NCBI RefSeq assembly: GCF_009859475.1
Contig: NZ_CP044549.1
Location: 6,261,782 to 6,325,781, forward strand
Length of the DNA: 64,000 nucleotides
Direction: 5' to 3'
DNA from: Hydrogenophaga sp. BPS33
GTDB lineage: Bacteria; Pseudomonadota; Gammaproteobacteria; Burkholderiales; Burkholderiaceae_C
Shown: in pieces, positions 1 to 64,000 of the stretch
Position numbering within the stretch: the stretch's first letter is position 1
Layout: each line of letters opens with the position of its first letter
The notes under the pieces: generated by a model
The model's input: the letters and a program-made list of their open reading frames with translations, nothing else
Told to the model about the DNA's origin: nothing
The model's database searches: none
Made by a program: the position numbers and the translations under genes

Positions 1-406
1 CGCCATCGACCCAGTCGTGGCGCGGCAGCAGGCCCAGCGCATGGCCACCATAGGAATGGCCGACGATGTAGAGCGGCATGCCTTCCTGCCGCATGGCTTG
101 GACACCCGCGGCCAGATCGAGCCGGCCCCAGTCGAGGTAGTTCATGCGAAAGCCCTTGAGCGTGGACGGCGCCGAGGCGCCGATGCCGCGGTAGTCGAGC
201 GTGAGCACGTCGAAACCCCGCCGCGCGGCGTGTTCGGCAAAGCGTTTGTAGAAACCTTGCGGCACGGCGGTAGCACTGCCCACCACGATGTGGGCGCGCG
301 GCGGCGTGGGACTGCGGTAGCGCCGCGCCGCCAGGGCGTAACCGTCGGCAGCGGTCAGCGTGAGCGGTTCGACGCGGATCTGCGGGCTGGCTTCGGAGGG
401 GGGCAT
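1..406 (-). CDS. Alpha/beta hydrolase, 3' end beyond the window
   Basis: The first 135 codons read on the minus strand from an ATG at 404-406 and run off the left edge without a stop. The translation has the alpha/beta-hydrolase layout: a strand ending near HIVVGSAT (where the oxyanion-hole loop would lie), a strand with LDYRGIGAS, and the nucleophile elbow GHSYGG near residue 118. The Asp and His of the triad would lie outside the window. Substrate cannot be inferred. It lies downstream of gap, separated by a strong terminator, so it is probably transcribed separately. Confidence 0.8.
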   Translation of the reverse strand, partial: MPPSEASPQIRVEPLTLTAADGYALAARRYRSPTPPRAHIVVGSATAVPQGFYKRFAEHAARRGFDVLTLDYRGIGASAPSTLKGFRMNYLDWGRLDLAAGVQAMRQEGMPLYIVGHSYGGHALGLLPRHDWVDG

Positions 407-506
407 GGCGTCGCTCCTGGACGAACGGGGATGGGTCTGGCAATTTATCGAACGGTCGTGCTATTTTCAATCCCCCGCTGTCGCGCAGGCGCGCCCGAAC
501 GGGCAA

Positions 507-533
507 CAAAAAAAGCGCCCGAAGGCGCTTTTC
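507..533 (-). terminator. Intrinsic terminator of gap
   Basis: On the minus strand AAAAGCGCC-TTC-GGGCGCTTTT forms a perfect stem with a short loop followed by a T run. It begins about 20 bases past the gap stop codon and lies upstream of the partial hydrolase. Confidence 0.85.
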
Positions 534-554
534 TGGATCGCGACAGGAACGCGC

Positions 555-1626
<1,072 letters not shown>

Positions 1627-1648
1627 GCTTAACTCAATACCAGCGGTC

Positions 1649-3733
1649 TCAGCGTTTCGCGAGCACGGCACGCACCGTGTCCGCCACGTTCTCGGGGGTA
1701 AAGCCGAAGTGCTTGAACAGCACCGGCGCCGGTGCCGACTCGCCGTACGTGTCGATGCCGACCACGGCGGACACGCCGTATTTCCACCAGCCGTCGGTCG
1801 CACCCATTTCGACCGCGATGCGCGGCAGGCCGGCGGGAAGCACCGAGGTCTTGTAGTCCGCGCTCTGCCGGTCAAACGTGGTGGTGCTGGGCATGGAGAC
1901 CACGCGCACCGCGATCTTGTGTTCCGTGGCCAGCAGCTCCTGGGCCTTCAGCGCCAGCTGCACTTCGGAGCCGGTGGCGATGATGACCGCCTGGGCTTTC
2001 TTCTTCAGGCCCACTTCGGCCGGTTCGGCCAGCACGTAGGCGCCTTGGGAGATGTGGCCCAGATCGCTCTTGGGTGCGTAAGGCAGGTTCTGGCGGCTGA
2101 GCAGCAGCGCGGTCGGGCGGCTGGCGTTTTCCAGCGCCACGGCCCAGGCGACGGCGGTTTCGGCCGTGTCGGCCGGGCGCCAGACGTCCAGGTTGGGAAT
2201 GAGGCGCAGGCTGGCCGCGTGTTCGATCGACTGGTGGGTCGGGCCGTCTTCACCCAGACCGATGGAATCGTGCGTGAACACGTGGATCACGCGCTGCTTC
2301 ATCAGCGCGGCCATGCGGATGGCGTTGCGGCTGTAGTCGCTGAAAGTGAGGAAGGTGCCACCGTAGGGAATGAAGCCGCCGTGCAGCGCCACGCCGTTCA
2401 TGACCGCCGCCATGCCGAACTCGCGCACGCCGTAGTTGATGTGGCGACCGCCCTGGCCCTGTTCGTTCTTGACCACGTCGCCGGCCATGTTGAAGCGCAG
2501 GCTGGGGGTGGACTTGGTGTTGGTGAGGTTGGAGCCGGTGAGGTCGGCGCTGCCGCCGAGCAGTTCGGGCAGCGCGGCGGTGAAGGTTTCCAGCGCGAGC
2601 TGGCTGGCTTTGCGGCTGGCCACCGTTTCGGCCTTGGTGTGCGCGCCGATGGCGGCGTCCACCGCGACCTGCGCGAAGTTCTTCGGCAGCTCGCCCTTCA
2701 TGCGGCGGGTGAATTCCTTGGCGAGTTCAGGGAAAGCGGCCTTGTAAGCAGCGAACTGCTCGTTCCAGTGGGCCTCGAAGGACTTGCCGACGTCCTTCGC
2801 GTCCCACGCGGCGTACACGTCCTTCGGGATGTCGAAGGGCTTGTGCATCCAGCCCAGGGCTTCGCGCGTGAGCTGGATTTCTTCCGTGCCCAGCGGCTCG
2901 CCGTGCGCCTTGGCGGTGTTGGCGCGGTTCGGGCTGCCCTTGCCGATGTGCGTCTTGCAGATGATCAGCGTGGGGCCTTCGGCCTTGTTCTTCGCATCGT
3001 GGATGGCGCGGTCCACGGCGTCCACGTCGTGGCCATCGATCGGGCCGATCACGTTCCAGCCACAGGCGGTGAAGCGCAAGGCGGTGTTGTCGATGAACCA
3101 GGGCGTGACCTGGCCGTCGATGGAAATACCGTTGTCGTCGTACAGCGCCACCAGCTTGTTGAGCTTCCAGGCGCCTGCCAGGGCCACGGCTTCGTGGCTG
3201 ATGCCTTCCATCAGGCAGCCGTCGCCCAGGAAAACATAGGTGTGGTGGTCCACGATCGGGTGGCCATCGCGGTTGAACTCGGACGCCAGCAGCTTCTCGG
3301 CCAGCGCCATGCCGACCGCGTTGGTGATGCCCTGGCCGAGCGGGCCGGTGGTGGTTTCCACGCCCGGGGTGATGCCCACTTCCGGGTGGCCCGCGGTCTT
3401 GCTGTGCAACTGGCGGAAGTTCTTGAGTTCTCCAATCGGCAGCTTGTAGCCCGTGAGGTGCAACAGCGCGTAAATCAGCATGGAGCCATGGCCGTTGGAG
3501 AGCACAAAACGGTCGCGGTTGGCCCACTGCGGGTTGCTCGGGTTGTGGCGCAGGTGGCGGCCCCACAGCGCGACGGCCATATCCGCCATGCCCATGGGCG
3601 CTCCCGGGTGGCCCGAGTTGGCCGCCTGCACCGCGTCCATGGCCAGCGCGCGGATCGCGTTGGCCTGGGTCTGGGGCGTGACGGCCGAAGCGGCGGGAGC
3701 GGGGCTGGTGGGGGTGCTGGCGGCGTCAAACAT
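1649..3733 (-). CDS. tkt: Transketolase
   Basis: Thiamine-diphosphate enzyme of the non-oxidative pentose phosphate pathway that moves two-carbon ketol units between sugar phosphates. From the ATG at 3731-3733 it is 694 residues, close to the usual 660-690. Visible motifs are [15 protein letters not shown] (N-terminal His), the TPP-binding [13 protein letters not shown] segment ending in a conserved N about 30 residues on, and the middle-domain [15 protein letters not shown]. An in-frame extension upstream to 4162 overlaps murU and is not credible. The N-terminus has a short Ala/Pro-rich leader before the conserved [13 protein letters not shown]. Confidence 0.97.
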
Positions 3734-3902
3734 GGATGGTGCGGGGGGTATTGGAAAAGGGAGGACTGCGCGGCGGCGCAAAACCTGCGATTTTATCGGC
3801 CCGGCTGTGGGAGACCCTTGGAAACAGCCCATGACCACGCGCGCGCTCATAATTCCTGACGCGTGTGGCCCCGTGTGCCCGGCACGCACACCCCACACCA
3901 CC

Positions 3903-4679
3903 ATGCCCCGACTCGCCGCCGACCCGTCCAACCCACCCCCGATCCCGGCCATGATCCTCGCCGCCGGGCGCGGCATGCGCATGCGGCCCCTGACCGATGA
4001 AACGCCCAAGCCGCTGCTGGCGGTGCGTGGCAAGCCGCTGATCCAGTGGCCCATGGAGTCGCTGGCGGCCGCGGGTTTCACCCGCTTCGTGGTCAACACC
4101 GCCTGGCTCGAAGAACAGCTGCAGGCGTTCTGCGCCGACTGGCAGGCCCGGCACGCCGGCACACACGTGACCGTCTCTCGCGAAGGCCAGGACTTTGGCT
4201 ATGCGCTGGAGACCGCCGGCGGCATTGCGCGCGCGCTGCCCTTGCTGGGCGACGTGTTCTGGGTGCTGGCGGGCGACGTGTTCGTGCCCGATTTCGCGTT
4301 CACGCCGCAGAGCGTGGCGCGCTTCCAGGCCAGCGACGGGTTGGCCCACATCTGGCTGGTGCCCAACCCGCCGCACAACCCGCGCGGCGACTTCGGCCTG
4401 AGCCCCGAAGGCCTGGCGCTGAACGAAGCCGACGTGAAGCACACCTACAGCACCATCGGCCTGTACCGGCGCGAGCTGTTCGAACCGCCCTGGTGCGAGA
4501 TCATCCCCGGCAACCCGCAGGGCACGGCCGAGCCGCTGGCACCGCTGCTGCGCCGTGCCATGCACGCGGGGCGGGTGAGTGCCGAGCTGTACGGCGGGCC
4601 ATGGGTGGACGTGGGCACGCCCGAACGCCTGGCGGAATTGAACGCCCCCCCCGCGCCGCCTGCGGCGTCACCCCCCTGA
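3903..4679 (+). CDS. murU: Nucleotidyltransferase, N-acetylmuramate-1-phosphate uridylyltransferase-like
   Basis: A sugar-1-phosphate nucleotidyltransferase of 258 residues. The signature [15 protein letters not shown] followed by PKPLL and the Asp pair around [10 protein letters not shown] mark the nucleotide and metal sites. The family members closest in size and motif are MurU enzymes, which convert MurNAc-1-phosphate to UDP-MurNAc in cell-wall recycling; the partner kinase AmgK is probably the gene at 36932. A mannose-1-phosphate guanylyltransferase activity cannot be excluded. An internal ATG at 3951 starts exactly at MILAAG and would give a more typical 242 residues. The last dozen codons (Ala/Pro-rich) come from a dispersed repeat that also supplies the stop. 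Confidence 0.85.
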
Positions 4680-4733
4680 GGGGGCGCACCCTGGGACCGG
4701 CAGAGCCGGATCCTCGGGAGCCCTGGATGTGGG
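4646..4733 (+). repeat. Dispersed GC-rich 3' element, copy 1
   Basis: This is the most diverged of five copies. Shared order: a C-run, GCGCCGC-x-GCGGCG hairpin, CCCCC-TGA-GGGGG hairpin, then a GGACCGGCAGAGCCGG block and CCCTGGATG. It overlaps the 3' end of murU and contains its stop codon. It points in the same transcriptional sense relative to its upstream gene as the other copies. Confidence 0.7.
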
Positions 4734-4757
4734 CGTGTCTGCTTCAAAGGCTCCACA

Positions 4758-6164
4758 ATGGCGCCCATGGACGCCACCACCCACACCGACCTCTACGCCG
4801 ATCGCCGCGCCCGCGTGGCAGCTCAACTGGGGGCCGGCGGCATCGCCATCGTGCCCACCGCGCTGGAACGCCCGCGCAACCGCGACACCGACTTCATCTA
4901 CCGCCACGACAGCTACTTCTTCTACCTCACCGGCTTCACCGAGCCCAACGCGTGGCTGGTGATCAACGCCGAAGGCCACACCACGCTGTTCTGCCAACCC
5001 AAGGATCTCGAACGCGAGATCTGGGACGGCATTCGACTGGGACCCGATGCGGCGCCCGAGCACCTGGGTGTGAGCGAGGCCTACCCGGTCACCGAGTTGA
5101 ACCAGCGCCTGCCCAAGCTGCTGGAGAACCGCAGCACCGTGTGGTACCCCTTCGCCACGCACGAGGGCCTGGAGAGCCGTGTCAACGGCTGGCTGCAACC
5201 GGTGCGCGCGCGGGTGCGCTACGGCGCGCTGTGCCCCGATTCGCAACGCGACCTGTGTGGTGTGCTCGACGACATGCGGCTGATCAAGGACGCATTTGAG
5301 CAGTCGACCATGCGCCGCGCCTCGCAGATCAGCGCCCAGGCCCACATCCGCGCGATGCAACGCAGCGCGGCCATGCTGCGCGCCGGGCAGGACGTGCGCG
5401 AATACCACCTGGACGCCGAGCTGCTGCACACCTTTCGCGAGCATGGCTCGCAATACCCGGCCTACGGCAGCATCGTCGCCGCCGGCGCGAATGCCTGTGT
5501 GCTGCACTACCGCGCCGATGCCGCACCCATCCGCAATGGCGAACTGGTGCTGATCGACGCGGGCTGCGAACTCGACGGCTACGCCAGCGACATTACCCGC
5601 ACCTTCCCGGCCAACGGTGTTTTCACCGGCCCGCAGCGCGAGCTCTACGACCTGGTGCTGGCCAGCCAGGATGCGGCCGTGGCCGCCACCCGGGCCGGAG
5701 CACGCTTCGTCGAGCCGCACGAGGCCACGGTGGCGGTGCTGGCGCAAGGCCTGCTCGATGTCGGCCTGCTGGACAGGAACAAGGTCGGCAACGCGCAGGA
5801 CGTGATCGCCAACCGCAGCTACTTTCCGTTCTACATGCACCGCACCGGCCACTGGCTGGGCATGGACGTGCACGACTGCGGCAGCTACGTGGAACCTTCC
5901 GAACTGGGCAGCGTGAGCGAGCGCAAGGACCCCTTGAGCGGCGAGACCATCAAGGACCGACCCAGCCGCATCCTGCGCCCGGGCATGGTGCTCACCATCG
6001 AACCGGGTCTGTACGTGCGTCCGGGTGAAAACGTACCGGAAAAGTTCTGGAACATCGGCATCCGCATTGAGGACGACGCGATCGTCACCGCCACGGGCTG
6101 CGAGCTCATCACTCGGGATGTGCCGGTCAAGGCCGACGAGATCGAGGCACTGATGCGCGGTTGA
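4758..6164 (+). CDS. pepP: Xaa-Pro aminopeptidase (aminopeptidase P)
   Basis: Dinuclear-metal M24 peptidase that removes N-terminal residues preceding proline. It has 468 residues, compared with about 440 in E. coli. The N-terminal creatinase-like domain includes FIYRHDSYFFYLTGF. The C-terminal pita-bread domain shows the metal ligands in order: Asp in LIDAGCELDGY, Asp in ASDITRTF, His in HRTGHWLGMDVHD, Glu in IEPGLYV and Glu in IRIEDD. The ATG at 4758 is used here; a second ATG at 4767 is equally possible. It follows murU by 78 bases, most of them repeat element. Confidence 0.95.
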   Translation: MAPMDATTHTDLYADRRARVAAQLGAGGIAIVPTALERPRNRDTDFIYRHDSYFFYLTGFTEPNAWLVINAEGHTTLFCQPKDLEREIWDGIRLGPDAAPEHLGVSEAYPVTELNQRLPKLLENRSTVWYPFATHEGLESRVNGWLQPVRARVRYGALCPDSQRDLCGVLDDMRLIKDAFEQSTMRRASQISAQAHIRAMQRSAAMLRAGQDVREYHLDAELLHTFREHGSQYPAYGSIVAAGANACVLHYRADAAPIRNGELVLIDAGCELDGYASDITRTFPANGVFTGPQRELYDLVLASQDAAVAATRAGARFVEPHEATVAVLAQGLLDVGLLDRNKVGNAQDVIANRSYFPFYMHRTGHWLGMDVHDCGSYVEPSELGSVSERKDPLSGETIKDRPSRILRPGMVLTIEPGLYVRPGENVPEKFWNIGIRIEDDAIVTATGCELITRDVPVKADEIEALMRG

Positions 6165-6227
6165 CGCAGGTCCAGGAAGGGCCGATGAGCCCACGGGCAA
6201 GAGGGTTGGCGGCTTTTCAGTCTTTTT

Positions 6228-6250
6228 TAAGAATCGTTCTCATTTACACT
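6228..6250 (+). promoter_or_regulatory. Fur box upstream of the imelysin cluster
   Basis: TTAAGAATCGTTCTCATTTAC resembles the ferric-uptake-regulator operator. Its core GAATCGTTCTCAT is identical to that in the haem-receptor/bacterioferritin intergenic region (27309-27327). It lies about 55 bases before the imelysin start, which fits iron repression of the four-gene cluster. Confidence 0.65.
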
Positions 6251-6302
6251 GAGACCCCCCGCCGGTTCAGGCCGGCTTCGATTCCCTCCCTCAAGCCCCG
6301 CC

Positions 6303-7487
6303 ATGAAACCTACTCTGCTCGTTCTGGCCCTGTCGGCCTCTCTATCCTTGCTGTCGGCCACGGCCCACGCCCAAGCGGCCGCGCCCGCGACTGCCACGGC
6401 CCCGGCTGCGGCGACCTACGCCACCGTCGCCACGCACTACGCGGCCCTGGTACACGCCAACTACAGCGACACGCTCGCCGCCGCGCAGGAGATGCAGACG
6501 GCCATCAAAGCCTTCGTGGCCGCGCCCTCGGCCGACGGCTTGGCGGCCGCGCGCAAAGCCTGGCTGGGCGCGCGCGAGTTTTATGGCCAGACCGAGGCGT
6601 TCCGCTTTTACGGCGGCCCGATCGACGACGACAAGGGCCCCGAGGGCCAGATCAACGCCTGGCCGCTGGACGAGTCGTACGTGGACTATGTGCAGGGCAA
6701 GCCCAAGTCGGGCCTGATCGCCAACACCAAGTTCAAGATCACCAAGACCAACCTGGCCAAGTTCAACGAGCGCGGTGGCGAGGAAAACATCAGCTCCGGC
6801 TGGCATGCCATCGAATTCCTGCTCTGGGGCCAGGACCTGAGCGAGAGCGGCCCGGGCAACCGCTCGTTCGAAGACTACGTGGACGGCAAGACCCCCAATG
6901 CCGACCGCCGCCGTCAGTTCCTGACCGTGGCGACCGAGCTGCTGGTCGACGACCTCAACTTCCTCGTCAAGGCCTGGGCGCCCGGCCAGAAAAACTACCG
7001 CGCGCGCTTCGAGAAGGGCGGCAAGGAATCGGTGCGCAAGATCATCGTGGGCCTGGGCTCGCTCTCGCGCGGTGAACTCTCGGGCGAGCGCATGGAAGTG
7101 GCGCTGAATTCGCAGGACCAGGAAGACGAACACTCGTGCTTCTCCGACAACACGCACCGCGACATCGTCACCAATGCCACCGGCATTCAGAACGTGTGGC
7201 TGGGTCAGTACAAGAAGCGCGACGGCAGCACCTTGCAAGGCCCGGGCATGCGCGACCTGGTCGCCGCCAAGAAGGCCGATCTGGCCGAGAAGACGACCGC
7301 GCAGATCGCCGCATCGGTGGCGGGTGCCGAATCCATTCCCGCACCGTTCGACCGCGCGCTGGCCAAGGGAGCGGCCGGCCGCCCGGCGATCGAGAAAACC
7401 GTGGCGAGCCTGGTCGCGCAGTCCAAGCTGCTGGTGGAATCGGCCACTGCGGTGGGCATCGCCAAGCTGACGTTGGTGGAACCCTGA
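6303..7487 (+). CDS. Imelysin-family (M75) periplasmic iron-regulated protein
   Basis: A 394-residue secreted protein with a signal peptide ending near AHAQ (about residue 24) and the imelysin domain over the rest. The family motif GxHxxE is present as GWHAIE (SGWHAIEFLLWG), followed by the usual DEHSCFSDNTHRD segment. Imelysin proteins (IrpA/EfeO relatives) act in periplasmic or outer-membrane-associated iron acquisition; despite the M75 label, peptidase activity is doubtful. The ATG at 6303 follows a Fur-box-like site. Downstream are a di-haem oxidoreductase, a second imelysin and a DUF1513 protein, a combination common in proteobacteria and thought to handle iron redox and uptake. Confidence 0.92.
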   Translation: MKPTLLVLALSASLSLLSATAHAQAAAPATATAPAAATYATVATHYAALVHANYSDTLAAAQEMQTAIKAFVAAPSADGLAAARKAWLGAREFYGQTEAFRFYGGPIDDDKGPEGQINAWPLDESYVDYVQGKPKSGLIANTKFKITKTNLAKFNERGGEENISSGWHAIEFLLWGQDLSESGPGNRSFEDYVDGKTPNADRRRQFLTVATELLVDDLNFLVKAWAPGQKNYRARFEKGGKESVRKIIVGLGSLSRGELSGERMEVALNSQDQEDEHSCFSDNTHRDIVTNATGIQNVWLGQYKKRDGSTLQGPGMRDLVAAKKADLAEKTTAQIAASVAGAESIPAPFDRALAKGAAGRPAIEKTVASLVAQSKLLVESATAVGIAKLTLVEP

Positions 7488-7488
7488 A

Positions 7489-7606
7489 CACCCCCCTGCG
7501 CCGCTGACGCGGCTTCCCCCCTCTGTTGCGCGCCTTCGGCGCTTCGAGGGGGGACGACACCTTGGGCCGGCGGAGCCGTCCCTTGGTGTCTGTGGATGAA
7601 GGCACG
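7489..7606 (+). repeat. Dispersed GC-rich 3' element, copy 2
   Basis: It starts immediately after the imelysin stop codon (7487). Order: CCCCCCTGCGCCGCTGACGC, GGCTTCCCCC, a GCGCCTTCGGCGC hairpin, GAGGGGGGAC, TTGGGCCGGCGGAGCC, then TCTGTGGATGAAGGCAC. It is oriented with the C-run end at the upstream gene's stop. The rest of the gap to 7755 shows no further gene. Confidence 0.85.
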
Positions 7607-7755
7607 TCTCGCCGGAGCCGTGCCTTCACTCCCTCGCCCCTCTGGGGAGAGGGCTGGGGTGAGGGGCACGCGTGAAGAGGTTTCCCTTTTTGCAATGCCC
7701 GCACCTTTGGTTTGCTGTTTTCATTGCTGCACTTGCATCTTCTGTAGTCCTCACC

Positions 7756-9249
7756 ATGTCGCTCTTTCCCAAAGCCACGCGCTTCGCGCTCGCCATGGGG
7801 GTCCTGCTCGGCGGCGCGACCGCCTTTGTCCTGCACGCCGACGAAGCACCTGACCCACTCGGTGAGAAGACCGGTGGCGCGACCACGGTCTACGCCACGG
7901 GCAAGAACGCGTTTTCCTTTCCACTGGCCAATCTGGACGACCCGGGGCGCACGCGCTTCGTGATCGGCAATTCTTTCTTCAAGCGCAACTGGGTCGAGGC
8001 ACCGGCGTCGACCACCGCGCGCGATGGGCTGGGGCCGCACTTCATCGCGCGCGCCTGCGCCGGCTGCCATGTGTTGGACGGCCGGGGCGAACCGCCCGAG
8101 TGGAAGAACACGCTCGGCCCCGAACCCGAAGGCACGGTGGCCCTGCTGATTCGCCTTTCTGTCGCCGGCACACCCGACCCCAAGGCAGGCGTGCGGCCCG
8201 ACCCGGTGTACGGCGACCAGTTCAACAACGCGGCGATCCAGGGCGTGAAGCCCGAGGGCCGGGTGGAGATCCGCTCGCGGCCGATCCACGGCCGCTTCAC
8301 CGACGGCACGCGTTACACGCTGCGGCAGCCGCTCTACAAGCTCACCGACCTGGCCTACGGCCCGTTCGCACCGGGCCTGATGGTGAGCCCGCGCATCGCG
8401 CCGCAGCTCGCCGGCGTGGGCCTGCTGGAAGCGATTCCCGAGGCGGAAATTCTGCGCAATGCGCGCGATCAGGCGGCCGCGCCCGGCCCCATCAAAGGCC
8501 AGGCCAACCGGGTGTGGGACGTGTTCGCGCAGGGTGAACGCGTGGGCCGCTTCGGCTGGAAGGCCAACGTGGCCACGCTGGCGCACCAGACCGCCGGAGC
8601 CTTCCATGGCGACATGGGCATCACTTCCAGCGTGCACCCGCTAGAGACCTGCACGCCAGCGCAGAAGGACTGCCTGGCCGCGCCCCATGGCGGCGGCCGC
8701 ACCAACGGCAGCGCGGGCATCGTGCCGGCCTCGATGGCGGTGGCACAGAAACCCGAGATCGACGACGACACGTTCGGCCAGGTGGTCTTCTACCAGGCCA
8801 CGCTGGCGCCCGCGGCGCGGCGCAACGTGAAGGACGCGCAGGTGCTGCGTGGCCAGGCGCTGTTCGCACAGGCGCAATGCGCGGCGTGCCACCGCCCGAG
8901 CTACGTCACCGCAGAAGGACCGTTCCCCAAACTGACCAGCCCGGCGCTCAAAGGCCAGCGCATCTGGCCCTACACCGACCTGTTGCTGCACGACATGGGG
9001 CCCGACCTCGCCGACGGCCGCCCCGACTTTCTCGCCAACGGCCAGCAGTGGAAAACACCACCGCTGTGGGGCATCGGCCTGATCAGAGACGTCAACGGCC
9101 ACACCCGCCTGATGCACGACGGGCGTGCCAACGGGGTGCTTGAAGCCATCCTCTGGCACGGCGGAGAAGCGCAGGCATCGAAAGAACAGGTGCTCAAGAT
9201 GAACCGCCGCGACCGGCAGTCGCTGGTGCTCTTTGTGGAGTCGCTATGA
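7756..9249 (+). CDS. Di-haem c-type oxidoreductase (DHOR family, COG3488)
   Basis: Periplasmic cytochrome-c-like protein of 497 residues from the ATG at 7756, starting with a signal or anchor segment (ATRFALAMGVLLGG). Two haem-attachment motifs are visible: CAGCH at 101-105 and CAACH at 375-379. The C-terminal half has the family's LLLHDMGPDLADGR and LWGIGLI segments around axial-ligand Met/His positions. An alternative ATG at 7672 would add 28 hydrophobic residues. Its stop overlaps the next start (ATGA), showing translational coupling to the second imelysin. A role in periplasmic iron redox chemistry is inferred from context; the old name 'thiol oxidoreductase' has no support here. Confidence 0.9.
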   Translation: MSLFPKATRFALAMGVLLGGATAFVLHADEAPDPLGEKTGGATTVYATGKNAFSFPLANLDDPGRTRFVIGNSFFKRNWVEAPASTTARDGLGPHFIARACAGCHVLDGRGEPPEWKNTLGPEPEGTVALLIRLSVAGTPDPKAGVRPDPVYGDQFNNAAIQGVKPEGRVEIRSRPIHGRFTDGTRYTLRQPLYKLTDLAYGPFAPGLMVSPRIAPQLAGVGLLEAIPEAEILRNARDQAAAPGPIKGQANRVWDVFAQGERVGRFGWKANVATLAHQTAGAFHGDMGITSSVHPLETCTPAQKDCLAAPHGGGRTNGSAGIVPASMAVAQKPEIDDDTFGQVVFYQATLAPAARRNVKDAQVLRGQALFAQAQCAACHRPSYVTAEGPFPKLTSPALKGQRIWPYTDLLLHDMGPDLADGRPDFLANGQQWKTPPLWGIGLIRDVNGHTRLMHDGRANGVLEAILWHGGEAQASKEQVLKMNRRDRQSLVLFVESL

Positions 9250-10319
9250 AAGTTGCCCCTATCCCTCTGGCGCTGGCCTGGACGCTGACCGCCTGCGGCA
9301 TGGCCACGGCGCAAAACGCCCCTGTCGTGGCCGCGCCGTACTACTCGGCCGAGCAGGCGATGCAAGGGCTCTACACCCACCATCTGCCGCCGCTTGCGAA
9401 GGCCTTCCAGAGCGAAGCCGATCGGCTGGTGAGCGCCGCGGACCAGCTCTGCCAAGGCCAGGCGACCTTGTCAGCGTTGCGTGCGCAATGGCAGACCACG
9501 CTGGAGCGTTGGGAAGCCCTGTCCACGCCCGCCGTCGGCCCCCTGGTGACGCGGCGCTCGCAGCGCCAGATCGACTTCTGGCCCACGCGGCCGGACCTGC
9601 TGCGACGCTCAATGGAAAAAGCCCCCGCCACGCTGGCCGACATGGAGCGCGTGGGCACGCCGGCCAAGGGTTTTCCGGCGCTGGACCTGTTGTTGCAGCA
9701 ATGGTCCCGCAAGGCGCCGACGCCCGATGCCTGCCGCTACGGCGGATTGATCGCGCGGGGCATCGCCGCCGAAGCACGTGCGCTGCAGAACGAGCTCGGC
9801 CCATGGGCCACGAAGGCGTGGGAAGACGAACCCGAGGTCACCACCGCTTCGCTCGCCGAATGGGTCAACCAGTGGCTCGCGGGTCTGGAGCGGCTGCGCT
9901 GGGCGCACATCGAGAAACCCATCACCACGCACCAGACCACGGGCAACGCGGCCAAGGGCACGCCGGTGCCGTACGCACGGCTGGACCGCGAGAGCAACCT
10001 GCGCGACTGGCGCGCGCAATGGCAAAGCCTGCGCACCCAAGGCCGCCTGCCACCCGGCGCGCCGCCACCGCCGGCGGGCCAGGCGCTGGTGCCAATGGAA
10101 GCGCTGCTGATGGGCCGTGGGCACCTGGCGCTGGCGCAGAAGTGGGGCCAGGCGCTGGGCCAGGTGAATGCCGGCATGGAGAAGCTCACGCCGCGTTCCA
10201 GTGAACGCGAGTTGCTGGCACTCGCGAAATCGATGAAGGCGGTGACGGTGCTGTTCCAGAACGAGGTGGCGGCGGCGCTGGATGTGCCTTTGGGGTTTTC
10301 CGACGCGGACGGGGACTGA
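9246..10319 (+). CDS. Second imelysin-family protein, divergent
   Basis: A 357-residue imelysin-like protein whose ATG overlaps the stop of the di-haem gene. The N-terminus ends in LTAC around residue 17, a possible lipobox, so it may be a lipoprotein; a normal signal peptide ending at ATAQ is the alternative. At the position of the usual GxHxxE/GFDALEYLLF motif it reads GFPALDLLLQQW, so the His and Glu are missing. The C-terminus (VTVLFQNEVAAALDVPLGFSD) is typical of the family. It probably works with the first imelysin as a structural or docking partner in iron handling. Confidence 0.85.
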   Translation: MKVAPIPLALAWTLTACGMATAQNAPVVAAPYYSAEQAMQGLYTHHLPPLAKAFQSEADRLVSAADQLCQGQATLSALRAQWQTTLERWEALSTPAVGPLVTRRSQRQIDFWPTRPDLLRRSMEKAPATLADMERVGTPAKGFPALDLLLQQWSRKAPTPDACRYGGLIARGIAAEARALQNELGPWATKAWEDEPEVTTASLAEWVNQWLAGLERLRWAHIEKPITTHQTTGNAAKGTPVPYARLDRESNLRDWRAQWQSLRTQGRLPPGAPPPPAGQALVPMEALLMGRGHLALAQKWGQALGQVNAGMEKLTPRSSERELLALAKSMKAVTVLFQNEVAAALDVPLGFSDADGD

Positions 10320-10322
10320 AAA

Positions 10323-11417
10323 ATGAACACCTCTGCACGCCTCTCACGCAGGCAATGGCTGCTGAGCGCAGCAGCGCTGGGCGTCACGCCTGTGTGGGGA
10401 AATTCACCCCATGCGGCGCGCCTGCTTTCGGCCTGGCAGACGTCGGATGAACACCGCATCGGTGTGATCGGTGTAAACGGCGCGCGCTGGTCGGTGCAGC
10501 GCTCGCTGGCGGTGCCCACGCGCGCGCACGGTCTGCTGCACGAAGCCGATGGCAGCGTGCTGGCCACGGCGCGCCGACCGGGCGATTGGCTGCTGCGCTG
10601 GCACCCCCAAAGCGGGCGCACGCAGTGGCACTGGATCGACGACGACCGCCGCTTCAACGGCCATGCCATCGCCAGTGCGGATGGCAACACGCTGTGGACG
10701 ACCGAGACCGATCTGGCCAACGCCCAAGGACGCCTCGGCGTGCGCGATGGCGCTTCGCTGGAAAAAACGGCCGAGTGGGCGACGCACGGCATGGACCCGC
10801 ACGAGCTCATCGTGCTGCCCCGGCAGGTGGGCGAGATGGCGGCCGGCAGCCTGATCGTGGCCAATGGCGGCATTCCCACGCTGCCCGAGACCGGGCGCAG
10901 CAAGCGCCAGCTCGACCGCATGGACGCCTCGCTGGTCGCGCTGGATCCGCGCGATGGCCGCCTGCTCGGTCAGTGGCGCCTTGAAGACCCGTTCCTCAGC
11001 ATCCGCCACCTGGCGTGGGACCCCGCTTCATCGACCGTGGGCATCGCGCTGCAGGCCGAGCACCCCGATGCCGATGCCCGGCAGCGTGCGCCGGTGTTCG
11101 CGGTGTGGAACGGTGAGCGCCTGCAAGCCTCGGTGAATCAACCGACCGTCAAGGGCTACGGCGGCGACATCTGCGCTTTGCCGCAGGGCGGCTTCGTGGT
11201 GAGCTGCCCGCGCGCGAACACGTTGGCCTTGTTCGGTAGCGATGCGCGGTGGCAACAGAACGTGGCGCATCGGCAGGCCTATGCCTTGGCCACCGCACAA
11301 GGACACTGGTGGGCCAGCGGTGCCGAAGGCGTGTGGTGCGCCCCTGAAGGCATCGACGCCAAGGCCACCACGCGCACGGGGCGTCTGCAGATCGACAACC
11401 ACTGGGTGGCCGTGTAG
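10323..11417 (+). CDS. DUF1513 periplasmic beta-propeller-like protein
   Basis: A 364-residue protein three bases after the second imelysin. It carries a twin-arginine-type leader (SRRQWLLSAAALG). The body has repeated blade-like strands such as GLLHEADGSVLATARRPGDW and HPHEL-like segments (GMDPHELIVLP), typical of DUF1513 proteins found at the end of imelysin/di-haem clusters. Function is unknown; export and a metal-binding propeller are inferred from the family. It is the last gene of the iron cluster and converges on ridA with a dispersed repeat between. Confidence 0.88.
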   Translation: MNTSARLSRRQWLLSAAALGVTPVWGNSPHAARLLSAWQTSDEHRIGVIGVNGARWSVQRSLAVPTRAHGLLHEADGSVLATARRPGDWLLRWHPQSGRTQWHWIDDDRRFNGHAIASADGNTLWTTETDLANAQGRLGVRDGASLEKTAEWATHGMDPHELIVLPRQVGEMAAGSLIVANGGIPTLPETGRSKRQLDRMDASLVALDPRDGRLLGQWRLEDPFLSIRHLAWDPASSTVGIALQAEHPDADARQRAPVFAVWNGERLQASVNQPTVKGYGGDICALPQGGFVVSCPRANTLALFGSDARWQQNVAHRQAYALATAQGHWWASGAEGVWCAPEGIDAKATTRTGRLQIDNHWVAV

Positions 11418-11448
11418 CTGCGGGTCCGTCTCCGGCGAGCGTGCCTCA

Positions 11449-11556
11449 ACCCAGAGGCATCGAGGGACGGCTTTGCCGGCCCAAGATGCCGTCCCCCGCT
11501 CGAAGCGCCGCAGGCGCGCAACAGAGGGGGGAAGCCGCGTCAGCGGCGCAGGGGGG
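11449..11556 (-). repeat. Dispersed GC-rich 3' element, copy 3
   Basis: Read on the minus strand the element starts two or three bases after the ridA stop codon with CCCCCCTGCGCCGCTGACGC and ends with GATGCCTCTGGGTTGAGGCAC. All sub-blocks of the element are present. It fills almost the whole gap between DUF1513 (+) and ridA (-). Confidence 0.85.
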
Positions 11557-11558
11557 AG

Positions 11559-11942
11559 CTACATCCTCCAGGCCACGGCGTCGATTTCGACTTTCCAGCC
11601 CGGCTGGGCCAAGCCTGCAACGAACAACAAGGTCGATGCAGGCCGCGCATCGCCGAGGTAACGTTTGCGCACCGCGCCGTACACCGGCAGATCCGCCGGA
11701 TCGATGAGGAAGTGCTGCACCTTCACCAGGTGTTCCACGCCCATGTCGGCGTCGGCCAGCACCGCCAGCAGGTTGCGCCAAGCCGCATCGGCTTGTGCCT
11801 CGACCCCATCGGCCAGGCTGCCGTCCGGCAGCACGCCGACCTGGCCCGCGATGTGCAGCCATCGGCCACCGGCGGGTGCGCAAATGCCGTTCGAATAAGC
11901 GCCCAGCGGAGCGGCGATGGTGATGGGGTTGTGTACTTTCAT
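11559..11942 (-). CDS. RidA family protein (reactive enamine/imine deaminase-like)
   Basis: A 127-residue YjgF/YER057c/UK114 protein from the ATG at 11940-11942, which overlaps the stop of the upstream 431-aa gene. The family's core is visible: PLGAYSNGI near the N-terminus, IAGQVGVLPDG, EHLVKVQHFLID, and a C-terminal KVEIDAVAW. The active-site Arg seen in canonical RidA (about residue 105 of E. coli RidA) is not evident in the segment ASTLLFVAGL, so this is more likely a Rid subfamily with another activity. Last gene of the nine-gene operon; it may process an imine or enamine made by the diiron enzymes (inference). Confidence 0.88.
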   Translation of the reverse strand: MKVHNPITIAAPLGAYSNGICAPAGGRWLHIAGQVGVLPDGSLADGVEAQADAAWRNLLAVLADADMGVEHLVKVQHFLIDPADLPVYGAVRKRYLGDARPASTLLFVAGLAQPGWKVEIDAVAWRM

Positions 11943-13234
11943 ACGGCGGTCGGGGTGGTGGTGCGTTGAGAAGGGTGGCGTATGGCGCTCGCCACCAGGG
12001 CGTCGAGCGAACCGTTGGCCCATGCGCGGTACAGCGCCTCGCTGGTGAACAGGGGCAATTGGAGGCGCTCGCATGCGGCGCACAAGGCCGCCGGCGGGCC
12101 TGGGCGCTGGTCGAGCGGCAGATGGTTGTCGGCCAGGTAGACCAACAGGCAGGGCGCGGCCATCCCGGCCCGTTCGTCTTCCACCTGGTGGCGCAAGCGC
12201 GCGGCTTCCATGGCCACGGTCTGTGCGTCGGCCTCGGTGCCGGCGGTGATCGCGATCAAGCTCACGGCCTGGTTCGCGCGGCTAAGCACGACAGCGCGCC
12301 GGCTGACCGTGACGCGCTCCTGCTGCCACCCACCGCCCGCGCAGGCGCGCGCAAAGTCGGCCAGTGCCCATGTGGGTTCGCCCGCGCACAAGCTCCAGCC
12401 CCACTCGAGCTGGCGGCGGCGCGCGGCGGCCGCGTCCCGGCGTTCCTGCAGGCGCAGCAGTTCGGTCTCGATCTGCTGCTGCTCCAACCGGCAATCCCGC
12501 AGCACCGGCGGGAGGCAGATCGTGTCGGCAAGAAGGGGGGATGCGTGCTCATGGCGCAAGGACACGACGAGCCGCGCCAGCGCCTCCATCAAGACCCGTT
12601 GCTCCACCGCGCCGGCATCGGGCCGCAGCGCGGGCAGCAGCAGCACGCCACCGGGGTGGCGACGGTCGAAGCGCGCCACGCAGGCCTGCCCGACATGGGC
12701 GATCGGCATGCCAGCGCCGCCGTCGAGTGCAAAGGTCGGGCGCAACAGCGCGCGGGTGTCGTCGAAGAAGGCGGCGAAGGGTGCGCCAAAATCCGTGATC
12801 CGGGTCTCTTGCGCCAGGCCTTCAAGCGCCACGGGATCGCCCGGCAACGCTTCCAACAGGCTCAGCGGCACAGGCTCTTCCAGAGTGTGGAGCAGGAAAT
12901 CAGGCGCTTCGGACACCAGAACCACCACCAGCGCGCCCTGCTGCAGCGCGGCCCCGATCGCGCGCCGCGCTTCGCGCGTGCGGTGCGCCAAGCGGTTCGA
13001 CGCGGTGGGCGGCAGCACGCGCGCGCTGCGATCGCCTTCTACGTCGCGGTCCCAATGCCGCACCGTGTCGCCCAAGTCCCACACCAGCAAGTCGCAACGC
13101 ACGGGCAGGTCCCGCCCGAACGCGCATGAGGCCACGCCCTGCTCAATCGCCAGTGCGTCGACGCGGGCGATCGAGAGAAAGGGCAGGACCGCCGCAGGTT
13201 CGCCAGATGGCGTGGTACCGCGCCCAGCGGTCAT
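11939..13234 (-). CDS. Uncharacterised 431-aa protein with coiled coil
   Basis: I do not recognise this family. Its start overlaps the stop of the esterase gene and its stop overlaps the start of ridA, so it is translated within the operon. The N-terminal half (about 45-240) alternates beta strands and helices (CDLLVWDLGDTV, GALVVVLVSEAP, GGVLLLPALRPD), suggesting a Rossmann-like fold. Residues about 248-278 form a charged coiled coil. The C-terminal part (about 285-410) has a strand-helix pattern ending LPLFTSEALYRAW that loosely resembles degenerate PD-(D/E)XK nuclease-like domains, without a clear D-ExK triad. There is no signal peptide or membrane segment. A scaffold or nucleotide/ligand-sensing role is speculation. 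Confidence 0.8.
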   Translation of the reverse strand: MTAGRGTTPSGEPAAVLPFLSIARVDALAIEQGVASCAFGRDLPVRCDLLVWDLGDTVRHWDRDVEGDRSARVLPPTASNRLAHRTREARRAIGAALQQGALVVVLVSEAPDFLLHTLEEPVPLSLLEALPGDPVALEGLAQETRITDFGAPFAAFFDDTRALLRPTFALDGGAGMPIAHVGQACVARFDRRHPGGVLLLPALRPDAGAVEQRVLMEALARLVVSLRHEHASPLLADTICLPPVLRDCRLEQQQIETELLRLQERRDAAAARRRQLEWGWSLCAGEPTWALADFARACAGGGWQQERVTVSRRAVVLSRANQAVSLIAITAGTEADAQTVAMEAARLRHQVEDERAGMAAPCLLVYLADNHLPLDQRPGPPAALCAACERLQLPLFTSEALYRAWANGSLDALVASAIRHPSQRTTTPTAV

Positions 13235-14253
13235 GCCGACAACGCCTGCGGTTCGACCGCCAGCACACGGTCCAGGAAACGGCCCATGCTCTCGAAAGCC
13301 TGGCGCGGCGCTTCCATCATGCGGCCGTAGGTGAGGAAGCCGTGCACCGCGCCCCGGTAGACCTCCAGTTCGGCGTGGCCGCCGTAGTCCTGCACGGCCT
13401 GGTGCAGCCGCAGGGAGTCGTCGAACAGCACGTCGAGTTCGCAGGCGCCGATCAGCATCGGCGGCAGCTTGCGCAGGCCGGCGAACATCGGGAACGCCTG
13501 CGGCACGGACTCGCCCAGACGCCCACCGAGGTAGTGGTGCTCGTAGCGCACCATGGCGGCCTTGGACATGCCGAAGCGGCCATCGGCATAGGCTTCGTAA
13601 GAGCGCGTGGGGCGCACCGGCAGGTAGGCGCCGTACAACAGCAGAAGGGCATCGGGCATGCGCTCACCCGCGTCGCGCGCGCGCATCGCTTCCAGCAGCG
13701 CGAGGTTGGCGCCCGCCGAGTCGCCCGCGAGCACCCAGCGCGTGCCGGGCGGCCGCTCCCGGCGCAGCGCGGCCAGCACGCGCGTGAGGTCGTGGAAAGC
13801 GGCCGGGAACGGGTGCTCGGGAGCGAGCGAGTAATCCAGTGCGAGCACAGGGTGGCGCGTCGCATCGGCCAGGCCGCGCACGATCGCGTCGTGCGTCTCG
13901 ATCGCGCCCACGCACCAGCCTCCGCCGTGCAGGTAGATGATCTCGGTGTCTTCGCGCGCGTCGATCGGCAGGTTGCGCCGCATGCGCACGCTGCGTCCCT
14001 CGATCACCATCTGCTGTTCTTCGGCACTGGCCATGCGCGGCGCCGTCTCGATCCACCACTTGCGCTCTTCGATCAGGGCGCGGCGCGCGTCCTCGAACGA
14101 AATCTCGTAGCGGCTGGGCTGACCCTTCTTGCGCTCGGTCAGGATGTCGAGCACGCGCTGCATCTCAGGCGTCGGCTGGGGCCGGTACGCCGGGGACGCA
14201 TTGTCAAAAACATCGCCGCCATCGCTGGGCGGCTGCAGATCGGTCAATGTCAC
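13231..14253 (-). CDS. Alpha/beta hydrolase of the hormone-sensitive-lipase type
   Basis: A 340-residue cytosolic carboxylesterase-like enzyme. The HSL oxyanion motif HGGGWCVGA, the nucleophile elbow GDSAG, the acid in ACELDVLFDDS and the base in GAVHGF are all present and in order, so the triad looks intact. The N-terminal cap helix region (PEMQRVLDILTERKKG) fits the family. It is followed with a 4-base overlap by the 431-aa gene and preceded by the two diiron genes with a 37-base gap. It may hydrolyse the transported substrate or a product; the substrate is unknown. Confidence 0.92.
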   Translation of the reverse strand: MTLTDLQPPSDGGDVFDNASPAYRPQPTPEMQRVLDILTERKKGQPSRYEISFEDARRALIEERKWWIETAPRMASAEEQQMVIEGRSVRMRRNLPIDAREDTEIIYLHGGGWCVGAIETHDAIVRGLADATRHPVLALDYSLAPEHPFPAAFHDLTRVLAALRRERPPGTRWVLAGDSAGANLALLEAMRARDAGERMPDALLLLYGAYLPVRPTRSYEAYADGRFGMSKAAMVRYEHHYLGGRLGESVPQAFPMFAGLRKLPPMLIGACELDVLFDDSLRLHQAVQDYGGHAELEVYRGAVHGFLTYGRMMEAPRQAFESMGRFLDRVLAVEPQALSA

Positions 14254-14290
14254 GCCTCTCTCCGTTCTTCAATGGGTCTTTCGCGCGGAC

Positions 14291-15223
14291 TCACACGAGC
14301 CCCAGGCGGTCATGCCGCATAAGGGGCAGTTCGATGTCGAGTTCGCCCAGCCGTTGGCGCGAGCGCGTGAGCCAGTCCAGCAACACCGCTTCTTCGTCGG
14401 CCGCGACGGCGGCTCCCAGGCCGGCTTGCGCGAGCAAGCGGCGATCCTCCCTGTCCTGCGCCGTGTCGATCTCGGTGGCCAGCGTGGGCACGTGGTAGCC
14501 CTTCCACAGGACCTCGCCGATCCAGCGGCCGATGTGCTCGGCCACGGCCGTGCGGGCGGTAGCGTCCATCTGCGCGGCGCGGTTCTCCAGGTACAACCAG
14601 CCGAAGGTGGCGTGGCGTTGCTTGGCCTGGGTGATCTTCTCCATCACCGTGGCCACCACGGGATGGCGGCTGTGCTGGCGGTACAGCGTGCTCAGGTCGA
14701 ACTCCAGTCCGTCTTCCATCGCGCAGTGCACCGCCACGTAGGGGTCGAGCGGCTGGCGGCCGTCGAGTGCAAGCCGATAGCGGTGCTGGTTGAACACCGC
14801 TTCCCACGCGGGATTCACAGGGCGATCGAGGTAGCCGCCGAGGTTCTCGGCGATCTGGTGAAAGCACTCGATATGCCAGGCCTCTTCGGTGTTGCGCACG
14901 GTCAGGAAGTACTTGGGATCGGCCTCGCGCCCCATTTCCAGGCAGAAGCGCACCAGCAACGCGGGCGTCTCGGCCAGACCGGTGTATTCGGTCCAGGCGC
15001 GACGGCTCCAGACACGGCGCGCGGCGTCTCGCGTGGCTTCGTCGAAGGCGCTGGCGCGCAGGTCGTCCCAGACCACGTCGCGATAAGGATCCCAGCGCCC
15101 GACCTTGGCCTGCTCGTAGAGCGAGCGGATCGAATCGATGGTGGTGCTCAAACCCAGCGGAAAACGCTGCTCCACCAGGATGGCGGTGGTGCCGGTGCCA
15201 GGCGACGCTTGCAATGCGGTCAT
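14291..15223 (-). CDS. Ferritin-like diiron protein, degenerate paralogue
   Basis: A 310-residue protein clearly paralogous to its upstream neighbour (shared WSRRAW-EY, EExxH, AEN/EKLGGY and RHxxFGW blocks). The first metal-site residues are kept: Glu79 in TEYTG and Glu114/His117 in EEAWH. In the second ExxH the Glu is replaced by Lys201 (KQRH), so a standard two-iron site cannot form as in the partner. It starts three bases after the upstream stop, implying equimolar expression. It may be a structural subunit of a heteromer, or carry a mononuclear or altered site. Confidence 0.85.
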   Translation of the reverse strand: MTALQASPGTGTTAILVEQRFPLGLSTTIDSIRSLYEQAKVGRWDPYRDVVWDDLRASAFDEATRDAARRVWSRRAWTEYTGLAETPALLVRFCLEMGREADPKYFLTVRNTEEAWHIECFHQIAENLGGYLDRPVNPAWEAVFNQHRYRLALDGRQPLDPYVAVHCAMEDGLEFDLSTLYRQHSRHPVVATVMEKITQAKQRHATFGWLYLENRAAQMDATARTAVAEHIGRWIGEVLWKGYHVPTLATEIDTAQDREDRRLLAQAGLGAAVAADEEAVLLDWLTRSRQRLGELDIELPLMRHDRLGLV

Positions 15224-15226
15224 CCT

Positions 15227-16162
15227 TCAGATCTCCGTGTCGTACTTGTGGTGGCGGAACATCGGGATGTCGATGCCCCAGGCGTTCTTCATCTCCGCGC
15301 GGATGCGCGCCAGCGATGCAGCGAAGATGGGTTTCTCCAGTTCCTCGACGATGGCGCCCAGGCCGGCTTCCCAGGCCAGGCGGTCGTGCGCCATTTCGAC
15401 TTCGGTGGAGGGTGACGAAGGCGCCAGCCACGCCGAGTGGTAGCCGTTGAGCTCGACCTTCTCGATCATGGTGATCACCGCCTGGCGCATGTTCTCGATC
15501 TCATCGGCTGTCATGTGCGGCAGGCGGCTCTGGATGAAGTGCCAGCCGAACGCGCAGTGGCGTACCTCGTCGCGCATGATGAATTTGCAGATCTGGCGCG
15601 CCACCGGGTTGGGCGTGATCTCCACGAGGTGACGGAACACGTCGAACGCGATCTCCTCGGCCGCGCACACCAACGCGGCAATGGTGCTCTCCAGGCTGGC
15701 ATCGGGATCGAGCGCAGCGCGGCGCACGCCGTGCGTGGCCACAGCGCCCTGGTACTCGGTCTTGGCCGGCGCTTCGAAATAGCCACCGAGTTTCTCGGCC
15801 ATGCGGTAGCAGGCCTCGGCATGGCGCGACTCTTCTTGCGAACGCAGCGTGAAGTAGAGCTGCATGTCGGGCGCGAACTTGCCCACGCAATAGCGAATCT
15901 GCAGCGTCGGGCTCTCGGAGATCGCGCCGTACTCGCTCCAGGCGCGCCGGCTCCAGTAGTAACGCGCGCCCAAGCGCTGCTCTTCGGTGTAGTCCTCGGG
16001 GCGCAGGGCGTCCCAGTCCACATCGGTAGCGGGGTTCCACTGGTTGTGCGTGGCGTTGCGCAGCAGGTCGCGGATGCGCGGGATGCGCACGCCCAGGTCG
16101 AGCGGGAAACGCTGCTCGGGACGGTCCAGGATGGTGGGTACTTCGAGATACGCGGTGCTCAT
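15227..16162 (-). CDS. Ferritin-like diiron oxygenase/oxidase candidate
   Basis: A 311-residue all-helical protein with the full carboxylate-bridged diiron ligand pattern: Glu77, Glu111-x-x-His114 (EESRH), Glu169/170 (AEEIAFD) and Glu199-x-x-His202 (DEVRH). This spacing is that of ferritin-like O2-activating enzymes (AurF-, desaturase- and haem-oxygenase-like diiron families). The exact family cannot be named from sequence reading alone. It sits between the ABC substrate-binding protein and its degenerate paralogue, so an oxidative attack on the imported compound is the natural inference. Start at the ATG 16160-16162, with a GAAAG sequence upstream. Confidence 0.87.
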   Translation of the reverse strand: MSTAYLEVPTILDRPEQRFPLDLGVRIPRIRDLLRNATHNQWNPATDVDWDALRPEDYTEEQRLGARYYWSRRAWSEYGAISESPTLQIRYCVGKFAPDMQLYFTLRSQEESRHAEACYRMAEKLGGYFEAPAKTEYQGAVATHGVRRAALDPDASLESTIAALVCAAEEIAFDVFRHLVEITPNPVARQICKFIMRDEVRHCAFGWHFIQSRLPHMTADEIENMRQAVITMIEKVELNGYHSAWLAPSSPSTEVEMAHDRLAWEAGLGAIVEELEKPIFAASLARIRAEMKNAWGIDIPMFRHHKYDTEI

Positions 16163-16190
16163 GAATGGCTTTCGGGGATGGCGGTGGACA

Positions 16191-17276
16191 TCAGGCACTG
16201 CGCCGCAGCTCGGCCGCGACGGCGTCGCGCACGTTCGGCGGTGTGGCGCTCATGAGCCACTCCTTGATCTTGATTTTTTCCGGGTAGATCTTGAGTTCGT
16301 GGAAGCTGTCGGCCAGGCGTTGCACTTCGTTGGCGGTGTTCTCGTCGACCGCTTTGAGGCTGCCCGCGCCGGAGTACGAGAGCAGGCGGTTCTTGGCCAG
16401 GTAGAGGTACACGTCGTGCTCCATCGGATTGTTGCCGAAGCCGCCGAGCTTCTGGAACTGGCCCACCACCTCTTCGGGCTTGGCCTCGAGCTGGCGCTGC
16501 GCGTCGCGCACGTTGCGCAGCAGGATGGCGACAGCTTCGGGATGGTCCTTGGCGAACTGTTCGCGCGCGACGAAGAAGCCGTAGTCGTAGGTCTTCACGC
16601 CGGGCAGCATGGTGGCGTTGTAGCGGCGGCGCGCCAACTCCATCGTGGGCTGCCACGACAGCCAGGCGTCGATGCGCTTGTTGGCGAAGGCGGCTTCCGC
16701 ATCGGGCGCGGCCAGGTTCACGTACTGGATGTCCGAGAGCTTCATGCCCGCAGCCTCGAGTGTGCGCACCAGGGCGTAGGTGCCGGTGGTACCGCGGTGG
16801 TCGGCCACGCGCTTGCCCTTGAGGTCCTGCACGCTCTTGATGCCCGAGTCGGCGTGGACCAGCAGGTAGCAGGTGTCGCTGGGCAAGGGATACACGCCCA
16901 GCGGCACCACCGGCACCTTGCCGCCCACCGCGTAGATCATGGCGGTGGAGGTGGCGAAGGAGAAGTCGATCGCGCCACCGCGAATGGCTTCAATGATGGG
17001 CAGCGTGGCGGGGAAGCCCGGGCGCCAGTCGATCTTGGCGCCCCCCAGGTCCTTCGACGGGTTCATGCCGCCGATGCCGTAGCGCAGCACGGTGCCCGGC
17101 TCGGCCTTGCCTTCGCCGATCAACGCGTAGCGGATGGACGCGGGCATCTTGCCCTGCGCCAGGGACAGGCCGGGCACGGCGCTCAGCACGGTGCCGCCGG
17201 CGGCGGCCGTCAACAGCGAACGGCGCGACAGCGCGCAGGACGATGGGGAGCAAACAGACGAAGACAGGCTAGACAT
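16191..17276 (-). CDS. ABC transporter substrate-binding protein, SsuA/TauA/NMT1-like
   Basis: Periplasmic solute-binding protein of 361 residues. A twin-arginine-like leader (SRRSLLTAAAGG) is followed by the SsuA-type body: IRYALIGEGKAEPG, GGAIDFSFATSTAMIYA, DLKGKRVADHRGTTGTYALVR and the helix FANKRIDAWLSW. This class binds sulfonates, nitrate, taurine or small aromatic ions; the ligand is not evident. The ATG at 17274-17276 has GGAG seven bases upstream and is preferred over the ATG at 17288. It belongs with the permease and ATPase encoded just upstream on the same strand. Confidence 0.93.
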   Translation of the reverse strand: MSSLSSSVCSPSSCALSRRSLLTAAAGGTVLSAVPGLSLAQGKMPASIRYALIGEGKAEPGTVLRYGIGGMNPSKDLGGAKIDWRPGFPATLPIIEAIRGGAIDFSFATSTAMIYAVGGKVPVVPLGVYPLPSDTCYLLVHADSGIKSVQDLKGKRVADHRGTTGTYALVRTLEAAGMKLSDIQYVNLAAPDAEAAFANKRIDAWLSWQPTMELARRRYNATMLPGVKTYDYGFFVAREQFAKDHPEAVAILLRNVRDAQRQLEAKPEEVVGQFQKLGGFGNNPMEHDVYLYLAKNRLLSYSGAGSLKAVDENTANEVQRLADSFHELKIYPEKIKIKEWLMSATPPNVRDAVAAELRRSA

Positions 17277-17333
17277 CGGGAACTCCATGAAAGTGGTGAA
17301 AGAAGGCGGGGAAGGTGGTAACGGACAAAGAGC

Positions 17334-18047
17334 TCAATGGATGAGACTCTCGAGAAGCGACTCTTTCATCTTGGCGAGATGGGCGTCGCCGCGGTGGCGC
17401 GGGCGTGGCAGGTCGATGCGGATGTCTTGCAGCACGCCGCCGTCGCCGATGACGATCACGCGGTCGGACAGCACCAGGGCCTCCTCGACGTCGTGCGTGA
17501 CGAGCATGACGGTGCAAGGCTTCTCCAGCCAGAGCCTCTCGAGCAGTTGCTGCGCGGTCACCCGGGTGAGCGCGTCCAGCGCGCCGAAGGGTTCGTCGAG
17601 CATCAGCCAGTCCGGGTGCTGAATCAGCGCGCGCGCTAGTGCCACGCGCTGGCGCTGGCCACCCGAGAGCTGCGAGGGCCACAGCGTTTCCTTGCCCTGC
17701 AGGCCAACGGCCTTCATGAGTGTGAGCGCGTCTTGTTCGCGGCCGTTGAGGCCCAGTTGCACGTTCTGCAACGCGGTGCGCCACGGCAGCAGGCGGTCTT
17801 CCTGGAACATCACGCGGATGGTGGGCGGCGCGTGGTCCGCGCGCTGCCCCACAGGCGAGATCTGGCCGCGCACCGGCTTCTCCAGTTTGGAGATCAGGCG
17901 CAGCAAGGTGCTCTTGCCGGTGCCGCTGGCGCCCAGGAAGGAGACGAAGCTGCCAGGCTCGATGTCGAGATCGAGACGGTCGAACACGCGGCTGGCGCCG
18001 TAGCTGTGACCCAGGTCGCGGATCTGGAGGCCGACGACGGCGTTCAT
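17334..18047 (-). CDS. ABC transporter ATP-binding protein, SsuB/TauB-like
   Basis: A 237-residue importer ATPase. Walker A is GASGTGKST, the Q-loop is FQEDRLLPW, the signature is LSGGQRQR, Walker B is LMLDEPFGALD and the switch His lies in LVTHDVEEA. The FQEDRLLPW form is typical of the nitrate/sulfonate/taurine group. The start overlaps the permease stop (ATGA), so the two are coupled. It energises import with the permease at 18044 and the binding protein at 16191. Confidence 0.95.
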   Translation of the reverse strand: MNAVVGLQIRDLGHSYGASRVFDRLDLDIEPGSFVSFLGASGTGKSTLLRLISKLEKPVRGQISPVGQRADHAPPTIRVMFQEDRLLPWRTALQNVQLGLNGREQDALTLMKAVGLQGKETLWPSQLSGGQRQRVALARALIQHPDWLMLDEPFGALDALTRVTAQQLLERLWLEKPCTVMLVTHDVEEALVLSDRVIVIGDGGVLQDIRIDLPRPRHRGDAHLAKMKESLLESLIH

Positions 18048-18910
18048 GGTTGGGCTCCTCGGGGTTGGTAGCTGCTGTGCCAGCGAAGCACGCGCGCTTC
18101 GACCAGGCGGGTCAATTGGTCGGCCAGCAGGCCGGCGAACGAATAGATCAGGATGGCCAGGATGACGCGGTCGTTGCGCATCATTTCGCGCGCGTTCTGC
18201 GCGATGAAGCCAATGCCGTCCTGCGCGTTGATGGTCTCGGCCACCACCAGCGTGAGCCAGGCCACGCCGAGTGAGTAGCGGATGCCGGTGAGGATGGAGG
18301 GCATCGCACCCATGAGGATGACGTCGCGGATCAGCTCCCACTGGTTCAGGCCGTAGGCGCGGCCCAGCTGGATGAGGCGCGCGTCCACGTTCTTGATGCC
18401 GTTGACCGTGTTCAGGTACACCGGGAACAGCGTGCCCATGGCCACGAGAATGATCTTGGGCTCTTCGCCGATGCCGAACCACGCGATCATCAAGGGCACG
18501 AGCGCGAGGTGGGGCACGACGCGCACCATCTGCAGCGTGCGGTCGACCAGGCCTTCGGCCACGTTGGACATGCCGACCAGGAAGCCCAGCACCAGGCCGA
18601 GCGTGGCACCGATGCCGAAGCCCGCGGCGATGCGCATCAGGCTGACCCCGATGCCCTTCTGCAGCTCGCCCGTTTCCATCAAGTCGAGCGCGGCCTGCAG
18701 CACAGCGGTGGGTGCCGGCAGCGTGCCGGGCGAGACCCAGGCAAAGGTGGCCGACGCTTGCCACAGGATCAACGCACAGATCGGCACGATCCAGGGCAGC
18801 AGGTGGTGGAAGTTGAAGCGCGGCGGGCGCGCGCGTATGGCGCTGGCGGCCTGCGCGGCGGCGGACTCCAGCGGCGGGGCAACGGCGGATGAAGAGCTGG
18901 GCGATGTCAC
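18044..18910 (-). CDS. ABC transporter permease, SsuC/TauC-like
   Basis: Inner-membrane BPD-type permease of 288 residues with about six membrane segments. The EAA loop is present around GRAYGLNQWELIRDVILMGAMP. The preferred start is a GTG at 18908-18910 with AAGGA seven bases upstream; in-frame sequence further upstream is low-complexity and Arg-rich and is not credible coding. The N-terminus is Ser/Ala/Pro-rich before the first membrane segment. It is encoded 62 bases after the GntR regulator. Confidence 0.92.
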   Translation of the reverse strand: MTSPSSSSAVAPPLESAAAQAASAIRARPPRFNFHHLLPWIVPICALILWQASATFAWVSPGTLPAPTAVLQAALDLMETGELQKGIGVSLMRIAAGFGIGATLGLVLGFLVGMSNVAEGLVDRTLQMVRVVPHLALVPLMIAWFGIGEEPKIILVAMGTLFPVYLNTVNGIKNVDARLIQLGRAYGLNQWELIRDVILMGAMPSILTGIRYSLGVAWLTLVVAETINAQDGIGFIAQNAREMMRNDRVILAILIYSFAGLLADQLTRLVEARVLRWHSSYQPRGAQP

Positions 18911-18972
18911 AGAGATTCCTTTGGAGAAGGGGTGTGAGAAAGGGCGGAAGGCGGGCCGACGAAGCGCAGTGC

Positions 18973-19842
18973 TCAGGTCGGCGCGCGGGCCATGTCGCTG
19001 GGCAGATCGGTCGTCGCGTCGTCGTTGATGTGGAATTGGCTGACGCCGCCTGCGTCCTTGGCGCCGAGGTCCACCGAGAAGCCGCAGCGCATGCGCTTGG
19101 CCGGGTAGATGGAGCGCCCACACATCACGGGCATGTCGGTGTCGGTGTAATAGACCATCTCGCGCACCAGCAACGGGCTGTACGGATCGAGCTGCAGCAT
19201 CTGCTCACCCTCCTCGCCGGCCAGAGAGGCCTCAATGCGGTTGTCGCCCCGGCGCAGCCGCACGCGGCGCTTGAGCAGGTCCAGCAGCGACTGGCTGGCC
19301 GCTTCGGAGCGCTGCATGGAGTCGCCGAAGTCGGGGTGGATGTAGCGGTAGTCGTACGACACCGGGCCGCTGGCATCGCTTCGCATGCGCTCCACCTGCA
19401 GCACCAGCGTGCCTTTGGGAATGCGCAGCATGGCCGCCACCTCGTCGCTGCAGGGCAGCATGTCAAAGCGCGCCAACGTGAGCGAAAGCGGACGGCCGCT
19501 GCGCGCCCACTGCTCGGGCAGGTTCATCGAAGGGTCGAAGGCTTCGTCAAAGCGCTCGCGGTTGACGAAAGTGCGGCTACCGCGTTGGCGCGAAAGAAAG
19601 CCTTCGCTGGACAGGCGCTGCAACGCCTGGCGCACAGTGGCGCGGCTGACGTCAAAGATGCTGCACAGCTCGCTCTCGGAATAGAAGGCATCGCTCGGGT
19701 AATCACCGCGCGCGATCATGTCCTGCAGGCGGTGCACCACCTGCGCGTACAGCGGCAGCGGCGACATGCGGTCCAGGGAAATCGTGCGCCCGCCACTGGC
19801 CGGGCGCTTCTGAAGAACATCGAGATCGTCGGAGGTGTTCAT
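18973..19842 (-). CDS. GntR-family regulator with UTRA ligand domain
   Basis: DNA-binding repressor or activator of the HutC type. The winged-helix domain reads PLPLYAQVVHRLQDMI, SESELCSIFDVSRATVRQAL and a wing with GFLSRQRGSRTFV. The UTRA effector domain follows (LQVERMRSDASGPVSYDYRYI; PLLVREMVYYTDTDMPV). It heads the transport/diiron operon and probably controls it in response to the substrate or a product. The ATG at 19840-19842 is taken as the start; in-frame ATGs at 19854 and 19875 are alternatives. A TTGACA and a GTACGTAC palindrome lie within 19860-19885 and could be promoter and operator. Confidence 0.9.
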   Translation of the reverse strand: MNTSDDLDVLQKRPASGGRTISLDRMSPLPLYAQVVHRLQDMIARGDYPSDAFYSESELCSIFDVSRATVRQALQRLSSEGFLSRQRGSRTFVNRERFDEAFDPSMNLPEQWARSGRPLSLTLARFDMLPCSDEVAAMLRIPKGTLVLQVERMRSDASGPVSYDYRYIHPDFGDSMQRSEAASQSLLDLLKRRVRLRRGDNRIEASLAGEEGEQMLQLDPYSPLLVREMVYYTDTDMPVMCGRSIYPAKRMRCGFSVDLGAKDAGGVSQFHINDDATTDLPSDMARAPT

Positions 19843-20045
19843 GCCTATTGTCATCTTGTTCGCAAGTACGTACATGTCAATATACGTTCATTGAGCAAGA
19901 CCCGGGCCAGGGTAAACACCAGTAAAAATCGCCGTTCAGCACAAAAAACACGCGCCTAATCGCCCCAAAAGCGCCCGTAGCGCACCAGAGAGGTGAGCGC
20001 AGCCCCGCGTTGCCGGGCGTCGGGGAAAAATAGTGTGAACAGGCC

Positions 20046-20483
20046 CTAGGCGGTCGAGGTCCGTGGCGTGGCCACGTGCTCGCAAGCCACGCCCGTGCGC
20101 CGGCACTGGCCGTCGGCCTCCAGCCAGGGGTGGGCATGTCCGACGCAGCCGGTCTGGCAGATCACGCCACTGGCCTCGGCCATCGCTGCGGCTTCAGCGG
20201 CTGCAGCGAACATCTGCGCGCGCTGCGCCAGCGGTCGCATCGCACCCGTCATGCTCAAGCCCCAGAACAGGCTGGTGCGCGTGACGACGAGCTGGGCGCG
20301 CAACTGCACCACCTCGCACTCCAGGACCTGCACCCGCTGCGCGTTGGCCCGCATCAACTCGCCCACGCGACGCTGCACACTGGCAAGCTGGCGCGTGAGG
20401 GCCGCGTGTTCCACCGCGATCTCGCGCGCGGCCAGGCTGTCCTGCCGTGCGGACGGCATGGCGACTGTGGTGGTCAATGTCAT
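20046..20483 (-). CDS. Conserved-looking small protein at the end of the haem operon
   Basis: A 145-residue protein whose ATG overlaps the stop of hmuV, so it belongs to the haem-uptake operon. Residues about 15-75 form a long amphipathic helix or coiled coil (REIAVEHAALTRQLASVQRR). The C-terminal 40 residues carry four cysteines and several histidines (CQTGCVGHAHPW, GQCRRTGVACEH), which could bind metal or haem. There is no signal peptide. I do not recognise a named family; the role is unknown. Confidence 0.7.
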   Translation of the reverse strand: MTLTTTVAMPSARQDSLAAREIAVEHAALTRQLASVQRRVGELMRANAQRVQVLECEVVQLRAQLVVTRTSLFWGLSMTGAMRPLAQRAQMFAAAAEAAAMAEASGVICQTGCVGHAHPWLEADGQCRRTGVACEHVATPRTSTA

Positions 20484-21355
20484 AGGTTGTGGTCCTTCCC
20501 TGGCATGTGCGGCACAGCGGCCGCGATGAGCAATTGCGGCACGCCGTCGGCCGCGCGGACGGTGCTGGCCTGTACCTTCCAGACCTCCTGCACCAGCGCA
20601 GGCCGCAGCACACGCGCCGGGTGGCCGCTGGCGCGCAACGCACCCTGGTCGAGCACCCACAAGCGGTCGGCATAGCGCAATGCGAGGTTGGGATCGTGCA
20701 GCACCGCGAGCACGCCCACGCCTTGTTCGCGCGCCCAGCGCCGCACCATGCCCAGGGTCTCGTGCTGGTGGCGCAAATCGAGCGCGGCGGTGGGCTCGTC
20801 GAGCAGGAGCCAGCGCGGCGCGCCATCGGCGCAGGGCTCCCAGATCTGAGCCATCACCCGTGCGAGCTGCGCGCGTGCGCGTTCACCGCCGCTCAGGCTG
20901 GCGATGGCGCGCTGCGCCAGGTGGGCCACGCCGGTGGCCTGCAGGGCGGCCTGCACGATCGCGGCCTCCTGTCGCGAGGGCTGCAGATGGTGCGGGTAGC
21001 GCCCGAGCGCCACCACGTCCTGCACCTGAAAGTCGAAGGCCACTGCCGTGTCCTGCGGCAACACCGCGCGGTGGCGCGCGAGCCGGTGCACTTGAGCCGG
21101 CGTCACGGCGTGGCCGTTGAGGGTGACCTGGCCACTGTCGGGCGCGCGCAGGCCCGCCAGCACCGAGAGCAGGGTGGACTTGCCCGCGCCGTTGGGGCCG
21201 AGGATGGCCCCCACATCACCGGGGACGAGTTGCAGGTCCACCCCTTGCAGCAGCGCGCGGCCGGCGGCGCACACGCCCACACCACGCGCGCACAGGTCCT
21301 CGCGCTCGCTCAACACGGGGACCGCGAGCACAGCGTCAAAATGGCGCGCGTTCAC
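20480..21355 (-). CDS. hmuV: Haemin ABC transporter ATP-binding protein
   Basis: Cytosolic ATPase of the haem importer, 291 residues from a GTG at 21353-21355 that overlaps the permease stop (GTGA). Walker A is GPNGAGKST, the signature is LSGGERARAQLAR, Walker B is WLLLDEPTAALD and the switch His is in AVLHDPNLA. It pairs with HmuU and HmuT. The first 35 residues before the conserved GVGVCAAGRALLQGVDL are not typical, so an internal start is possible. Confidence 0.93.
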   Translation of the reverse strand: MNARHFDAVLAVPVLSEREDLCARGVGVCAAGRALLQGVDLQLVPGDVGAILGPNGAGKSTLLSVLAGLRAPDSGQVTLNGHAVTPAQVHRLARHRAVLPQDTAVAFDFQVQDVVALGRYPHHLQPSRQEAAIVQAALQATGVAHLAQRAIASLSGGERARAQLARVMAQIWEPCADGAPRWLLLDEPTAALDLRHQHETLGMVRRWAREQGVGVLAVLHDPNLALRYADRLWVLDQGALRASGHPARVLRPALVQEVWKVQASTVRAADGVPQLLIAAAVPHMPGKDHNL

Positions 21356-22425
21356 AGACGCCTCCCGTGCGCGCTTCGCAGCAGCAGCAGGAAAAAGGGC
21401 ACGCCCACGACCGCCGTGAGCACGCCCAATGGCAACTCGGCCGGTTGCAGGACGGTGCGCGCCACCGCATCGGCCAGCAACACGAGCACCGCGCCCAGCA
21501 GCGCGGAGCCGGGCAGCACCCAGCGGTGATCGGGACCGGCCACCAGCCGCACCATGTGCGGCGCGACGAGGCCGATGAAACCGATGATGCCGGTGGTGGC
21601 CGTGACCGCTCCCACAGCCAGTGCCGTGGCCACGATGGCGATCTGCTTCACGCGTTCGATCCGCACACCGAGCAGCACGGCCTGCGCTTCGCCCAGCGCG
21701 AGCGTGTTGAGCGGGCGCGCCAGGCGCAAACCCACCACGCCCGCCAGCAAGGTGATGGTCCCCACCAGCCCCACCGCACTCCAGCGCGCGCCGCCCAGGC
21801 TGCCCAGCAGCCAGAACTGCAGGTTGCGCAACTGCTCGTCGGTGGCGAGGAAGTTGAGCAGACCCAAACCGGCACCGGCCAATGCGTTGACCGCAATGCC
21901 CGCCAGCAGCATCAGCCCCACGCGCGTGCCGCCCTCGCCGCGCGAGAGCAGGTAGATCAGCACCGTGACCGAGAGTCCCCCGGCAAAGGCCATGAGCACC
22001 AGCGTCCAGCTGCCCAACGCGCGCGGCAGGTCCGGGAACCAGGCATTGCCCATGACGATGGCGCATCCTGCGGCCAGCGCCGCGCCGCTGCTCACACCGA
22101 TCAGGCCGGGATCGGCCAGCGGGTTGCGAAAGAGACCCTGCATGAGCGCACCGGCCAGGCCCAGGCCAGCGCCCGCCACCAGTCCCAGCACCAGGCGTGG
22201 CAGACGGATGTTGAAGAACACGAGTTCGGCACCGCTGCTGCCGGTGCGGCCCGAGACTGCACCCCGCAACACCGCCGGCAGATCCTGCAAGGGCAGGCTG
22301 TACGCGCCCTGCCCCGCAGCCCAAACCAGCGTGACCGCCAGCAACGCACCGAGCGTGCACAACAGGGCCGGCCCCGAGAGGCGTCCCGGCACGGCGCTCA
22401 CGGGACTACCCTCCGTGCTGCGCAC
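21352..22425 (-). CDS. hmuU: Haemin ABC transporter permease, FecCD type
   Basis: Inner-membrane permease of about 357 residues with around ten membrane segments. Family motifs include NIRLPRLVLGLVAGAGLGLAG near residue 75, RNPLADPGLIGVSSGAA, and GIIGFIGLVAPHMVRL near the C-terminal third. Starts are ambiguous: a GTG at 22423-22425 is used, with further GTGs just inside. The substrate assignment rests on the neighbours HmuT, HmuV, HmuS and the TonB receptor. Confidence 0.94.
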   Translation of the reverse strand: MRSTEGSPVSAVPGRLSGPALLCTLGALLAVTLVWAAGQGAYSLPLQDLPAVLRGAVSGRTGSSGAELVFFNIRLPRLVLGLVAGAGLGLAGALMQGLFRNPLADPGLIGVSSGAALAAGCAIVMGNAWFPDLPRALGSWTLVLMAFAGGLSVTVLIYLLSRGEGGTRVGLMLLAGIAVNALAGAGLGLLNFLATDEQLRNLQFWLLGSLGGARWSAVGLVGTITLLAGVVGLRLARPLNTLALGEAQAVLLGVRIERVKQIAIVATALAVGAVTATTGIIGFIGLVAPHMVRLVAGPDHRWVLPGSALLGAVLVLLADAVARTVLQPAELPLGVLTAVVGVPFFLLLLRSAHGRRL

Positions 22426-22462
22426 TGCGGGGCCGAGCGCCTTCGGAGCGGCCGGGCGGCGC

Positions 22463-23344
22463 TCACGCCCTCACCACGCGGTCGTGCAGGCGTTCGACCA
22501 CGTCGGGCATGCGGGGGCCGAAGCCCAGCAGCTCCAGTGCGTCCAGGTGCACCAGGGCGTTGGATGCGCTGTGGCGCGCATAGACCGGCGTGAGCGCCAG
22601 CTCGGGGCGCCGCCAGAACGCGGCCTCGCCGCCGATGGCCTCGATGCCCTGGGTGGTCGTCAGGATCACATCCGGCGCGGCCTGCGCCATGGCCTCTGCG
22701 GTCATGGGCCGGTAGCCCTTGAACCCGCTGAGGGCGTTGCGCGCACCCATGAAGCGGATCACGGCATCGGCGGCCGTCTGCTCGCCCGACACCTGTGGGC
22801 TGCCGCTGTGCGAGAGCACGAACAGCACCTTCGGCGCCGGCCCCTTGAACGCCTGCACGCGCGCACCCACCACCTGCCAACGCGCGTCCAGCCGTGCCTG
22901 CAAATCGCGCGCAGCGGCTTCGCGGTTCGCGGCGCGGCCCACGGCGGCGACCTTGCGGCGCACCTCGTCCCAACGGTGGTCGGCGGCGATGAGTTCCACG
23001 CGCACGCCGGCACTGCGCAACTGGTCGAGCACCACAGGCGGGCCGGCGTCGGTGCCGGCGATCAGCGCATCGGGCCGCAAAGCGAGCAGGCCTTCGGCCG
23101 AGAGCTGGCGCATGTAGCCCACCTTCGGCGTGGCCAGCGCGGCGGCCGGGTAAAGGCTGGTGGTATCGGTGCCCACGAGCTGCTGCTGCGCACCGAGCGC
23201 ATACACCACCTCGGTGATCCCACCGCCCACCGTGATCAGGCGCGGCGCTCCGGCCGCCAGGAGGCCCAGCGGCGAGGAAGCCGCGGCCAAGGCCGAGAGC
23301 CCCTGCAGCGCGCGCCGCCGAGAGAGGGGAAGTGGCAATGTCAT
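22463..23344 (-). CDS. hmuT: Haemin ABC transporter periplasmic binding protein
   Basis: A 293-residue type-III solute-binding protein. An Arg-rich leader (SRRRALQGLSALAAA) is followed by PRLITVGGGITEVVYALGA and VGTDTTSLYPAAA, typical of HmuT/PhuT. In the family, Tyr and His side chains bind haem; TSLYPAA includes a candidate Tyr. The ATG overlaps the stop of the 52-residue VOC-like reading frame, so translation is coupled through the operon. Confidence 0.94.
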   Translation of the reverse strand: MTLPLPLSRRRALQGLSALAAASSPLGLLAAGAPRLITVGGGITEVVYALGAQQQLVGTDTTSLYPAAALATPKVGYMRQLSAEGLLALRPDALIAGTDAGPPVVLDQLRSAGVRVELIAADHRWDEVRRKVAAVGRAANREAAARDLQARLDARWQVVGARVQAFKGPAPKVLFVLSHSGSPQVSGEQTAADAVIRFMGARNALSGFKGYRPMTAEAMAQAAPDVILTTTQGIEAIGGEAAFWRRPELALTPVYARHSASNALVHLDALELLGFGPRMPDVVERLHDRVVRA

Positions 23345-23499
23345 GGCAGGTCGACACAGAAGTACGCCACGCCGCCGCCCTCGCAGCGCTGCACGAAGCC
23401 CAGATCGGCGTTGAAGCGTTTGGAGAGCTCGAAGTCCTTGGCAGGCACGAAGGCTTTGATTTCAACCGCCTGCAGGGCGGTGCTGACGGGCGCGTTCAT
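23341..23499 (-). CDS. 52-residue truncated VOC/glyoxalase-like protein
   Basis: A very short frame whose ATG overlaps the stop of hmuS and whose stop overlaps the start of hmuT, so it is probably translated. The sequence IKAFVPAKDFELSKRF, then DLGF and GGVAYF, is the first beta-alpha-beta-beta unit of a vicinal-oxygen-chelate protein. Such proteins are normally about 120 residues; here it stops after FCVDLP. It could be a remnant retained for translational coupling, or a functional half-domain that dimerises. Confidence 0.65.
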   Translation of the reverse strand: MNAPVSTALQAVEIKAFVPAKDFELSKRFNADLGFVQRCEGGGVAYFCVDLP

Positions 23500-24572
23500 G
23501 CAGGGGCCTCCACGCGCATCTGCCGCAGGTGCGCGACGATCCGACGCCAGGCGGGCAACTCGCTCTGGCCCGGTTTGCGCGCACCGAAGAACATCGCCAT
23601 GGGTTCGCCACGGTCGTCGAACGCTTCCACCGAGGTCACCACGCCGTCGGCGGTGGGTTTCTCGACCACCCATGCATGGGCAATACGGTCTTCGCGCAGG
23701 TGCAGGTTGAAGCCCGCGTCGAGCACGTTGAGCCAGGCTTTGCCGTGGATCTCCATCGGTTCGATGCGCCGCACGGGGCCGGTGTGGATCTGGATGCAGC
23801 CCGGGCTGCCCACGAACACCATGATGGGCGTGCCGTCGAACGCCGCTTCCGTCAGCAGGTCGCGCAGCGCCGTGGTGGGTACGCGGTGCGTGAAGCGGCC
23901 CTCGACCAGCCGAAAGCTGTGCTGGCGCTCCAGGCCGAACTGCTTGAGCAGACCGAAGAACTGGTGCGTGTCGGTCATCGCACTCCAGGCGTTGCCAAAG
24001 GCGTTGACGTCCGGCGAAGGCGGCAGCACCGCAGCGGACGGCGCGGCGCGTTCGACGAAGGCGCGCGCGGACGTCGTGTCGGTGTGTTGTTCGATCACGG
24101 CGCGCCATGCGTGCAAATCGGTCGGCTCGCGCACGTAGATCTTGTGCACCGCCACGCCATGGCGGTCGAAGAACTGCAGACTCGGCGTGCCCATGCCGGG
24201 TTGCGATTTCGATGCCTCGCTCACCGCGAAGCCGGCATGCCACTGCGCAAAGAAGAGCCGCAGGTCGATGTCTTCGCCCAGCGCCAGGCCCACGTGCCCG
24301 CTGGCCGACAGCTTCTGGTACACGCCGGTTTTCTCGTGCACCACTGTCTCGTTGCGCGTGAGCGCCATCAAGGGACCACAGGGCTCCAGGGACTGCAGCA
24401 GGCTCAGCCAGTCACCGCGCAAAGGCGTGGCGTGCAAGGGTGCTTCGTGTGTACCGGCATGGGCGGCGATGGCCGCGCCTTCGCTCAGGTCGATCGACTC
24501 GGCGGCCTCCTTGGCGCGCAGGCCACCGGCGCGAGCGGACTGGAAAGCGGTTCGAATATCGCGGGCTTGCAT
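23496..24572 (-). CDS. hmuS: Haem-degrading/haem-trafficking protein, HmuS/ChuS type
   Basis: Cytosolic protein of 358 residues made of two similar halves (about 25-180 and 200-350), as in HemS/ChuS/PhuS. Marker segments are GLALGEDIDLRLFFAQW in the first half, and FVGSPGCIQIHTG, WLNVLDAGFNLHLRED and AHAWVVEKPT in the second. The family binds haem and either breaks it down or hands it to a haem oxygenase. It is encoded after the TonB receptor and a 110-residue protein and coupled to the VOC-like frame downstream. Confidence 0.93.
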   Translation of the reverse strand: MQARDIRTAFQSARAGGLRAKEAAESIDLSEGAAIAAHAGTHEAPLHATPLRGDWLSLLQSLEPCGPLMALTRNETVVHEKTGVYQKLSASGHVGLALGEDIDLRLFFAQWHAGFAVSEASKSQPGMGTPSLQFFDRHGVAVHKIYVREPTDLHAWRAVIEQHTDTTSARAFVERAAPSAAVLPPSPDVNAFGNAWSAMTDTHQFFGLLKQFGLERQHSFRLVEGRFTHRVPTTALRDLLTEAAFDGTPIMVFVGSPGCIQIHTGPVRRIEPMEIHGKAWLNVLDAGFNLHLREDRIAHAWVVEKPTADGVVTSVEAFDDRGEPMAMFFGARKPGQSELPAWRRIVAHLRQMRVEAPA

Positions 24573-24597
24573 CGTGTTCCTTCTGATCGAGATGGCC

Positions 24598-24930
24598 TCA
24601 ATGCACGCTCGCAGGTGCGGTGTGCCACAGGGGCGTGGGTCCGGGCTCGGGCGCCACGGCCTGCGCTGCGTTTTCCAGCTCCAGCTGCCAGCGCGTGCGC
24701 AAATTCGCCACCATGATCTGCATGGGCGGCGTGAGCTGCGGGTGGGCCGACAGGCAGAACAGGTTGGACACCAGCTTGCGCGCCATGTGTGGGCGGTGCG
24801 GGCAATCGCGCGCGCTTTGCGCATAGCCGGTCATGAGCGCGAGCGTGCCGGCCAGCAGGGCTTCCATGCTGGGCAGCGTGTACTCCTCGTCCTGGGCATC
24901 GAAGCATGCATCGTGCGGGGTGGTGGGCAT
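24598..24930 (-). CDS. Small protein between the haem receptor and hmuS
   Basis: A 110-residue, mostly helical soluble protein with no signal peptide. It has a SMEALLAGTLALMTGY helix, a Cys/His-containing stretch (ARDCPHRPHMARKLVSNL) and a final helix of the PPMQIMVANLRTRWQ type. Comparable small proteins occur in haem-uptake loci of related bacteria, but I know no function. Position in the operon implies Fur control and a role with haem or iron. Confidence 0.78.
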   Translation of the reverse strand: MPTTPHDACFDAQDEEYTLPSMEALLAGTLALMTGYAQSARDCPHRPHMARKLVSNLFCLSAHPQLTPPMQIMVANLRTRWQLELENAAQAVAPEPGPTPLWHTAPASVH

Positions 24931-24976
24931 GGCGTGTGGCTCCTGTGAAGTGGCTGTTTGGGAAGTGGGCGGCGGG

Positions 24977-27235
24977 CTAGAACTCGGTGACGAGCGCCAG
25001 CGAGATGGCGCGCCCCGGCGCGGTGTAAGCGTCCAGCACCGGCGAGTTCGAGGCCACGCCGACGACGTTGCCCCACTCCCAGTACTTGCGGTCGGTCACG
25101 TTGTGGATCGCCGCGCTCAACCGCGTGGAACGGTTGACCTGCCAGCTCGCGCGCAGGTCCAGCGTGGTGTAGGACGGTGGTGCGAACTGATTGGCAATAT
25201 TCGGGCTCGCGGTGTTGATGTCGCTGCGCGCCTTCTTGGCCGTGTATGCCAGCGAAGCGCCGAGCTTCCAGTCGCCCAGGCGGTGGTCCACCCCCAGCAC
25301 CAGGCGCGCCGGGTTGACGCTGTTGAGTGGCGCACCCAGACGCGTGTCCTTGCCTTTGGTCTGCCCATAGGCCAAGCGCAGATCCGTGGCCGAGCCCAGC
25401 ACGAGTTTCCCCTTGAGTTCGAAGCCGCTCAGACGCACCTGACCGCGGTTGATGGCCTGGTAGGTCAGCGGGTCCAGCGGATTGCCCGCGGTCCCGCTCA
25501 CCGGCACGAGCTCGTCGATGAAATCCTTGTAGCGGCCGCTGAAGACCGCGGCCTCCCACTGCACCGGCCCCACCTTGTCGCGCGCGCCCAGCTCCAGCGT
25601 GCGGCTGGTCTCGGGCTTGAGGTTCGGGTTGGGAACGGTGCGGTAGCTCGCCGGGATGTTCTGGAAATTGTTGTTGAGCTGCAGCGCGCTCGGCGCCTTG
25701 AAGCCGGCGGCCACGTTGGCGAACAGATGGAGTTCCTGCGCTGGGCGGAAGATCACACCGAGCTTGGGCGAAAACGCGGTGTCCGACAGGCTGGCGGCCT
25801 GCAACGGGTACAGCGCATGGTTCGCGGCCTTGAGGTCGAAGCGGTCGTAGCGCAGCGCCGGAATCACGCTCCAGCGGTCGGTGGCGAATTCACTCTGCAC
25901 GAACAGTGCGGCGTTGGTCTCGCGTGTCGGCGGGAAGCGCTTGAGCGGGTAGCTCTCGTAGCCCGGCGCGCCGGTGCCGGTGACGAGGTTGTCCATCTTC
26001 GAGACCGACACATCGGCGCCATACACCAGCTTCTGGCTCCAGTCGGCGCCCAGTGCACGCGTTTTTTCGGCCTGCAGCACGCCTTGCCAAAGTTTCTCGT
26101 TGTACGTGACGTCGCGCGAACGGCTGGTGGGTGGCGGCGATGTGCGCAACTCGCTCGCCACCTCTTGCGATTCGGCCTGCTGGTAGCCCACGGTGGCGCG
26201 CAACTCGTCGGCCCAGGCTGTGCCGAGCTTGAAGCGGCCATCCCAACTGAGACGCGTGCGCTGCATGTCGCTGGTGCCATCGAGATCCAGCACACCGGTC
26301 GCGGTGGCACTGCGGCCGCTGTACGCCTCGATCTCACCGGACTTGTCCACGTGCTCGAGCGTCAGCGTGTGCCGCTGTCCACCTCCGGGCGTCAGAACGA
26401 CCTTGCCCAGCGCGGACACACTCTTGTCCTTCTGTGGATTGGGCGCCGTGCGGTTGCTGTTGAGCGCATGGTTCTCGCCCAGGTTCTCCAGCGCCTCGCT
26501 GCGGCCGAGTTGCACGCTGCCCAGCCACTGCACGGTATCGCTGGGCTGGCCGACCAGCGTGACGCCCACGCCGCGGCCGCGTTCCTCGGAACTGGCCCGC
26601 ACGCCCACACGTCCGCCGAAGGTCTGTCCGGTCTTGAGCAAATCCTTGGGCTCGGTGGTGAACATCGCCACCATGCCAGCGAGTCCGTCGGAGCCGTAGA
26701 GCGCAGAACTGGCGCCGCGCACGATTTCCACGCGCGAGATGAGGCCCAGGTCGTAATAGTCGCGGCCAAACGAAGCCGAGCCGAACACGCCACTGGTGAG
26801 TTCGCGCGGAACGCGGATGCCGTCCACCGTGAGCAGCACGCGATTGCCGTCGAGGCCGCGCAGGTTGAAGCCGGCATTGCCCTCGCGCCCGTTGGAGCCC
26901 ACTTGCGGGCCGTTGACCGCGGCAAAGCGCTGCGCTGCTCGGCGCACGCTCATGTTGGGAACTTCGCGCGCGAGATCGCGGATGTCCTGCACGCGCGCGG
27001 GATCAAGATCCTCGCCAGTGATCACGTCGACGCTGGCCGGCACCTCTTCGATCGCGCGCTCGCTGCGCGAGCCGCTCACGACCACTTCGCGCAAAGTGCC
27101 AGGGCCGCTGGCTTGCGCCGCGGCAGAACCAGCCAGCAGCGCGAGGCAGGCCGCGCACAAAGGGCTGAGCGCACGCCGGGAATGGGAAAGGAAGCGAGGG
27201 GAATGGGAAGCAGACAAGACGGCACCTGAATCCAA
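24977..27235 (-). CDS. hmuR: TonB-dependent haem/haemoglobin receptor
   Basis: Outer-membrane receptor of about 750 residues. After a signal peptide ending around GSAAAQA comes a TonB-box-like TLREVVVSGSR, then the plug domain (VPASVDVITGEDL, GNAGFNLRGLDGNRVLLTVDG, SSALYGSDGLAG) and a 22-strand barrel ending in an aromatic-type C-terminus (ISLALVTEF). FRAP- and NPNL-box equivalents are FKAP and NPNL, but no His lies between them. No ATG is available near the start: TTG at 27235 or, better spaced from an AGG, TTG at 27217. First gene of the haem operon, facing the Fur box at 27309. Confidence 0.93.
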   Translation of the reverse strand: MDSGAVLSASHSPRFLSHSRRALSPLCAACLALLAGSAAAQASGPGTLREVVVSGSRSERAIEEVPASVDVITGEDLDPARVQDIRDLAREVPNMSVRRAAQRFAAVNGPQVGSNGREGNAGFNLRGLDGNRVLLTVDGIRVPRELTSGVFGSASFGRDYYDLGLISRVEIVRGASSALYGSDGLAGMVAMFTTEPKDLLKTGQTFGGRVGVRASSEERGRGVGVTLVGQPSDTVQWLGSVQLGRSEALENLGENHALNSNRTAPNPQKDKSVSALGKVVLTPGGGQRHTLTLEHVDKSGEIEAYSGRSATATGVLDLDGTSDMQRTRLSWDGRFKLGTAWADELRATVGYQQAESQEVASELRTSPPPTSRSRDVTYNEKLWQGVLQAEKTRALGADWSQKLVYGADVSVSKMDNLVTGTGAPGYESYPLKRFPPTRETNAALFVQSEFATDRWSVIPALRYDRFDLKAANHALYPLQAASLSDTAFSPKLGVIFRPAQELHLFANVAAGFKAPSALQLNNNFQNIPASYRTVPNPNLKPETSRTLELGARDKVGPVQWEAAVFSGRYKDFIDELVPVSGTAGNPLDPLTYQAINRGQVRLSGFELKGKLVLGSATDLRLAYGQTKGKDTRLGAPLNSVNPARLVLGVDHRLGDWKLGASLAYTAKKARSDINTASPNIANQFAPPSYTTLDLRASWQVNRSTRLSAAIHNVTDRKYWEWGNVVGVASNSPVLDAYTAPGRAISLALVTEF

Positions 27236-27308
27236 AGGGTTGGAGGACGAGGCTGGCGTCTTGTCTCCAGGGAAACGCCCTGGGCACTGGCTGGCAGATC
27301 GCTGATTA

Positions 27309-27327
27309 TATGAGAACGATTCTCATT
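27309..27327. promoter_or_regulatory. Fur box between haem receptor and bacterioferritin
   Basis: TATGAGAACGATTCTCATT contains the palindrome TGAGAA-CGA-TTCTCA, a good ferric-uptake-regulator site. A second half-like GATTCTC follows at 27341-27347. It sits between the divergent hmuR and bfr genes and could repress the receptor and influence bfr. Confidence 0.8.
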
Positions 27328-27415
27328 TGCAAGCTGAACCGATTCTCAAAACTGAAACGCCCAAGTGCTGCGCGCACAATGCGCGCCTCTCAACAAAAAA
27401 ATGGAAGGAAAACCC

Positions 27416-27892
27416 ATGAAAGGCGACGCCAAAGTCATTGGCCACCTGCAGGCCCAGCTCAAGAACGAGCTCACGGCGATCAACCAGTATTTCGTGCACT
27501 ACCGCATGCTCAAACACTGGGGCCTGGACAAGCTTGCAGCCAAGGAATACGCAGAATCCATCGGCGAAATGAAGCATGCCGACAAGCTGATGGACCGCAT
27601 CTTCACACTCGATGGCCTGCCCAATCTGCAGGATCTGGGCAAGCTGCACATCGGCGAAGACGTGCCCGAAATCCTCAAAAGCGACCTCGGCCTGGAAACC
27701 GGCGCACAGGCCACCATCAAGGACGGCATTGCCCATTGCGAATCGGTGCGCGACTACGTCTCGCGCGACCTGCTGCAGGCGATCCTGGACGATACGGAAG
27801 AACACATCGACTTCCTGGAAACCCAGATCGACCTCGTCGGCAAGGTCGGCATCCAGAACTACCTGCAGAGCCAGATGGGCGAACTCAGCTGA
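27416..27892 (+). CDS. bfr: Bacterioferritin
   Basis: Iron-storage protein that forms a 24-mer, 158 residues as in E. coli. Conserved ligands are present: ferroxidase Glu18, Glu51, His54, Glu94 and His130, and haem-ligand Met52 (EMKHAD). The residue at the E. coli Glu127 position is Thr (DDTEEH), with Glu128 and Glu129 following, so the ferroxidase site may differ. The ATG at 27416 has a GGAAGG ribosome-binding site nine bases upstream. Divergent from hmuR; followed by a terminator and bfd. Confidence 0.95.
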   Translation: MKGDAKVIGHLQAQLKNELTAINQYFVHYRMLKHWGLDKLAAKEYAESIGEMKHADKLMDRIFTLDGLPNLQDLGKLHIGEDVPEILKSDLGLETGAQATIKDGIAHCESVRDYVSRDLLQAILDDTEEHIDFLETQIDLVGKVGIQNYLQSQMGELS

Positions 27893-27918
27893 TCCGCAAG
27901 GCGTCCCACTTTCACCAC

Positions 27919-27948
27919 AAAGCCCCGGTCTGTCCGGGGCTTTTTTTT
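27919..27948 (+). terminator. Intrinsic terminator after bfr
   Basis: AAGCCCCGG-TCTGT-CCGGGGCTT followed by eight T; a nine-base-pair stem directly after the bacterioferritin gene, separating it from bfd. Confidence 0.9.
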
Positions 27949-28025
27949 GGACTTTTGAATACGATCAATTATCATTTGCGAACTTGTTGCGGCCCCCAAG
28001 GCTGTTTTCCCAGGTACCCACATCC

Positions 28026-28250
28026 ATGATCGTTTGCGTTTGCCATCGCGTCAGTGACCAGACCATCGCACGTTGCGCGCGATCGGGCATGGCCTTTGAC
28101 GACCTCCAGCTGGAGCTGGGTGTGGCCACGCAATGCGGCCAGTGTGAGTCCTGCGCCCGCGCGCTGTGGTCGGAATGCACACCGCAGCAATCGGTGGTGC
28201 ACCTGCAGCTGCACCCCGCGACGACGCCGGCCCAGGCAGCGGCCGCCTGA
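28026..28250 (+). CDS. bfd: Bacterioferritin-associated ferredoxin
   Basis: A 74-residue [2Fe-2S] protein that reduces bacterioferritin to release iron. The N-terminal [11 protein letters not shown] gives Cys4 and Cys6; CGQCESC supplies Cys37, Cys40 and an additional Cys43. Length and spacing match Bfd. The A/T-rich stretch 27963-27981 upstream (AATTATCATTTG) is a weak Fur-box candidate; Fur control is usual for bfd. Located after bfr but beyond its terminator, so it has its own promoter. Confidence 0.94.
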
Positions 28251-28486
28251 TCGCCGATCTGCAGCAAGTCCCTCCTGACTTTCCCTGCCTGCCTCTCGCA
28301 GGCCGCAAGCCCTGCCGCATACTGCGTCCAAGGGCGCTGGTGCAGATCCCACCGATTTCCCGCTGAAAAGTCAAAAGCGTCACAACGCCCGTGCCGCTCA
28401 AGTACTGCGGGTTTTCCCGATCACTCCATTTAGAATGCGCAATTCGATTCCGCATTGCAAGACAACAACTCGCTGGAGACACGAGC

Positions 28487-30814
28487 ATGAGCATGGAAAA
28501 CACCGTCGAGAACAAGCGCGCCGAGCTGCGCCGCGCCGCCCTCAAGTACCACGAGTTCCCCGTTCCCGGCAAAGTGGCCATCGCCGCCACCAAGCAACTC
28601 GTCAACCAGCGCGACCTGGCGCTGGCGTATTCACCCGGCGTGGCCGCGCCCTGTGAAGAGATCGTGGCCGACCCGATCAACGCCTTCAAGTACACCAGCC
28701 GCGGCAATCTCGTGGCTGTCATCACCAACGGCACCGCCGTGCTCGGCCTGGGCGACATCGGCCCGCTGGCAGCCAAGCCCGTGATGGAAGGCAAGGGCGT
28801 GCTGTTCAAGAAGTTCTCGGGCATCGATGTGTTCGACATCGAGATCAACGAGAAGGACCCGGACAAGCTGGTCGAGATCATCGCCTCGCTCGAACCCACG
28901 TTCGGCGGCATCAACCTCGAAGACATCAAGGCGCCCGACTGCTTCTACGTGGAGCGCAAGCTGCGCGAGCGCATGAAGATCCCGGTTTTCCACGACGACC
29001 AGCACGGCACCGCCATCGTGGTCGGCGCGGCCATCCTCAACGGCCTGAAAGTGGTCGGCAAAGACCCGAAGAAGGTCAAGCTCGTGACCTCGGGCGCCGG
29101 CGCCGCAGCATTGGCTTGCCTGGGCCTGTTGGTCAAACTGGGCATTCCGCGCGAAAACATCTGGGTCACCGACCTGGCCGGCGTGGTCTACGAAGGCCGC
29201 ACCGAGCTGATGGACGAGGACAAAATCCAGTTCGCACAAAAGACCGATCACCGCACGCTCACCGACGTGATCGCGGACGCCGACATCTTCCTGGGCCTCT
29301 CGGCCGGTGGTGTGCTCAAGCCCGACATGGTCCGAAAGATGGCGGCCAGACCCATCATCCTCGCCTTGGCCAACCCGAACCCCGAGATATCACCCGAAGA
29401 CGTGAAGTCGGTGCGTGACGACGCGATCATGGCGACCGGACGCACCGACTACCCGAACCAGGTCAACAACGTCCTGTGCTTTCCGTACATCTTCCGCGGC
29501 GCGCTCGATGCCGGTGCCTCGACCATCACCGATGAAATGGAAGTCGCCGCGGTGCATGCCATCGCCGAGCTGGCACAAGCCGAACAAAGCGAAGTGGTGG
29601 CCGCAGCCTATGCGGGTGAAAAGCTGGCTTTCGGTCCCGAGTACCTCATTCCCAAACCCTTCGATCCGCGTCTGATGATGAAGATCGCGCCAGCCGTGGC
29701 GCAGGCGGCGGCCGACAGCGGCGTTGCATTGCGGCCCGTGGCCGACATGGCCGCCTACCGCGAAAAACTGCAGAGCTTCGTGTTCGCTTCGGGCACCACC
29801 ATGAAGCCGATCTTCGCCGCCGCGAAGGTGGCGGCGCGCAAGCGCGTGGCGTATGCGGAAGGCGAAGAGGAACGCGTGCTGCGCGCCTGCCAGATCGTGG
29901 TCGACGAAGGCCTGGCGCGGCCCACCTTGATCGGTCGCCCAGCCATCATTGCGCAACGCATCGAGAAATTCGGCCTGCGGCTGCGCGAAGAGCTCGACTA
30001 CGACGTGGTGAACGTCGAACAGGACAACCGCTACCGCGACTTCTGGCAGACCTACCATCGCATGACCGAACGCAAGGGCGTGACGCAGCAACTGGCGAAG
30101 ATCGAAATGCGCCGCCGCCTCACGCTGATCGGGGCGATGCTGCTGCACAAGGGCGAGGTCGACGGCCTGATCTGCGGCACCTGGGGCACCACCCAGCACC
30201 ACCTGAAGTACATCGACCAGGTCATCGGCAAGCGCGCCGGCGGAAGCCCCAGCACCGCGCAGGACGTGCAGATCTATGCCTGCATGAACGGCCTGATGCT
30301 GCCCGGGCGCCAGGTGTTCCTGGTCGACACCCACGTGAACTACGACCCCACACCCGAAGAACTGTGCGAGATCACCGTCATGGCGGCCGAGGAAATGCTG
30401 CGCTTCGGCCTGCAACCGAAGGTGGCCCTTCTGTCGCACTCCAACTTCGGCTCCAGCGACGAACCGAGTGCCGTGAAGATGCGCCGCACGCTGGCGCTGC
30501 TGCGCAACCAGGCACCGTGGCTGGAGGTAGACGGCGAAATGCACGGCGATGTGGCGCTGGACGCTGATGCGCGCAATACCCTCATGCCCAACAGCACGCT
30601 CCAAGGCGGGGCCAATCTGTTGGTGCTGCCCAACATCGACGCGGCCAACATTTCTTACAACCTGCTCAAGACCGCTGCAGGCGGCAATATCGCCATCGGA
30701 CCGGTGCTGTTGGGTGCAGACAAGCCGGTGCACATCCTGACCCCCAGCGCCACCGTGCGGCGCATCGTCAATATGACAGCGCTGACCGTGGCCGACGCCA
30801 ACGTTTCGCGTTGA
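28487..30814 (+). CDS. maeB: NADP-dependent malic enzyme with phosphotransacetylase-like C-terminal domain
   Basis: Converts malate to pyruvate, CO2 and NADPH. At 775 residues it has the long MaeB layout: a malic-enzyme N-domain ([16 protein letters not shown]), the NAD(P)-binding domain ([16 protein letters not shown]) with the metal-site DDQHGTA, and from about residue 430 a phosphotransacetylase-like domain ([34 protein letters not shown]) that is thought to sense acetyl-CoA rather than catalyse. The ATG at 28487 has CTGGAG 10 bases upstream; longer in-frame sequence upstream is not conserved-looking. A perfect-stem terminator follows at 30860. Confidence 0.97.
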
Positions 30815-30859
30815 AGTCTGCTGAAAAAGCAAGCGCTAACTTTTTCAAACGTTTCTGAG

Positions 30860-30899
30860 GCAAGGCTTTGCTGATCTTTTCAGCAAAGCCTTGCTTTTC
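30860..30899 (+). terminator. Strong intrinsic terminator after maeB
   Basis: Fifteen-base perfect inverted repeat (GCAAGGCTTTGCTGA / TCAGCAAAGCCTTGC) with a five-base loop, followed by TTTT. It lies 45 bases past the maeB stop. The remaining gap to 31033 shows no gene. Confidence 0.8.
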
Positions 30900-31033
30900 A
30901 CCCCCATCTCAGGCACACTAGCGCGCTTGGAATTCAGGGTTAACCCGCCCCTTGAACGGTCAAAAAATTCGTACTTTCGTGCTGATTTTTGCGTTTTTGC
31001 CGCGGATTGGCCCCATCAGGAGCTAGTGGTTTC

Positions 31034-31468
31034 ATGGATCTGAAACAGGTCCGGACGCGTTTCAAAAGCACCAGGGGAATGGCCTCCAAGGCCTTGGCGA
31101 TCACGTTGATCGCCGCACTTGGCACCATACTGGTGCAAGCCCGAACCCCTGATGCCGCAGCCGCCGGATCCAACGCCGCCGTGATGGTGGAAGTTTCAGG
31201 TTTGCCGGTGCAGGGCCAGGAAGTGCTCGGCCGGATTCGACAAGGCGGTCCGTTTCGCTACGACAAGGACGGCTCGGTGTTTGGCAATCGCGAACGCCTG
31301 TTGCCAGGTGAAAAGCGCGGGTACTACCGGGAATACACGGTGCCCACCCCTGGGGTTCGGCATCGGGGAGCCCGACGGATCGTGTGTGGGGGGTTCAAGC
31401 CCCGGGTTCCTGACACGTGTTATTACACCGAAGACCACTACAGCAGCTTTCGGCTGATCCTGCAGTGA
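31034..31468 (+). CDS. Secreted or membrane-tethered guanyl-specific ribonuclease (RNase Sa/barnase family)
   Basis: A 144-residue protein with an N-terminal hydrophobic segment (ALAITLIAALGTILVQA, about 20-36) and a C-terminal microbial ribonuclease domain. The catalytic set of RNase Sa is recognisable: Glu100 in YREYTVPTPG, the Arg pair in RGARRI (114-115) and His135 in EDHYSSF. Cys118 and Cys129 could form a disulfide. It should cleave single-stranded RNA after G. The next gene encodes a barstar-type inhibitor, so the two act as a toxin/inhibitor pair. An in-frame ATG at 30989 is the alternative start. Confidence 0.92.
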   Translation: MDLKQVRTRFKSTRGMASKALAITLIAALGTILVQARTPDAAAAGSNAAVMVEVSGLPVQGQEVLGRIRQGGPFRYDKDGSVFGNRERLLPGEKRGYYREYTVPTPGVRHRGARRIVCGGFKPRVPDTCYYTEDHYSSFRLILQ

Positions 31469-31528
31469 ACCTTCGGCGGTGTGAACGGTTTTTTTTATTC
31501 AACTTTGACCTTAGAAAGAGACACGGAG

Positions 31529-32071
31529 ATGGACACGCCACTTCGTAACGTACGTTCCAACATCGTCCAGTCGATCCGCGCCCATGGCGTGAAAGACCTG
31601 CAGGCCGCGGCCGAGCACTTGGGACACCACTTCCTGTACGCCAATCTGGCAAAGGCCCAGAGCAAGCAGGACGTGCTGGAATTGATCGCTGCGCAATACA
31701 CCCTGCCGGCGCACTTCGGCAAAAACTTCGATGCGCTGTACGACTGCATGACCGACATGGTCCACAAGTCGGGTCCGCAGACCGGCTTCATCGTGGTGCT
31801 GGAACACATTCCGGCACACGCCAAGTTCGACAAGGAAGCACGTGAGCAGTTGCTCGACATCTTCCGCGATGCCGCCGACTACTGGTCCGACCGGAAGATC
31901 CCGTTCCGCTGCTTCTATTCGTTCTCCGTGGCGCGCGCGCCCAAGGGCGAAGAGCCGATCGAGGTGCAGACCGATGAACCGATGCCCACCGACAAGATCC
32001 TGGATGTGAGTCCGATGGCGTTGCGCATGAGCAGCCCCTTCAACGCGGGTTACTGGCTGGCCGCAGCCTGA
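31529..32071 (+). CDS. Barstar-family ribonuclease inhibitor, extended
   Basis: A 180-residue cytosolic protein. The barstar fold is marked by AAQYTLPAHFGKNFDALYDC, the segment that plugs the active site in the barnase-barstar complex, followed by GFIVVLEHI and a helix ending LLDIF. Barstar itself is about 90 residues; here there are N- and C-terminal extensions, the latter Pro/Asp-rich (PIEVQTDEPMPTDK). It follows the ribonuclease by 60 bases and probably protects the cytoplasm from unexported enzyme. ATG at 31529 with GGAG close upstream. Confidence 0.92.
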   Translation: MDTPLRNVRSNIVQSIRAHGVKDLQAAAEHLGHHFLYANLAKAQSKQDVLELIAAQYTLPAHFGKNFDALYDCMTDMVHKSGPQTGFIVVLEHIPAHAKFDKEAREQLLDIFRDAADYWSDRKIPFRCFYSFSVARAPKGEEPIEVQTDEPMPTDKILDVSPMALRMSSPFNAGYWLAAA

Positions 32072-32087
32072 CCCTCGAAGCAACGGG

Positions 32088-32119
32088 AAAAAGCCGCGAC
32101 GCCTGCCGCGGCTTTTTTT
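32088..32119. terminator. Bidirectional intrinsic terminator between barstar gene and rsmA
   Basis: AAAAAGCCGCG-ACGCCTGC-CGCGGCTTTTTTT has A and T tracts on both sides, so it can end both convergent genes. Confidence 0.88.
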
Positions 32120-32882
32120 ACGCCTGCAGGGCCTGCATCAAGCCGACGTACTCGCCCACAGGCACCTCTTCGGCCCTTCGCTGCAGGTCGAATCCGCCGC
32201 TGTAGCCTTGTTCGTCGAGCCAGCGGCCCAGGGTGTTGCGCAGGATCTTGCGGCGCTGGCTGAAGGCCACCTGCACCATCGCCCCAAAGCGCACGATGTC
32301 GATGTTCGGCGGCTCGGCCAGCGGCAACATCCGCACGATGGCACTGTCGACGCGCGGGGGCGGATCGAAGCTCTCCGGCGGTACGAACAGCACGTTGTCC
32401 ATGGCGTAACGCCATTGCAGCATCACGCTCAGGCGACTGTAGTCGGCCGTGGCGGGACGCGCGACCATGCGGTCGATCACTTCCTTCTGCAGCATGAAGT
32501 GCTGATCCCGCACCACGTCGACGTGGCCGAGCAGATGGAACAGGATGGGCGTGGAAATGTTGTAGGGCAGGTTGCCGACGACGCGCAGCTTCTGCGCTGG
32601 CCATCGCAGCGACAACGCGGTGAAATCCACCTTCAGCACATCCGACTCGATCACATCCAACTGCCCGTGGGACCGCAACCGGGCAGCGAGGTCCCGGTCG
32701 AGTTCGATCACGGCCAGCCGCCCCAGGCGCTCGACCAAGGGTTGCGTGAGCGCGGCCAAGCCCGGCCCGATTTCGACCATCGCATCGCCGCGCGCAGGCG
32801 CAATGGCGGCCACGATGGCGTCGATGATGGCGTCGTCGGTCAGAAAGTGCTGACCAAAACGCTTGCGGGCGATGTGTTTCAT
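32118..32882 (-). CDS. rsmA: 16S rRNA dimethyladenosine transferase (KsgA)
   Basis: Dimethylates two adjacent adenines near the 3' end of 16S rRNA during 30S maturation. It has 254 residues. The N-terminal RKRFGQHFL, the SAM-binding [11 protein letters not shown] and the catalytic NLPYNIS motif are all present. Downstream of surA and lptD on the minus strand, the same order (lptD-surA-ksgA) seen in many proteobacteria apart from pdxA, which is absent here. Confidence 0.97.
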
Positions 32883-32919
32883 GCCATGTGGCCGTCGCTC
32901 GACCCAGCGGAACTATGCC

Positions 32920-34314
32920 TCACGGCTGCGGGGCTTCCCGAAGCTCCACAAACGCGCGGCCCCGCACGTCCTGTGCCCAGGTGTTCAAGGCCTCGTCGAT
33001 CTTTTTCTCGCGCACCAGGCCACGCACCATCTCACGTTGATCGCGCTGCGACAAAGTGTTCTGGCGGCGCTCTTCCACGCGGATGAGGTGCACACCGAAA
33101 CGGGACACCAGCGGCTCTGACATCTCGCCAGGCCGCAGGTTGGCCATGGCCTGCTCGAACTCGGGCACGAACTGGCCGGGATTGGCCCAGCCCAAGTCGC
33201 CGCCCTGCGGGGCCGAACCATCCTGGCTGTGTTCGCGCGCCAGGGCTTCGAAAGTCGCCTGGCCGCTGGCAATCTGCTGGCGATAGCCGGCCAAGCGCGA
33301 CAACGCCTCGGCTTCGCTGAGTTGGGCACTGGTGCGCAACAGGATGTGGCGCGCACGGGTCTGCGTGATGGTGGCACCCGGCATGGCGCCTTGGCGCTTG
33401 TCGACCACCTTGAGCACGTGGAAACCGGCGGGGCTGCGCAAGGGGCCTGCCACACCACCGACGTTGAGCGCGCGGGTGGCGTTGACGAAGAGCTCGGGCA
33501 GGCGGTTCGCTGCGCGCATGCCGAGCAGGCCCCCGTTGGCCCGCTCGGGCGCATCGGAGAATTCGCGTGCCACGGCAGCGAAATCGCCCCCCGCACGCGC
33601 CCGTTCTGCGGCCTGTTGCGCGCGTGCCTGCAACTCCTGCACCCGCTGTTCACTGGCGCCTTCGGGCACGGTCACCAGCACGTGCCCCAGATTCAGTTCC
33701 AGGCTATCGGCCGAGCCGCTGCCCTGCTGATCGCGGATGAATTCGTCGATGTCTGCCTCGCTCACGCGCACGCGCGAGTCCACTTGCCGCTCATGGATGC
33801 GTTGCAGCAGAATCTGCCGGCGCAGGTCGCCGCGAAAGCGGTTGATGTCCAGGCCTTCGGCCGCGAGGCGCCGGCGAAGTGCCTCGGGCGTCATCTGGTT
33901 CTGAGCCGCAACGCTCAGCTCGGCCTGCGTCACGGCGGCTTCGTCCACGGTGATCCCGAGTTCGGTGGCCTGTTGCAGCTGCGCGCGCTCGTTGATGAGC
34001 TGCTCGAGCACTTCGCGCGCCAGCACCTCGCGCGATGGCATGGCACCACCCCGTTCGCTCAGTTGCTGTTCCACACGCGCCAGACGCTGGCGCACCTCGC
34101 TATTGGTGATGGGTTCGGAGTTGACCAGGGCGACGATGTAGTCGGCGGTGGCCTGCCCCGTCGCGGGTGCGGATGTCGGCGGACTCGGATTGCGCGGTAC
34201 ATTGAGCTGGCCCGAGGGGCGCAGGCCCTGGGCCTGCGCCGCACTGGTCCACAACAGAGAAGCACACAGGCACCAGGCGGACAGGCGTGATGGAGCGGTA
34301 GAACGGTCAGTCAT
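32920..34314 (-). CDS. surA: Periplasmic chaperone and peptidyl-prolyl isomerase SurA
   Basis: Outer-membrane-protein chaperone of 464 residues. A signal peptide (LSAWCLCASLLWTSAAQAQ) precedes the SurA N-domain (YIVALVNSEPITNSEVRQRL) and two parvulin domains, about residues 200-300 (LGHVLVTVPEG) and 315-415 (RARHILLRTSAQLS; QGGDLGWANPGQFVPEFE). Its start overlaps the end of lptD by eight bases, fitting co-expression with the LptD it helps fold. Confidence 0.97.
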   Translation of the reverse strand: MTDRSTAPSRLSAWCLCASLLWTSAAQAQGLRPSGQLNVPRNPSPPTSAPATGQATADYIVALVNSEPITNSEVRQRLARVEQQLSERGGAMPSREVLAREVLEQLINERAQLQQATELGITVDEAAVTQAELSVAAQNQMTPEALRRRLAAEGLDINRFRGDLRRQILLQRIHERQVDSRVRVSEADIDEFIRDQQGSGSADSLELNLGHVLVTVPEGASEQRVQELQARAQQAAERARAGGDFAAVAREFSDAPERANGGLLGMRAANRLPELFVNATRALNVGGVAGPLRSPAGFHVLKVVDKRQGAMPGATITQTRARHILLRTSAQLSEAEALSRLAGYRQQIASGQATFEALAREHSQDGSAPQGGDLGWANPGQFVPEFEQAMANLRPGEMSEPLVSRFGVHLIRVEERRQNTLSQRDQREMVRGLVREKKIDEALNTWAQDVRGRAFVELREAPQP

Positions 34315-36784
34315 ATTGGGTGAACCGGCTGGGCGGGTTGATTTCTTCGCGCAGGTATTGGTAGCGCGGCACGTTTTCCTTGAGTGTCTTCAAGGGATTG
34401 GATCCCAGGCGGGAGAAACCGCTGAATTCCAGCTGGAACAGGATGCGCTGGTTGGCGGTCAGCGCGCTGCGTTGCAGGCGCTCGACCACGACACGGCCAA
34501 TCCAGCAACCCGCATCGTACTCAAAACCGGCGACCAGATCGACCACCTTGCGGTCGGGCACGCTGTAGTTGATGCGGCCGACCGCGTACCACTGGCCTTC
34601 CCCCAGGGCACGCCCCGGCACGCTGGTGCGCGGTTCGTCCCACAGGTCGTTGAGCGGCCATTGCCAACCGAATTCGTACTGTTCGCTCACGCCGCGCTGC
34701 AGCCGGTACGCGGCGCTGAGCACGCGGTAGCGGCTGGGCGTGTAGCGCGCGGCCAGCGTCGTGCGCACGGACTCGCGGCTGCCCGGGCTGTATTGGAAGT
34801 TGGTGTCCACCATCCACTTCGGGCTCCACTGCACGCGTGTGGCCAGGAGGATGTCGCTCAGACGCTCCTGCACGGGGTCGCCCCCGGGCAGGCCACTGGC
34901 GTTGGGCAGGAAGACGTTTTGGTTGCGGATGAGGTAGCGTTGGGCCAGGCCCACGCGCACGATTTCCGCGCCCGATTCAGGGTCCAGCAGGCGCGAGCTC
35001 GCGCCCACGGTGATGGCGCGGGTGTCGGAGATGCGGTCGTTGCCGCCGAACACGTTCTCCGAAAAGATGGTGGCGAAGTTGAAGTCGTTCGCCGCGGAGT
35101 CGTAGTTGGGCAGCATGCTCTGGTCGCGGTAGGGCGTCCAGGTGAAGAAGGCGCGCGGCTCCAGGGTCTGCACGAAGTTGCGGCCGAAGTAACGGGCATC
35201 GCGCTCGAAGATCAACCCACCGTCCAGGCTCACGGTGGGCAGCACGCGCGAGGCGGAGCGCGAGCCGGTGGCGATCGGGGAGTCGAACTGGTATTGGGTG
35301 GCGTGCAACTGCGCGCGCGGCTTGATGAACCAGCCCGGCGCCTCCCAGCGCCGGCTCAGTTCGGCAATCGTCATGGAGCGCGACCCATTGGTTTGCCCGG
35401 TGAGGCGGGGGTCGGATTCGAAGCGGGTGTAGTCGCCCGTCACCGACCAATGCCAGTCGTTCACGCCGGCGATGCGCGCGTCGCCTCGGCTGTAGCGCAG
35501 CGCCACCGAGGGCATGCGGTCGTACGGCGGCGTGATGGGCGAGTCGATGTCCTGCAGGGTCTGCCAGCTGTAGGCGCCCGCGCTCAAGGCCCAGGGCCCG
35601 CGGTTCCAGCTGTACACGGCGTTGGCCGCGAGCAGGCGGTTGGTCAACGAGGCCGTGGCGCGCGGGAAGTCGCGCCAGTAGTTGTCGTCGCTCACGCGGT
35701 TGATGTCGAGCCGCAAGCCCGCCGACCCGCCCAGCCCCAGCCGCGAGCCGCTCAGGTTCTGGTCGTGGATCCAGCTGTAGCCCCAGCGGTTGGCGTCGCG
35801 CAGTGGGTCCGACGGCATGAACGCACCGCGCACCTGGCCATAGTAGCTGGGCTGCAGGTAACGCACCTCGGCGCCCAGGTCGACACCGCGCTTGCTCATC
35901 AACGTGGGGTAGAGCGTGGCGTCGAGGTTGGGCGCAATGTTGAGGTAGTAGGGCACGGTGAGTTCGAGCCCGTTGACGTTGTCGAGGTTGATCGTGGGCG
36001 GCAACAGCCCCGACTTGCGCTTGTCGCTGAGCGGGAAGGTGAAATATGGCCAGCCCAGGATGGGCACGCCCTTGAACTCGACCACGCCACCGGTGGCCTT
36101 GCCCATCTCTTCGACGTTGTCGAATTCGATCTTGGTGGCGCGCACGAGCCAGGCGGGCATCCAGTCGGCGCCGGGCACGCGCGGGCAGGTGGAGTAGCGC
36201 GCGTTGTGCGCCACGCCATGGTCTGCATCCAGAAAATCGATCCGGCTGGCGTCGCCCTTGCCTTCGTTCTTGAGCAGCGTGAACTCGGGTTCCTCGAACT
36301 GGCCCTTGAACGTGTCCACGTTGATCTGCAGCTCGGGGCCTTCAAAGCGGTCGCCGCCGCGGTTGATCAACACGTTGCCGCTGGCCTTGGCTTCGCCGTC
36401 GCGCTGGTCGTATTCCAGCCGGTCGCCCTTGATCACCATGTCGTGGCGGCGCAGTTCGGCGCTGCCTTCGACGGTGGTCACGCCTTCGGTCTGGCTTTCC
36501 AGGCGGTCGCCCGAGACGAAGGTCGGCGCCTGCTTCTGCACGTCTTCGGGCAGGTTCTCCTGCAACATGCGGCTGCCCTTGAGCTGGGCCGCGGGCGTGG
36601 GTGCCACTGGTTCGTCACCATCGCCCGATTGCGCGAGCGCCCAGCCCGGCGCCACGAGCGCACCCAGGGCGATCGCTGCGAGCAGGCCTTGCACCGCGCG
36701 CGCCACGGGCGCTGCCACGAACAACGGGGCGGCGAGCAGGCCGCGCGAGCGGTGGGTAGGTAGCGGTTCGGTGCGGCGCTTCAA
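34307..36784 (-). CDS. lptD: LPS-assembly protein LptD
   Basis: Outer-membrane beta-barrel that inserts lipopolysaccharide into the outer leaflet with LptE. Length 825 residues. After a signal segment (AIALGALVAPGWALAQ) comes the OstA/LptA-like jellyroll (GDRLESQTEGVTTVEG, GNVLINRGGDRFEGPEL), then the barrel (about 260-825), ending in FTQYD. It starts 147 bases from the divergent amgK. Cys residues for interdomain disulfides are sparse compared with E. coli. Co-transcribed with surA. Confidence 0.97.
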   Translation of the reverse strand: MKRRTEPLPTHRSRGLLAAPLFVAAPVARAVQGLLAAIALGALVAPGWALAQSGDGDEPVAPTPAAQLKGSRMLQENLPEDVQKQAPTFVSGDRLESQTEGVTTVEGSAELRRHDMVIKGDRLEYDQRDGEAKASGNVLINRGGDRFEGPELQINVDTFKGQFEEPEFTLLKNEGKGDASRIDFLDADHGVAHNARYSTCPRVPGADWMPAWLVRATKIEFDNVEEMGKATGGVVEFKGVPILGWPYFTFPLSDKRKSGLLPPTINLDNVNGLELTVPYYLNIAPNLDATLYPTLMSKRGVDLGAEVRYLQPSYYGQVRGAFMPSDPLRDANRWGYSWIHDQNLSGSRLGLGGSAGLRLDINRVSDDNYWRDFPRATASLTNRLLAANAVYSWNRGPWALSAGAYSWQTLQDIDSPITPPYDRMPSVALRYSRGDARIAGVNDWHWSVTGDYTRFESDPRLTGQTNGSRSMTIAELSRRWEAPGWFIKPRAQLHATQYQFDSPIATGSRSASRVLPTVSLDGGLIFERDARYFGRNFVQTLEPRAFFTWTPYRDQSMLPNYDSAANDFNFATIFSENVFGGNDRISDTRAITVGASSRLLDPESGAEIVRVGLAQRYLIRNQNVFLPNASGLPGGDPVQERLSDILLATRVQWSPKWMVDTNFQYSPGSRESVRTTLAARYTPSRYRVLSAAYRLQRGVSEQYEFGWQWPLNDLWDEPRTSVPGRALGEGQWYAVGRINYSVPDRKVVDLVAGFEYDAGCWIGRVVVERLQRSALTANQRILFQLEFSGFSRLGSNPLKTLKENVPRYQYLREEINPPSRFTQYD

Positions 36785-36931
36785 GGGAATGGGACTTCGA
36801 TGGCCAGGCCGCCAGAACGGGCATGAAAGCCGGCCGCTGCCTGCAGGGTGGGTTTGTAGAATCTCTGGGCATTATCCACGGCCCGCCCCTTGGTCGAGCC
36901 TCTCGGCCAACGCCTCCATCCGACCACCCGC

Positions 36932-38023
36932 ATGACCCCGTCTCAACCCGCCGTTGCCTGGGCCGACCCCGCTCGCGAAGCCGCCTTCCAGCTCTGGCTT
37001 GCGCCGCTGGCCTTGCAACTGGGCCTGCTGCCCGACACCCTGCGTCCCGCCTCCGCCGACGCGAGCTTTCGCCGCTACCTGCGCATCGACGCGCGGGCTG
37101 GCGCCAGCCTGATCGTGATGGACGCACCGCCCGCGCACGAGAACTGCCAGCCCTTCGTGCACGTGGCCGAGCTGATGCGTGGCGCCGGGTTGCTGGTGCC
37201 CGAGGTGCTCGACTGGAACGCGCCGCAAGGCTTCATGCTGCTGAGCGATCTCGGTCATCAGACCATGCTCGACGGCATCGATGCCGCCCATGCGCAAGCC
37301 AACCACGCGCGCTACATGCAGGCGCTGGACGCCTTGCTGGCCTGGCAGCTGGCGTCCAAGCCCGGCGTGCTGCCGCCGTACAACGAGGCGTTGCTGCGCC
37401 GTGAACTGCAGCTGTTCCCCGACTGGTACCTGCAGCAGCACAAGGGCCTCACACTGGACAGCGCGCAAGCGCAGACGCTGCAGAAGGCCTTCGACACCAT
37501 CGTGGCGCACAACCTCGCTGCCCCGCAGGTGTACGTGCACCGCGACTTCATGCCGCGCAACCTCATGTTGCCACTGCAACCCGGCGATACAGCGGCGCAG
37601 CAGCTCGGGGTGCTCGACTTCCAGGACGCGGTGCATGGCCCCATCACCTACGACATCGCCAGCCTGATGCGCGACGCCTTCCTGAGTTGGGACGAGGACT
37701 TCGTGATCGACGTGACGGTGCGCTACTGGGAGAAGGCGCGCAAGGCCGGTCTGATGGACTTCGAGGACTGGCACAGCGACTTCGGCGCTTTCTACCGCGG
37801 CGTGGAATGGATGGGCCTGCAGCGCCACCTGAAAGTGGCCGGCATCTTCGCGCGGCTCACGCTGCGCGACGGCAAACCCAAGTACCTGGCCGACGCGCCG
37901 CGCTTCATTGGCTACATCCGCCACGCTGCGCACCGCTACCGCGCGCTCGGGCCCTTCCTGCAGATGCTCGACGGGATCGAAGGCCTGCAGGCCGCGTCGG
38001 GCTACGCCTTCGGGCGCGTCTGA
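36932..38023 (+). CDS. amgK: Phosphotransferase, N-acetylmuramate/N-acetylglucosamine kinase AmgK-like
   Basis: A 363-residue aminoglycoside-phosphotransferase-fold sugar kinase. The catalytic loop is VHRDFMPRN and the metal-binding Asp is in GVLDFQDAVHGP. AmgK phosphorylates MurNAc at C1 for MurU in a cell-wall recycling route, and in pseudomonads amgK lies next to lptD and murU. Here it diverges from lptD, while the MurU candidate is 32 kb away at 3903. The assignment rests on motifs and on the lptD neighbourhood. ATG at 36932; followed six bases later by rsmE. Confidence 0.88.
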   Translation: MTPSQPAVAWADPAREAAFQLWLAPLALQLGLLPDTLRPASADASFRRYLRIDARAGASLIVMDAPPAHENCQPFVHVAELMRGAGLLVPEVLDWNAPQGFMLLSDLGHQTMLDGIDAAHAQANHARYMQALDALLAWQLASKPGVLPPYNEALLRRELQLFPDWYLQQHKGLTLDSAQAQTLQKAFDTIVAHNLAAPQVYVHRDFMPRNLMLPLQPGDTAAQQLGVLDFQDAVHGPITYDIASLMRDAFLSWDEDFVIDVTVRYWEKARKAGLMDFEDWHSDFGAFYRGVEWMGLQRHLKVAGIFARLTLRDGKPKYLADAPRFIGYIRHAAHRYRALGPFLQMLDGIEGLQAASGYAFGRV

Positions 38024-38028
38024 CCCTT

Positions 38029-38757
38029 ATGCCACGCTTCTTCTGCGCGGCGGCGCTGGTGCAGGGCCAGCCTCTCGCTCTGCCGGCGGCCACCGCGCGC
38101 CACGTGCAGGTGCTGCGCCTGCAACCGGGGCAGTGCATCACGCTGTTCGACGGCGAAGGTGGCGAGTGGGATGCCACCATCACCCGCATGGGCCGCAATG
38201 ACGTGGAGGTGACCGTTGGCGCACACCACGCCACCGAACGCGAGCCGAGGCGCGCCGTGCACCTGGCGATGGGCATGCCGGCCAACGAGCGCATGGACTG
38301 GCTGGTGGAGAAGGCCGCCGAGTTGGGCGCGGCCAGCCTGCAACCGCTGCACACCGCGCACAGCGTGCTGCGCTTGAACGGCGAGCGAGCGGCGAAGAAG
38401 CAGATGCACTGGCAGTCGGTGGCGGTGGCGGCCTGCGAACAGTGCGGCGGCAACCGCGTGCCCGCCGTGCACCCAGTGGTCGATTTCGCGGCCTGGCTCA
38501 AGGCCCTGCCCGCCGGCGATGGTGCACTGCGGTGCTTGCTGTCGCTGGCCGATGGCACGCGCCCCTTGCATCAGGTGCTGGTCGAGACGCCGCTGGAGAC
38601 CTCCGTGTGCTTCCTCAGTGGACCCGAGGGTGGGTTGAATCCCCAGGAAGATGCGCTCGCTCGCGCAGCCGGTTTTGTGCCGGTGACACTCGGTCCGCGC
38701 GTGCTGCGCGCCGAGACGGCAGCGCTGGCAGCCCTGGTGCTGGCGGCAGGCGGCTGA
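38029..38757 (+). CDS. rsmE: 16S rRNA m3U1498 methyltransferase
   Basis: SPOUT-class enzyme of 242 residues. The N-terminal PUA-like domain includes ARHVQVLRLQPGQ; the C-terminal knot has FLSGPEGGLNPQE and LGPRVLRAETAALAAL, the SAM-binding signature. ATG at 38029, five bases after the amgK stop, so probably co-transcribed. Converges with the racemase gene with one base between. Confidence 0.95.
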   Translation: MPRFFCAAALVQGQPLALPAATARHVQVLRLQPGQCITLFDGEGGEWDATITRMGRNDVEVTVGAHHATEREPRRAVHLAMGMPANERMDWLVEKAAELGAASLQPLHTAHSVLRLNGERAAKKQMHWQSVAVAACEQCGGNRVPAVHPVVDFAAWLKALPAGDGALRCLLSLADGTRPLHQVLVETPLETSVCFLSGPEGGLNPQEDALARAAGFVPVTLGPRVLRAETAALAALVLAAGG

Positions 38758-38758
38758 G

Positions 38759-39454
38759 TCAGCGCCCGACCGCCCGGGCCAGCGCCGCGCGCGCGAGCAG
38801 ACGCGTGGAATCCAGGGTCGGCAGCGGCGAATTGGCGTCGCTCATGATCAGGGGTATCTCGGTGCAGCCCATCACCACGGCATCGCATCCCGCGTCTTTC
38901 AAGTTGGTGAACACGTGCTGGAAGCGCGCCACGCTCTCGGGCTTGAACGTGCCGTTGACCAATTCGTCCATGATGATGTGCCCGATCGCGTCCCGGTCCG
39001 CCTCGCTCGGGCGCACCGCCTGCAAGCCTCGCGCGGCGAGCTTCTCCGGATACACCTCGCTGTTCACCAGCCAATGCGTGCCGGTGATGCCCAGGCGCCG
39101 GTAACCGCGCTGCGCTGCGGCTTGCGCTACTACCTCGGCAATGTGCAGCCAGGGCCGGGGCGAATGCGGTTCGACAAGGTGGAACGCCTGGTGGATGGTG
39201 TTGTCCGGACAGATGAGAAAGTCCGCCCCGATCAAGGCAAGCTTGCGCGCCGAGGTGAGCATGAGGTCGGCGACGGCCTGCATGTCGTTGCGATCGAGTG
39301 CGGCCACGTAGTCGGCCAGCGAGAGCGAATGCAGCGAAACCTCGGGATGTGCGTGGGGGCCGAGCAGCGCAGCCCCCTCTGCGCACAGCGTGCGGTAACA
39401 AAGGGCCGCACCTTCGGCCGAGCAGGCAACGATGCCAATGTGTTGGGGTGTCAT
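38759..39454 (-). CDS. Aspartate/glutamate racemase family protein
   Basis: A 231-residue PLP-independent racemase. The two catalytic cysteines are in ICPDNTIH (Cys82) and MGCTEIPL (about 195), and the N-terminal HIGIVACSAEGAALCYRT matches the family. It could supply D-aspartate or D-glutamate; maleate isomerase or hydantoin racemase relatives are less likely. It is followed on the same strand by nothing closer than rsmE, which is convergent, so it seems to be a single-gene unit. Confidence 0.9.
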   Translation of the reverse strand: MTPQHIGIVACSAEGAALCYRTLCAEGAALLGPHAHPEVSLHSLSLADYVAALDRNDMQAVADLMLTSARKLALIGADFLICPDNTIHQAFHLVEPHSPRPWLHIAEVVAQAAAQRGYRRLGITGTHWLVNSEVYPEKLAARGLQAVRPSEADRDAIGHIIMDELVNGTFKPESVARFQHVFTNLKDAGCDAVVMGCTEIPLIMSDANSPLPTLDSTRLLARAALARAVGR

Positions 39455-39520
39455 GAACAGGTCTCCGGTAAGGCCTGTCCACTATAGCCAGGCATGCTTC
39501 CACGCACGTTTCCCGCGTGT

Positions 39521-41083
39521 TCAGACGGCCGCCACGCGAAACACCGCCACCGATGCGTCCAGGCGCGTGGCCTGGTCCTTGAGGCTTTCGGCCGCTGCCG
39601 CGCTCTCTTCCACCAGCGCCGCGTTCTGCTGCGTCATCTGGTCCAGCTGCGTCACCGCCACGTTCACCTGCCCGATCCCATCGCTTTGCTCGCCCGCGGC
39701 CGCCGTGATCTCACCAATGATGTCCGAGACCCGCTGCACCGAGCCCACGATCTCGCTCATCGTCTGCCCCGCATCAGCCACCTGCCTCGATCCGGCCTCC
39801 ACCTTGTCCACGCTCGCCCCGATCAGCTCCTTGATCTCCTTGGCCGCCTGCGCCGACCGCTGCGCCAGGCTGCGCACCTCGCCGGCCACCACCGCAAAGC
39901 CCCGACCCTGATCGCCTGCGCGAGCCGCCTCCACCGCCGCGTTCAGCGCCAGGATGTTGGTCTGGAATGCGATGCCATCGATCACGCCGATGATGTCGCT
40001 GATCTTCTTGCTGCTGTGGTTGATCTCTTCCATGGTGCTCACCACCTGGCCCACCACCTGCCCGCCGCGCACCGCGATCTCGGCCGCGCTGGCCGCCAGC
40101 TGGTTTGCCTGGCGCGCCGCGTCCGCGCTCTGGCGCACCGTGCTCGTGAGCTGCTCCATGCTCGCCGCCGTCTCCTGCAGGTTGCTCGCCGTCTGCTCCG
40201 TGCGTGCGCTCAGGTCCTGATTGCCCGTCGCAATTTCGCTGCTCGCATCGGCCATCGCGCCCACGCCACTGCGGATGTCGCGCACGATCGCGGACAGGGC
40301 GTTCTGCATGCGCTCGATGCCCGCGAGCACGCGCGCGGATTCGTCGCTGCCCTGCACCCGCACCCGGTGCGTGAGGTCGCCTGCGGCCACGGTTTCGATG
40401 GCGCGCGCGGCGGCATCGAGCGGGCGCGTGATGCGCAGGCTGATGGCATAGCCGAGCGCCATCGCCAGCACGAGCAAGGCGCCAGCCACGCTCAAGGTGA
40501 GCCAGGTCGAACGTTGCTGCAACTGCCCCAGCGCGGCCACCATGTTGTCCACGCGCGCGGTCACGGCATTGCTGATGTCGGTGAAGGCCTCGTCGGCGGC
40601 ACGCACATCGGCCTTGGCGGGCTCCATGGCGCGGTTGGCGCTCCAGGGATCGTGGATCTCGCCACGCGTGACGCCCGTGTGGATGGTCTCGACGGCGTTG
40701 CGGTACTTCTGCAAGCCGGCGGCCATGCGGTCGAGCGCGCCTTGTTCAGCGGCTTGCAGGGCAGGCCTGAGCGCGTCCAACCGCGCCTGACCCGATGAAG
40801 CCTGCTCGCGCCAGGACTGGAGGTAGCGTGCCAACGCCTCTTCGTCGGCCAGGTTGAGGAACATGTCTTTTTCATAGCGGCGCATGTTGGCCACGTCGGC
40901 GCGCACATCCCCCAAGGCGCGCACGGCGGCGACTTCGGTCTGCACCAGCTCCTGTCCCGTGGCCACCGCGTGCCGCAGGCTCAGCAACGCCGAGGCCGCG
41001 ACCGAAAGAATGCCCAGGGCACACACGGCCAGGAGCAGCGCGAGCTTGGCGCGAACAGAGATGCGGGATAGCCAGTTCATCAA
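39521..41083 (-). CDS. Methyl-accepting chemotaxis protein 1
   Basis: Inner-membrane chemoreceptor of 520 residues: membrane segment about 13-35, periplasmic four-helix-type sensor about 36-185, second membrane segment about 190-210, HAMP about 212-265, and cytoplasmic signalling hairpin to the C-terminus. The hairpin tip reads [20 protein letters not shown] followed by [14 protein letters not shown]. The Glu that is nearly invariant in GEQGRGF is Asp here. No C-terminal CheR/CheB tether pentapeptide is seen. The ligand is unknown. A sigma-28-like promoter lies at 41134-41160. Confidence 0.95.
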
Positions 41084-41133
41084 AAAAGCCTTGTCGTCAA
41101 AACATCGGACGCCACCATGGCGCCGCTATATCT

Positions 41134-41160
41134 TTTTCGGAACCGGCGACATCAACTTGA
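41134..41160 (-). promoter_or_regulatory. Sigma-28 (FliA)-like promoter for chemoreceptor 1
   Basis: On the minus strand TCAAGTTG, 11 bases, TCCGAAAA matches TAAAGTTT-N11-GCCGATAA at six of eight positions in each half with the canonical spacing. It lies about 50 bases before the chemoreceptor ATG. The rest of the gap (41084-41298) shows nothing else clear. Confidence 0.45.
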
Positions 41161-41298
41161 GCCCCTTTCACCACCCAAATGCCAACAACGCGACGGCATC
41201 GTTCACCTATCAGCTCTTATTTTTGAAGTTCGGATGACAGTTTCACGGCAAATCTATGACGCAGCACCGTACAGCTTTCGCGATATAAACATCCACTT

Positions 41299-42474
41299 AT
41301 GAACAAGAACCTCTGGTTGCTGGCCGCCGCACAAGGCCTGTTTCTCACCAACAACGTGGTGTTCATCGCCATCAATGGCCTGGTGGGTCTGGCGCTGGCG
41401 CCGTTCGGCTGGATGGCGACCTTGCCGGTGATGGGCTATGTGGTGGGGGGCGCCTTGTCCACACCGCTGGTGGCGCGCACGCAAAGCGCGCTGGGCCGTA
41501 AGGCTTCGTTCCAGATCGGTCTGCTGGTCGCATTGGGCTCGGCCTTGTTGTGCGCCTGGGCGGTGATGGACCGTAACTTCTGGCTGCTCGTGGCCGCCAC
41601 GGTCATTGCCGGTTACTACAGCGCCAATGGCCAGCTCTACCGTTTCGCCGCCGCCGAGCTGAGCACGCCCGCGTTTCGCGAAAAGGCGGTCTCGCTGGTG
41701 CTCGCCGGCGGCCTGGTGGGGGCGGTGCTCGGACCCAACCTGGCGACACGCACCAAAGACTGGCTGGGTGTGCCGTTCGCGGGTGCCTACCTGGCGCTGG
41801 CGGTGGTGGCCTTGCTGTCGATGGCGGTCATCGCGGGGATGCGGTTCCCACCCACGCCCGCGCCCGTCGCGGGCGCCAGCCGCGGCCGCCCCCTCTCGGT
41901 GATCGTGCGCCAACCGGTGTTCATCGTCGCCACAGCGGGCGCGGCGCTGAGCTTTGGCGTGATGAACCTGTTGATGGCTGCCACACCACTGGCCATGCAG
42001 GTCTGCGGCTTCCCTTTCGACGATGCCGCGCTGGTGCTCGAATGGCATGTGATCGGCATGTTCGCACCGGGTTTCTTTACCGGGCACCTGATCGCGCGTT
42101 TTGGCGTGCTCAGCATCATGGGCGTGGGCGTCGCGCTCAACATCGTGTGCATCCTGGTGGCGCTCTCGGGCGTGGACTTGCACCAGTTCCTGATCGCACT
42201 GTTCCTGCTCGGCGTGGGCTGGAACTTTCTCTTCACCGGTGCGACCACGCTTTCCTTGCAGGCCTACCGGCCCGAAGAGAAAGACCGCGCACAGGCCACC
42301 ATCAACTTCTGCGTGTTCGCGGTCATGGCGCTGACGTCCTTCGCATCCGGCGCGCTCGTCACCACACAAGGCTGGCAATGGCTCAACATCGGCTCATTGG
42401 TACCGGTGGCGCTCACCGGACTGGCGCTGGTCTGGCTTGCCTGGGTCCAGCGGCGGGCACACAATGCCGCCTGA
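41299..42474 (+). CDS. MFS transporter
   Basis: Integral membrane protein of 391 residues with about 12 membrane segments and no large soluble domain. A loop after TM2 (VARTQSALGRKASFQ) corresponds to the MFS A-motif region. Substrate cannot be told. It diverges from chemoreceptor 1 and is followed 42 bases later by a YidB-like gene. Confidence 0.88.
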   Translation: MNKNLWLLAAAQGLFLTNNVVFIAINGLVGLALAPFGWMATLPVMGYVVGGALSTPLVARTQSALGRKASFQIGLLVALGSALLCAWAVMDRNFWLLVAATVIAGYYSANGQLYRFAAAELSTPAFREKAVSLVLAGGLVGAVLGPNLATRTKDWLGVPFAGAYLALAVVALLSMAVIAGMRFPPTPAPVAGASRGRPLSVIVRQPVFIVATAGAALSFGVMNLLMAATPLAMQVCGFPFDDAALVLEWHVIGMFAPGFFTGHLIARFGVLSIMGVGVALNIVCILVALSGVDLHQFLIALFLLGVGWNFLFTGATTLSLQAYRPEEKDRAQATINFCVFAVMALTSFASGALVTTQGWQWLNIGSLVPVALTGLALVWLAWVQRRAHNAA

Positions 42475-42516
42475 CCGAGCGGTCCATCCCGGACCGCCAC
42501 CACAGGAATCGACACC

Positions 42517-43029
42517 ATGGGACTTCTGGACTCTTTGATCGGCGCGGCCACCCAAGGCTCGCTGGGCTCTTCGCAAGGTGAGCGTGCATCCGCCAGCGGC
42601 CTGCCAGGCGGACTGGACCCGCAGATGCTGATCGCGCTGCTGGGCTCGGTGCTCGCCAGCTCGGGCGGCTTGCAGGGCCTGCTGGAAAAGCTGCAATCGG
42701 GTGGCCTGGGTGACGCGGTGCAGTCGTGGATCGGCACCGGCGCGAACCAGCCCGTGTCGGGCGAACAACTCGGCGGCGCGCTCGGCCCGGACCTGATGGG
42801 CATGATCGCGTCGCAACTCGGTGGCAGCCAGGCACAGGCCTCGGGCACCTTGGCAGACCTGCTGCCGAGCCTGATCGACCAGCTGACGCCCAAGGGGCAA
42901 CTGCCCGACGACAACGCACTGGGTGGCCTCGGTGGCCTGGGCGCCTTGCTCGGTGGCGGTCAAGGTCAAGGCGGCGGCAATGCCGCGGATCTCATGGGCA
43001 TGCTGGGCGGCTTGATGGGCAAGCGCTAA
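42517..43029 (+). CDS. YidB family protein (DUF937)
   Basis: A 170-residue Gly/Leu/Gln-rich soluble protein. The start MGLLDSLIGAA, the paired QPVSGEQLGGALGPDLM and LADLLPSLIDQLTPKGQLP segments, and a C-terminal Gly-rich tail (GGGQGQGGGN) match YidB. Function is unknown. ATG at 42517. A dispersed repeat copy lies between it and the convergent hydrolase gene. Confidence 0.9.
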   Translation: MGLLDSLIGAATQGSLGSSQGERASASGLPGGLDPQMLIALLGSVLASSGGLQGLLEKLQSGGLGDAVQSWIGTGANQPVSGEQLGGALGPDLMGMIASQLGGSQAQASGTLADLLPSLIDQLTPKGQLPDDNALGGLGGLGALLGGGQGQGGGNAADLMGMLGGLMGKR

Positions 43030-43051
43030 AACACGCATCGAGCGAAGTGCC

Positions 43052-43163
43052 TTCATCCAGGGGCATCAAGGGTCCGGCTCCGCCGGCCCAAGATGCCGTC
43101 TCCCCTCCAAGCGCCGAAGGCGCGCCAGAGAGGGGGGAAGCCGCGTCAGCGGCGCAGGGGGGT
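43052..43163 (-). repeat. Dispersed GC-rich 3' element, copy 4
   Basis: On the minus strand it begins just after the stop of the hydrolase (43172), with CCCCCCTGCGCCGCTGACGC, GGCTTCCCCCC, a GGCGCGCCTTCGGCGC hairpin, TCTTGGGCCGGCGGAGCCGG and GATGCCCCTGGATGAAGGCAC. Nearly full length and close in sequence to copies 2 and 3. Confidence 0.85.
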
Positions 43164-43171
43164 GTGCGGAG

Positions 43172-44014
43172 TCACCTCAAGTCCAGCCAGGCCTTGAGCG
43201 TGCCGAACACGCGCGACGGATCGGCCTCGTTGAAGATCTCATGGTACAGGCCGTCGAAGGCCTGGCTGTGCACCTGGTTGCGCGGAGCGTCGGCGGCAAA
43301 GGCACGGCTGCCCGCCGGCTTCACCAGGTGGTCTGCGCCCGCGTACATCAGCAAGGTGGGCACACGCCAGCGGGGCGCGGCGGCCACCACCCGCGGGCCG
43401 TTCTGGTCGATGAAGCGCGCCAGGCGCGCGCTGATGCGGTCGTGCACCAGTGGGTCTTTCTGGTAAGCCCTGACCACCGCCGCGTTGTGCGAGATCTTGC
43501 TGGCGTCCAGGCCATTGGAGAAGGTGCGATTGGGCGCGAAGCGGTACAGCAGATCGATCAGCTTTCGCTTCATTTGGCCAATGCCCGCATCCAGCGCGGG
43601 CGAGGACAGCACCAGGGCATCCACCGGCGCGATGCCCCGCTGAACGAAGGTCGCGGCGACCAGCCCGCCCATGCTGTGGCCCAGCAAGATCAACGGGCAG
43701 GCCCAGGGCTCGGCAATGTGCTTGCGCGTGTCGTCCACCACCTCGGCCAGATCGTCGAGCAACGCATCGTCGTCCGGCAGCACACCGCGCTGCCCGCCGG
43801 ATTCGCCGTGACCACGCTGGTCGTAGGCGCGCACGCAAAACCCCCATTCGTTGAGGCGGTGCGCGACCGGGTCGTAGCGCCACGCATGCTCTCCCAGACC
43901 ATGGACGATGAGCACCACCCCGCGCGGTCGCTGGCGCGACGGCAAGGGCCAATCGAACAAGGCCAGATTCAGGCCATCGCGCAGCGTGAAGGGCGCCTGG
44001 GTGGTGTCGTGCAT
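43172..44014 (-). CDS. Alpha/beta hydrolase, monoacylglycerol-lipase-like
   Basis: A 280-residue lysophospholipase/monoglyceride lipase-like enzyme. HGLGEHAWRY is the oxyanion loop, GHSMGG the nucleophile elbow, and the acid and base lie in MYAGADHLVKP and GLYHEIFNE. No signal peptide is seen. It is followed upstream on the same strand by the M20 peptidase gene with a 16-base gap, so the pair may be an operon. Confidence 0.92.
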   Translation of the reverse strand: MHDTTQAPFTLRDGLNLALFDWPLPSRQRPRGVVLIVHGLGEHAWRYDPVAHRLNEWGFCVRAYDQRGHGESGGQRGVLPDDDALLDDLAEVVDDTRKHIAEPWACPLILLGHSMGGLVAATFVQRGIAPVDALVLSSPALDAGIGQMKRKLIDLLYRFAPNRTFSNGLDASKISHNAAVVRAYQKDPLVHDRISARLARFIDQNGPRVVAAAPRWRVPTLLMYAGADHLVKPAGSRAFAADAPRNQVHSQAFDGLYHEIFNEADPSRVFGTLKAWLDLR

Positions 44015-44030
44015 GGAGGCCCTAGCCGGT

Positions 44031-45527
44031 TCAAGGCATGCGGGCCACGACCTGGGCCACGGTGGCGGTCAACCGGCGCGCGTAGTCCAGGTGCAGGAAT
44101 TCGTTCGGGCCGTGCGCGTTGCTCTTGGGGCCGAGCACGCCGCACACCATCATTTGCGCGGTCGGGAAGCCTTTGCTGAGCATGTTCATCAGCGGAATCG
44201 TGCCCCCCTGGCCGATGGTGCCGCAGCCCGCGTTGAAATGTGCCTGCGACGCGTCCTGAAGCGCTTGCTCGAACCAGGGCGCGGTGCTGGGCGCGTTCCA
44301 GCCGCTGGCCGCGCCCTCGCCTTCGAAGGTCACCTTGGCCTGGTAAGGCGCGTTGTCTTCCAGCAAGGCCTTGAGCTGCTGCACGGCAATGGGCGCATCC
44401 ACCAGCGGCGGCAGGCGCAGGCTGAGCTTGAACGCGGTGTAGGGCCGCAGCACGTTGCCCGCGTTGCGCATTTCAGGAAAGCCGTCGGCACCGGTGACCG
44501 AGAGCGTGGGGCGCCAGGTGCGGTTGAGCAGGCCCTCCACCGGGTCGGTGGTGGTGGGCAAGGCGAACACGGTGGAACCTGCGCAATCGTGGTGCGCCCA
44601 CGGAAAGCGTTTGTGGATCTCGTCACCCAGGATGGCCGCGGTGACGCGCGCCTGCTCGATGCGCTCGGCCGGAATCTCGCAATGGAAGCTGGCGGGCAGC
44701 AAACGGCCGGTGGCACTGTCTTCCAGGCGGTCCAGCACCTGCCGCATGATGCGAAAGCTCGACGGCACCAGGCCCGAGGCATCGCCGGAGTGGATGCCTT
44801 CGGTGAGGATCTCGACCTTGAGCACACCGCTGGCCATGCCGCGCAAGCTGGTGGTGAGCCAGAGCTGGTCGTAGTTGCCGGCGCCGCTGTCCAGGCAGAT
44901 CACCAGGCCCACGTCGCCCAGCCGCGGGCGCAGCGCGTCGACATAGGGCAACAGGTCGCCTGAGCCACTTTCCTCGCAGGTTTCGATCAGGCCCACGATG
45001 CGCGGATGGGCCGCGCCCTGGGCCTTGAGCGCCTGCAATGCCTCGATGCTGGCGTAGACCGCGTAGCCATCGTCAGCGCCGCCGCGGCCAAACAGCTTGC
45101 CGTCGTCGATCTTGGGCGTCCAGGGCCCGAGGTCGTTGCGCCAGCCGGTGAACTCGGGCTGCTTGTCGAGATGGCCATACATGAGCACCGTCTGGCCGGA
45201 AGCCGGTGCGGGCGTGCCGTCCTTGCCGGCACTGGCCGGCACCTCGAAGAAAAGCACCGGTGTGCGCGGTGCGCCATGGGCATCGTTGAGGCGCACCACT
45301 TCGAGCTGCAAGCCCGGCACGTTCTGGGCGCGCACCCAGTCGGCCGCGTTCTGCAACACGCGCTCCAACAGGCCGTGCGCGGCCCAGTCCGCGTCGAACG
45401 CGGGCGATTTGGCGGGCACTTCGATGTAGCGCTGCAGCTCGGGCACGATGGTCTGCGACCAGGCAGCATCGACATGGGATTGCACGGCCGATGGGTCGAG
45501 CAGGTGGGCGGGCAGGCGGGCGTTCAT
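44031..45527 (-). CDS. M20 family metallopeptidase (dipeptidase-like)
   Basis: Cytosolic dinuclear zinc hydrolase of 498 residues. Metal and catalytic motifs in order: MYGHLDKQPE (His and Asp), GRGGADDGYAVYA (bridging Asp), ETCEESGSGDL (general-base Glu and ligand), CLDSGAG (Asp ligand) and a C-terminal His in NAHGPNE. The dimerisation domain with GDASGLVPSSFRI lies between. The family cleaves dipeptides or N-acyl amino acids; specificity is unknown. Confidence 0.93.
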   Translation of the reverse strand: MNARLPAHLLDPSAVQSHVDAAWSQTIVPELQRYIEVPAKSPAFDADWAAHGLLERVLQNAADWVRAQNVPGLQLEVVRLNDAHGAPRTPVLFFEVPASAGKDGTPAPASGQTVLMYGHLDKQPEFTGWRNDLGPWTPKIDDGKLFGRGGADDGYAVYASIEALQALKAQGAAHPRIVGLIETCEESGSGDLLPYVDALRPRLGDVGLVICLDSGAGNYDQLWLTTSLRGMASGVLKVEILTEGIHSGDASGLVPSSFRIMRQVLDRLEDSATGRLLPASFHCEIPAERIEQARVTAAILGDEIHKRFPWAHHDCAGSTVFALPTTTDPVEGLLNRTWRPTLSVTGADGFPEMRNAGNVLRPYTAFKLSLRLPPLVDAPIAVQQLKALLEDNAPYQAKVTFEGEGAASGWNAPSTAPWFEQALQDASQAHFNAGCGTIGQGGTIPLMNMLSKGFPTAQMMVCGVLGPKSNAHGPNEFLHLDYARRLTATVAQVVARMP

Positions 45528-45671
45528 GGCGGGGATCTCCGGCGTGCGCAGTCGGCAAAAACGCCGACGCCCGGCGGGCAGATGCCCCCGGGGTTTGCGG
45601 TTCAGAGAAACAGTATAGGCAGGCGCGCCGCTTTGTGCGCCCCGTGTGCGCCCTGCCCCGGCCTTGAACGT

Positions 45672-47255
45672 TCAGCTCTCGTGCGACGTAGAAGCCGAGA
45701 CACCCAGTTGGAAGAACCCCACCGCCGTCGCCAGGCGGGAAGCCTGGTCCTTGAGGCTTTCGGCCGCTGCCGCGCTCTGCTCCACCAGCGCCGCGTTCTG
45801 CTGCGTCATCTGGTCCAGCTGCGTCACCGCCACGTTCACCTGCCCGATGCCGTCGCTTTGCTCACCGGCGGCAGTGGTGATGTCGCTGATGAAGGCCGAG
45901 ACCTTCTCCGCGTTGGCCACGATCTCGCCAATGGTTTGACCGGCCTGCGTCACCAGGCGCGAACCGTCTTCCACCTTGCCCACGCTGGTGTCGATCAGGC
46001 TCTTGATTTCCTTGGCCGCCTGCGCCGAGCGCTGCGCCAGGTTGCGCACCTCGGCCGCCACCACCGCAAAGCCCCGACCCTGCTCGCCTGCGCGAGCCGC
46101 CTCCACCGCCGCGTTCAGCGCCAGGATGTTGGTCTGGAATGCGATGCCATCGATCACGCCGATGATGTCGCTGATCTTCTTGCTGCTGTGGTTGATCTCT
46201 TCCATGGTGCTCACCACCTGGCCCACCACCTGCCCGCCGCGCACCGCCACCTCGGCGTTGGCCACGGCCATTTGCGTGGCCTGGCGCGCCGCGTCCGCGC
46301 TCTGGCGCACCGTGCTCGTCAGCTGCTCCATGCTCGCCGCCGTCTCCTGCAGGTTGCTCGCCGTCTGCTCCGTGCGCGCGCTCAGGTCCTGGTTGCCGCT
46401 GGCGATTTCCTGGCTGGCGGTGCCAATGCTGTCGGTGGAGTTGCGCACTTCACCCACGATGCGGGCCAACGAGGCCTGCATGTGCCCCAGGGCGCGCATG
46501 AGCTGCGCCGTTTCGTCCTGCCCTGCGACGTCCACCGGCTTCGTGAGATCGCCGCGCGCGATGGCACTGGCCAGGTGTTGCGCATCGTCGAGCGGGCCGC
46601 AAATGCTGCGCATGTTGGACAAGGTGGTGGGCACCACCACCAGCGCGGCGATCGCCACGGCCAAGCCGAACAGCATCAACGCCTGGCGGCTGGTGCTTTG
46701 TCCCGCCTGTCGCGCACTCGCGGCGTCGGCCATCAGCGCCTCTTCCACACGTTGCAGGTTCTGCAGCAAGGCCTCAAAGCTGGTGTGCGCGCGGTTGAGC
46801 ATGCGGTTGGCCACGGTGGCCGAGTCGTAGCCGCTGTTTTCGAGCTGACGCGTCACCGGTTCGACCGCGCTCACATATTGCTCGAGCTGGGCCTTCATGT
46901 CGCGCACGAGGGCGTCGTCCTGCTCCTCCTGGCCACCGAGCAGCGTGTCCATCTGGCGCTGCGCCTCGTCGCGCGCGGCCAGCCACTGCGCCTTGGCCTT
47001 CAACACCTGTTCTGGCTTCTCGTAGGCAATGACCATGTCTTTCTCGAAGCTGCCCATGTTGCGCAGCGCCACCTGCAGGCGCGAAAGGGTGAGCGTCTCT
47101 TCGAACGATGTGGCGACAAAGGTCTCGTTGACCGCATGCAAGCGCCCAATACCCCACCATCCCGCGCCACCCACCAGGGTCAGCAGCAACAGTACGATGG
47201 CAATGGCACCCATCATGCGGGTTCGGATCGAAAACTGGCGCATCAAATTCTGCAT
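45672..47255 (-). CDS. Methyl-accepting chemotaxis protein 2
   Basis: Chemoreceptor of 527 residues: first membrane segment about 14-33 ([20 protein letters not shown]), 4-helix-bundle sensor with an [19 protein letters not shown] helix, second membrane segment about 190-210, HAMP and signalling hairpin with the canonical [21 protein letters not shown] tip. Its signalling-domain DNA is almost identical to chemoreceptor 1 over about 180 bases. It lacks a terminal pentapeptide. 61 bases downstream of chemoreceptor 3, so probably in the cheW operon. Confidence 0.95.
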
Positions 47256-47316
47256 GTCGGTCTCGCTCTTCTTTCTTGTGTTGGAGTTGAGGTGTCAGGA
47301 GTCGGCCTTGAGCGAC

Positions 47317-49131
47317 TCAAAAACTTTCCCAGTCGCCTTCGCTGCTGCTGGCAGCGGTGGTCACGATCGGGGCGGGTTTGGTGGCGGACAGGGTCACGCT
47401 CGCCGTTGCAGGTTTTGGCGTCCGTGACACGGGCGCGCTCGGTGCAGGTACGACCGGCGCGGGCAATGCCGCCGCGCGCGCTCGCTCGACCGGGAGCTGG
47501 CGCGGCGCGGCCTTGGCTGGCATGGGCTCGGGCGCAACGCGGCGTTGCAGCGTGGGCGGGGCCTGGACCGGGGTGGCCGTGCTGCGGCTGTCCAGGCGGA
47601 ACACCTGCACCACTTGCACCAGGCTCGCGGCCTGATCCTTCAGGCTCTCGGCAGCCGCTGTGCTCTCCTCCACCAGCGCCGCGTTCTGCTGCGTCATCTG
47701 GTCCAGCCGCGTCACCGCCACGTTGACCTGGCCGATGCCGTCGCTCTGCTCGCCCGATGCGGCCGTGATCTCGCCAATGATGTCGGAGACACGCTGCACC
47801 GAGCCCACGATCTCGCTCATCGTCTGACCCGCATCGGCCACCAGGCGCGAACCCGTTTCCACCTTGTCCACGCTCGCACCGATCAGGCCCTTGATCTCCT
47901 TGGCCGCTTGCGCCGAACGCTGCGCCAGGTTGCGCACCTCGCCCGCCACCACCGCGAAGCCCCGGCCTTGTTCGCCCGCCCGCGCGGCTTCCACTGCCGC
48001 GTTCAGCGCGAGGATGTTGGTCTGGAACGCGATGCCGTCGATCACACCGATGATGTCGTTGATCTTCTTGCTGCTGTGGTTGATCTCGTTCATGGTGGTG
48101 ACGACCTGGCCGACCACCTGGCCACCGCGCACGGCGATCTCCGCCGCGCTCGCGGCCAACTGGTTGGCCTGGCGCGCCGCGTCCGCGCTCTGGCGCACGG
48201 TGCTGGTGAGTTGCTCCATGCTCGCCGCCGTCTCCTGCAAGTTGCTCGCCGCTTGCTCCGTGCGCGCGCTCAGGTCCTGGTTGCCCGAGGCAATTTCCAC
48301 CGACGCGGTGTTGATGCTGTCGGTGGCGCTGCGCACCTGGCTCACGGTCTGGATCAACGACGTCTTCATGGCGTTGAGGGCATTGAGCAAGGCGCCCAGC
48401 TCATCCTGGCGCTTGGTCTTCACTTCACGCGTCAGATCGCCACTGGCCACCGCCGTGGCCATGGCCACGGCCTCGTGTAACGGCGCCGTCACCGACACCG
48501 TGATGCGCCAGGCCACCAGCGTGGCCACCGCCACGGCGCCGGCGGCCAGCAGCAGAAGCCACATCACACTCTGGCGAATGGTGGCGGCCGACTGCGCCAC
48601 GGCGTCCTCGACCAGGCCGTCCTGGAAAGCCTGCAACTCACCCTGGGTACCGCTATAGCGGTCGGCAGCAGGCATGACAGTGGTGTTCAACTGCCGGATC
48701 GCCGCGTCAAGGTCACCCGCCTTGAGCGTGTCGAAGAAGGTTTTGCGCACGGCCATGTAGTCGCCACGCGCATCGGAAATCCTGGCCAGCAAGGCTTTGC
48801 CCTCGCTGCTCGTGATCTCCGTTTCCAGCGTCTTCTGCAGCTCACTGATGCGCGCCGACGTCTGCGCCACCAGGGGCTTGAAATGGGCGTCGACTTCGGG
48901 ATCGGCGCGCGACTTGGCCACCGCCAGCGCGCGGTTGATGTTCAGCCGCGTGCCCGCGGCCCACTCGGTGATCGCCGCCGCGTGGCGCTCCAGCACGACC
49001 ACGCGCTCGGTGGCCACCTGTGCGGTGCGCAGTGCGTTCCACGCCAGGGCAGTCAGTAGGAGCAGCAACACCAGCACGCTGGCAAAGCCGAGGCCCAGCC
49101 GCTGGCTCATCTTGAGTCGATGGAAGGACAT
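47317..49131 (-). CDS. Methyl-accepting chemotaxis protein 3 with tether pentapeptide
   Basis: Chemoreceptor of 604 residues: first membrane segment about 11-30 ([18 protein letters not shown]), sensor domain about 31-190, second membrane segment about 190-210, HAMP, signalling hairpin, then a 100-residue Ala/Pro-rich linker ending in GDWESF. The last five residues DWESF match the NWETF type of CheR/CheB docking peptide, so this receptor can recruit the adaptation enzymes for all three. It lies between cheW and chemoreceptor 2. Confidence 0.95.
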
Positions 49132-49187
49132 GTGTGGAAGCTCCAGGTCGGGTGCGGTGGGCGGCAGGCGCTGTGGTCCGGCTTGTT

Positions 49188-49718
49188 TTACTGCAGGGCT
49201 TGGCTGGTGCTGTCGGTCAGGCCCATGTCGCGGCCGGACATGAAGGCTTCGATGTCCATCAGGATCAGCATGCGTTCACCCACGCTGGCGATGCCCGTGA
49301 TGAAGGCCGTCTCCATGTTGCTGCTCATCTCTGGCGCGGGCTTGATGACGTCGCCCGCGAGCTCAAGCACGTCCGAGACCGAGTCGACCACCGCACCGAC
49401 CACGCGGCCGTGCACGTTGAGCACGATCACCACCGTGAAGCCGTTGTACTCCACCTTCTCGCAACCGAGCTTGATGCGCAGATCCACCACCGGCACGATC
49501 ACGCCGCGCAGGTTGACCACGCCTTTGATGAAGGAGGGCGCGTTGGCGATGCGGGTCGGTTCTTCGTAGGACCGGATTTCCTGTACGCGCAGGATGTCGA
49601 TGCCGTATTCCTCGCCGCCCAGGCGGAAAGTCAGGAATTCGGCGCCCGCTTGCTGGGCGGTGGCGACACGGTTGCTCTCGCCGCGGGCAAGGTGGGTGGC
49701 TTCGTTGCGCATGTCCAT
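49188..49718 (-). CDS. cheW: Chemotaxis coupling protein CheW
   Basis: Adaptor linking chemoreceptors to the kinase CheA. It has 176 residues with the CheW fold: [38 protein letters not shown] and [10 protein letters not shown]. The ATG at 49716-49718 has GAGGA seven bases upstream. It is followed on the same strand by two chemoreceptor genes at 56- and 61-base gaps. cheA and the other che genes are not in the window. Confidence 0.95.
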
Positions 49719-49753
49719 GGATCGGTCCTCGGTATGACGGGTAAGTCCATGGC

Positions 49754-49781
49754 ATATCGGCACCGGGGCCGGCGGCTGAAG
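49754..49781 (-). promoter_or_regulatory. Sigma-28-like promoter candidate for cheW
   Basis: Minus strand CTTCAG, 14 bases, GCCGATAT. The downstream half matches the FliA -10 GCCGATAA at seven of eight positions; the -35 half is weak. It lies 36 bases before the cheW start. Confidence 0.35.
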
Positions 49782-49863
49782 CGGAAAAAGCGCCGGAAAT
49801 GCCCTCCATTCATCGCCAAGGCAGGCGCTGAAGACGGGAAAGCGTCGGTGGATGAGTGCCCGC

Positions 49864-50445
49864 TCAGCTCGAAAAACGGAACACGGCCGTGCTGGCCATC
49901 AGGTTCGGCAGTACCCGCACCTCGCGACCCTCGTGCAGGCCAAAGCTGTCTTCGATGGTCAAGCCATTGCGCCGCGCCAGCACCTCGAAGTCGGCATGCG
50001 TGCCGACGCGGATGTTGGGCGTGTCGTACCACTGGTACGGCAAGCGCTTGGTCACCGGCATGCGCCCCTGCAGCACATGCAGGCGGTTCGGCCAATGCGC
50101 GAAATTGGGGAAGGCGACCACGCCGAGGCGGCCCACACGCGCCGTCTCGCGCAGCATCGTCTCGGCATTGCGCAGATGTTGCAGGGTGTCGATCTGCAGC
50201 ACCACGTCGAACGCGTCGTCCTCGAACATGGTCAGGCCCTCTTCGAGGTTGAGCTGCAACACGTTCACGCCCCGCCGCATGCAGGCCAACACCTTGGTAT
50301 CGTCGATCTCCACGCCGTAGCCCGTGCATCCTCTCGCGCTTTGCAGGTGCGCCAGCAAGGCGCCGTCGCCACAGCCCAGGTCGAGCACGCGCGAGCCCTG
50401 CGGCACCAGGCGGGCAATGGACTCCATCAAAGGCTTCTCGCTCAT
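49864..50445 (-). CDS. metW: Methionine biosynthesis protein MetW
   Basis: A SAM-dependent-methyltransferase-fold protein of 193 residues with [15 protein letters not shown] (motif I) and [14 protein letters not shown]. In proteobacteria metW is coupled to metX and is needed for, or aids, homoserine acylation. Its ATG overlaps the metX stop by four bases. Same riboswitch-controlled transcript as metX. Confidence 0.96.
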
Positions 50446-51611
50446 TGGACTACCTCGGAGATGGTCTGATCGAAATAGGCGCGTACCGCGTTGAGGTAAC
50501 GCGCATCGTCGAGCAGGAACGCGTCATGCCCGTGCGGTGCATCGATCTCGGCGTAGCTCACGTCACGCCGGTTGTCGAGCAAGGCCCTGACCATCTCACG
50601 GCTGCGCGCGGGCGAAAAGCGCCAATCGGTCGTGAAGCTCACGAGGAAGAACTTTGCCCTGGCTCGCGCCAGCGCGGCGGTGAGGTTGCCGTCGAACTCG
50701 CGCGCCGGGTCGAAATAGTCGAGCGCGCGCGTGATCAACAGGTAGGTGTTGGCGTCGAAGTACTCGCTGAACTTGTCGCCCTGGTAGCGCAGATAGCTCT
50801 CGATCTGGAACTCCACATCCTGTGTGGTGTAACGGTAGGCCAGTTCGGTGACGGCGGACGGGTCGCCGGCGTCGACCGAGCGCAGGCTGCGCCCGAACTT
50901 CTCGTTCATCACGTCGTCGCTGAGATACGTGATGTGGCCGATCATGCGGGCAATGCGCAGGCCGCGCCGCGGCAGCGTGCCTTCTCGCAGGTAATGGCCG
51001 CCGTGGAAATCGGGATCGGTGACGATGGCGCGGCGCGCCACTTCGTTGAAGGCGATGTTTTCGGCCGTGAGGTTGGGCGCGCTGGCCACCACCACGGCAT
51101 GGCGCACGCGCTCGGGGTACTGCAAGGTCCAGCTCAGGGTCTGCATGCCGCCCAGGCTGCCGCCCATGACGGCGGCCAGCGTTTCGATGCCCATGCGGTC
51201 CAGCAGGCGCGCCTGGGCATCGACCCAGTCTTCCACCGTGACCACCGGGAAGTCCGCCCCCCAGGGTTTACCCGTAGCAGGGTGGGTGTGCGTGGGGCCG
51301 GTGGAGCCGAAGCACGAGCCCAGGTTGTTCACGCCGATGACGAAAAAGCGGTCGGTGTCCACCGGTTTGCCGGGACCGATCATGTTGTTCCACCAGCCTT
51401 CGCTGCGCGCGGCCGGCTGTCCGCTCTCATCCGCGTGCCAACCCGCGACGTGGTGCGAGGCGTTGAGCGCATGGCAGATCAGCACGGCATTGGACCGCTC
51501 GGCGTTGAGCGTGCCGTAGGTTTCCACCACCAGTTCGTACGCCGGGAGCACGGCGCCGCTGCGCAGGGGCAGGGGATCGGTGAAACGGAAGGTTTGAGGC
51601 GTGACGATCAA
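50442..51611 (-). CDS. metX: Homoserine O-acyltransferase
   Basis: Alpha/beta-hydrolase-fold enzyme acylating homoserine in methionine synthesis (acetyl or succinyl; MetX proteins paired with MetW are often succinyltransferases). It has 389 residues. NNMIGPGKP, the nucleophile GGSLGGMQ and the terminal triad Asp and His ([20 protein letters not shown]) are present. No ATG is available: the start is a TTG at 51609-51611 with AGGA about six bases upstream. The leader carries a SAM-II riboswitch and a terminator hairpin. Confidence 0.95.
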
Positions 51612-51638
51612 TCTCTGTCCTGAAGGCGGTGGCCGCCC

Positions 51639-51673
51639 AAAAAAAACCCGGTACCGCCAAGAGCGAGACCGGG
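51639..51673 (-). terminator. Intrinsic terminator in the metX leader
   Basis: Minus strand CCCGGT-(15)-ACCGGG followed by eight T, 28 bases before the metX start and five bases after the SAM-II aptamer. It is the likely expression platform: SAM binding to the aptamer would favour this hairpin and stop transcription. Confidence 0.75.
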
Positions 51674-51677
51674 AATC

Positions 51678-51732
51678 TCCCCTTTAGCGGCATTTTTAAA
51701 GCGCCCGCAATCTGGATCAAATCGGCGCGGCA
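51678..51732 (-). ncRNA. SAM-II riboswitch upstream of metX
   Basis: Minus strand carries the compact SAM-II (metA-motif) pattern: GCGCCGATTTGATCCAGATT with a closing GCGGGCGC, then TTTAAAAATG and CCGCTAAAGGGG, which pairs back in the pseudoknot. It matches the known SAM-II core (GCGC-GAUUU...AUUGC...GCGC...UAAA...GCUAAA-GG) in order and spacing. Located in the leader of a methionine biosynthesis gene, it should shut off metX-metW when SAM is plentiful. Confidence 0.85.
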
Positions 51733-51873
51733 GCAGTATAAGTTGAAGTTCCCTGGCTTGAGATTCCGCAGTAACCCCAGTTCGTGTTGCGGGCGCGCAT
51801 CGGCGCCCGCGCGGCTTTGCATATCCTGAGAAATAGTTAGTAGATGCAGGCCAATCAGCGCATAATCGCCCGG

Positions 51874-51898
51874 CGAGCGTGATACACGCTCGTTTTTT
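51874..51898 (+). terminator. Strong hairpin with T run upstream of the RRM gene
   Basis: CGAGCGTG-ATA-CACGCTCG is a perfect eight-base-pair stem followed by TTTTTT, so it has terminator form on the plus strand. No gene ends here on that strand: upstream is the metX leader on the opposite strand. It may end a short antisense or leader RNA (a CATAAT -10-like box is at 51861-51866) or attenuate the RRM gene. The rest of 51899-51989 is an AT-rich leader. Confidence 0.65.
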
Positions 51899-51989
51899 AC
51901 AAGTGATCGGTTGGTTTCGCGCGCTACAGGTTTTGTGTGCTACGGGGCTCCATCGCTAATTTTTTTCAGTGTTATTAGGAGTCCCATCC

Positions 51990-52397
51990 ATGGGCAACAA
52001 ACTGTACGTGGGCAACCTGCCCTACACCGTGCGCGACGAAGACCTGCAACAAGCTTTCGGCGCCTATGGCTCTGTCAACAGCGCCAAGGTGATGATGGAA
52101 CGCGAAACCGGCCGCTCCAAGGGCTTTGGCTTCGTGGAAATGGGCAGCGATGCCGAAGCGCAATCCGCGATCGAAGGCATGAACGGTCAATCGCTGGGCG
52201 GTCGCAGTCTGGTGGTCAACGAAGCCCGCCCCATGGAAGCGCGCCCTCCGCGCACCGGCGGCTTCGGTGGCGGCCGTAGCGGCGGCGGCGGTTTTGGTGG
52301 CGGCGGCGGCGGCGGTGGCGAAGGTGGTTTCCGCAGCCCCTACGGCGGCGGTGGCCGTCGTGACGGCGGTGGCGGCGGTGGCCGCGGCGGTTACTGA
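51990..52397 (+). CDS. Glycine-rich RNA-binding protein with one RRM
   Basis: A 135-residue protein: RRM at 1-80 with RNP2 LYVGNLPY and RNP1 KGFGFVEM, then an Arg-Gly-Gly-rich tail (about 88-135) with repeated GGGGFGGG-type units. Such proteins are RNA chaperones, often cold-induced, in cyanobacteria and betaproteobacteria. The ATG at 51990 has TAGGAG ten bases upstream. The long AT-rich leader with a strong hairpin upstream suggests post-transcriptional control. Confidence 0.93.
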   Translation: MGNKLYVGNLPYTVRDEDLQQAFGAYGSVNSAKVMMERETGRSKGFGFVEMGSDAEAQSAIEGMNGQSLGGRSLVVNEARPMEARPPRTGGFGGGRSGGGGFGGGGGGGGEGGFRSPYGGGGRRDGGGGGGRGGY

Positions 52398-52435
52398 TCT
52401 CCCCCCATTGTCGGCTTGACAGCTGACAACCCAAG

Positions 52436-52466
52436 AAGCCCTGCGGCGATGCCACAGGGCTTTTTT
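52436..52466 (+). terminator. Intrinsic terminator after the RRM gene
   Basis: AAGCCCTG-CGGCGATGCCA-CAGGGCTT followed by a T run; it ends the RRM transcript before the convergent SDR gene. Confidence 0.85.
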
Positions 52467-52491
52467 CATGTCCGCGAGGTTCTGCGGGCCC

Positions 52492-53304
52492 TCAGCGACC
52501 TTCCCCCTGCCGGTGCTTGCGCGGCCGGCCGGTGAGCACACGGTCGAACAGCGCGTTGGGCAGCAGACGCAGGAGTTTGGCCACCACACCCATTTGCCAG
52601 GGAATCACGCGGTAGCTGGCACCTGCCTGGATGGCGTTGAAGGCGCGATCGGCAAAGGTGTCGGCGCTCAATAGAAAAGGCATGCTGTAGCGGTTCTCGC
52701 GCGTGAGCGGGGTGTCGACGTAGCCGGGCAACACGGTGACCACGGCCACGCCGCTGCCCCGCAGCTCACCGCGAAGGCTCTCGCAGTAGGCCACCACCGC
52801 CGCCTTGCTGGCGCAATAGGCACCGTGCCCCGGCAACCCCCGGATCGCAGCCACGCTGCCAATGCCCACGAGCACGCCCGTGCCGCGCGCGCGCATTGCA
52901 TCCACGAAGGGATGGAAGGTGGCGGCCAAGCCGACGTTGTTGGTGGCAAAGGTGCGTGCCATCACGTCGATGTCGGCGCGTTCGGCGGTGTCCATGCCCA
53001 CGCTGATGCCGGCGTTGGCGATCACCACGTCGGGCACACCCTGGGCACGCAGGCAGGCTTGGCCAGCGTCGACGATGCTCTGGGTGTCGGCCACGTCGGC
53101 GCCATAGACCCGGCATAGCGCATCACCGTAGCCCTGGGCCTTCGCCCAGGCTTGCATGTCGTCGGTGCGCCGGGCCACCAGCGCCAGCCGATACCCTGCC
53201 CGCGCGAAACGCCCGGCCAGCGCCTGGCCAATGCCACTGGAGGCTCCGGTGATGAACACCAAGGGCCCATGGGGGTTCGGCGGTGGGGTCTGCGTGGCAT
53301 CCAT
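52492..53304 (-). CDS. Short-chain dehydrogenase/reductase
   Basis: A 270-residue classical SDR: nucleotide-binding TGASSGIG near residue 20, NAG motif in VIANAGIS, and catalytic Tyr/Lys in GAYCASKAAV with the Ser in GIGSVAAI. The C-terminal residues are basic. Substrate is unknown. It begins 23 bases after the lptC stop on the same strand and could be co-transcribed with the Kdo/Lpt genes. Confidence 0.9.
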   Translation of the reverse strand: MDATQTPPPNPHGPLVFITGASSGIGQALAGRFARAGYRLALVARRTDDMQAWAKAQGYGDALCRVYGADVADTQSIVDAGQACLRAQGVPDVVIANAGISVGMDTAERADIDVMARTFATNNVGLAATFHPFVDAMRARGTGVLVGIGSVAAIRGLPGHGAYCASKAAVVAYCESLRGELRGSGVAVVTVLPGYVDTPLTRENRYSMPFLLSADTFADRAFNAIQAGASYRVIPWQMGVVAKLLRLLPNALFDRVLTGRPRKHRQGEGR

Positions 53305-53327
53305 GGGATTGAAGGGTTGGGGTGGCG

Positions 53328-53999
53328 TCAGCGGGGCGAGAGCTGCACTTTCACACGGCCCTTGAACCGCGCCACCTGGTCTTCGCCGGTGTAGTCCAGG
53401 CTGTCGGCCACCAGGCGGTCGCTGCCCCGCAGCAGCACGACCGGCTGATCGGAGACGATGCGGTCGGGTTCCAGAAAGATGTGCAGGAATTCGCCCTGGA
53501 ATTCCAGGCGGGGTTGGGTTTTCCCATCCAAGCCGGTGCCGGCCTCGCGCACGACCACGGCGTTGCCCCGGAGCACGAACTCGGTGTTGTCGGCATTGGT
53601 AGTGACCAGACGCGCGCTGGCCAGCATGGGCAGCCCCTGTTCTCCGATGTGGCGGATGCGCGCGTTGTCGATCTCGACCATGTCATTGGCCGGATAGTGG
53701 CGCGCCTCCACGCCCGACAGCTGGCTCTTGAGCTCCCCCTTGGCGTCGAACGATTTGACCGAGAACCGACGCATGAAGTAGTCGGGCTCGCTGCTCACCG
53801 GCCGAGGCTGCGCGGCGACTTCGGGCGCCGGTGTGGCGCGCAGAAGCCAATAGGACGCGAGCGCCAGCAGGCCCATCAGGATCACGGGCAGGTAGATCGA
53901 CAGGCTGTCCATGAGCTTGCGCTTGCGCCGGGGAGGTCGTGGCTCGGCCGCAGCCTGGTCGACACTGTCAAAGAAATCCAGAGGGTCCGAGGTGCTCAC
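53328..53999 (-). CDS. lptC: LPS export ABC transporter periplasmic protein LptC
   Basis: Bitopic protein of 223 residues that passes LPS from LptB2FG to LptA. The N-terminal cytoplasmic Arg/Lys-rich stretch is followed by one membrane segment (about 37-55, LPVILMGLLALASYWLL) and a beta-jellyroll (YFMRRFSVKSFDAKGEL; DRLVADSLDYTGEDQVARF). Its ATG overlaps the kdsC stop. lptA and lptB are not next to it in the window. Confidence 0.95.
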   Translation of the reverse strand: MSTSDPLDFFDSVDQAAAEPRPPRRKRKLMDSLSIYLPVILMGLLALASYWLLRATPAPEVAAQPRPVSSEPDYFMRRFSVKSFDAKGELKSQLSGVEARHYPANDMVEIDNARIRHIGEQGLPMLASARLVTTNADNTEFVLRGNAVVVREAGTGLDGKTQPRLEFQGEFLHIFLEPDRIVSDQPVVLLRGSDRLVADSLDYTGEDQVARFKGRVKVQLSPR

Positions 54000-54550
54000 C
54001 GCGCGGCCGCCTCCAGCTCAGAGGCGTAGCGGCCGTGGGCGACCAGCAGCAGGTCGCACAGTTCGCGCACAGCGCCAGCGCCCGGCAGGCGCTGTGTGAC
54101 GTGGTGCGCCACAGCCAGCACCTCGGCATGCGCGGTGGGGGGCGCCACTGCGAGCGAGGCGCGGCGCAGCAGGGGCAGATCCGGCCAGTCGTCTCCCATG
54201 GCTGCAGCGGCGCTCCAGCCCTGGCCCAGTTCGGCCAGGATGGCATCGGCCGCAGGCGCCTTGTCTTCGGTGCCCAGGCGCAGGTGAACCACGCCCAGTG
54301 CTGCGAGGCGGGTACGCAGGGCGAGCGAATCGCGCCCGCTCACCACGGCGGGCGTGATGCCCGCGCGTTGCAGCAACTTGATGCCGTAGCCATCCAGTGT
54401 GTGGAAGCGTTTGAGGTTTTCGCCCGTGTCGCCGCAGTAGAGGCCGCCGTCGGTGAGCACGCCATCGACGTCGAAGAACACCACGCGCACAGGCTGGGCG
54501 CGCAGCAGCAATTCGGGAGGGAAGTTCAGGACAGGGCGCAAAGGGATCAC
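53996..54550 (-). CDS. kdsC: 3-deoxy-D-manno-octulosonate 8-phosphate phosphatase
   Basis: HAD-superfamily phosphatase of 184 residues in Kdo synthesis. Motif I is FFDVDGVLTDG, motif II has VVSGRDS, motif III Lys is in GTEDKA and motif IV GDDWPDLP. It converts Kdo8P to Kdo for lipid A. Starts two bases after the kdsD stop and overlaps lptC, so kdsD-kdsC-lptC form one unit. Confidence 0.95.
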   Translation of the reverse strand: MIPLRPVLNFPPELLLRAQPVRVVFFDVDGVLTDGGLYCGDTGENLKRFHTLDGYGIKLLQRAGITPAVVSGRDSLALRTRLAALGVVHLRLGTEDKAPAADAILAELGQGWSAAAAMGDDWPDLPLLRRASLAVAPPTAHAEVLAVAHHVTQRLPGAGAVRELCDLLLVAHGRYASELEAAAR

Positions 54551-54552
54551 GG

Positions 54553-55551
54553 TCAGATCACCTTCGCGCGCATGAGATCGTTGCTGTTGAGCGCGCCTTG
54601 CAGGCGGCCCGCATGGTCGACCACCAGCACGCTGGTGATCCGGCGGGCTTCCATGAGATCGGCCGCCTCCACCGCGAGCGCGTCTTCGCGCACGGTCAAC
54701 GGGTTGGCATGCATGACGTCGCGCGCCACCATGGAGCGCAAATCGGTGCCGCTGCCGGTTTTCTCGATCAGGCGGCGCAGATCGCCGTCGGTGAAGATGC
54801 CGAGCACCTGCTGCTCGGCGTCGACGATGGCGCTCATGCCCAGGCCCTTGGCGCTGATCTCACGCATGAGATCCATCAGACCGGCGTCCGGGCCGATCCG
54901 GGGCACGGCGTCCGCGCTGCGCATGACGTCACTGACGTGGGTCAGCAACTTGCGCCCCAGTGCCCCGCCCGGGTGAGAGCGCGCGAAGTCGTCGGCCTTG
55001 AATCCGCGCGCATCGAGCAAGGCCACGGCCAATGCGTCGCCCAGCGCGAGTTGCGCCGTGGTGCTGGCGGTGGGGGCGAGGTTGTGCGGGCAGGCTTCCT
55101 TGTCCACCGAGGCATCGAGCACCACATTGGCGTGGCGGCCGAGGGTGGAATCCGGTCGACCGGTGATCGCCAGCAGCGGCACGCCCATGCGTTTGATCAG
55201 CGGCAGGATGGCCGTGAGCTCTTCGCTTTCACCGCTGTTGCTGATGCCCAGCACCAGGTCGGTGCCGGTGATCATGCCCAGATCGCCGTGGCTGGCCTCT
55301 GCCGGATGGACGAACATGGCCGGCGTGCCGGTGGAGGCGAGGGTGGCGGCGATCTTGCGGCCGATGTGGCCGCTCTTGCCCATGCCCATGACCACGACCC
55401 GGCCCGTGATGCCGAGCACCAGTTCCATGCCGCGGGTGAAGGCGCCGTCCAGGCGCTGCGCCACGGCGGCAACCGCCTGCGCCTCGATGCTCAAGGTCTC
55501 CTGTGCCATGGCCATGGCACGGTCGGGCTCGAAGGTGGAAGGCAAGGTCAT
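54553..55551 (-). CDS. kdsD: Arabinose-5-phosphate isomerase (KdsD/KpsF type)
   Basis: Makes D-arabinose 5-phosphate from D-ribulose 5-phosphate, the first Kdo precursor. It has 332 residues: SIS domain about 35-180 (VVMGMGKSGHIGRKIAATL; SNSGESEEL) and two CBS repeats to the end (VLGIFTDGDLRRLIE; SVLVVDHAGRLQGALN). The ATG at 55549-55551 is preferred; upstream in-frame sequence to 55680 overlaps the divergent antiporter gene. Confidence 0.95.
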   Translation of the reverse strand: MTLPSTFEPDRAMAMAQETLSIEAQAVAAVAQRLDGAFTRGMELVLGITGRVVVMGMGKSGHIGRKIAATLASTGTPAMFVHPAEASHGDLGMITGTDLVLGISNSGESEELTAILPLIKRMGVPLLAITGRPDSTLGRHANVVLDASVDKEACPHNLAPTASTTAQLALGDALAVALLDARGFKADDFARSHPGGALGRKLLTHVSDVMRSADAVPRIGPDAGLMDLMREISAKGLGMSAIVDAEQQVLGIFTDGDLRRLIEKTGSGTDLRSMVARDVMHANPLTVREDALAVEAADLMEARRITSVLVVDHAGRLQGALNSNDLMRAKVI

Positions 55552-55612
55552 GCGTGCAATTATCGCTGCGGGCATGCCACCATGCGGGCAGCCAACCAGT
55601 ACCATCCGCCTC

Positions 55613-57595
55613 ATGAATGCCCTTGACATCGCCCTGCTGTACTTGCTGGCCGCGGTCATGGGGGTGGTGATCTGCCGCACGCTGCGGCTGCCGCCGATGC
55701 TGGGCTACCTGGTGGTAGGGGTGCTGATCGGCCCGAATGCGCTGGCGCTGGCGCAAAACTCCGGCGGCATTCAGTACCTGGCCGAGTTTGGCGTCGTCTT
55801 TCTGATGTTCGTGATCGGGCTCGAGTTCAGTCTGCCCAAGCTGCGCGCGATGAGGCGGCACGTGTTCGGATTGGGTCTGTCGCAGGTGGTGCTGACGGTG
55901 TCGCTCACCACCGCGGGGTCTCTGCTGCTCAGCATCACCCTGCCGGCCTGGTGGGATGTGCCCTGGCAAACGGCGCTGGCGCTGGGTGGGGTGATGGCCA
56001 TGAGCAGCACCGCCATCGTCATGAAGATGGTCGCCGAGCGGCTGGAGCTGGAGTCCGAACATGGCAAACGCGTGCTGGGTATCCTGCTGTTCCAGGATCT
56101 GGCCGTGGTGCCGCTGCTCGTGATCATTCCCGCGCTCTCCGCCGAACCGGAGATGTTGCTGCGCGCGCTCGCCTGGGCCACGCTCAAGGCCGTTTTGCTG
56201 CTGGGCGTGCTGCTCACCGGAGGACAGAAGCTCATGCGCTGGTGGCTCACCTTGGTGGCGCGGCGCAAAAGCGACGAGCTGTTCATGCTCAACCTGTTGC
56301 TCATCACGCTGGGCCTGGCATGGCTGACGGAACACGCAGGGCTCTCGCTGGCCCTGGGTGCGTTCGTGGCCGGCATGCTGATCTCCGAAACCGAATTCAA
56401 GCACCAGGTGGAGACCGACATCCGGCCTTTCCACGACGTGTTGCTGGGCCTGTTCTTCATCACCATCGGCATGCTGCTGGACTGGCGTCTGGTGCTTGAC
56501 CGCTGGCCCATGGTGCTGTTGCTGCTGACGGTATCGACCGCCTTCAAGCTCGCGCTGATCACCGGCATTACGCGCAGCTTCGGCGCCCCCATGGGCGTGG
56601 CCATGAGAACCGGTTTGTACCTGGGGCAAGCCGGCGAGTTCGGCCTTGTGCTGCTCACGCTGGCGGGCAAGAACAACCTCGTGCCGCCGCAGCTGTTCAA
56701 CCCCATCCTGGCCAGCATGGTGATTTCCATGCTGCTCACCCCCGTGGCCATTCTGTACGCCAACAGCATCGTCGTCCGGCTCGTGGGCAGCGACTGGCTG
56801 ATGCAATCGGTGCAGATGACCAGCATCGCGCGCAAGGCCATCAACGCCGACAAGCATGTGATCATCTGCGGCTATGGCCGCTGCGGCCAGAATCTGGCGC
56901 GTTTGCTGGAGGCACAGGCCATCCCCTACATGGCGCTGGACCTCGACCCCGACCGGGTCCGCCAGGCCGCGGCAGCGGGCCATTCGGTGGTGTTTGGCGA
57001 TGCCGCGCGCCTGCAAGCACTGATGGCCGCCGGCCTGAGCCGCGCCAGCGCTTTGGTGGTGACCTATCTGAACACGGCCAGTGCGCTCAAGGTGCTGCAC
57101 CATGTCCATGCGCAGGCCGCACACGTGCCTGTGGTGGTGCGCACGGTAGACGACGCCGACCTTGAAAAGTTGCGCACCGCGGGCGCCACCGAAGTGGTGC
57201 CCGAGGCCATCGAGGCCAGCCTGATGCTGGCGAGCCACGCCTTGGCGCTGGTGGGTGTGCCCATGCGGCGTGTGATCCGCGTGGTGCAGGACCAGCGCGA
57301 CGCGCGCTACAACCTGCTGCGCGGCTACTTCCACGGCGCCGACGACGATGGCGCTGACGAGATCGACCACGAACGGCTGACCTCCATCACCGTGCCCCCT
57401 GGTAGCCGCCATGTTGGAAAGAGCCTGGGCAGCCTGGCCCTGCACGCCCTCGATGTGAAGGTGGTGAGCCTGCGCCGCGCCAGCGGCCGGTCGGCCCTTG
57501 CGGAGGACATCACGGTGCTCGAAGGCGGCGATACCGTGGTGATCAGCGGCAAGGCGCCTGCCTTGGCCTTGGCCGAGGAGAAGCTGCTGGGCTGA
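55613..57595 (+). CDS. CPA2 monovalent cation:proton antiporter, KefB/KefC type
   Basis: Inner-membrane transporter of 660 residues. The N-terminal 380 residues hold about 12 membrane segments with the CPA2 signature EFGVVFLMFVIGLEFS. An RCK/TrkA-N domain follows (HVIICGYGRCGQNLARLLEA; TAxx-like VVFGDAARLQAL) and a TrkA-C domain at the C-terminus (LTSITVPPGSRHVGKSLG). Likely a K+/H+ efflux system; glutathione control as in KefB/C is not demonstrable. ATG at 55613, divergent from kdsD. Confidence 0.92.
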   Translation: MNALDIALLYLLAAVMGVVICRTLRLPPMLGYLVVGVLIGPNALALAQNSGGIQYLAEFGVVFLMFVIGLEFSLPKLRAMRRHVFGLGLSQVVLTVSLTTAGSLLLSITLPAWWDVPWQTALALGGVMAMSSTAIVMKMVAERLELESEHGKRVLGILLFQDLAVVPLLVIIPALSAEPEMLLRALAWATLKAVLLLGVLLTGGQKLMRWWLTLVARRKSDELFMLNLLLITLGLAWLTEHAGLSLALGAFVAGMLISETEFKHQVETDIRPFHDVLLGLFFITIGMLLDWRLVLDRWPMVLLLLTVSTAFKLALITGITRSFGAPMGVAMRTGLYLGQAGEFGLVLLTLAGKNNLVPPQLFNPILASMVISMLLTPVAILYANSIVVRLVGSDWLMQSVQMTSIARKAINADKHVIICGYGRCGQNLARLLEAQAIPYMALDLDPDRVRQAAAAGHSVVFGDAARLQALMAAGLSRASALVVTYLNTASALKVLHHVHAQAAHVPVVVRTVDDADLEKLRTAGATEVVPEAIEASLMLASHALALVGVPMRRVIRVVQDQRDARYNLLRGYFHGADDDGADEIDHERLTSITVPPGSRHVGKSLGSLALHALDVKVVSLRRASGRSALAEDITVLEGGDTVVISGKAPALALAEEKLLG

Positions 57596-57660
57596 GCGGA
57601 TGAGGTGACGGCACCCCTGTGTGTGACGCCGATAATGGGCCTCCCTTTCGGACCGAGCCC

Positions 57661-58206
57661 ATGGACACCTCTGCATTTCTCAAGTCCCACATCCGCACCG
57701 TGCCTGACTGGCCAGCGCCAGGCGTGCAATTTCGAGACATCACGCCGCTGCTGCAGGATCCCAAAGTCTTTCGCGTGCTGATCGACACCTTCGTCCACCG
57801 CTACATGGACCCCGCGCTACGCCCCAGTGTGGTCGCGGGCCTGGACGCGCGCGGCTTCATCATCGGGTCCGTGCTGGCCTATGAACTCGGCGTGGGCTTC
57901 GTGCCGATCCGCAAGAAGGGCAAGCTGCCGTTCACCACCGTCGAGGAAACCTACGAACTCGAGTACGGCAGTGCCACCGTGGAGTTGCACACCGATGCGG
58001 TCCGCAAAGGCGACCGCGTGGTGCTGATCGACGACCTGATCGCCACCGGGGGCACCATGATGGCAGGACGGCGCCTGTTGGAGAAGTTGGGCGCCGAGGT
58101 GATGGAGGGCGCAGCCATTGTCGATCTGCCTGAACTGGGCGGTTCGCAAAAGCTGCGCGACGCAGGCCTGCCACTCTTCACCTTGCTCGACTTCGCTGGC
58201 CATTGA
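57661..58206 (+). CDS. apt: Adenine phosphoribosyltransferase
   Basis: Purine-salvage enzyme making AMP from adenine and PRPP. It has 181 residues: [11 protein letters not shown] near the N-terminus, [10 protein letters not shown], the flexible-loop region RKKGKLPF and the PRPP-binding [13 protein letters not shown]. The ATG at 57661 follows the antiporter gene by 65 bases. Confidence 0.97.
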
Positions 58207-58230
58207 CCGACCGGCGGCCACTTCACAGCT

Positions 58231-58911
58231 TCACAGCTTGCCGTGCTGGGTTTCGCTCAGTGCCTGAAAGTCGCTGAGCGCCTCCGGCGGCACCTCTGCA
58301 CGCGCTTGCGCAGGCGTCCGATACACAGGCGCAGGCGCGCTTTGCAGCGCTTGCCGGAAGGCCCGCACCTCGTCCTCGCCCACCGGTTGCAACGGCCCCG
58401 CGACGGATGCTGCGGCAGGCTTCGCCGGCTTCGATCGCGGTGGCACCATGCCAGGCGCCATCAATACCGTTTCGCGGCGTGTCTGTGCGCTCACCGACGC
58501 TCTCAACGCCATGCCCACCTGCTCGGGCGCGGCCTTGCGGCGCCAGTACACCGAGCGCACGGCCATGTCGTGCCGTGATTGGGCGCTCTGCTGGATCCAG
58601 CGCTCGATCTCGAGCAGATACTCGTCGGGCATGGATTGCCCGGACAGCGCCAGGTCGACCAGAACCAGAAAGCTGTCGCCATTGGCATCCAGTGTGATCA
58701 CCTTGAACTCGTAGCTGGTGGAGAGCACACCCGCGCGGATGAGGGACTCGCGGATCACCGAGAACAGCTGATCGCGCCGCAGGATTCGGCGCCCACGCCG
58801 AGGCGAAATCAGCGGTAGCGTGGTCTGGCTGAAGCGCTCGCGCGCCCGGGTAAACGCTCCCTTGCCGCCAACGGCGGGCTTCTTGGCCAGCAGCCAATTC
58901 GTCAAAAACAT
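58231..58911 (-). CDS. Conserved-looking protein of unknown function
   Basis: A 226-residue soluble protein from the ATG at 58909-58911. The central part (about 45-125) alternates strands and helices (SYEFKVITLDANGDSFLVLVDLAL; PDEYLLEIERWIQQSA), while the C-terminal third is low-complexity Pro/Ala. An N-terminal Arg-rich patch (SPRRGRRILRRDQLF) is conspicuous. I do not recognise the family. It follows the cNMP-binding gene on the same strand; a longer start at 58992 is possible. Confidence 0.75.
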   Translation of the reverse strand: MFLTNWLLAKKPAVGGKGAFTRARERFSQTTLPLISPRRGRRILRRDQLFSVIRESLIRAGVLSTSYEFKVITLDANGDSFLVLVDLALSGQSMPDEYLLEIERWIQQSAQSRHDMAVRSVYWRRKAAPEQVGMALRASVSAQTRRETVLMAPGMVPPRSKPAKPAAASVAGPLQPVGEDEVRAFRQALQSAPAPVYRTPAQARAEVPPEALSDFQALSETQHGKL

Positions 58912-58998
58912 CGCGTGAGTGTGCGCCTCGCGCGCACGTTCAATGGGTTGAAAAGACAGCGCAAAACGACCTTGCTCCGCACGCCACGGCACATCGGG

Positions 58999-59490
58999 TC
59001 ACGTGACCGCCACGCGCTTGGGCCGGTTGTACATGCGCCTGGCCAGCACCGCGGACATGGCCACTGTGAGCTCGAGTGCGATCTCGGGGTGTCGCGTCGC
59101 CAACTCGCGAAAACGCAGGGGTGTCAGGCACCAGAGACGGCAGTCGCTGCCGGCGTGCACCGTGGCGCTGCGGGGCAAATGGCTGAAGAACGCGCCTTCG
59201 CCCAACAACGAACCTGCACCCACCACGGCGATGCGCACGCGATCGCGCGCGTCTTCGTAGTGGACGGTGAGAGAGCCGCTCTCGACGAAGTAGACGGTGC
59301 GGTCCTTCACGCCCTGCTCCAGCAGCACCTGCCCTTGTTGCAATACCGCGGGTTGCAGATGGTGGGCGAGCGTCGCCCATTGGTTGTCCTTGAGATTCAG
59401 GGGCATGGCGTCCAGCGCATTGCTCGCACGCATGGCGTGGGCAAGTCCTTGGATGTCAAAGCGCGCGGACGCAGACGGCTGGGCGTTCAT
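58999..59490 (-). CDS. Stand-alone cyclic-nucleotide-binding-domain protein
   Basis: A 163-residue protein consisting almost only of a cNMP-binding domain (Crp/Fnr type beta-roll): ILLEQG-like VLLEQGVKDRTVYFVESG, VAVVGAGSLLGEGAFF with the phosphate-binding cassette GEGAFFSHLPRSATV, and DCRLWCLT. The domain has a short C-terminal helix (LELTVAMSAVLARRMY) but no helix-turn-helix. It may sense a nucleotide and work with a partner. Start at 59490 or 59499. It lies 107 bases after mnmE on the same strand. Confidence 0.87.
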   Translation of the reverse strand: MNAQPSASARFDIQGLAHAMRASNALDAMPLNLKDNQWATLAHHLQPAVLQQGQVLLEQGVKDRTVYFVESGSLTVHYEDARDRVRIAVVGAGSLLGEGAFFSHLPRSATVHAGSDCRLWCLTPLRFRELATRHPEIALELTVAMSAVLARRMYNRPKRVAVT

Positions 59491-59597
59491 GCCGGCCAAG
59501 ATAACCGTGCGCTGCTGCTGCGCGCAAGCCAGTCTTTACGGCTGCTTACAGTTGCACTCTCGGCGGTCGGCGAATACCCCCAAGCGGTACCTGCTGT

Positions 59598-61007
59598 TCA
59601 TTTGCCGATGCAAAACCGCGAAAAGATCTCTCCCAGCAAGTCGTCGGCCGTGAACTCACCGGTGATCTCGCTCAAGGCCTGTTGACCCAGGCGCAACTCT
59701 TCCGCGAGCAGGTCGAGGTGTTCGGCTCGCGCCAGCAGGAGTTCGTGGGCGGACCCGAGGTGCTCTTGCACGCGGCGCAGCGCCTGCAGATGCCGCTCGC
59801 GGGCCATGAAAAGACCGTCGCCGCCATGCTGCTGCCACCCCGCGAGCTCGAGCAGACGCTGGCGCAGCGCCTGCAGGCCCGTGCCGTGGCGCGCCGAGAT
59901 CGCCAGCGTGTGCGGCTGCGAGCAAAGGGCCTTCGGGATCTCCGCATCCACCTGATCGAGCTTGTTCCACACATGCAGCACCGGCACGCTCTGCGGCACC
60001 GATGCGGCCAGACTGGCCGCGATGGCGGCATCGGCGGTGCGGTACGCATCGCTGGCCTGTTGGCCAAGGTCGTGCAGAAACAGGACGGCATCCGCCTGTC
60101 GAATGCGGTCCCATGCGCGTTCAATGCCCATCTTCTCGACGTCGCCCACATCAGGACCGTCGCGCAGGCCGGCGGTATCCACCACGTGCAGCGGCACGCC
60201 TTCGATCTGGATGGTCTGTTGCACCACATCGCGCGTGGTCCCCGCAATGGGGGTGACGATCGCAAGCTCCGCCCCGGCCAAGGCGTTGAGCAACGAGCTC
60301 TTGCCCGCGTTGGGTTGACCCGCGATGACGACCTGTAGCCCATCGCGCAGCAGCGCACCCTGGCGCGCCTGCGCCATCACACCCGCCAGCGCCTCCTGCA
60401 AGCGCTGCAGCTGGCCGATCGCGTCCGCCTTTTGGAGGAAGTCGATTTCCTCCTCTGGAAAGTCCAGCGTCGCCTCGACCAACACGCGCAGGTTGATCAA
60501 GGCATCGCGCAGGCCGTGGATGCGATCGGAGAACACGCCCGCCAGCGAGCGCGACGCGCTGCGCGCGGCAGCCTCGGTGCTCGCATCGATCAGGTCGGCC
60601 ACCGCTTCGGCCTGGGCCAGATCGAGCTTGTCGTTGAGGAATGCGCGCTCGGTGAACTCGCCTGCGCGCGCCGGGCGCAAGGTGGGTGCCGCCTCACGCG
60701 CCACTTCCAGGCAGCGTGCCAACAAAAGCTGCAACACGACAGGGCCCCCATGCCCCTGCAGCTCCAACACGTCTTCGCCGGTGTAGGAGTGAGGACCGGG
60801 AAACCACAAGGCCAGGCCGTGGTCGATCGGTTGGCCCTGCGCATCGGTAAAGGGCAGGTAGGTGGCCTCTCGCGGCTTCAGTGCACGCCCCAGCAAGGCC
60901 TGTGAAAACGGTGCCAGCCCCCTTCCCGACAACCGCACGATGCCCACGCCGCCGCGGCCGGGCGCGGTGGCAATGGCGACGATGGGATCACGAGAGGTAG
61001 AGAGCAT
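59598..61007 (-). CDS. mnmE: tRNA modification GTPase MnmE
   Basis: With MnmG it installs the cmnm5 group on the wobble uridine of some tRNAs. It has 469 residues: N-domain with [13 protein letters not shown], helical domain, G domain (Walker [10 protein letters not shown], switch TTRD, DTAGL, NKLD) and the C-terminal FCIGK with the catalytic Cys. The ATG at 61005-61007 is chosen; the further upstream in-frame Leu/Cys-rich stretch is not conserved. Part of the rpmH-rnpA-yidD-yidC-mnmE origin block. Confidence 0.97.
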
Positions 61008-61065
61008 GGCAAGCAAGCATAAAAGACAAACGGGCCTGCAAAGCAGACCCGCCACCGGAGAAGAA

Positions 61066-61157
61066 GCCCTCGTCCAGAGGCGTCAAGGGTCCGGCTTCCG
61101 CCGGCCCAAGACGCCGTCCCCCTTTGAGGGGGAAGCCGCGTCAGCGGCGCCGGGGGG
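61066..61157 (-). repeat. Dispersed GC-rich 3' element, copy 5
   Basis: On the minus strand it starts at the yidC stop codon with CCCCCCGGCGCCGCTGACGC, GGCTTCCCCC, a shortened CCCCCTCAAAGGGGGAC hairpin, TCTTGGGCCGGCGGAAGCCGG and GACGCCTCTGGACGAGGGC. The internal GCGCCTTCGGCGC hairpin is missing. It fills the gap between yidC and mnmE. Confidence 0.85.
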
Positions 61158-62870
61158 TCACGTGAACTTCGGCATGTTGAATTTCAGCGGCACGCCCATG
61201 CTCTTGTTGATGTAGGCCTGCTGGAGGATCGTCAGCACGTTGTTCGTGATCCAGTAGAGCACCAGGCCCGACGGGAAGAAGAAGAACATGACCGAGAACA
61301 TCAGCGGCATGAGCCACATCAGCTTGGCCTGCAACGGATCCGGAGGCAGCGGGTTCAGCGAGGTCTGGATCATGGTGGTGACGGCCATCACCAACGGCAG
61401 GATGAAGTAGGGATCGGGCGAAGACAGGTCGGTGATCCAGGCCATCCACGGCGCATTGCGCATTTCCACGCTGGACAGCAACACCCAGTAGAGCGCGATG
61501 AAAACGGGGATCTGGATGAGGATGGGGAAGCAACCGCCCAGGGGGTTGACCTTTTCCTCGCGGTACATCTTCATCATCTCCTGCTGCATCTGCTGCGGAC
61601 TGCCCTTGAGGCGTTCGCGCATTTCCATGATGCGGGGATTGATCTTCTTCATCTTGGCCATGCTGCGGTACGCGCTGGCGTTGAGCCAATAGAACGCGGC
61701 CTTGATCAGCACCACCAGCAGCACGATCGACCAGCCCCAGTTCGCCACGAAGCCGTGGATCTTCTCCAGCAGCCAATACAGCGGCTTGGCCAGAATGGTC
61801 AGCCAGCCGTAGTCCTTGACCAGCTCCAGGCCTGGGGCGATCTTTTCGAGCACCTTTTCTTCCTGCGGGCCGAGGAAAAGGCGCGAGGACCGGCTCAGGC
61901 TCTGGCCGGGTTCGATGCTGTCCAGCGCGATGATGCTGCCCACCGAGAACAGGTTGTTGTCGATCTTGCGTGCGAAGTTTTCGCGCGACACGCCTTCGTC
62001 GATCAACCAGGCCGACGCGAAGTAGTGCTGCACCATCGCGACATAGCCATCGTTCGACGATTTCACATACTCGGCCTTGTCCTTTTCGATGTTGGCGAAC
62101 TCGACCTTCTGGTATTTCTTTTCATACGTATAGACGGCCGGACCGGTGAAAGTCGAATAGAAGGGCGTCTCGCTGCTCAGCTTGCTGCCATCGCGCACCA
62201 GCTGGACATAGAGCTGCGGCTTCACGGCCTGGCTGCCCACGTTCTGCACTTCGTGCCGCACACCGATCGCGTAGCTGCCACGTTGGATGGTGTAGGTCTT
62301 GACCAGCTTCACGCCACCCACTTCGGCAGACTCGAAGCGCACCTGCAGTTCGTCCTGCCCGTCGGCCAACGCCGTGGGATTGCCCACCAAGGTCATGGGG
62401 GTCTTGTGGGTCGGGAAATTGCCACCGATCAGGCCAGTCTGCGCCACATAGATGTGCTCACCGCCCTGCGTCAGCAAGGTGAAGGGCTGCGCGGTCTGGT
62501 CCTTGCTCTGCCGGGTTGCCTCGGCGTGCTTGAGCAATTGCGAGCCGATCACCGAGCCGCCTTCGCTGTTGAAGACCAGTTTGAAGAGATCGGTGGTGAC
62601 TTCGTGACGCTGGGCCACGGCACCAGGAGCGGCAGCCGGTGCCGCGCCACCCGCAGCGCCCGACGAAGATCCGCCTGTGGCAGTGGGCACGCCCTCATTT
62701 GGGTTGCCTGCGACTGCTTGACCCGTAGAGGAGGCAGGCGCCGTCACGGCTGGCGCCGCGCCTGGGAAGAAGGTGGGTTTGTGACCATTGTGGATTTGCC
62801 ACTTGTCCCAGATCAGGACCATCGACAAACCAAAAATGACCCACAGGATCGACCGACGGATGTCATTCAT
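61158..62870 (-). CDS. yidC: Membrane protein insertase YidC
   Basis: Inner-membrane insertase of 570 residues. N-terminal anchor ([15 protein letters not shown]), a large periplasmic beta-domain (about 60-345) preceded by a Gly/Ala/Thr-rich linker, then five membrane segments with the hydrophilic-groove Arg in a segment before [33 protein letters not shown] and [15 protein letters not shown]. The ATG overlaps the yidD stop. The dispersed repeat begins directly after its stop. Confidence 0.97.
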
Positions 62871-63154
62871 GACGGGTTCTTCTTTTCGCAGGAAGTTGAA
62901 ATCAAGCTGGAGAACAGCGCTGGCATGGAGGCGGGCACGGCATCATGACCACCTTCGCACCAAGGGTGGCAGCGGACCAGCCGCCGCAGCATGAGATAGC
63001 TGCCGCCGAGAGCTCCGTGACGCTCCAGCGCGCCGATGGCATAAACCGAGCAGGAGGGCTCGAATCTGCACGTGTTGCCCAGCCAAGGACTGAGCAGCAA
63101 GCGATAGCCCTTAACCAATCCCAGAAGGCCCAGACGCGGCCAGTCAGACGGCAT
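62867..63154 (-). CDS. yidD: Membrane-protein insertion efficiency factor YidD
   Basis: A 95-residue membrane-associated protein with the family core [28 protein letters not shown] and [14 protein letters not shown] (cited in parts: [22 protein letters not shown]). Assists YidC and Sec. The ATG at 63152-63154 overlaps rnpA by 11 bases and it overlaps yidC by four, so translation is tightly coupled. Confidence 0.95.
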
Positions 63155-63563
63155 GGCGCACCTCCGCAGGCTTTGCCACGCGGGGCGCGGAATGCGACGC
63201 CAGCAGTTGCTCCAGCTCGGCACGCACGGCGCGCTTGAGCGCATCGGAAGTGGCGCTCACGAATTGCTCTCGGTTGAACGTGCTGCGCAAACGCACCACA
63301 TGGGCTGCCTGTGGCAGGTGGGCAGCCTGATGACGGGCGACTTCGTAAATCTGGCGGCGGATGGCGTTGCGCGTCACGGCGCGCTTGGCCCAGCGTTTGG
63401 GCAACAGCACGCCCAACCAGGCATCGGGCACAGGAAACAAGGCCCGGCCCCCGCTCGCGCCGGAAAGAGCCGCGCGGTGCAATGCGAAATGGGGGGTTTT
63501 GGCCACAGGAGCGCCGGCCATGACAGCCTGAAACTGTTGCCGGGACCGCAGCCGCTGGATCAC
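63144..63563 (-). CDS. rnpA: Ribonuclease P protein component
   Basis: Protein subunit of RNase P for tRNA 5' maturation. From a GTG at 63561-63563 it is 139 residues, starting [14 protein letters not shown] as in relatives; a TTG at 63600-63602 would add 13 residues. The RNR-type signature appears as [15 protein letters not shown]. The C-terminal part is basic and helical. It lies 66 bases downstream of rpmH. Confidence 0.94.
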
Positions 63564-63629
63564 CGCAGAATCGTCCGGGTCACGCGGTGAGGTGCCGGGC
63601 AAGTGGATGCCGGCAAAACGACCGCAGCC

Positions 63630-63764
63630 TCAGACAGCGAGGCGTTTGCGGCCCTTGGCGCGGCGTGCGTTGATCACGGCGCGACCACCGCGGGTTTTCA
63701 TGCGAACGAGAAAGCCGTGGGTGCGGGCGCGGCGGATCTTGGAGGGCTGGTAGGTGCGTTTCAT
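63630..63764 (-). CDS. rpmH: 50S ribosomal protein L34
   Basis: A 44-residue basic ribosomal protein, [19 protein letters not shown] at the start and GRKRLAV at the end, the standard bacterial length. ATG at 63762-63764. First gene of the origin-flanking operon. Confidence 0.98.
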
Positions 63765-63797
63765 GATGAGCGTCTATTGGAATCTGGGAAACCTGCA

Positions 63798-63827
63798 ATT
63801 ATCGCAAATAAAAGTGAAGCCCGGCAA
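63798..63827 (-). promoter_or_regulatory. Sigma-70 promoter of rpmH
   Basis: Minus strand TTGCCG, 18-base spacer, TGCGATAAT (extended -10 with GATAAT). It starts about 35 bases before the rpmH ATG. Confidence 0.6.
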
Positions 63828-63916
63828 GCACTTGCGGTTTGCTGCGCGCGTGGCACGTGAAGATGTCGGTGTGTCGATGGGGCGCCAGCGCCGAATGGCG
63901 AAATCGCCGTCGCGCC

Positions 63917-63976
63917 TTGTGGATAAGTCGTCAGGCGCTCTACAATGCACCGCTTGCCCCGAGACATTTGTCCACA
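63917..63976 (+). promoter_or_regulatory. dnaA promoter region with DnaA boxes (origin-proximal)
   Basis: TGTGGATAA at 63918-63926 is a perfect inverted DnaA box (TTATCCACA). TTGTCCACA at 63968-63976 is a one-mismatch box on the plus strand. TTGTGG (63917-63922), 18 bases, TACAAT (63941-63946) reads as a plus-strand promoter whose -35 overlaps the first box, the arrangement expected for autoregulated dnaA. dnaA itself would begin past 64000; the 63828-63916 and 63977-64000 stretches show nothing else. Confidence 0.7.
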
Positions 63977-64000
63977 ACACCAACGCTTCCCCTTTTCAGA

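Follow-up and report, generated by a model that had tools for sequence, protein, structure and literature searches.

Ferritin-like dimetal-carboxylate oxygenases of the R2lox/AurF/RNR R2 class carry their metal ligands in the pattern E, ExxH, E, ExxH, distributed over four helices. A ferritin-like fold is also present in PaaA and PaaC, and Pfam contains a PaaA_PaaC family. The Rut pyrimidine pathway (RutA-D) combines an oxygenase, a hydrolase, a Rid-family protein, an alpha/beta hydrolase and an importer, and its RutA is flavin-dependent. The tetramethylpyrazine operon tpdABC was considered as a further possible parallel, but rejected as tpdA is described as a putative flavin monooxygenase (PMC6099782). 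In phenylacetyl-CoA epoxidase, PaaA and PaaC form a pair of a catalytic and a structural subunit (PMC4498308). AibH1H2, which acts on an amino-acid substrate, is a heterodimer with a dinuclear O2 site in one subunit, while the other is thought to be structural; its fold is described as distinct from that of typical bimetallic oxygenases, and a small Rieske protein co-occurs in 90% of the AibH2-like gene neighbourhoods (PMC10401708). For Rid proteins, a conserved Arg has been tied to imine hydrolysis, and the same source states that nothing was known about the in vivo substrates of Rid1-Rid3 (PMC4433059).

Here we analyzed a stretch of 64,000 nucleotides from Hydrogenophaga sp. BPS33 (the window), which contains a row of nine genes. 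We consider it probable that these form an operon that is induced by its substrate, a small nitrogen-containing organic compound, and serves to catabolize (or detoxify) it. This operon would be built on a heteromer of diA and its degenerate paralogue diB and would include hydrolase and Rid steps.

Results

The nine genes are co-directional and extend on the minus strand from position 19875 to 11559, as revealed by the ORFs of the window and by domain scans, which bear out the operon and the domain identities of the original prediction. The row begins with a GntR/UTRA (HutC-type) regulator of 300 aa (18973..19875; PF07702, 85.6 bits; PF00392, 59.1 bits) and continues with an ABC importer comprising an SsuC-like permease (18044..18910; PF00528), an SsuB-like ATPase of 237 aa (17334..18047; PF00005) and an SsuA/NMT1-type substrate-binding protein (SBP) of 365 aa (16191..17288; PF09084). 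Next come diA (15227..16162), the proposed catalytic subunit of a dimetal (diiron or Mn/Fe) oxygenase, and diB (14291..15223), a degenerate paralogue with 34% identity to diA and the proposed structural/regulatory subunit. The remaining genes encode Est, a hormone-sensitive-lipase-type alpha/beta hydrolase with HGGG and GDSAG motifs (13231..14253; PF07859, 164.5 bits), whose closest PDB entry is the carboxylesterase 1jji, the 431-aa protein U431 (11939..13234) and a Rid-family protein (11559..11942).

Inspection of the junctions detected three ATGA overlaps, not four as predicted, namely permease/ATPase (18044-18047), Est/U431 (13231-13234) and U431/Rid (11939-11942). The permease likely starts with GTG 18910, which is preceded by AAAGGA and leaves a gap of 62 nt to the GntR gene. 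ATPase and SBP genes are separated by 45 nt, diA and diB by 3 nt, and diB and Est by 37 nt. The likelier start of diA is ATG 16162, 28 nt from the SBP gene, while use of the possible alternative GTG 16198 would generate an 8 nt overlap. A rough scan for a GntR operator returned short imperfect palindromes only, none of which was noticed to be common to the loci described below. Convergent with the operon, a row of imelysin, di-haem peroxidase-like, imelysin and DUF1513 genes occupies the plus strand of the window (6303-11417), and a FecCD-type importer is located on the other flank, above the operon. The genes on both flanks appear unrelated to the operon.

diA and diB were encountered together at six distinct loci: the window, Azospirillum rugosum (L016), 14 kb of a Burkholderiales MAG (L017), genomes G101 (L025) and G584 (L030), and Paraburkholderia PREW-6R (L031; met again as G1238). 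diB directly follows diA in all six, and all but L017 additionally carry a UTRA regulator, an ABC importer, a Rid gene and at least one hydrolase. The GntR/UTRA regulator is 36-46% identical in four relatives. The parts are conserved together in these five loci, contrary to the outcome that the original prediction had named as speaking against it. U431, whose co-occurrence with both diiron genes it had proposed to check, is present in three of the six loci. At L017, diA and diB (3484-5247) stand without the regulator, importer and Rid of the other loci, and no GntR regulator, importer, Rid or hydrolase was found on its 14 kb. Eight neighboring frames were scanned with Pfam there; three gave no match, and the matches of the other five were to methyltransferase, AidB-type acyl-CoA dehydrogenase, Glu/Leu/Phe/Val dehydrogenase, IclR regulator and citrate synthase.

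Relatives of diA are numerous, with 538 proteins matching at E up to 1e-3 (60-97% identity among the 120 listed), yet carriers are few among the sampled species genomes. At E 0.001, diA was detected in 5 of 100 genomes of the family, its own included, and the other four matches show 24-26% identity. At E 1e-30 and in genome samples that partly overlap, it was present in 2 of 399 family genomes (own included), in 5 of 399 genomes of the order (its own, one with diA and diB, and three with single diD genes of 34-35% identity) and in 1 of 398 genomes of the phylum, which is its own. The same threshold yielded 1 of 398 genomes in the family of G218, to which the own genome does not belong and where the carrier is PREW-6R, as well as 1 of 1 and 1 of 9 genomes in the genera of G101 and G584, both representing already-known loci. 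Among 72,556 plasmid records three carry diA, one of them from PREW-6R, and a scan of contigs recovered two loci, both from close relatives only.

diA exhibits the full ligand pattern of dimetal-carboxylate oxygenases, with four Glu and two His at positions 89, 123/126, 181 and 211/214. An alignment showed these six residues to be intact in the diA copies of all six loci; the same is true for all 32 diA rows of profile A3 (the window and 31 sequences picked from the 120 listed matches, one row being the L016 copy) and for 3 of 3 outside homologues (diC/diD). Profile comparisons matched the diA/diB family to the fold of the oxygen-activating proteins R2lox and VlmB, the R2lox match having E 0.042 with the diA-heavy profile A3 versus 2.3e-06 with profile A4. 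When single sequences were compared with the PDB, diA reached E 0.0013 at best and diB had no match. The AurF family (PF11583) was matched by diA with 30.0 bits, barely over the curated cut-off of 29.6, and by diB with 12.4 bits (E 0.086), below that cut-off, while the PaaA_PaaC family was matched by neither protein down to E 0.1. At the sequence level, the tie of diA and diB to known oxygenases is weak. The likeness to AurF-type N-oxygenases and the azoxy synthase VlmB consists of the VlmB fold and the marginal AurF match of diA; the window differs from them in the diB partner, the importer and the Rid context. In an alternative that we regard as possible, though rather doubtful, diA would act in the manner of AurF or VlmB and oxidize an amine nitrogen to a hydroxylamine, oxime, nitroso or azoxy product, Rid and hydrolase would clear imines and esters, and the operon would degrade or detoxify an amine or an N-oxidized natural product.

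In the diA/diB heteromer that we favor, diB is the subunit departing from the ligand pattern. Position 211, the helix-4 Glu site, is Lys in five and Tyr in one of its six copies, and drift extends to further ligand positions. In the window copy, position 211 is Lys and position 181 is Asp, while E89, E123, H126 and H214 are retained. Since Glu, Asp or His occupies five of the six positions in four of the six copies, diB might still bind metal. The copy of L017 has Leu at position 89. In a tree, diA and diB copies were placed on separate sides (support 99/98 and 99/100), the window diB clustered with diB of five relatives (99/100), and the diB stem was longer (1.47 versus 0.62 changes per column, the root being placed for drawing only). 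Judged from these data, diA and diB are unequal paralogues, of which diB is degenerate. The ligands retained in the window diB would agree with two separate active AurF-like enzymes performing successive oxidations, but Lys or Tyr at position 211 in all six copies and the longer diB stem argue against this, and Lys is not known to occupy a ligand position in any active dimetal site of this class. A second active enzyme is very improbable. Of the predicted pair of diiron proteins, diA with its complete ligand set has stood, whereas two diiron enzymes have not.

The importer differs between loci, being of the LIV (branched-chain) type in L016, L025, L030 and L031 and of the Ssu type only in the window. 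There, the top NCBIfam models are SsuC for the permease (269.2 bits, cut-off 347), the aliphatic sulfonates ATPase SsuB for the ATPase (261.8 bits, cut-off 395) and SsuA (TIGR01728) for the SBP (143.1 bits, cut-off 163.5), whose closest PDB entry is likewise SsuA (2x26, E 7.1e-23). A sulfonate is thus not implied, because four of the five importer-bearing loci use LIV importers, and a leaning to sulfonates that the SsuABC likeness might prompt is not supported. Sulfonate or sulfur scavenging, in which diA/diB would desulfonate a sulfonate taken up by the SsuABC-like importer, is favored by these best models and the SsuA structure, but it is contradicted by scores below all three curated cut-offs, by the LIV importers elsewhere and by the absence of an FMN-dependent or TauD-like desulfonase from the Pfam matches of the nine genes, and was rejected as the main reading, being very improbable.

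The hydrolases vary as well. L016 encodes an alpha/beta hydrolase labelled by eye as formamidase-like for its HGGxW motif (best NCBIfam model HaHSL_fam, sub-cut-off), L025 and L030 possess both this and the Est type, and L031 has an amidase after Rid plus a weak Est relative further away. As these enzymes differ, the bond that is cut may vary between loci.

The window Rid matches PF01042 with 73.6 bits (cut-off 27.3) and stays below the cut-off of TIGR00004, the Rid family detoxifying hydrolase (54.6 versus 106.25 bits). Its motifs ARPAS (from residue 99) and KVEIDA (from residue 117), equated by eye with E. coli Arg105 and Glu120, provide the conserved Arg and Glu of the imine-hydrolysing subfamilies. 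In BLAST, the cluster Rids ranked first (48-61%), followed by L042, a Rid of the own genome (39%). The own genome has 17 other Rid matches, of which 16 were compared, leaving out one weak match; the closest is the one beside a second diiron gene (55%). No single branch of the tree separates the cluster Rids from the others (2 changes), and they were grouped in 0% of 200 bootstrap trees, the tree being weakly resolved and the bootstrap not settled.

This second diiron gene (L029:8759-11036; about 4649759-4652036 of C1) is more distant (25% to diA) and is followed by the Rid gene and then by an alpha/beta hydrolase; a LysR-type regulator and a Bug-type binding protein, labelled by eye from sequence, adjoin. 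Single-gene diD copies of about 34% identity with all six ligands occur at L026:4614-5555 (G243) and L028:9584-10558 (G338). A distant single-gene homologue (24%) on plasmid 2 of Variovorax sp. RA8 (L032:7935-9987) adjoins a 2Fe-2S protein, which may hint at the reductase type of the family; its cluster also contains a LIV importer, an AMP-binding protein and an acetyl-CoA acetyltransferase.

U431 belongs to a very small family, whose full-length copies were found solely beside diA in the genomes searched. Its N-terminal domain probably adopts a glutamine-amidotransferase (GATase-1)-like fold, the match spanning about residues 16-236 in the VIA rows. None of the Cys residues is invariant across nine aligned family sequences, so that the catalytic Cys of class I glutamine amidotransferases is missing, and catalysis by this domain seems unlikely. 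A long helix is predicted at 243-284, followed by a C-terminal alpha/beta part, for which the predicted order of helices and strands might suggest a restriction-endonuclease-like fold. A role as defence protein was rejected, PADLOC having no match for five members. The protein, originally called unexplained, is explained in part by this probable N-terminal fold.

Discussion

In the pathway that we favor, the compound would be taken up by the ABC importer and sensed by the GntR regulator through its UTRA domain. diA, with its dimetal-carboxylate site, would be the oxygenase of a heteromer whose other subunit, diB, has lost one metal ligand and would have a structural or substrate-gating role by analogy to PaaC for PaaA. 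Oxidation adjacent to nitrogen would give an N-acyl or ester-type intermediate, to be hydrolysed by Est or, elsewhere, by a related hydrolase or amidase, and hydrolysis of an enamine or imine by Rid would release ammonia and a carbonyl compound. U431 would be an accessory, probably non-catalytic protein that is not part of every locus. As Pfam identified no reductase among the nine genes, a general reductase or the substrate itself has to supply the electrons. These steps rest on gene families; the partnership, the order of reactions, inducibility and the substrate class are inferred.

We prefer to read the locus as a dedicated pathway for uptake and oxidation because the set of importer, O2 site, hydrolase, Rid and regulator recurs in five of six loci, and Rid and alpha/beta hydrolase genes again come after the second diiron gene of the genome. 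Against it count L017 with diA and diB but not the rest, the small number of six loci, and the cluster Rids that were not recovered as one clade. The predicted uptake and oxidative processing is hence retained, with the exception of the two diiron enzymes. More tentatively, the pair may represent an undescribed two-subunit class of AurF/R2lox-type oxygenases, with a metal-poor partner that arose by gene duplication, sparse but broad in soil proteobacteria. In this reading, it would open an N-heterocycle or enamide by Rut-like oxidative ring cleavage, before hydrolases and then Rid release carbonyl and ammonia.

The locus offers a recurring and testable catabolic module around an oxygenase of unusual make-up, in which a full-ligand subunit of the AurF/R2lox class is combined with a degenerate one, and the Rid partner in most loci might allow an in vivo substrate of a Rid protein to be discovered. 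In agreement with the original prediction, no published cluster with this gene set was found in the open literature, a search that covers few subscription papers and thus is weak evidence. Every part is of a known kind, and on this evidence a heteromeric pair of the AurF/R2lox type with Rid and importer seems undescribed.

R2lox differs from the pair by operon context and by its low similarity, with an identity of 12-16% in the VIA rows and an E value of 0.042 against profile A3. With the Rut pathway, the window shares the logic of oxygenase, hydrolase, Rid, alpha/beta hydrolase and importer, but diA/diB is not flavin-dependent and no RutC model is among the NCBIfam matches of the window Rid at E 0.01. 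AibH1H2 resembles the proposed diA/diB arrangement in having one subunit with a dinuclear O2 site and one thought to be structural, but it has a different fold and a Rieske protein in its neighbourhoods. The window differs from PaaA/PaaC in that neither diA nor diB matches the PaaA_PaaC family at E 0.1 and that no CoA ligase or reductase was identified among the nine genes, which instead include Rid and an esterase. As proposed for diA and diB, PaaA and PaaC are two proteins of the same fold encoded in a catabolic operon, of which one is catalytic with Glu/Asp/His ligands and the other structural.
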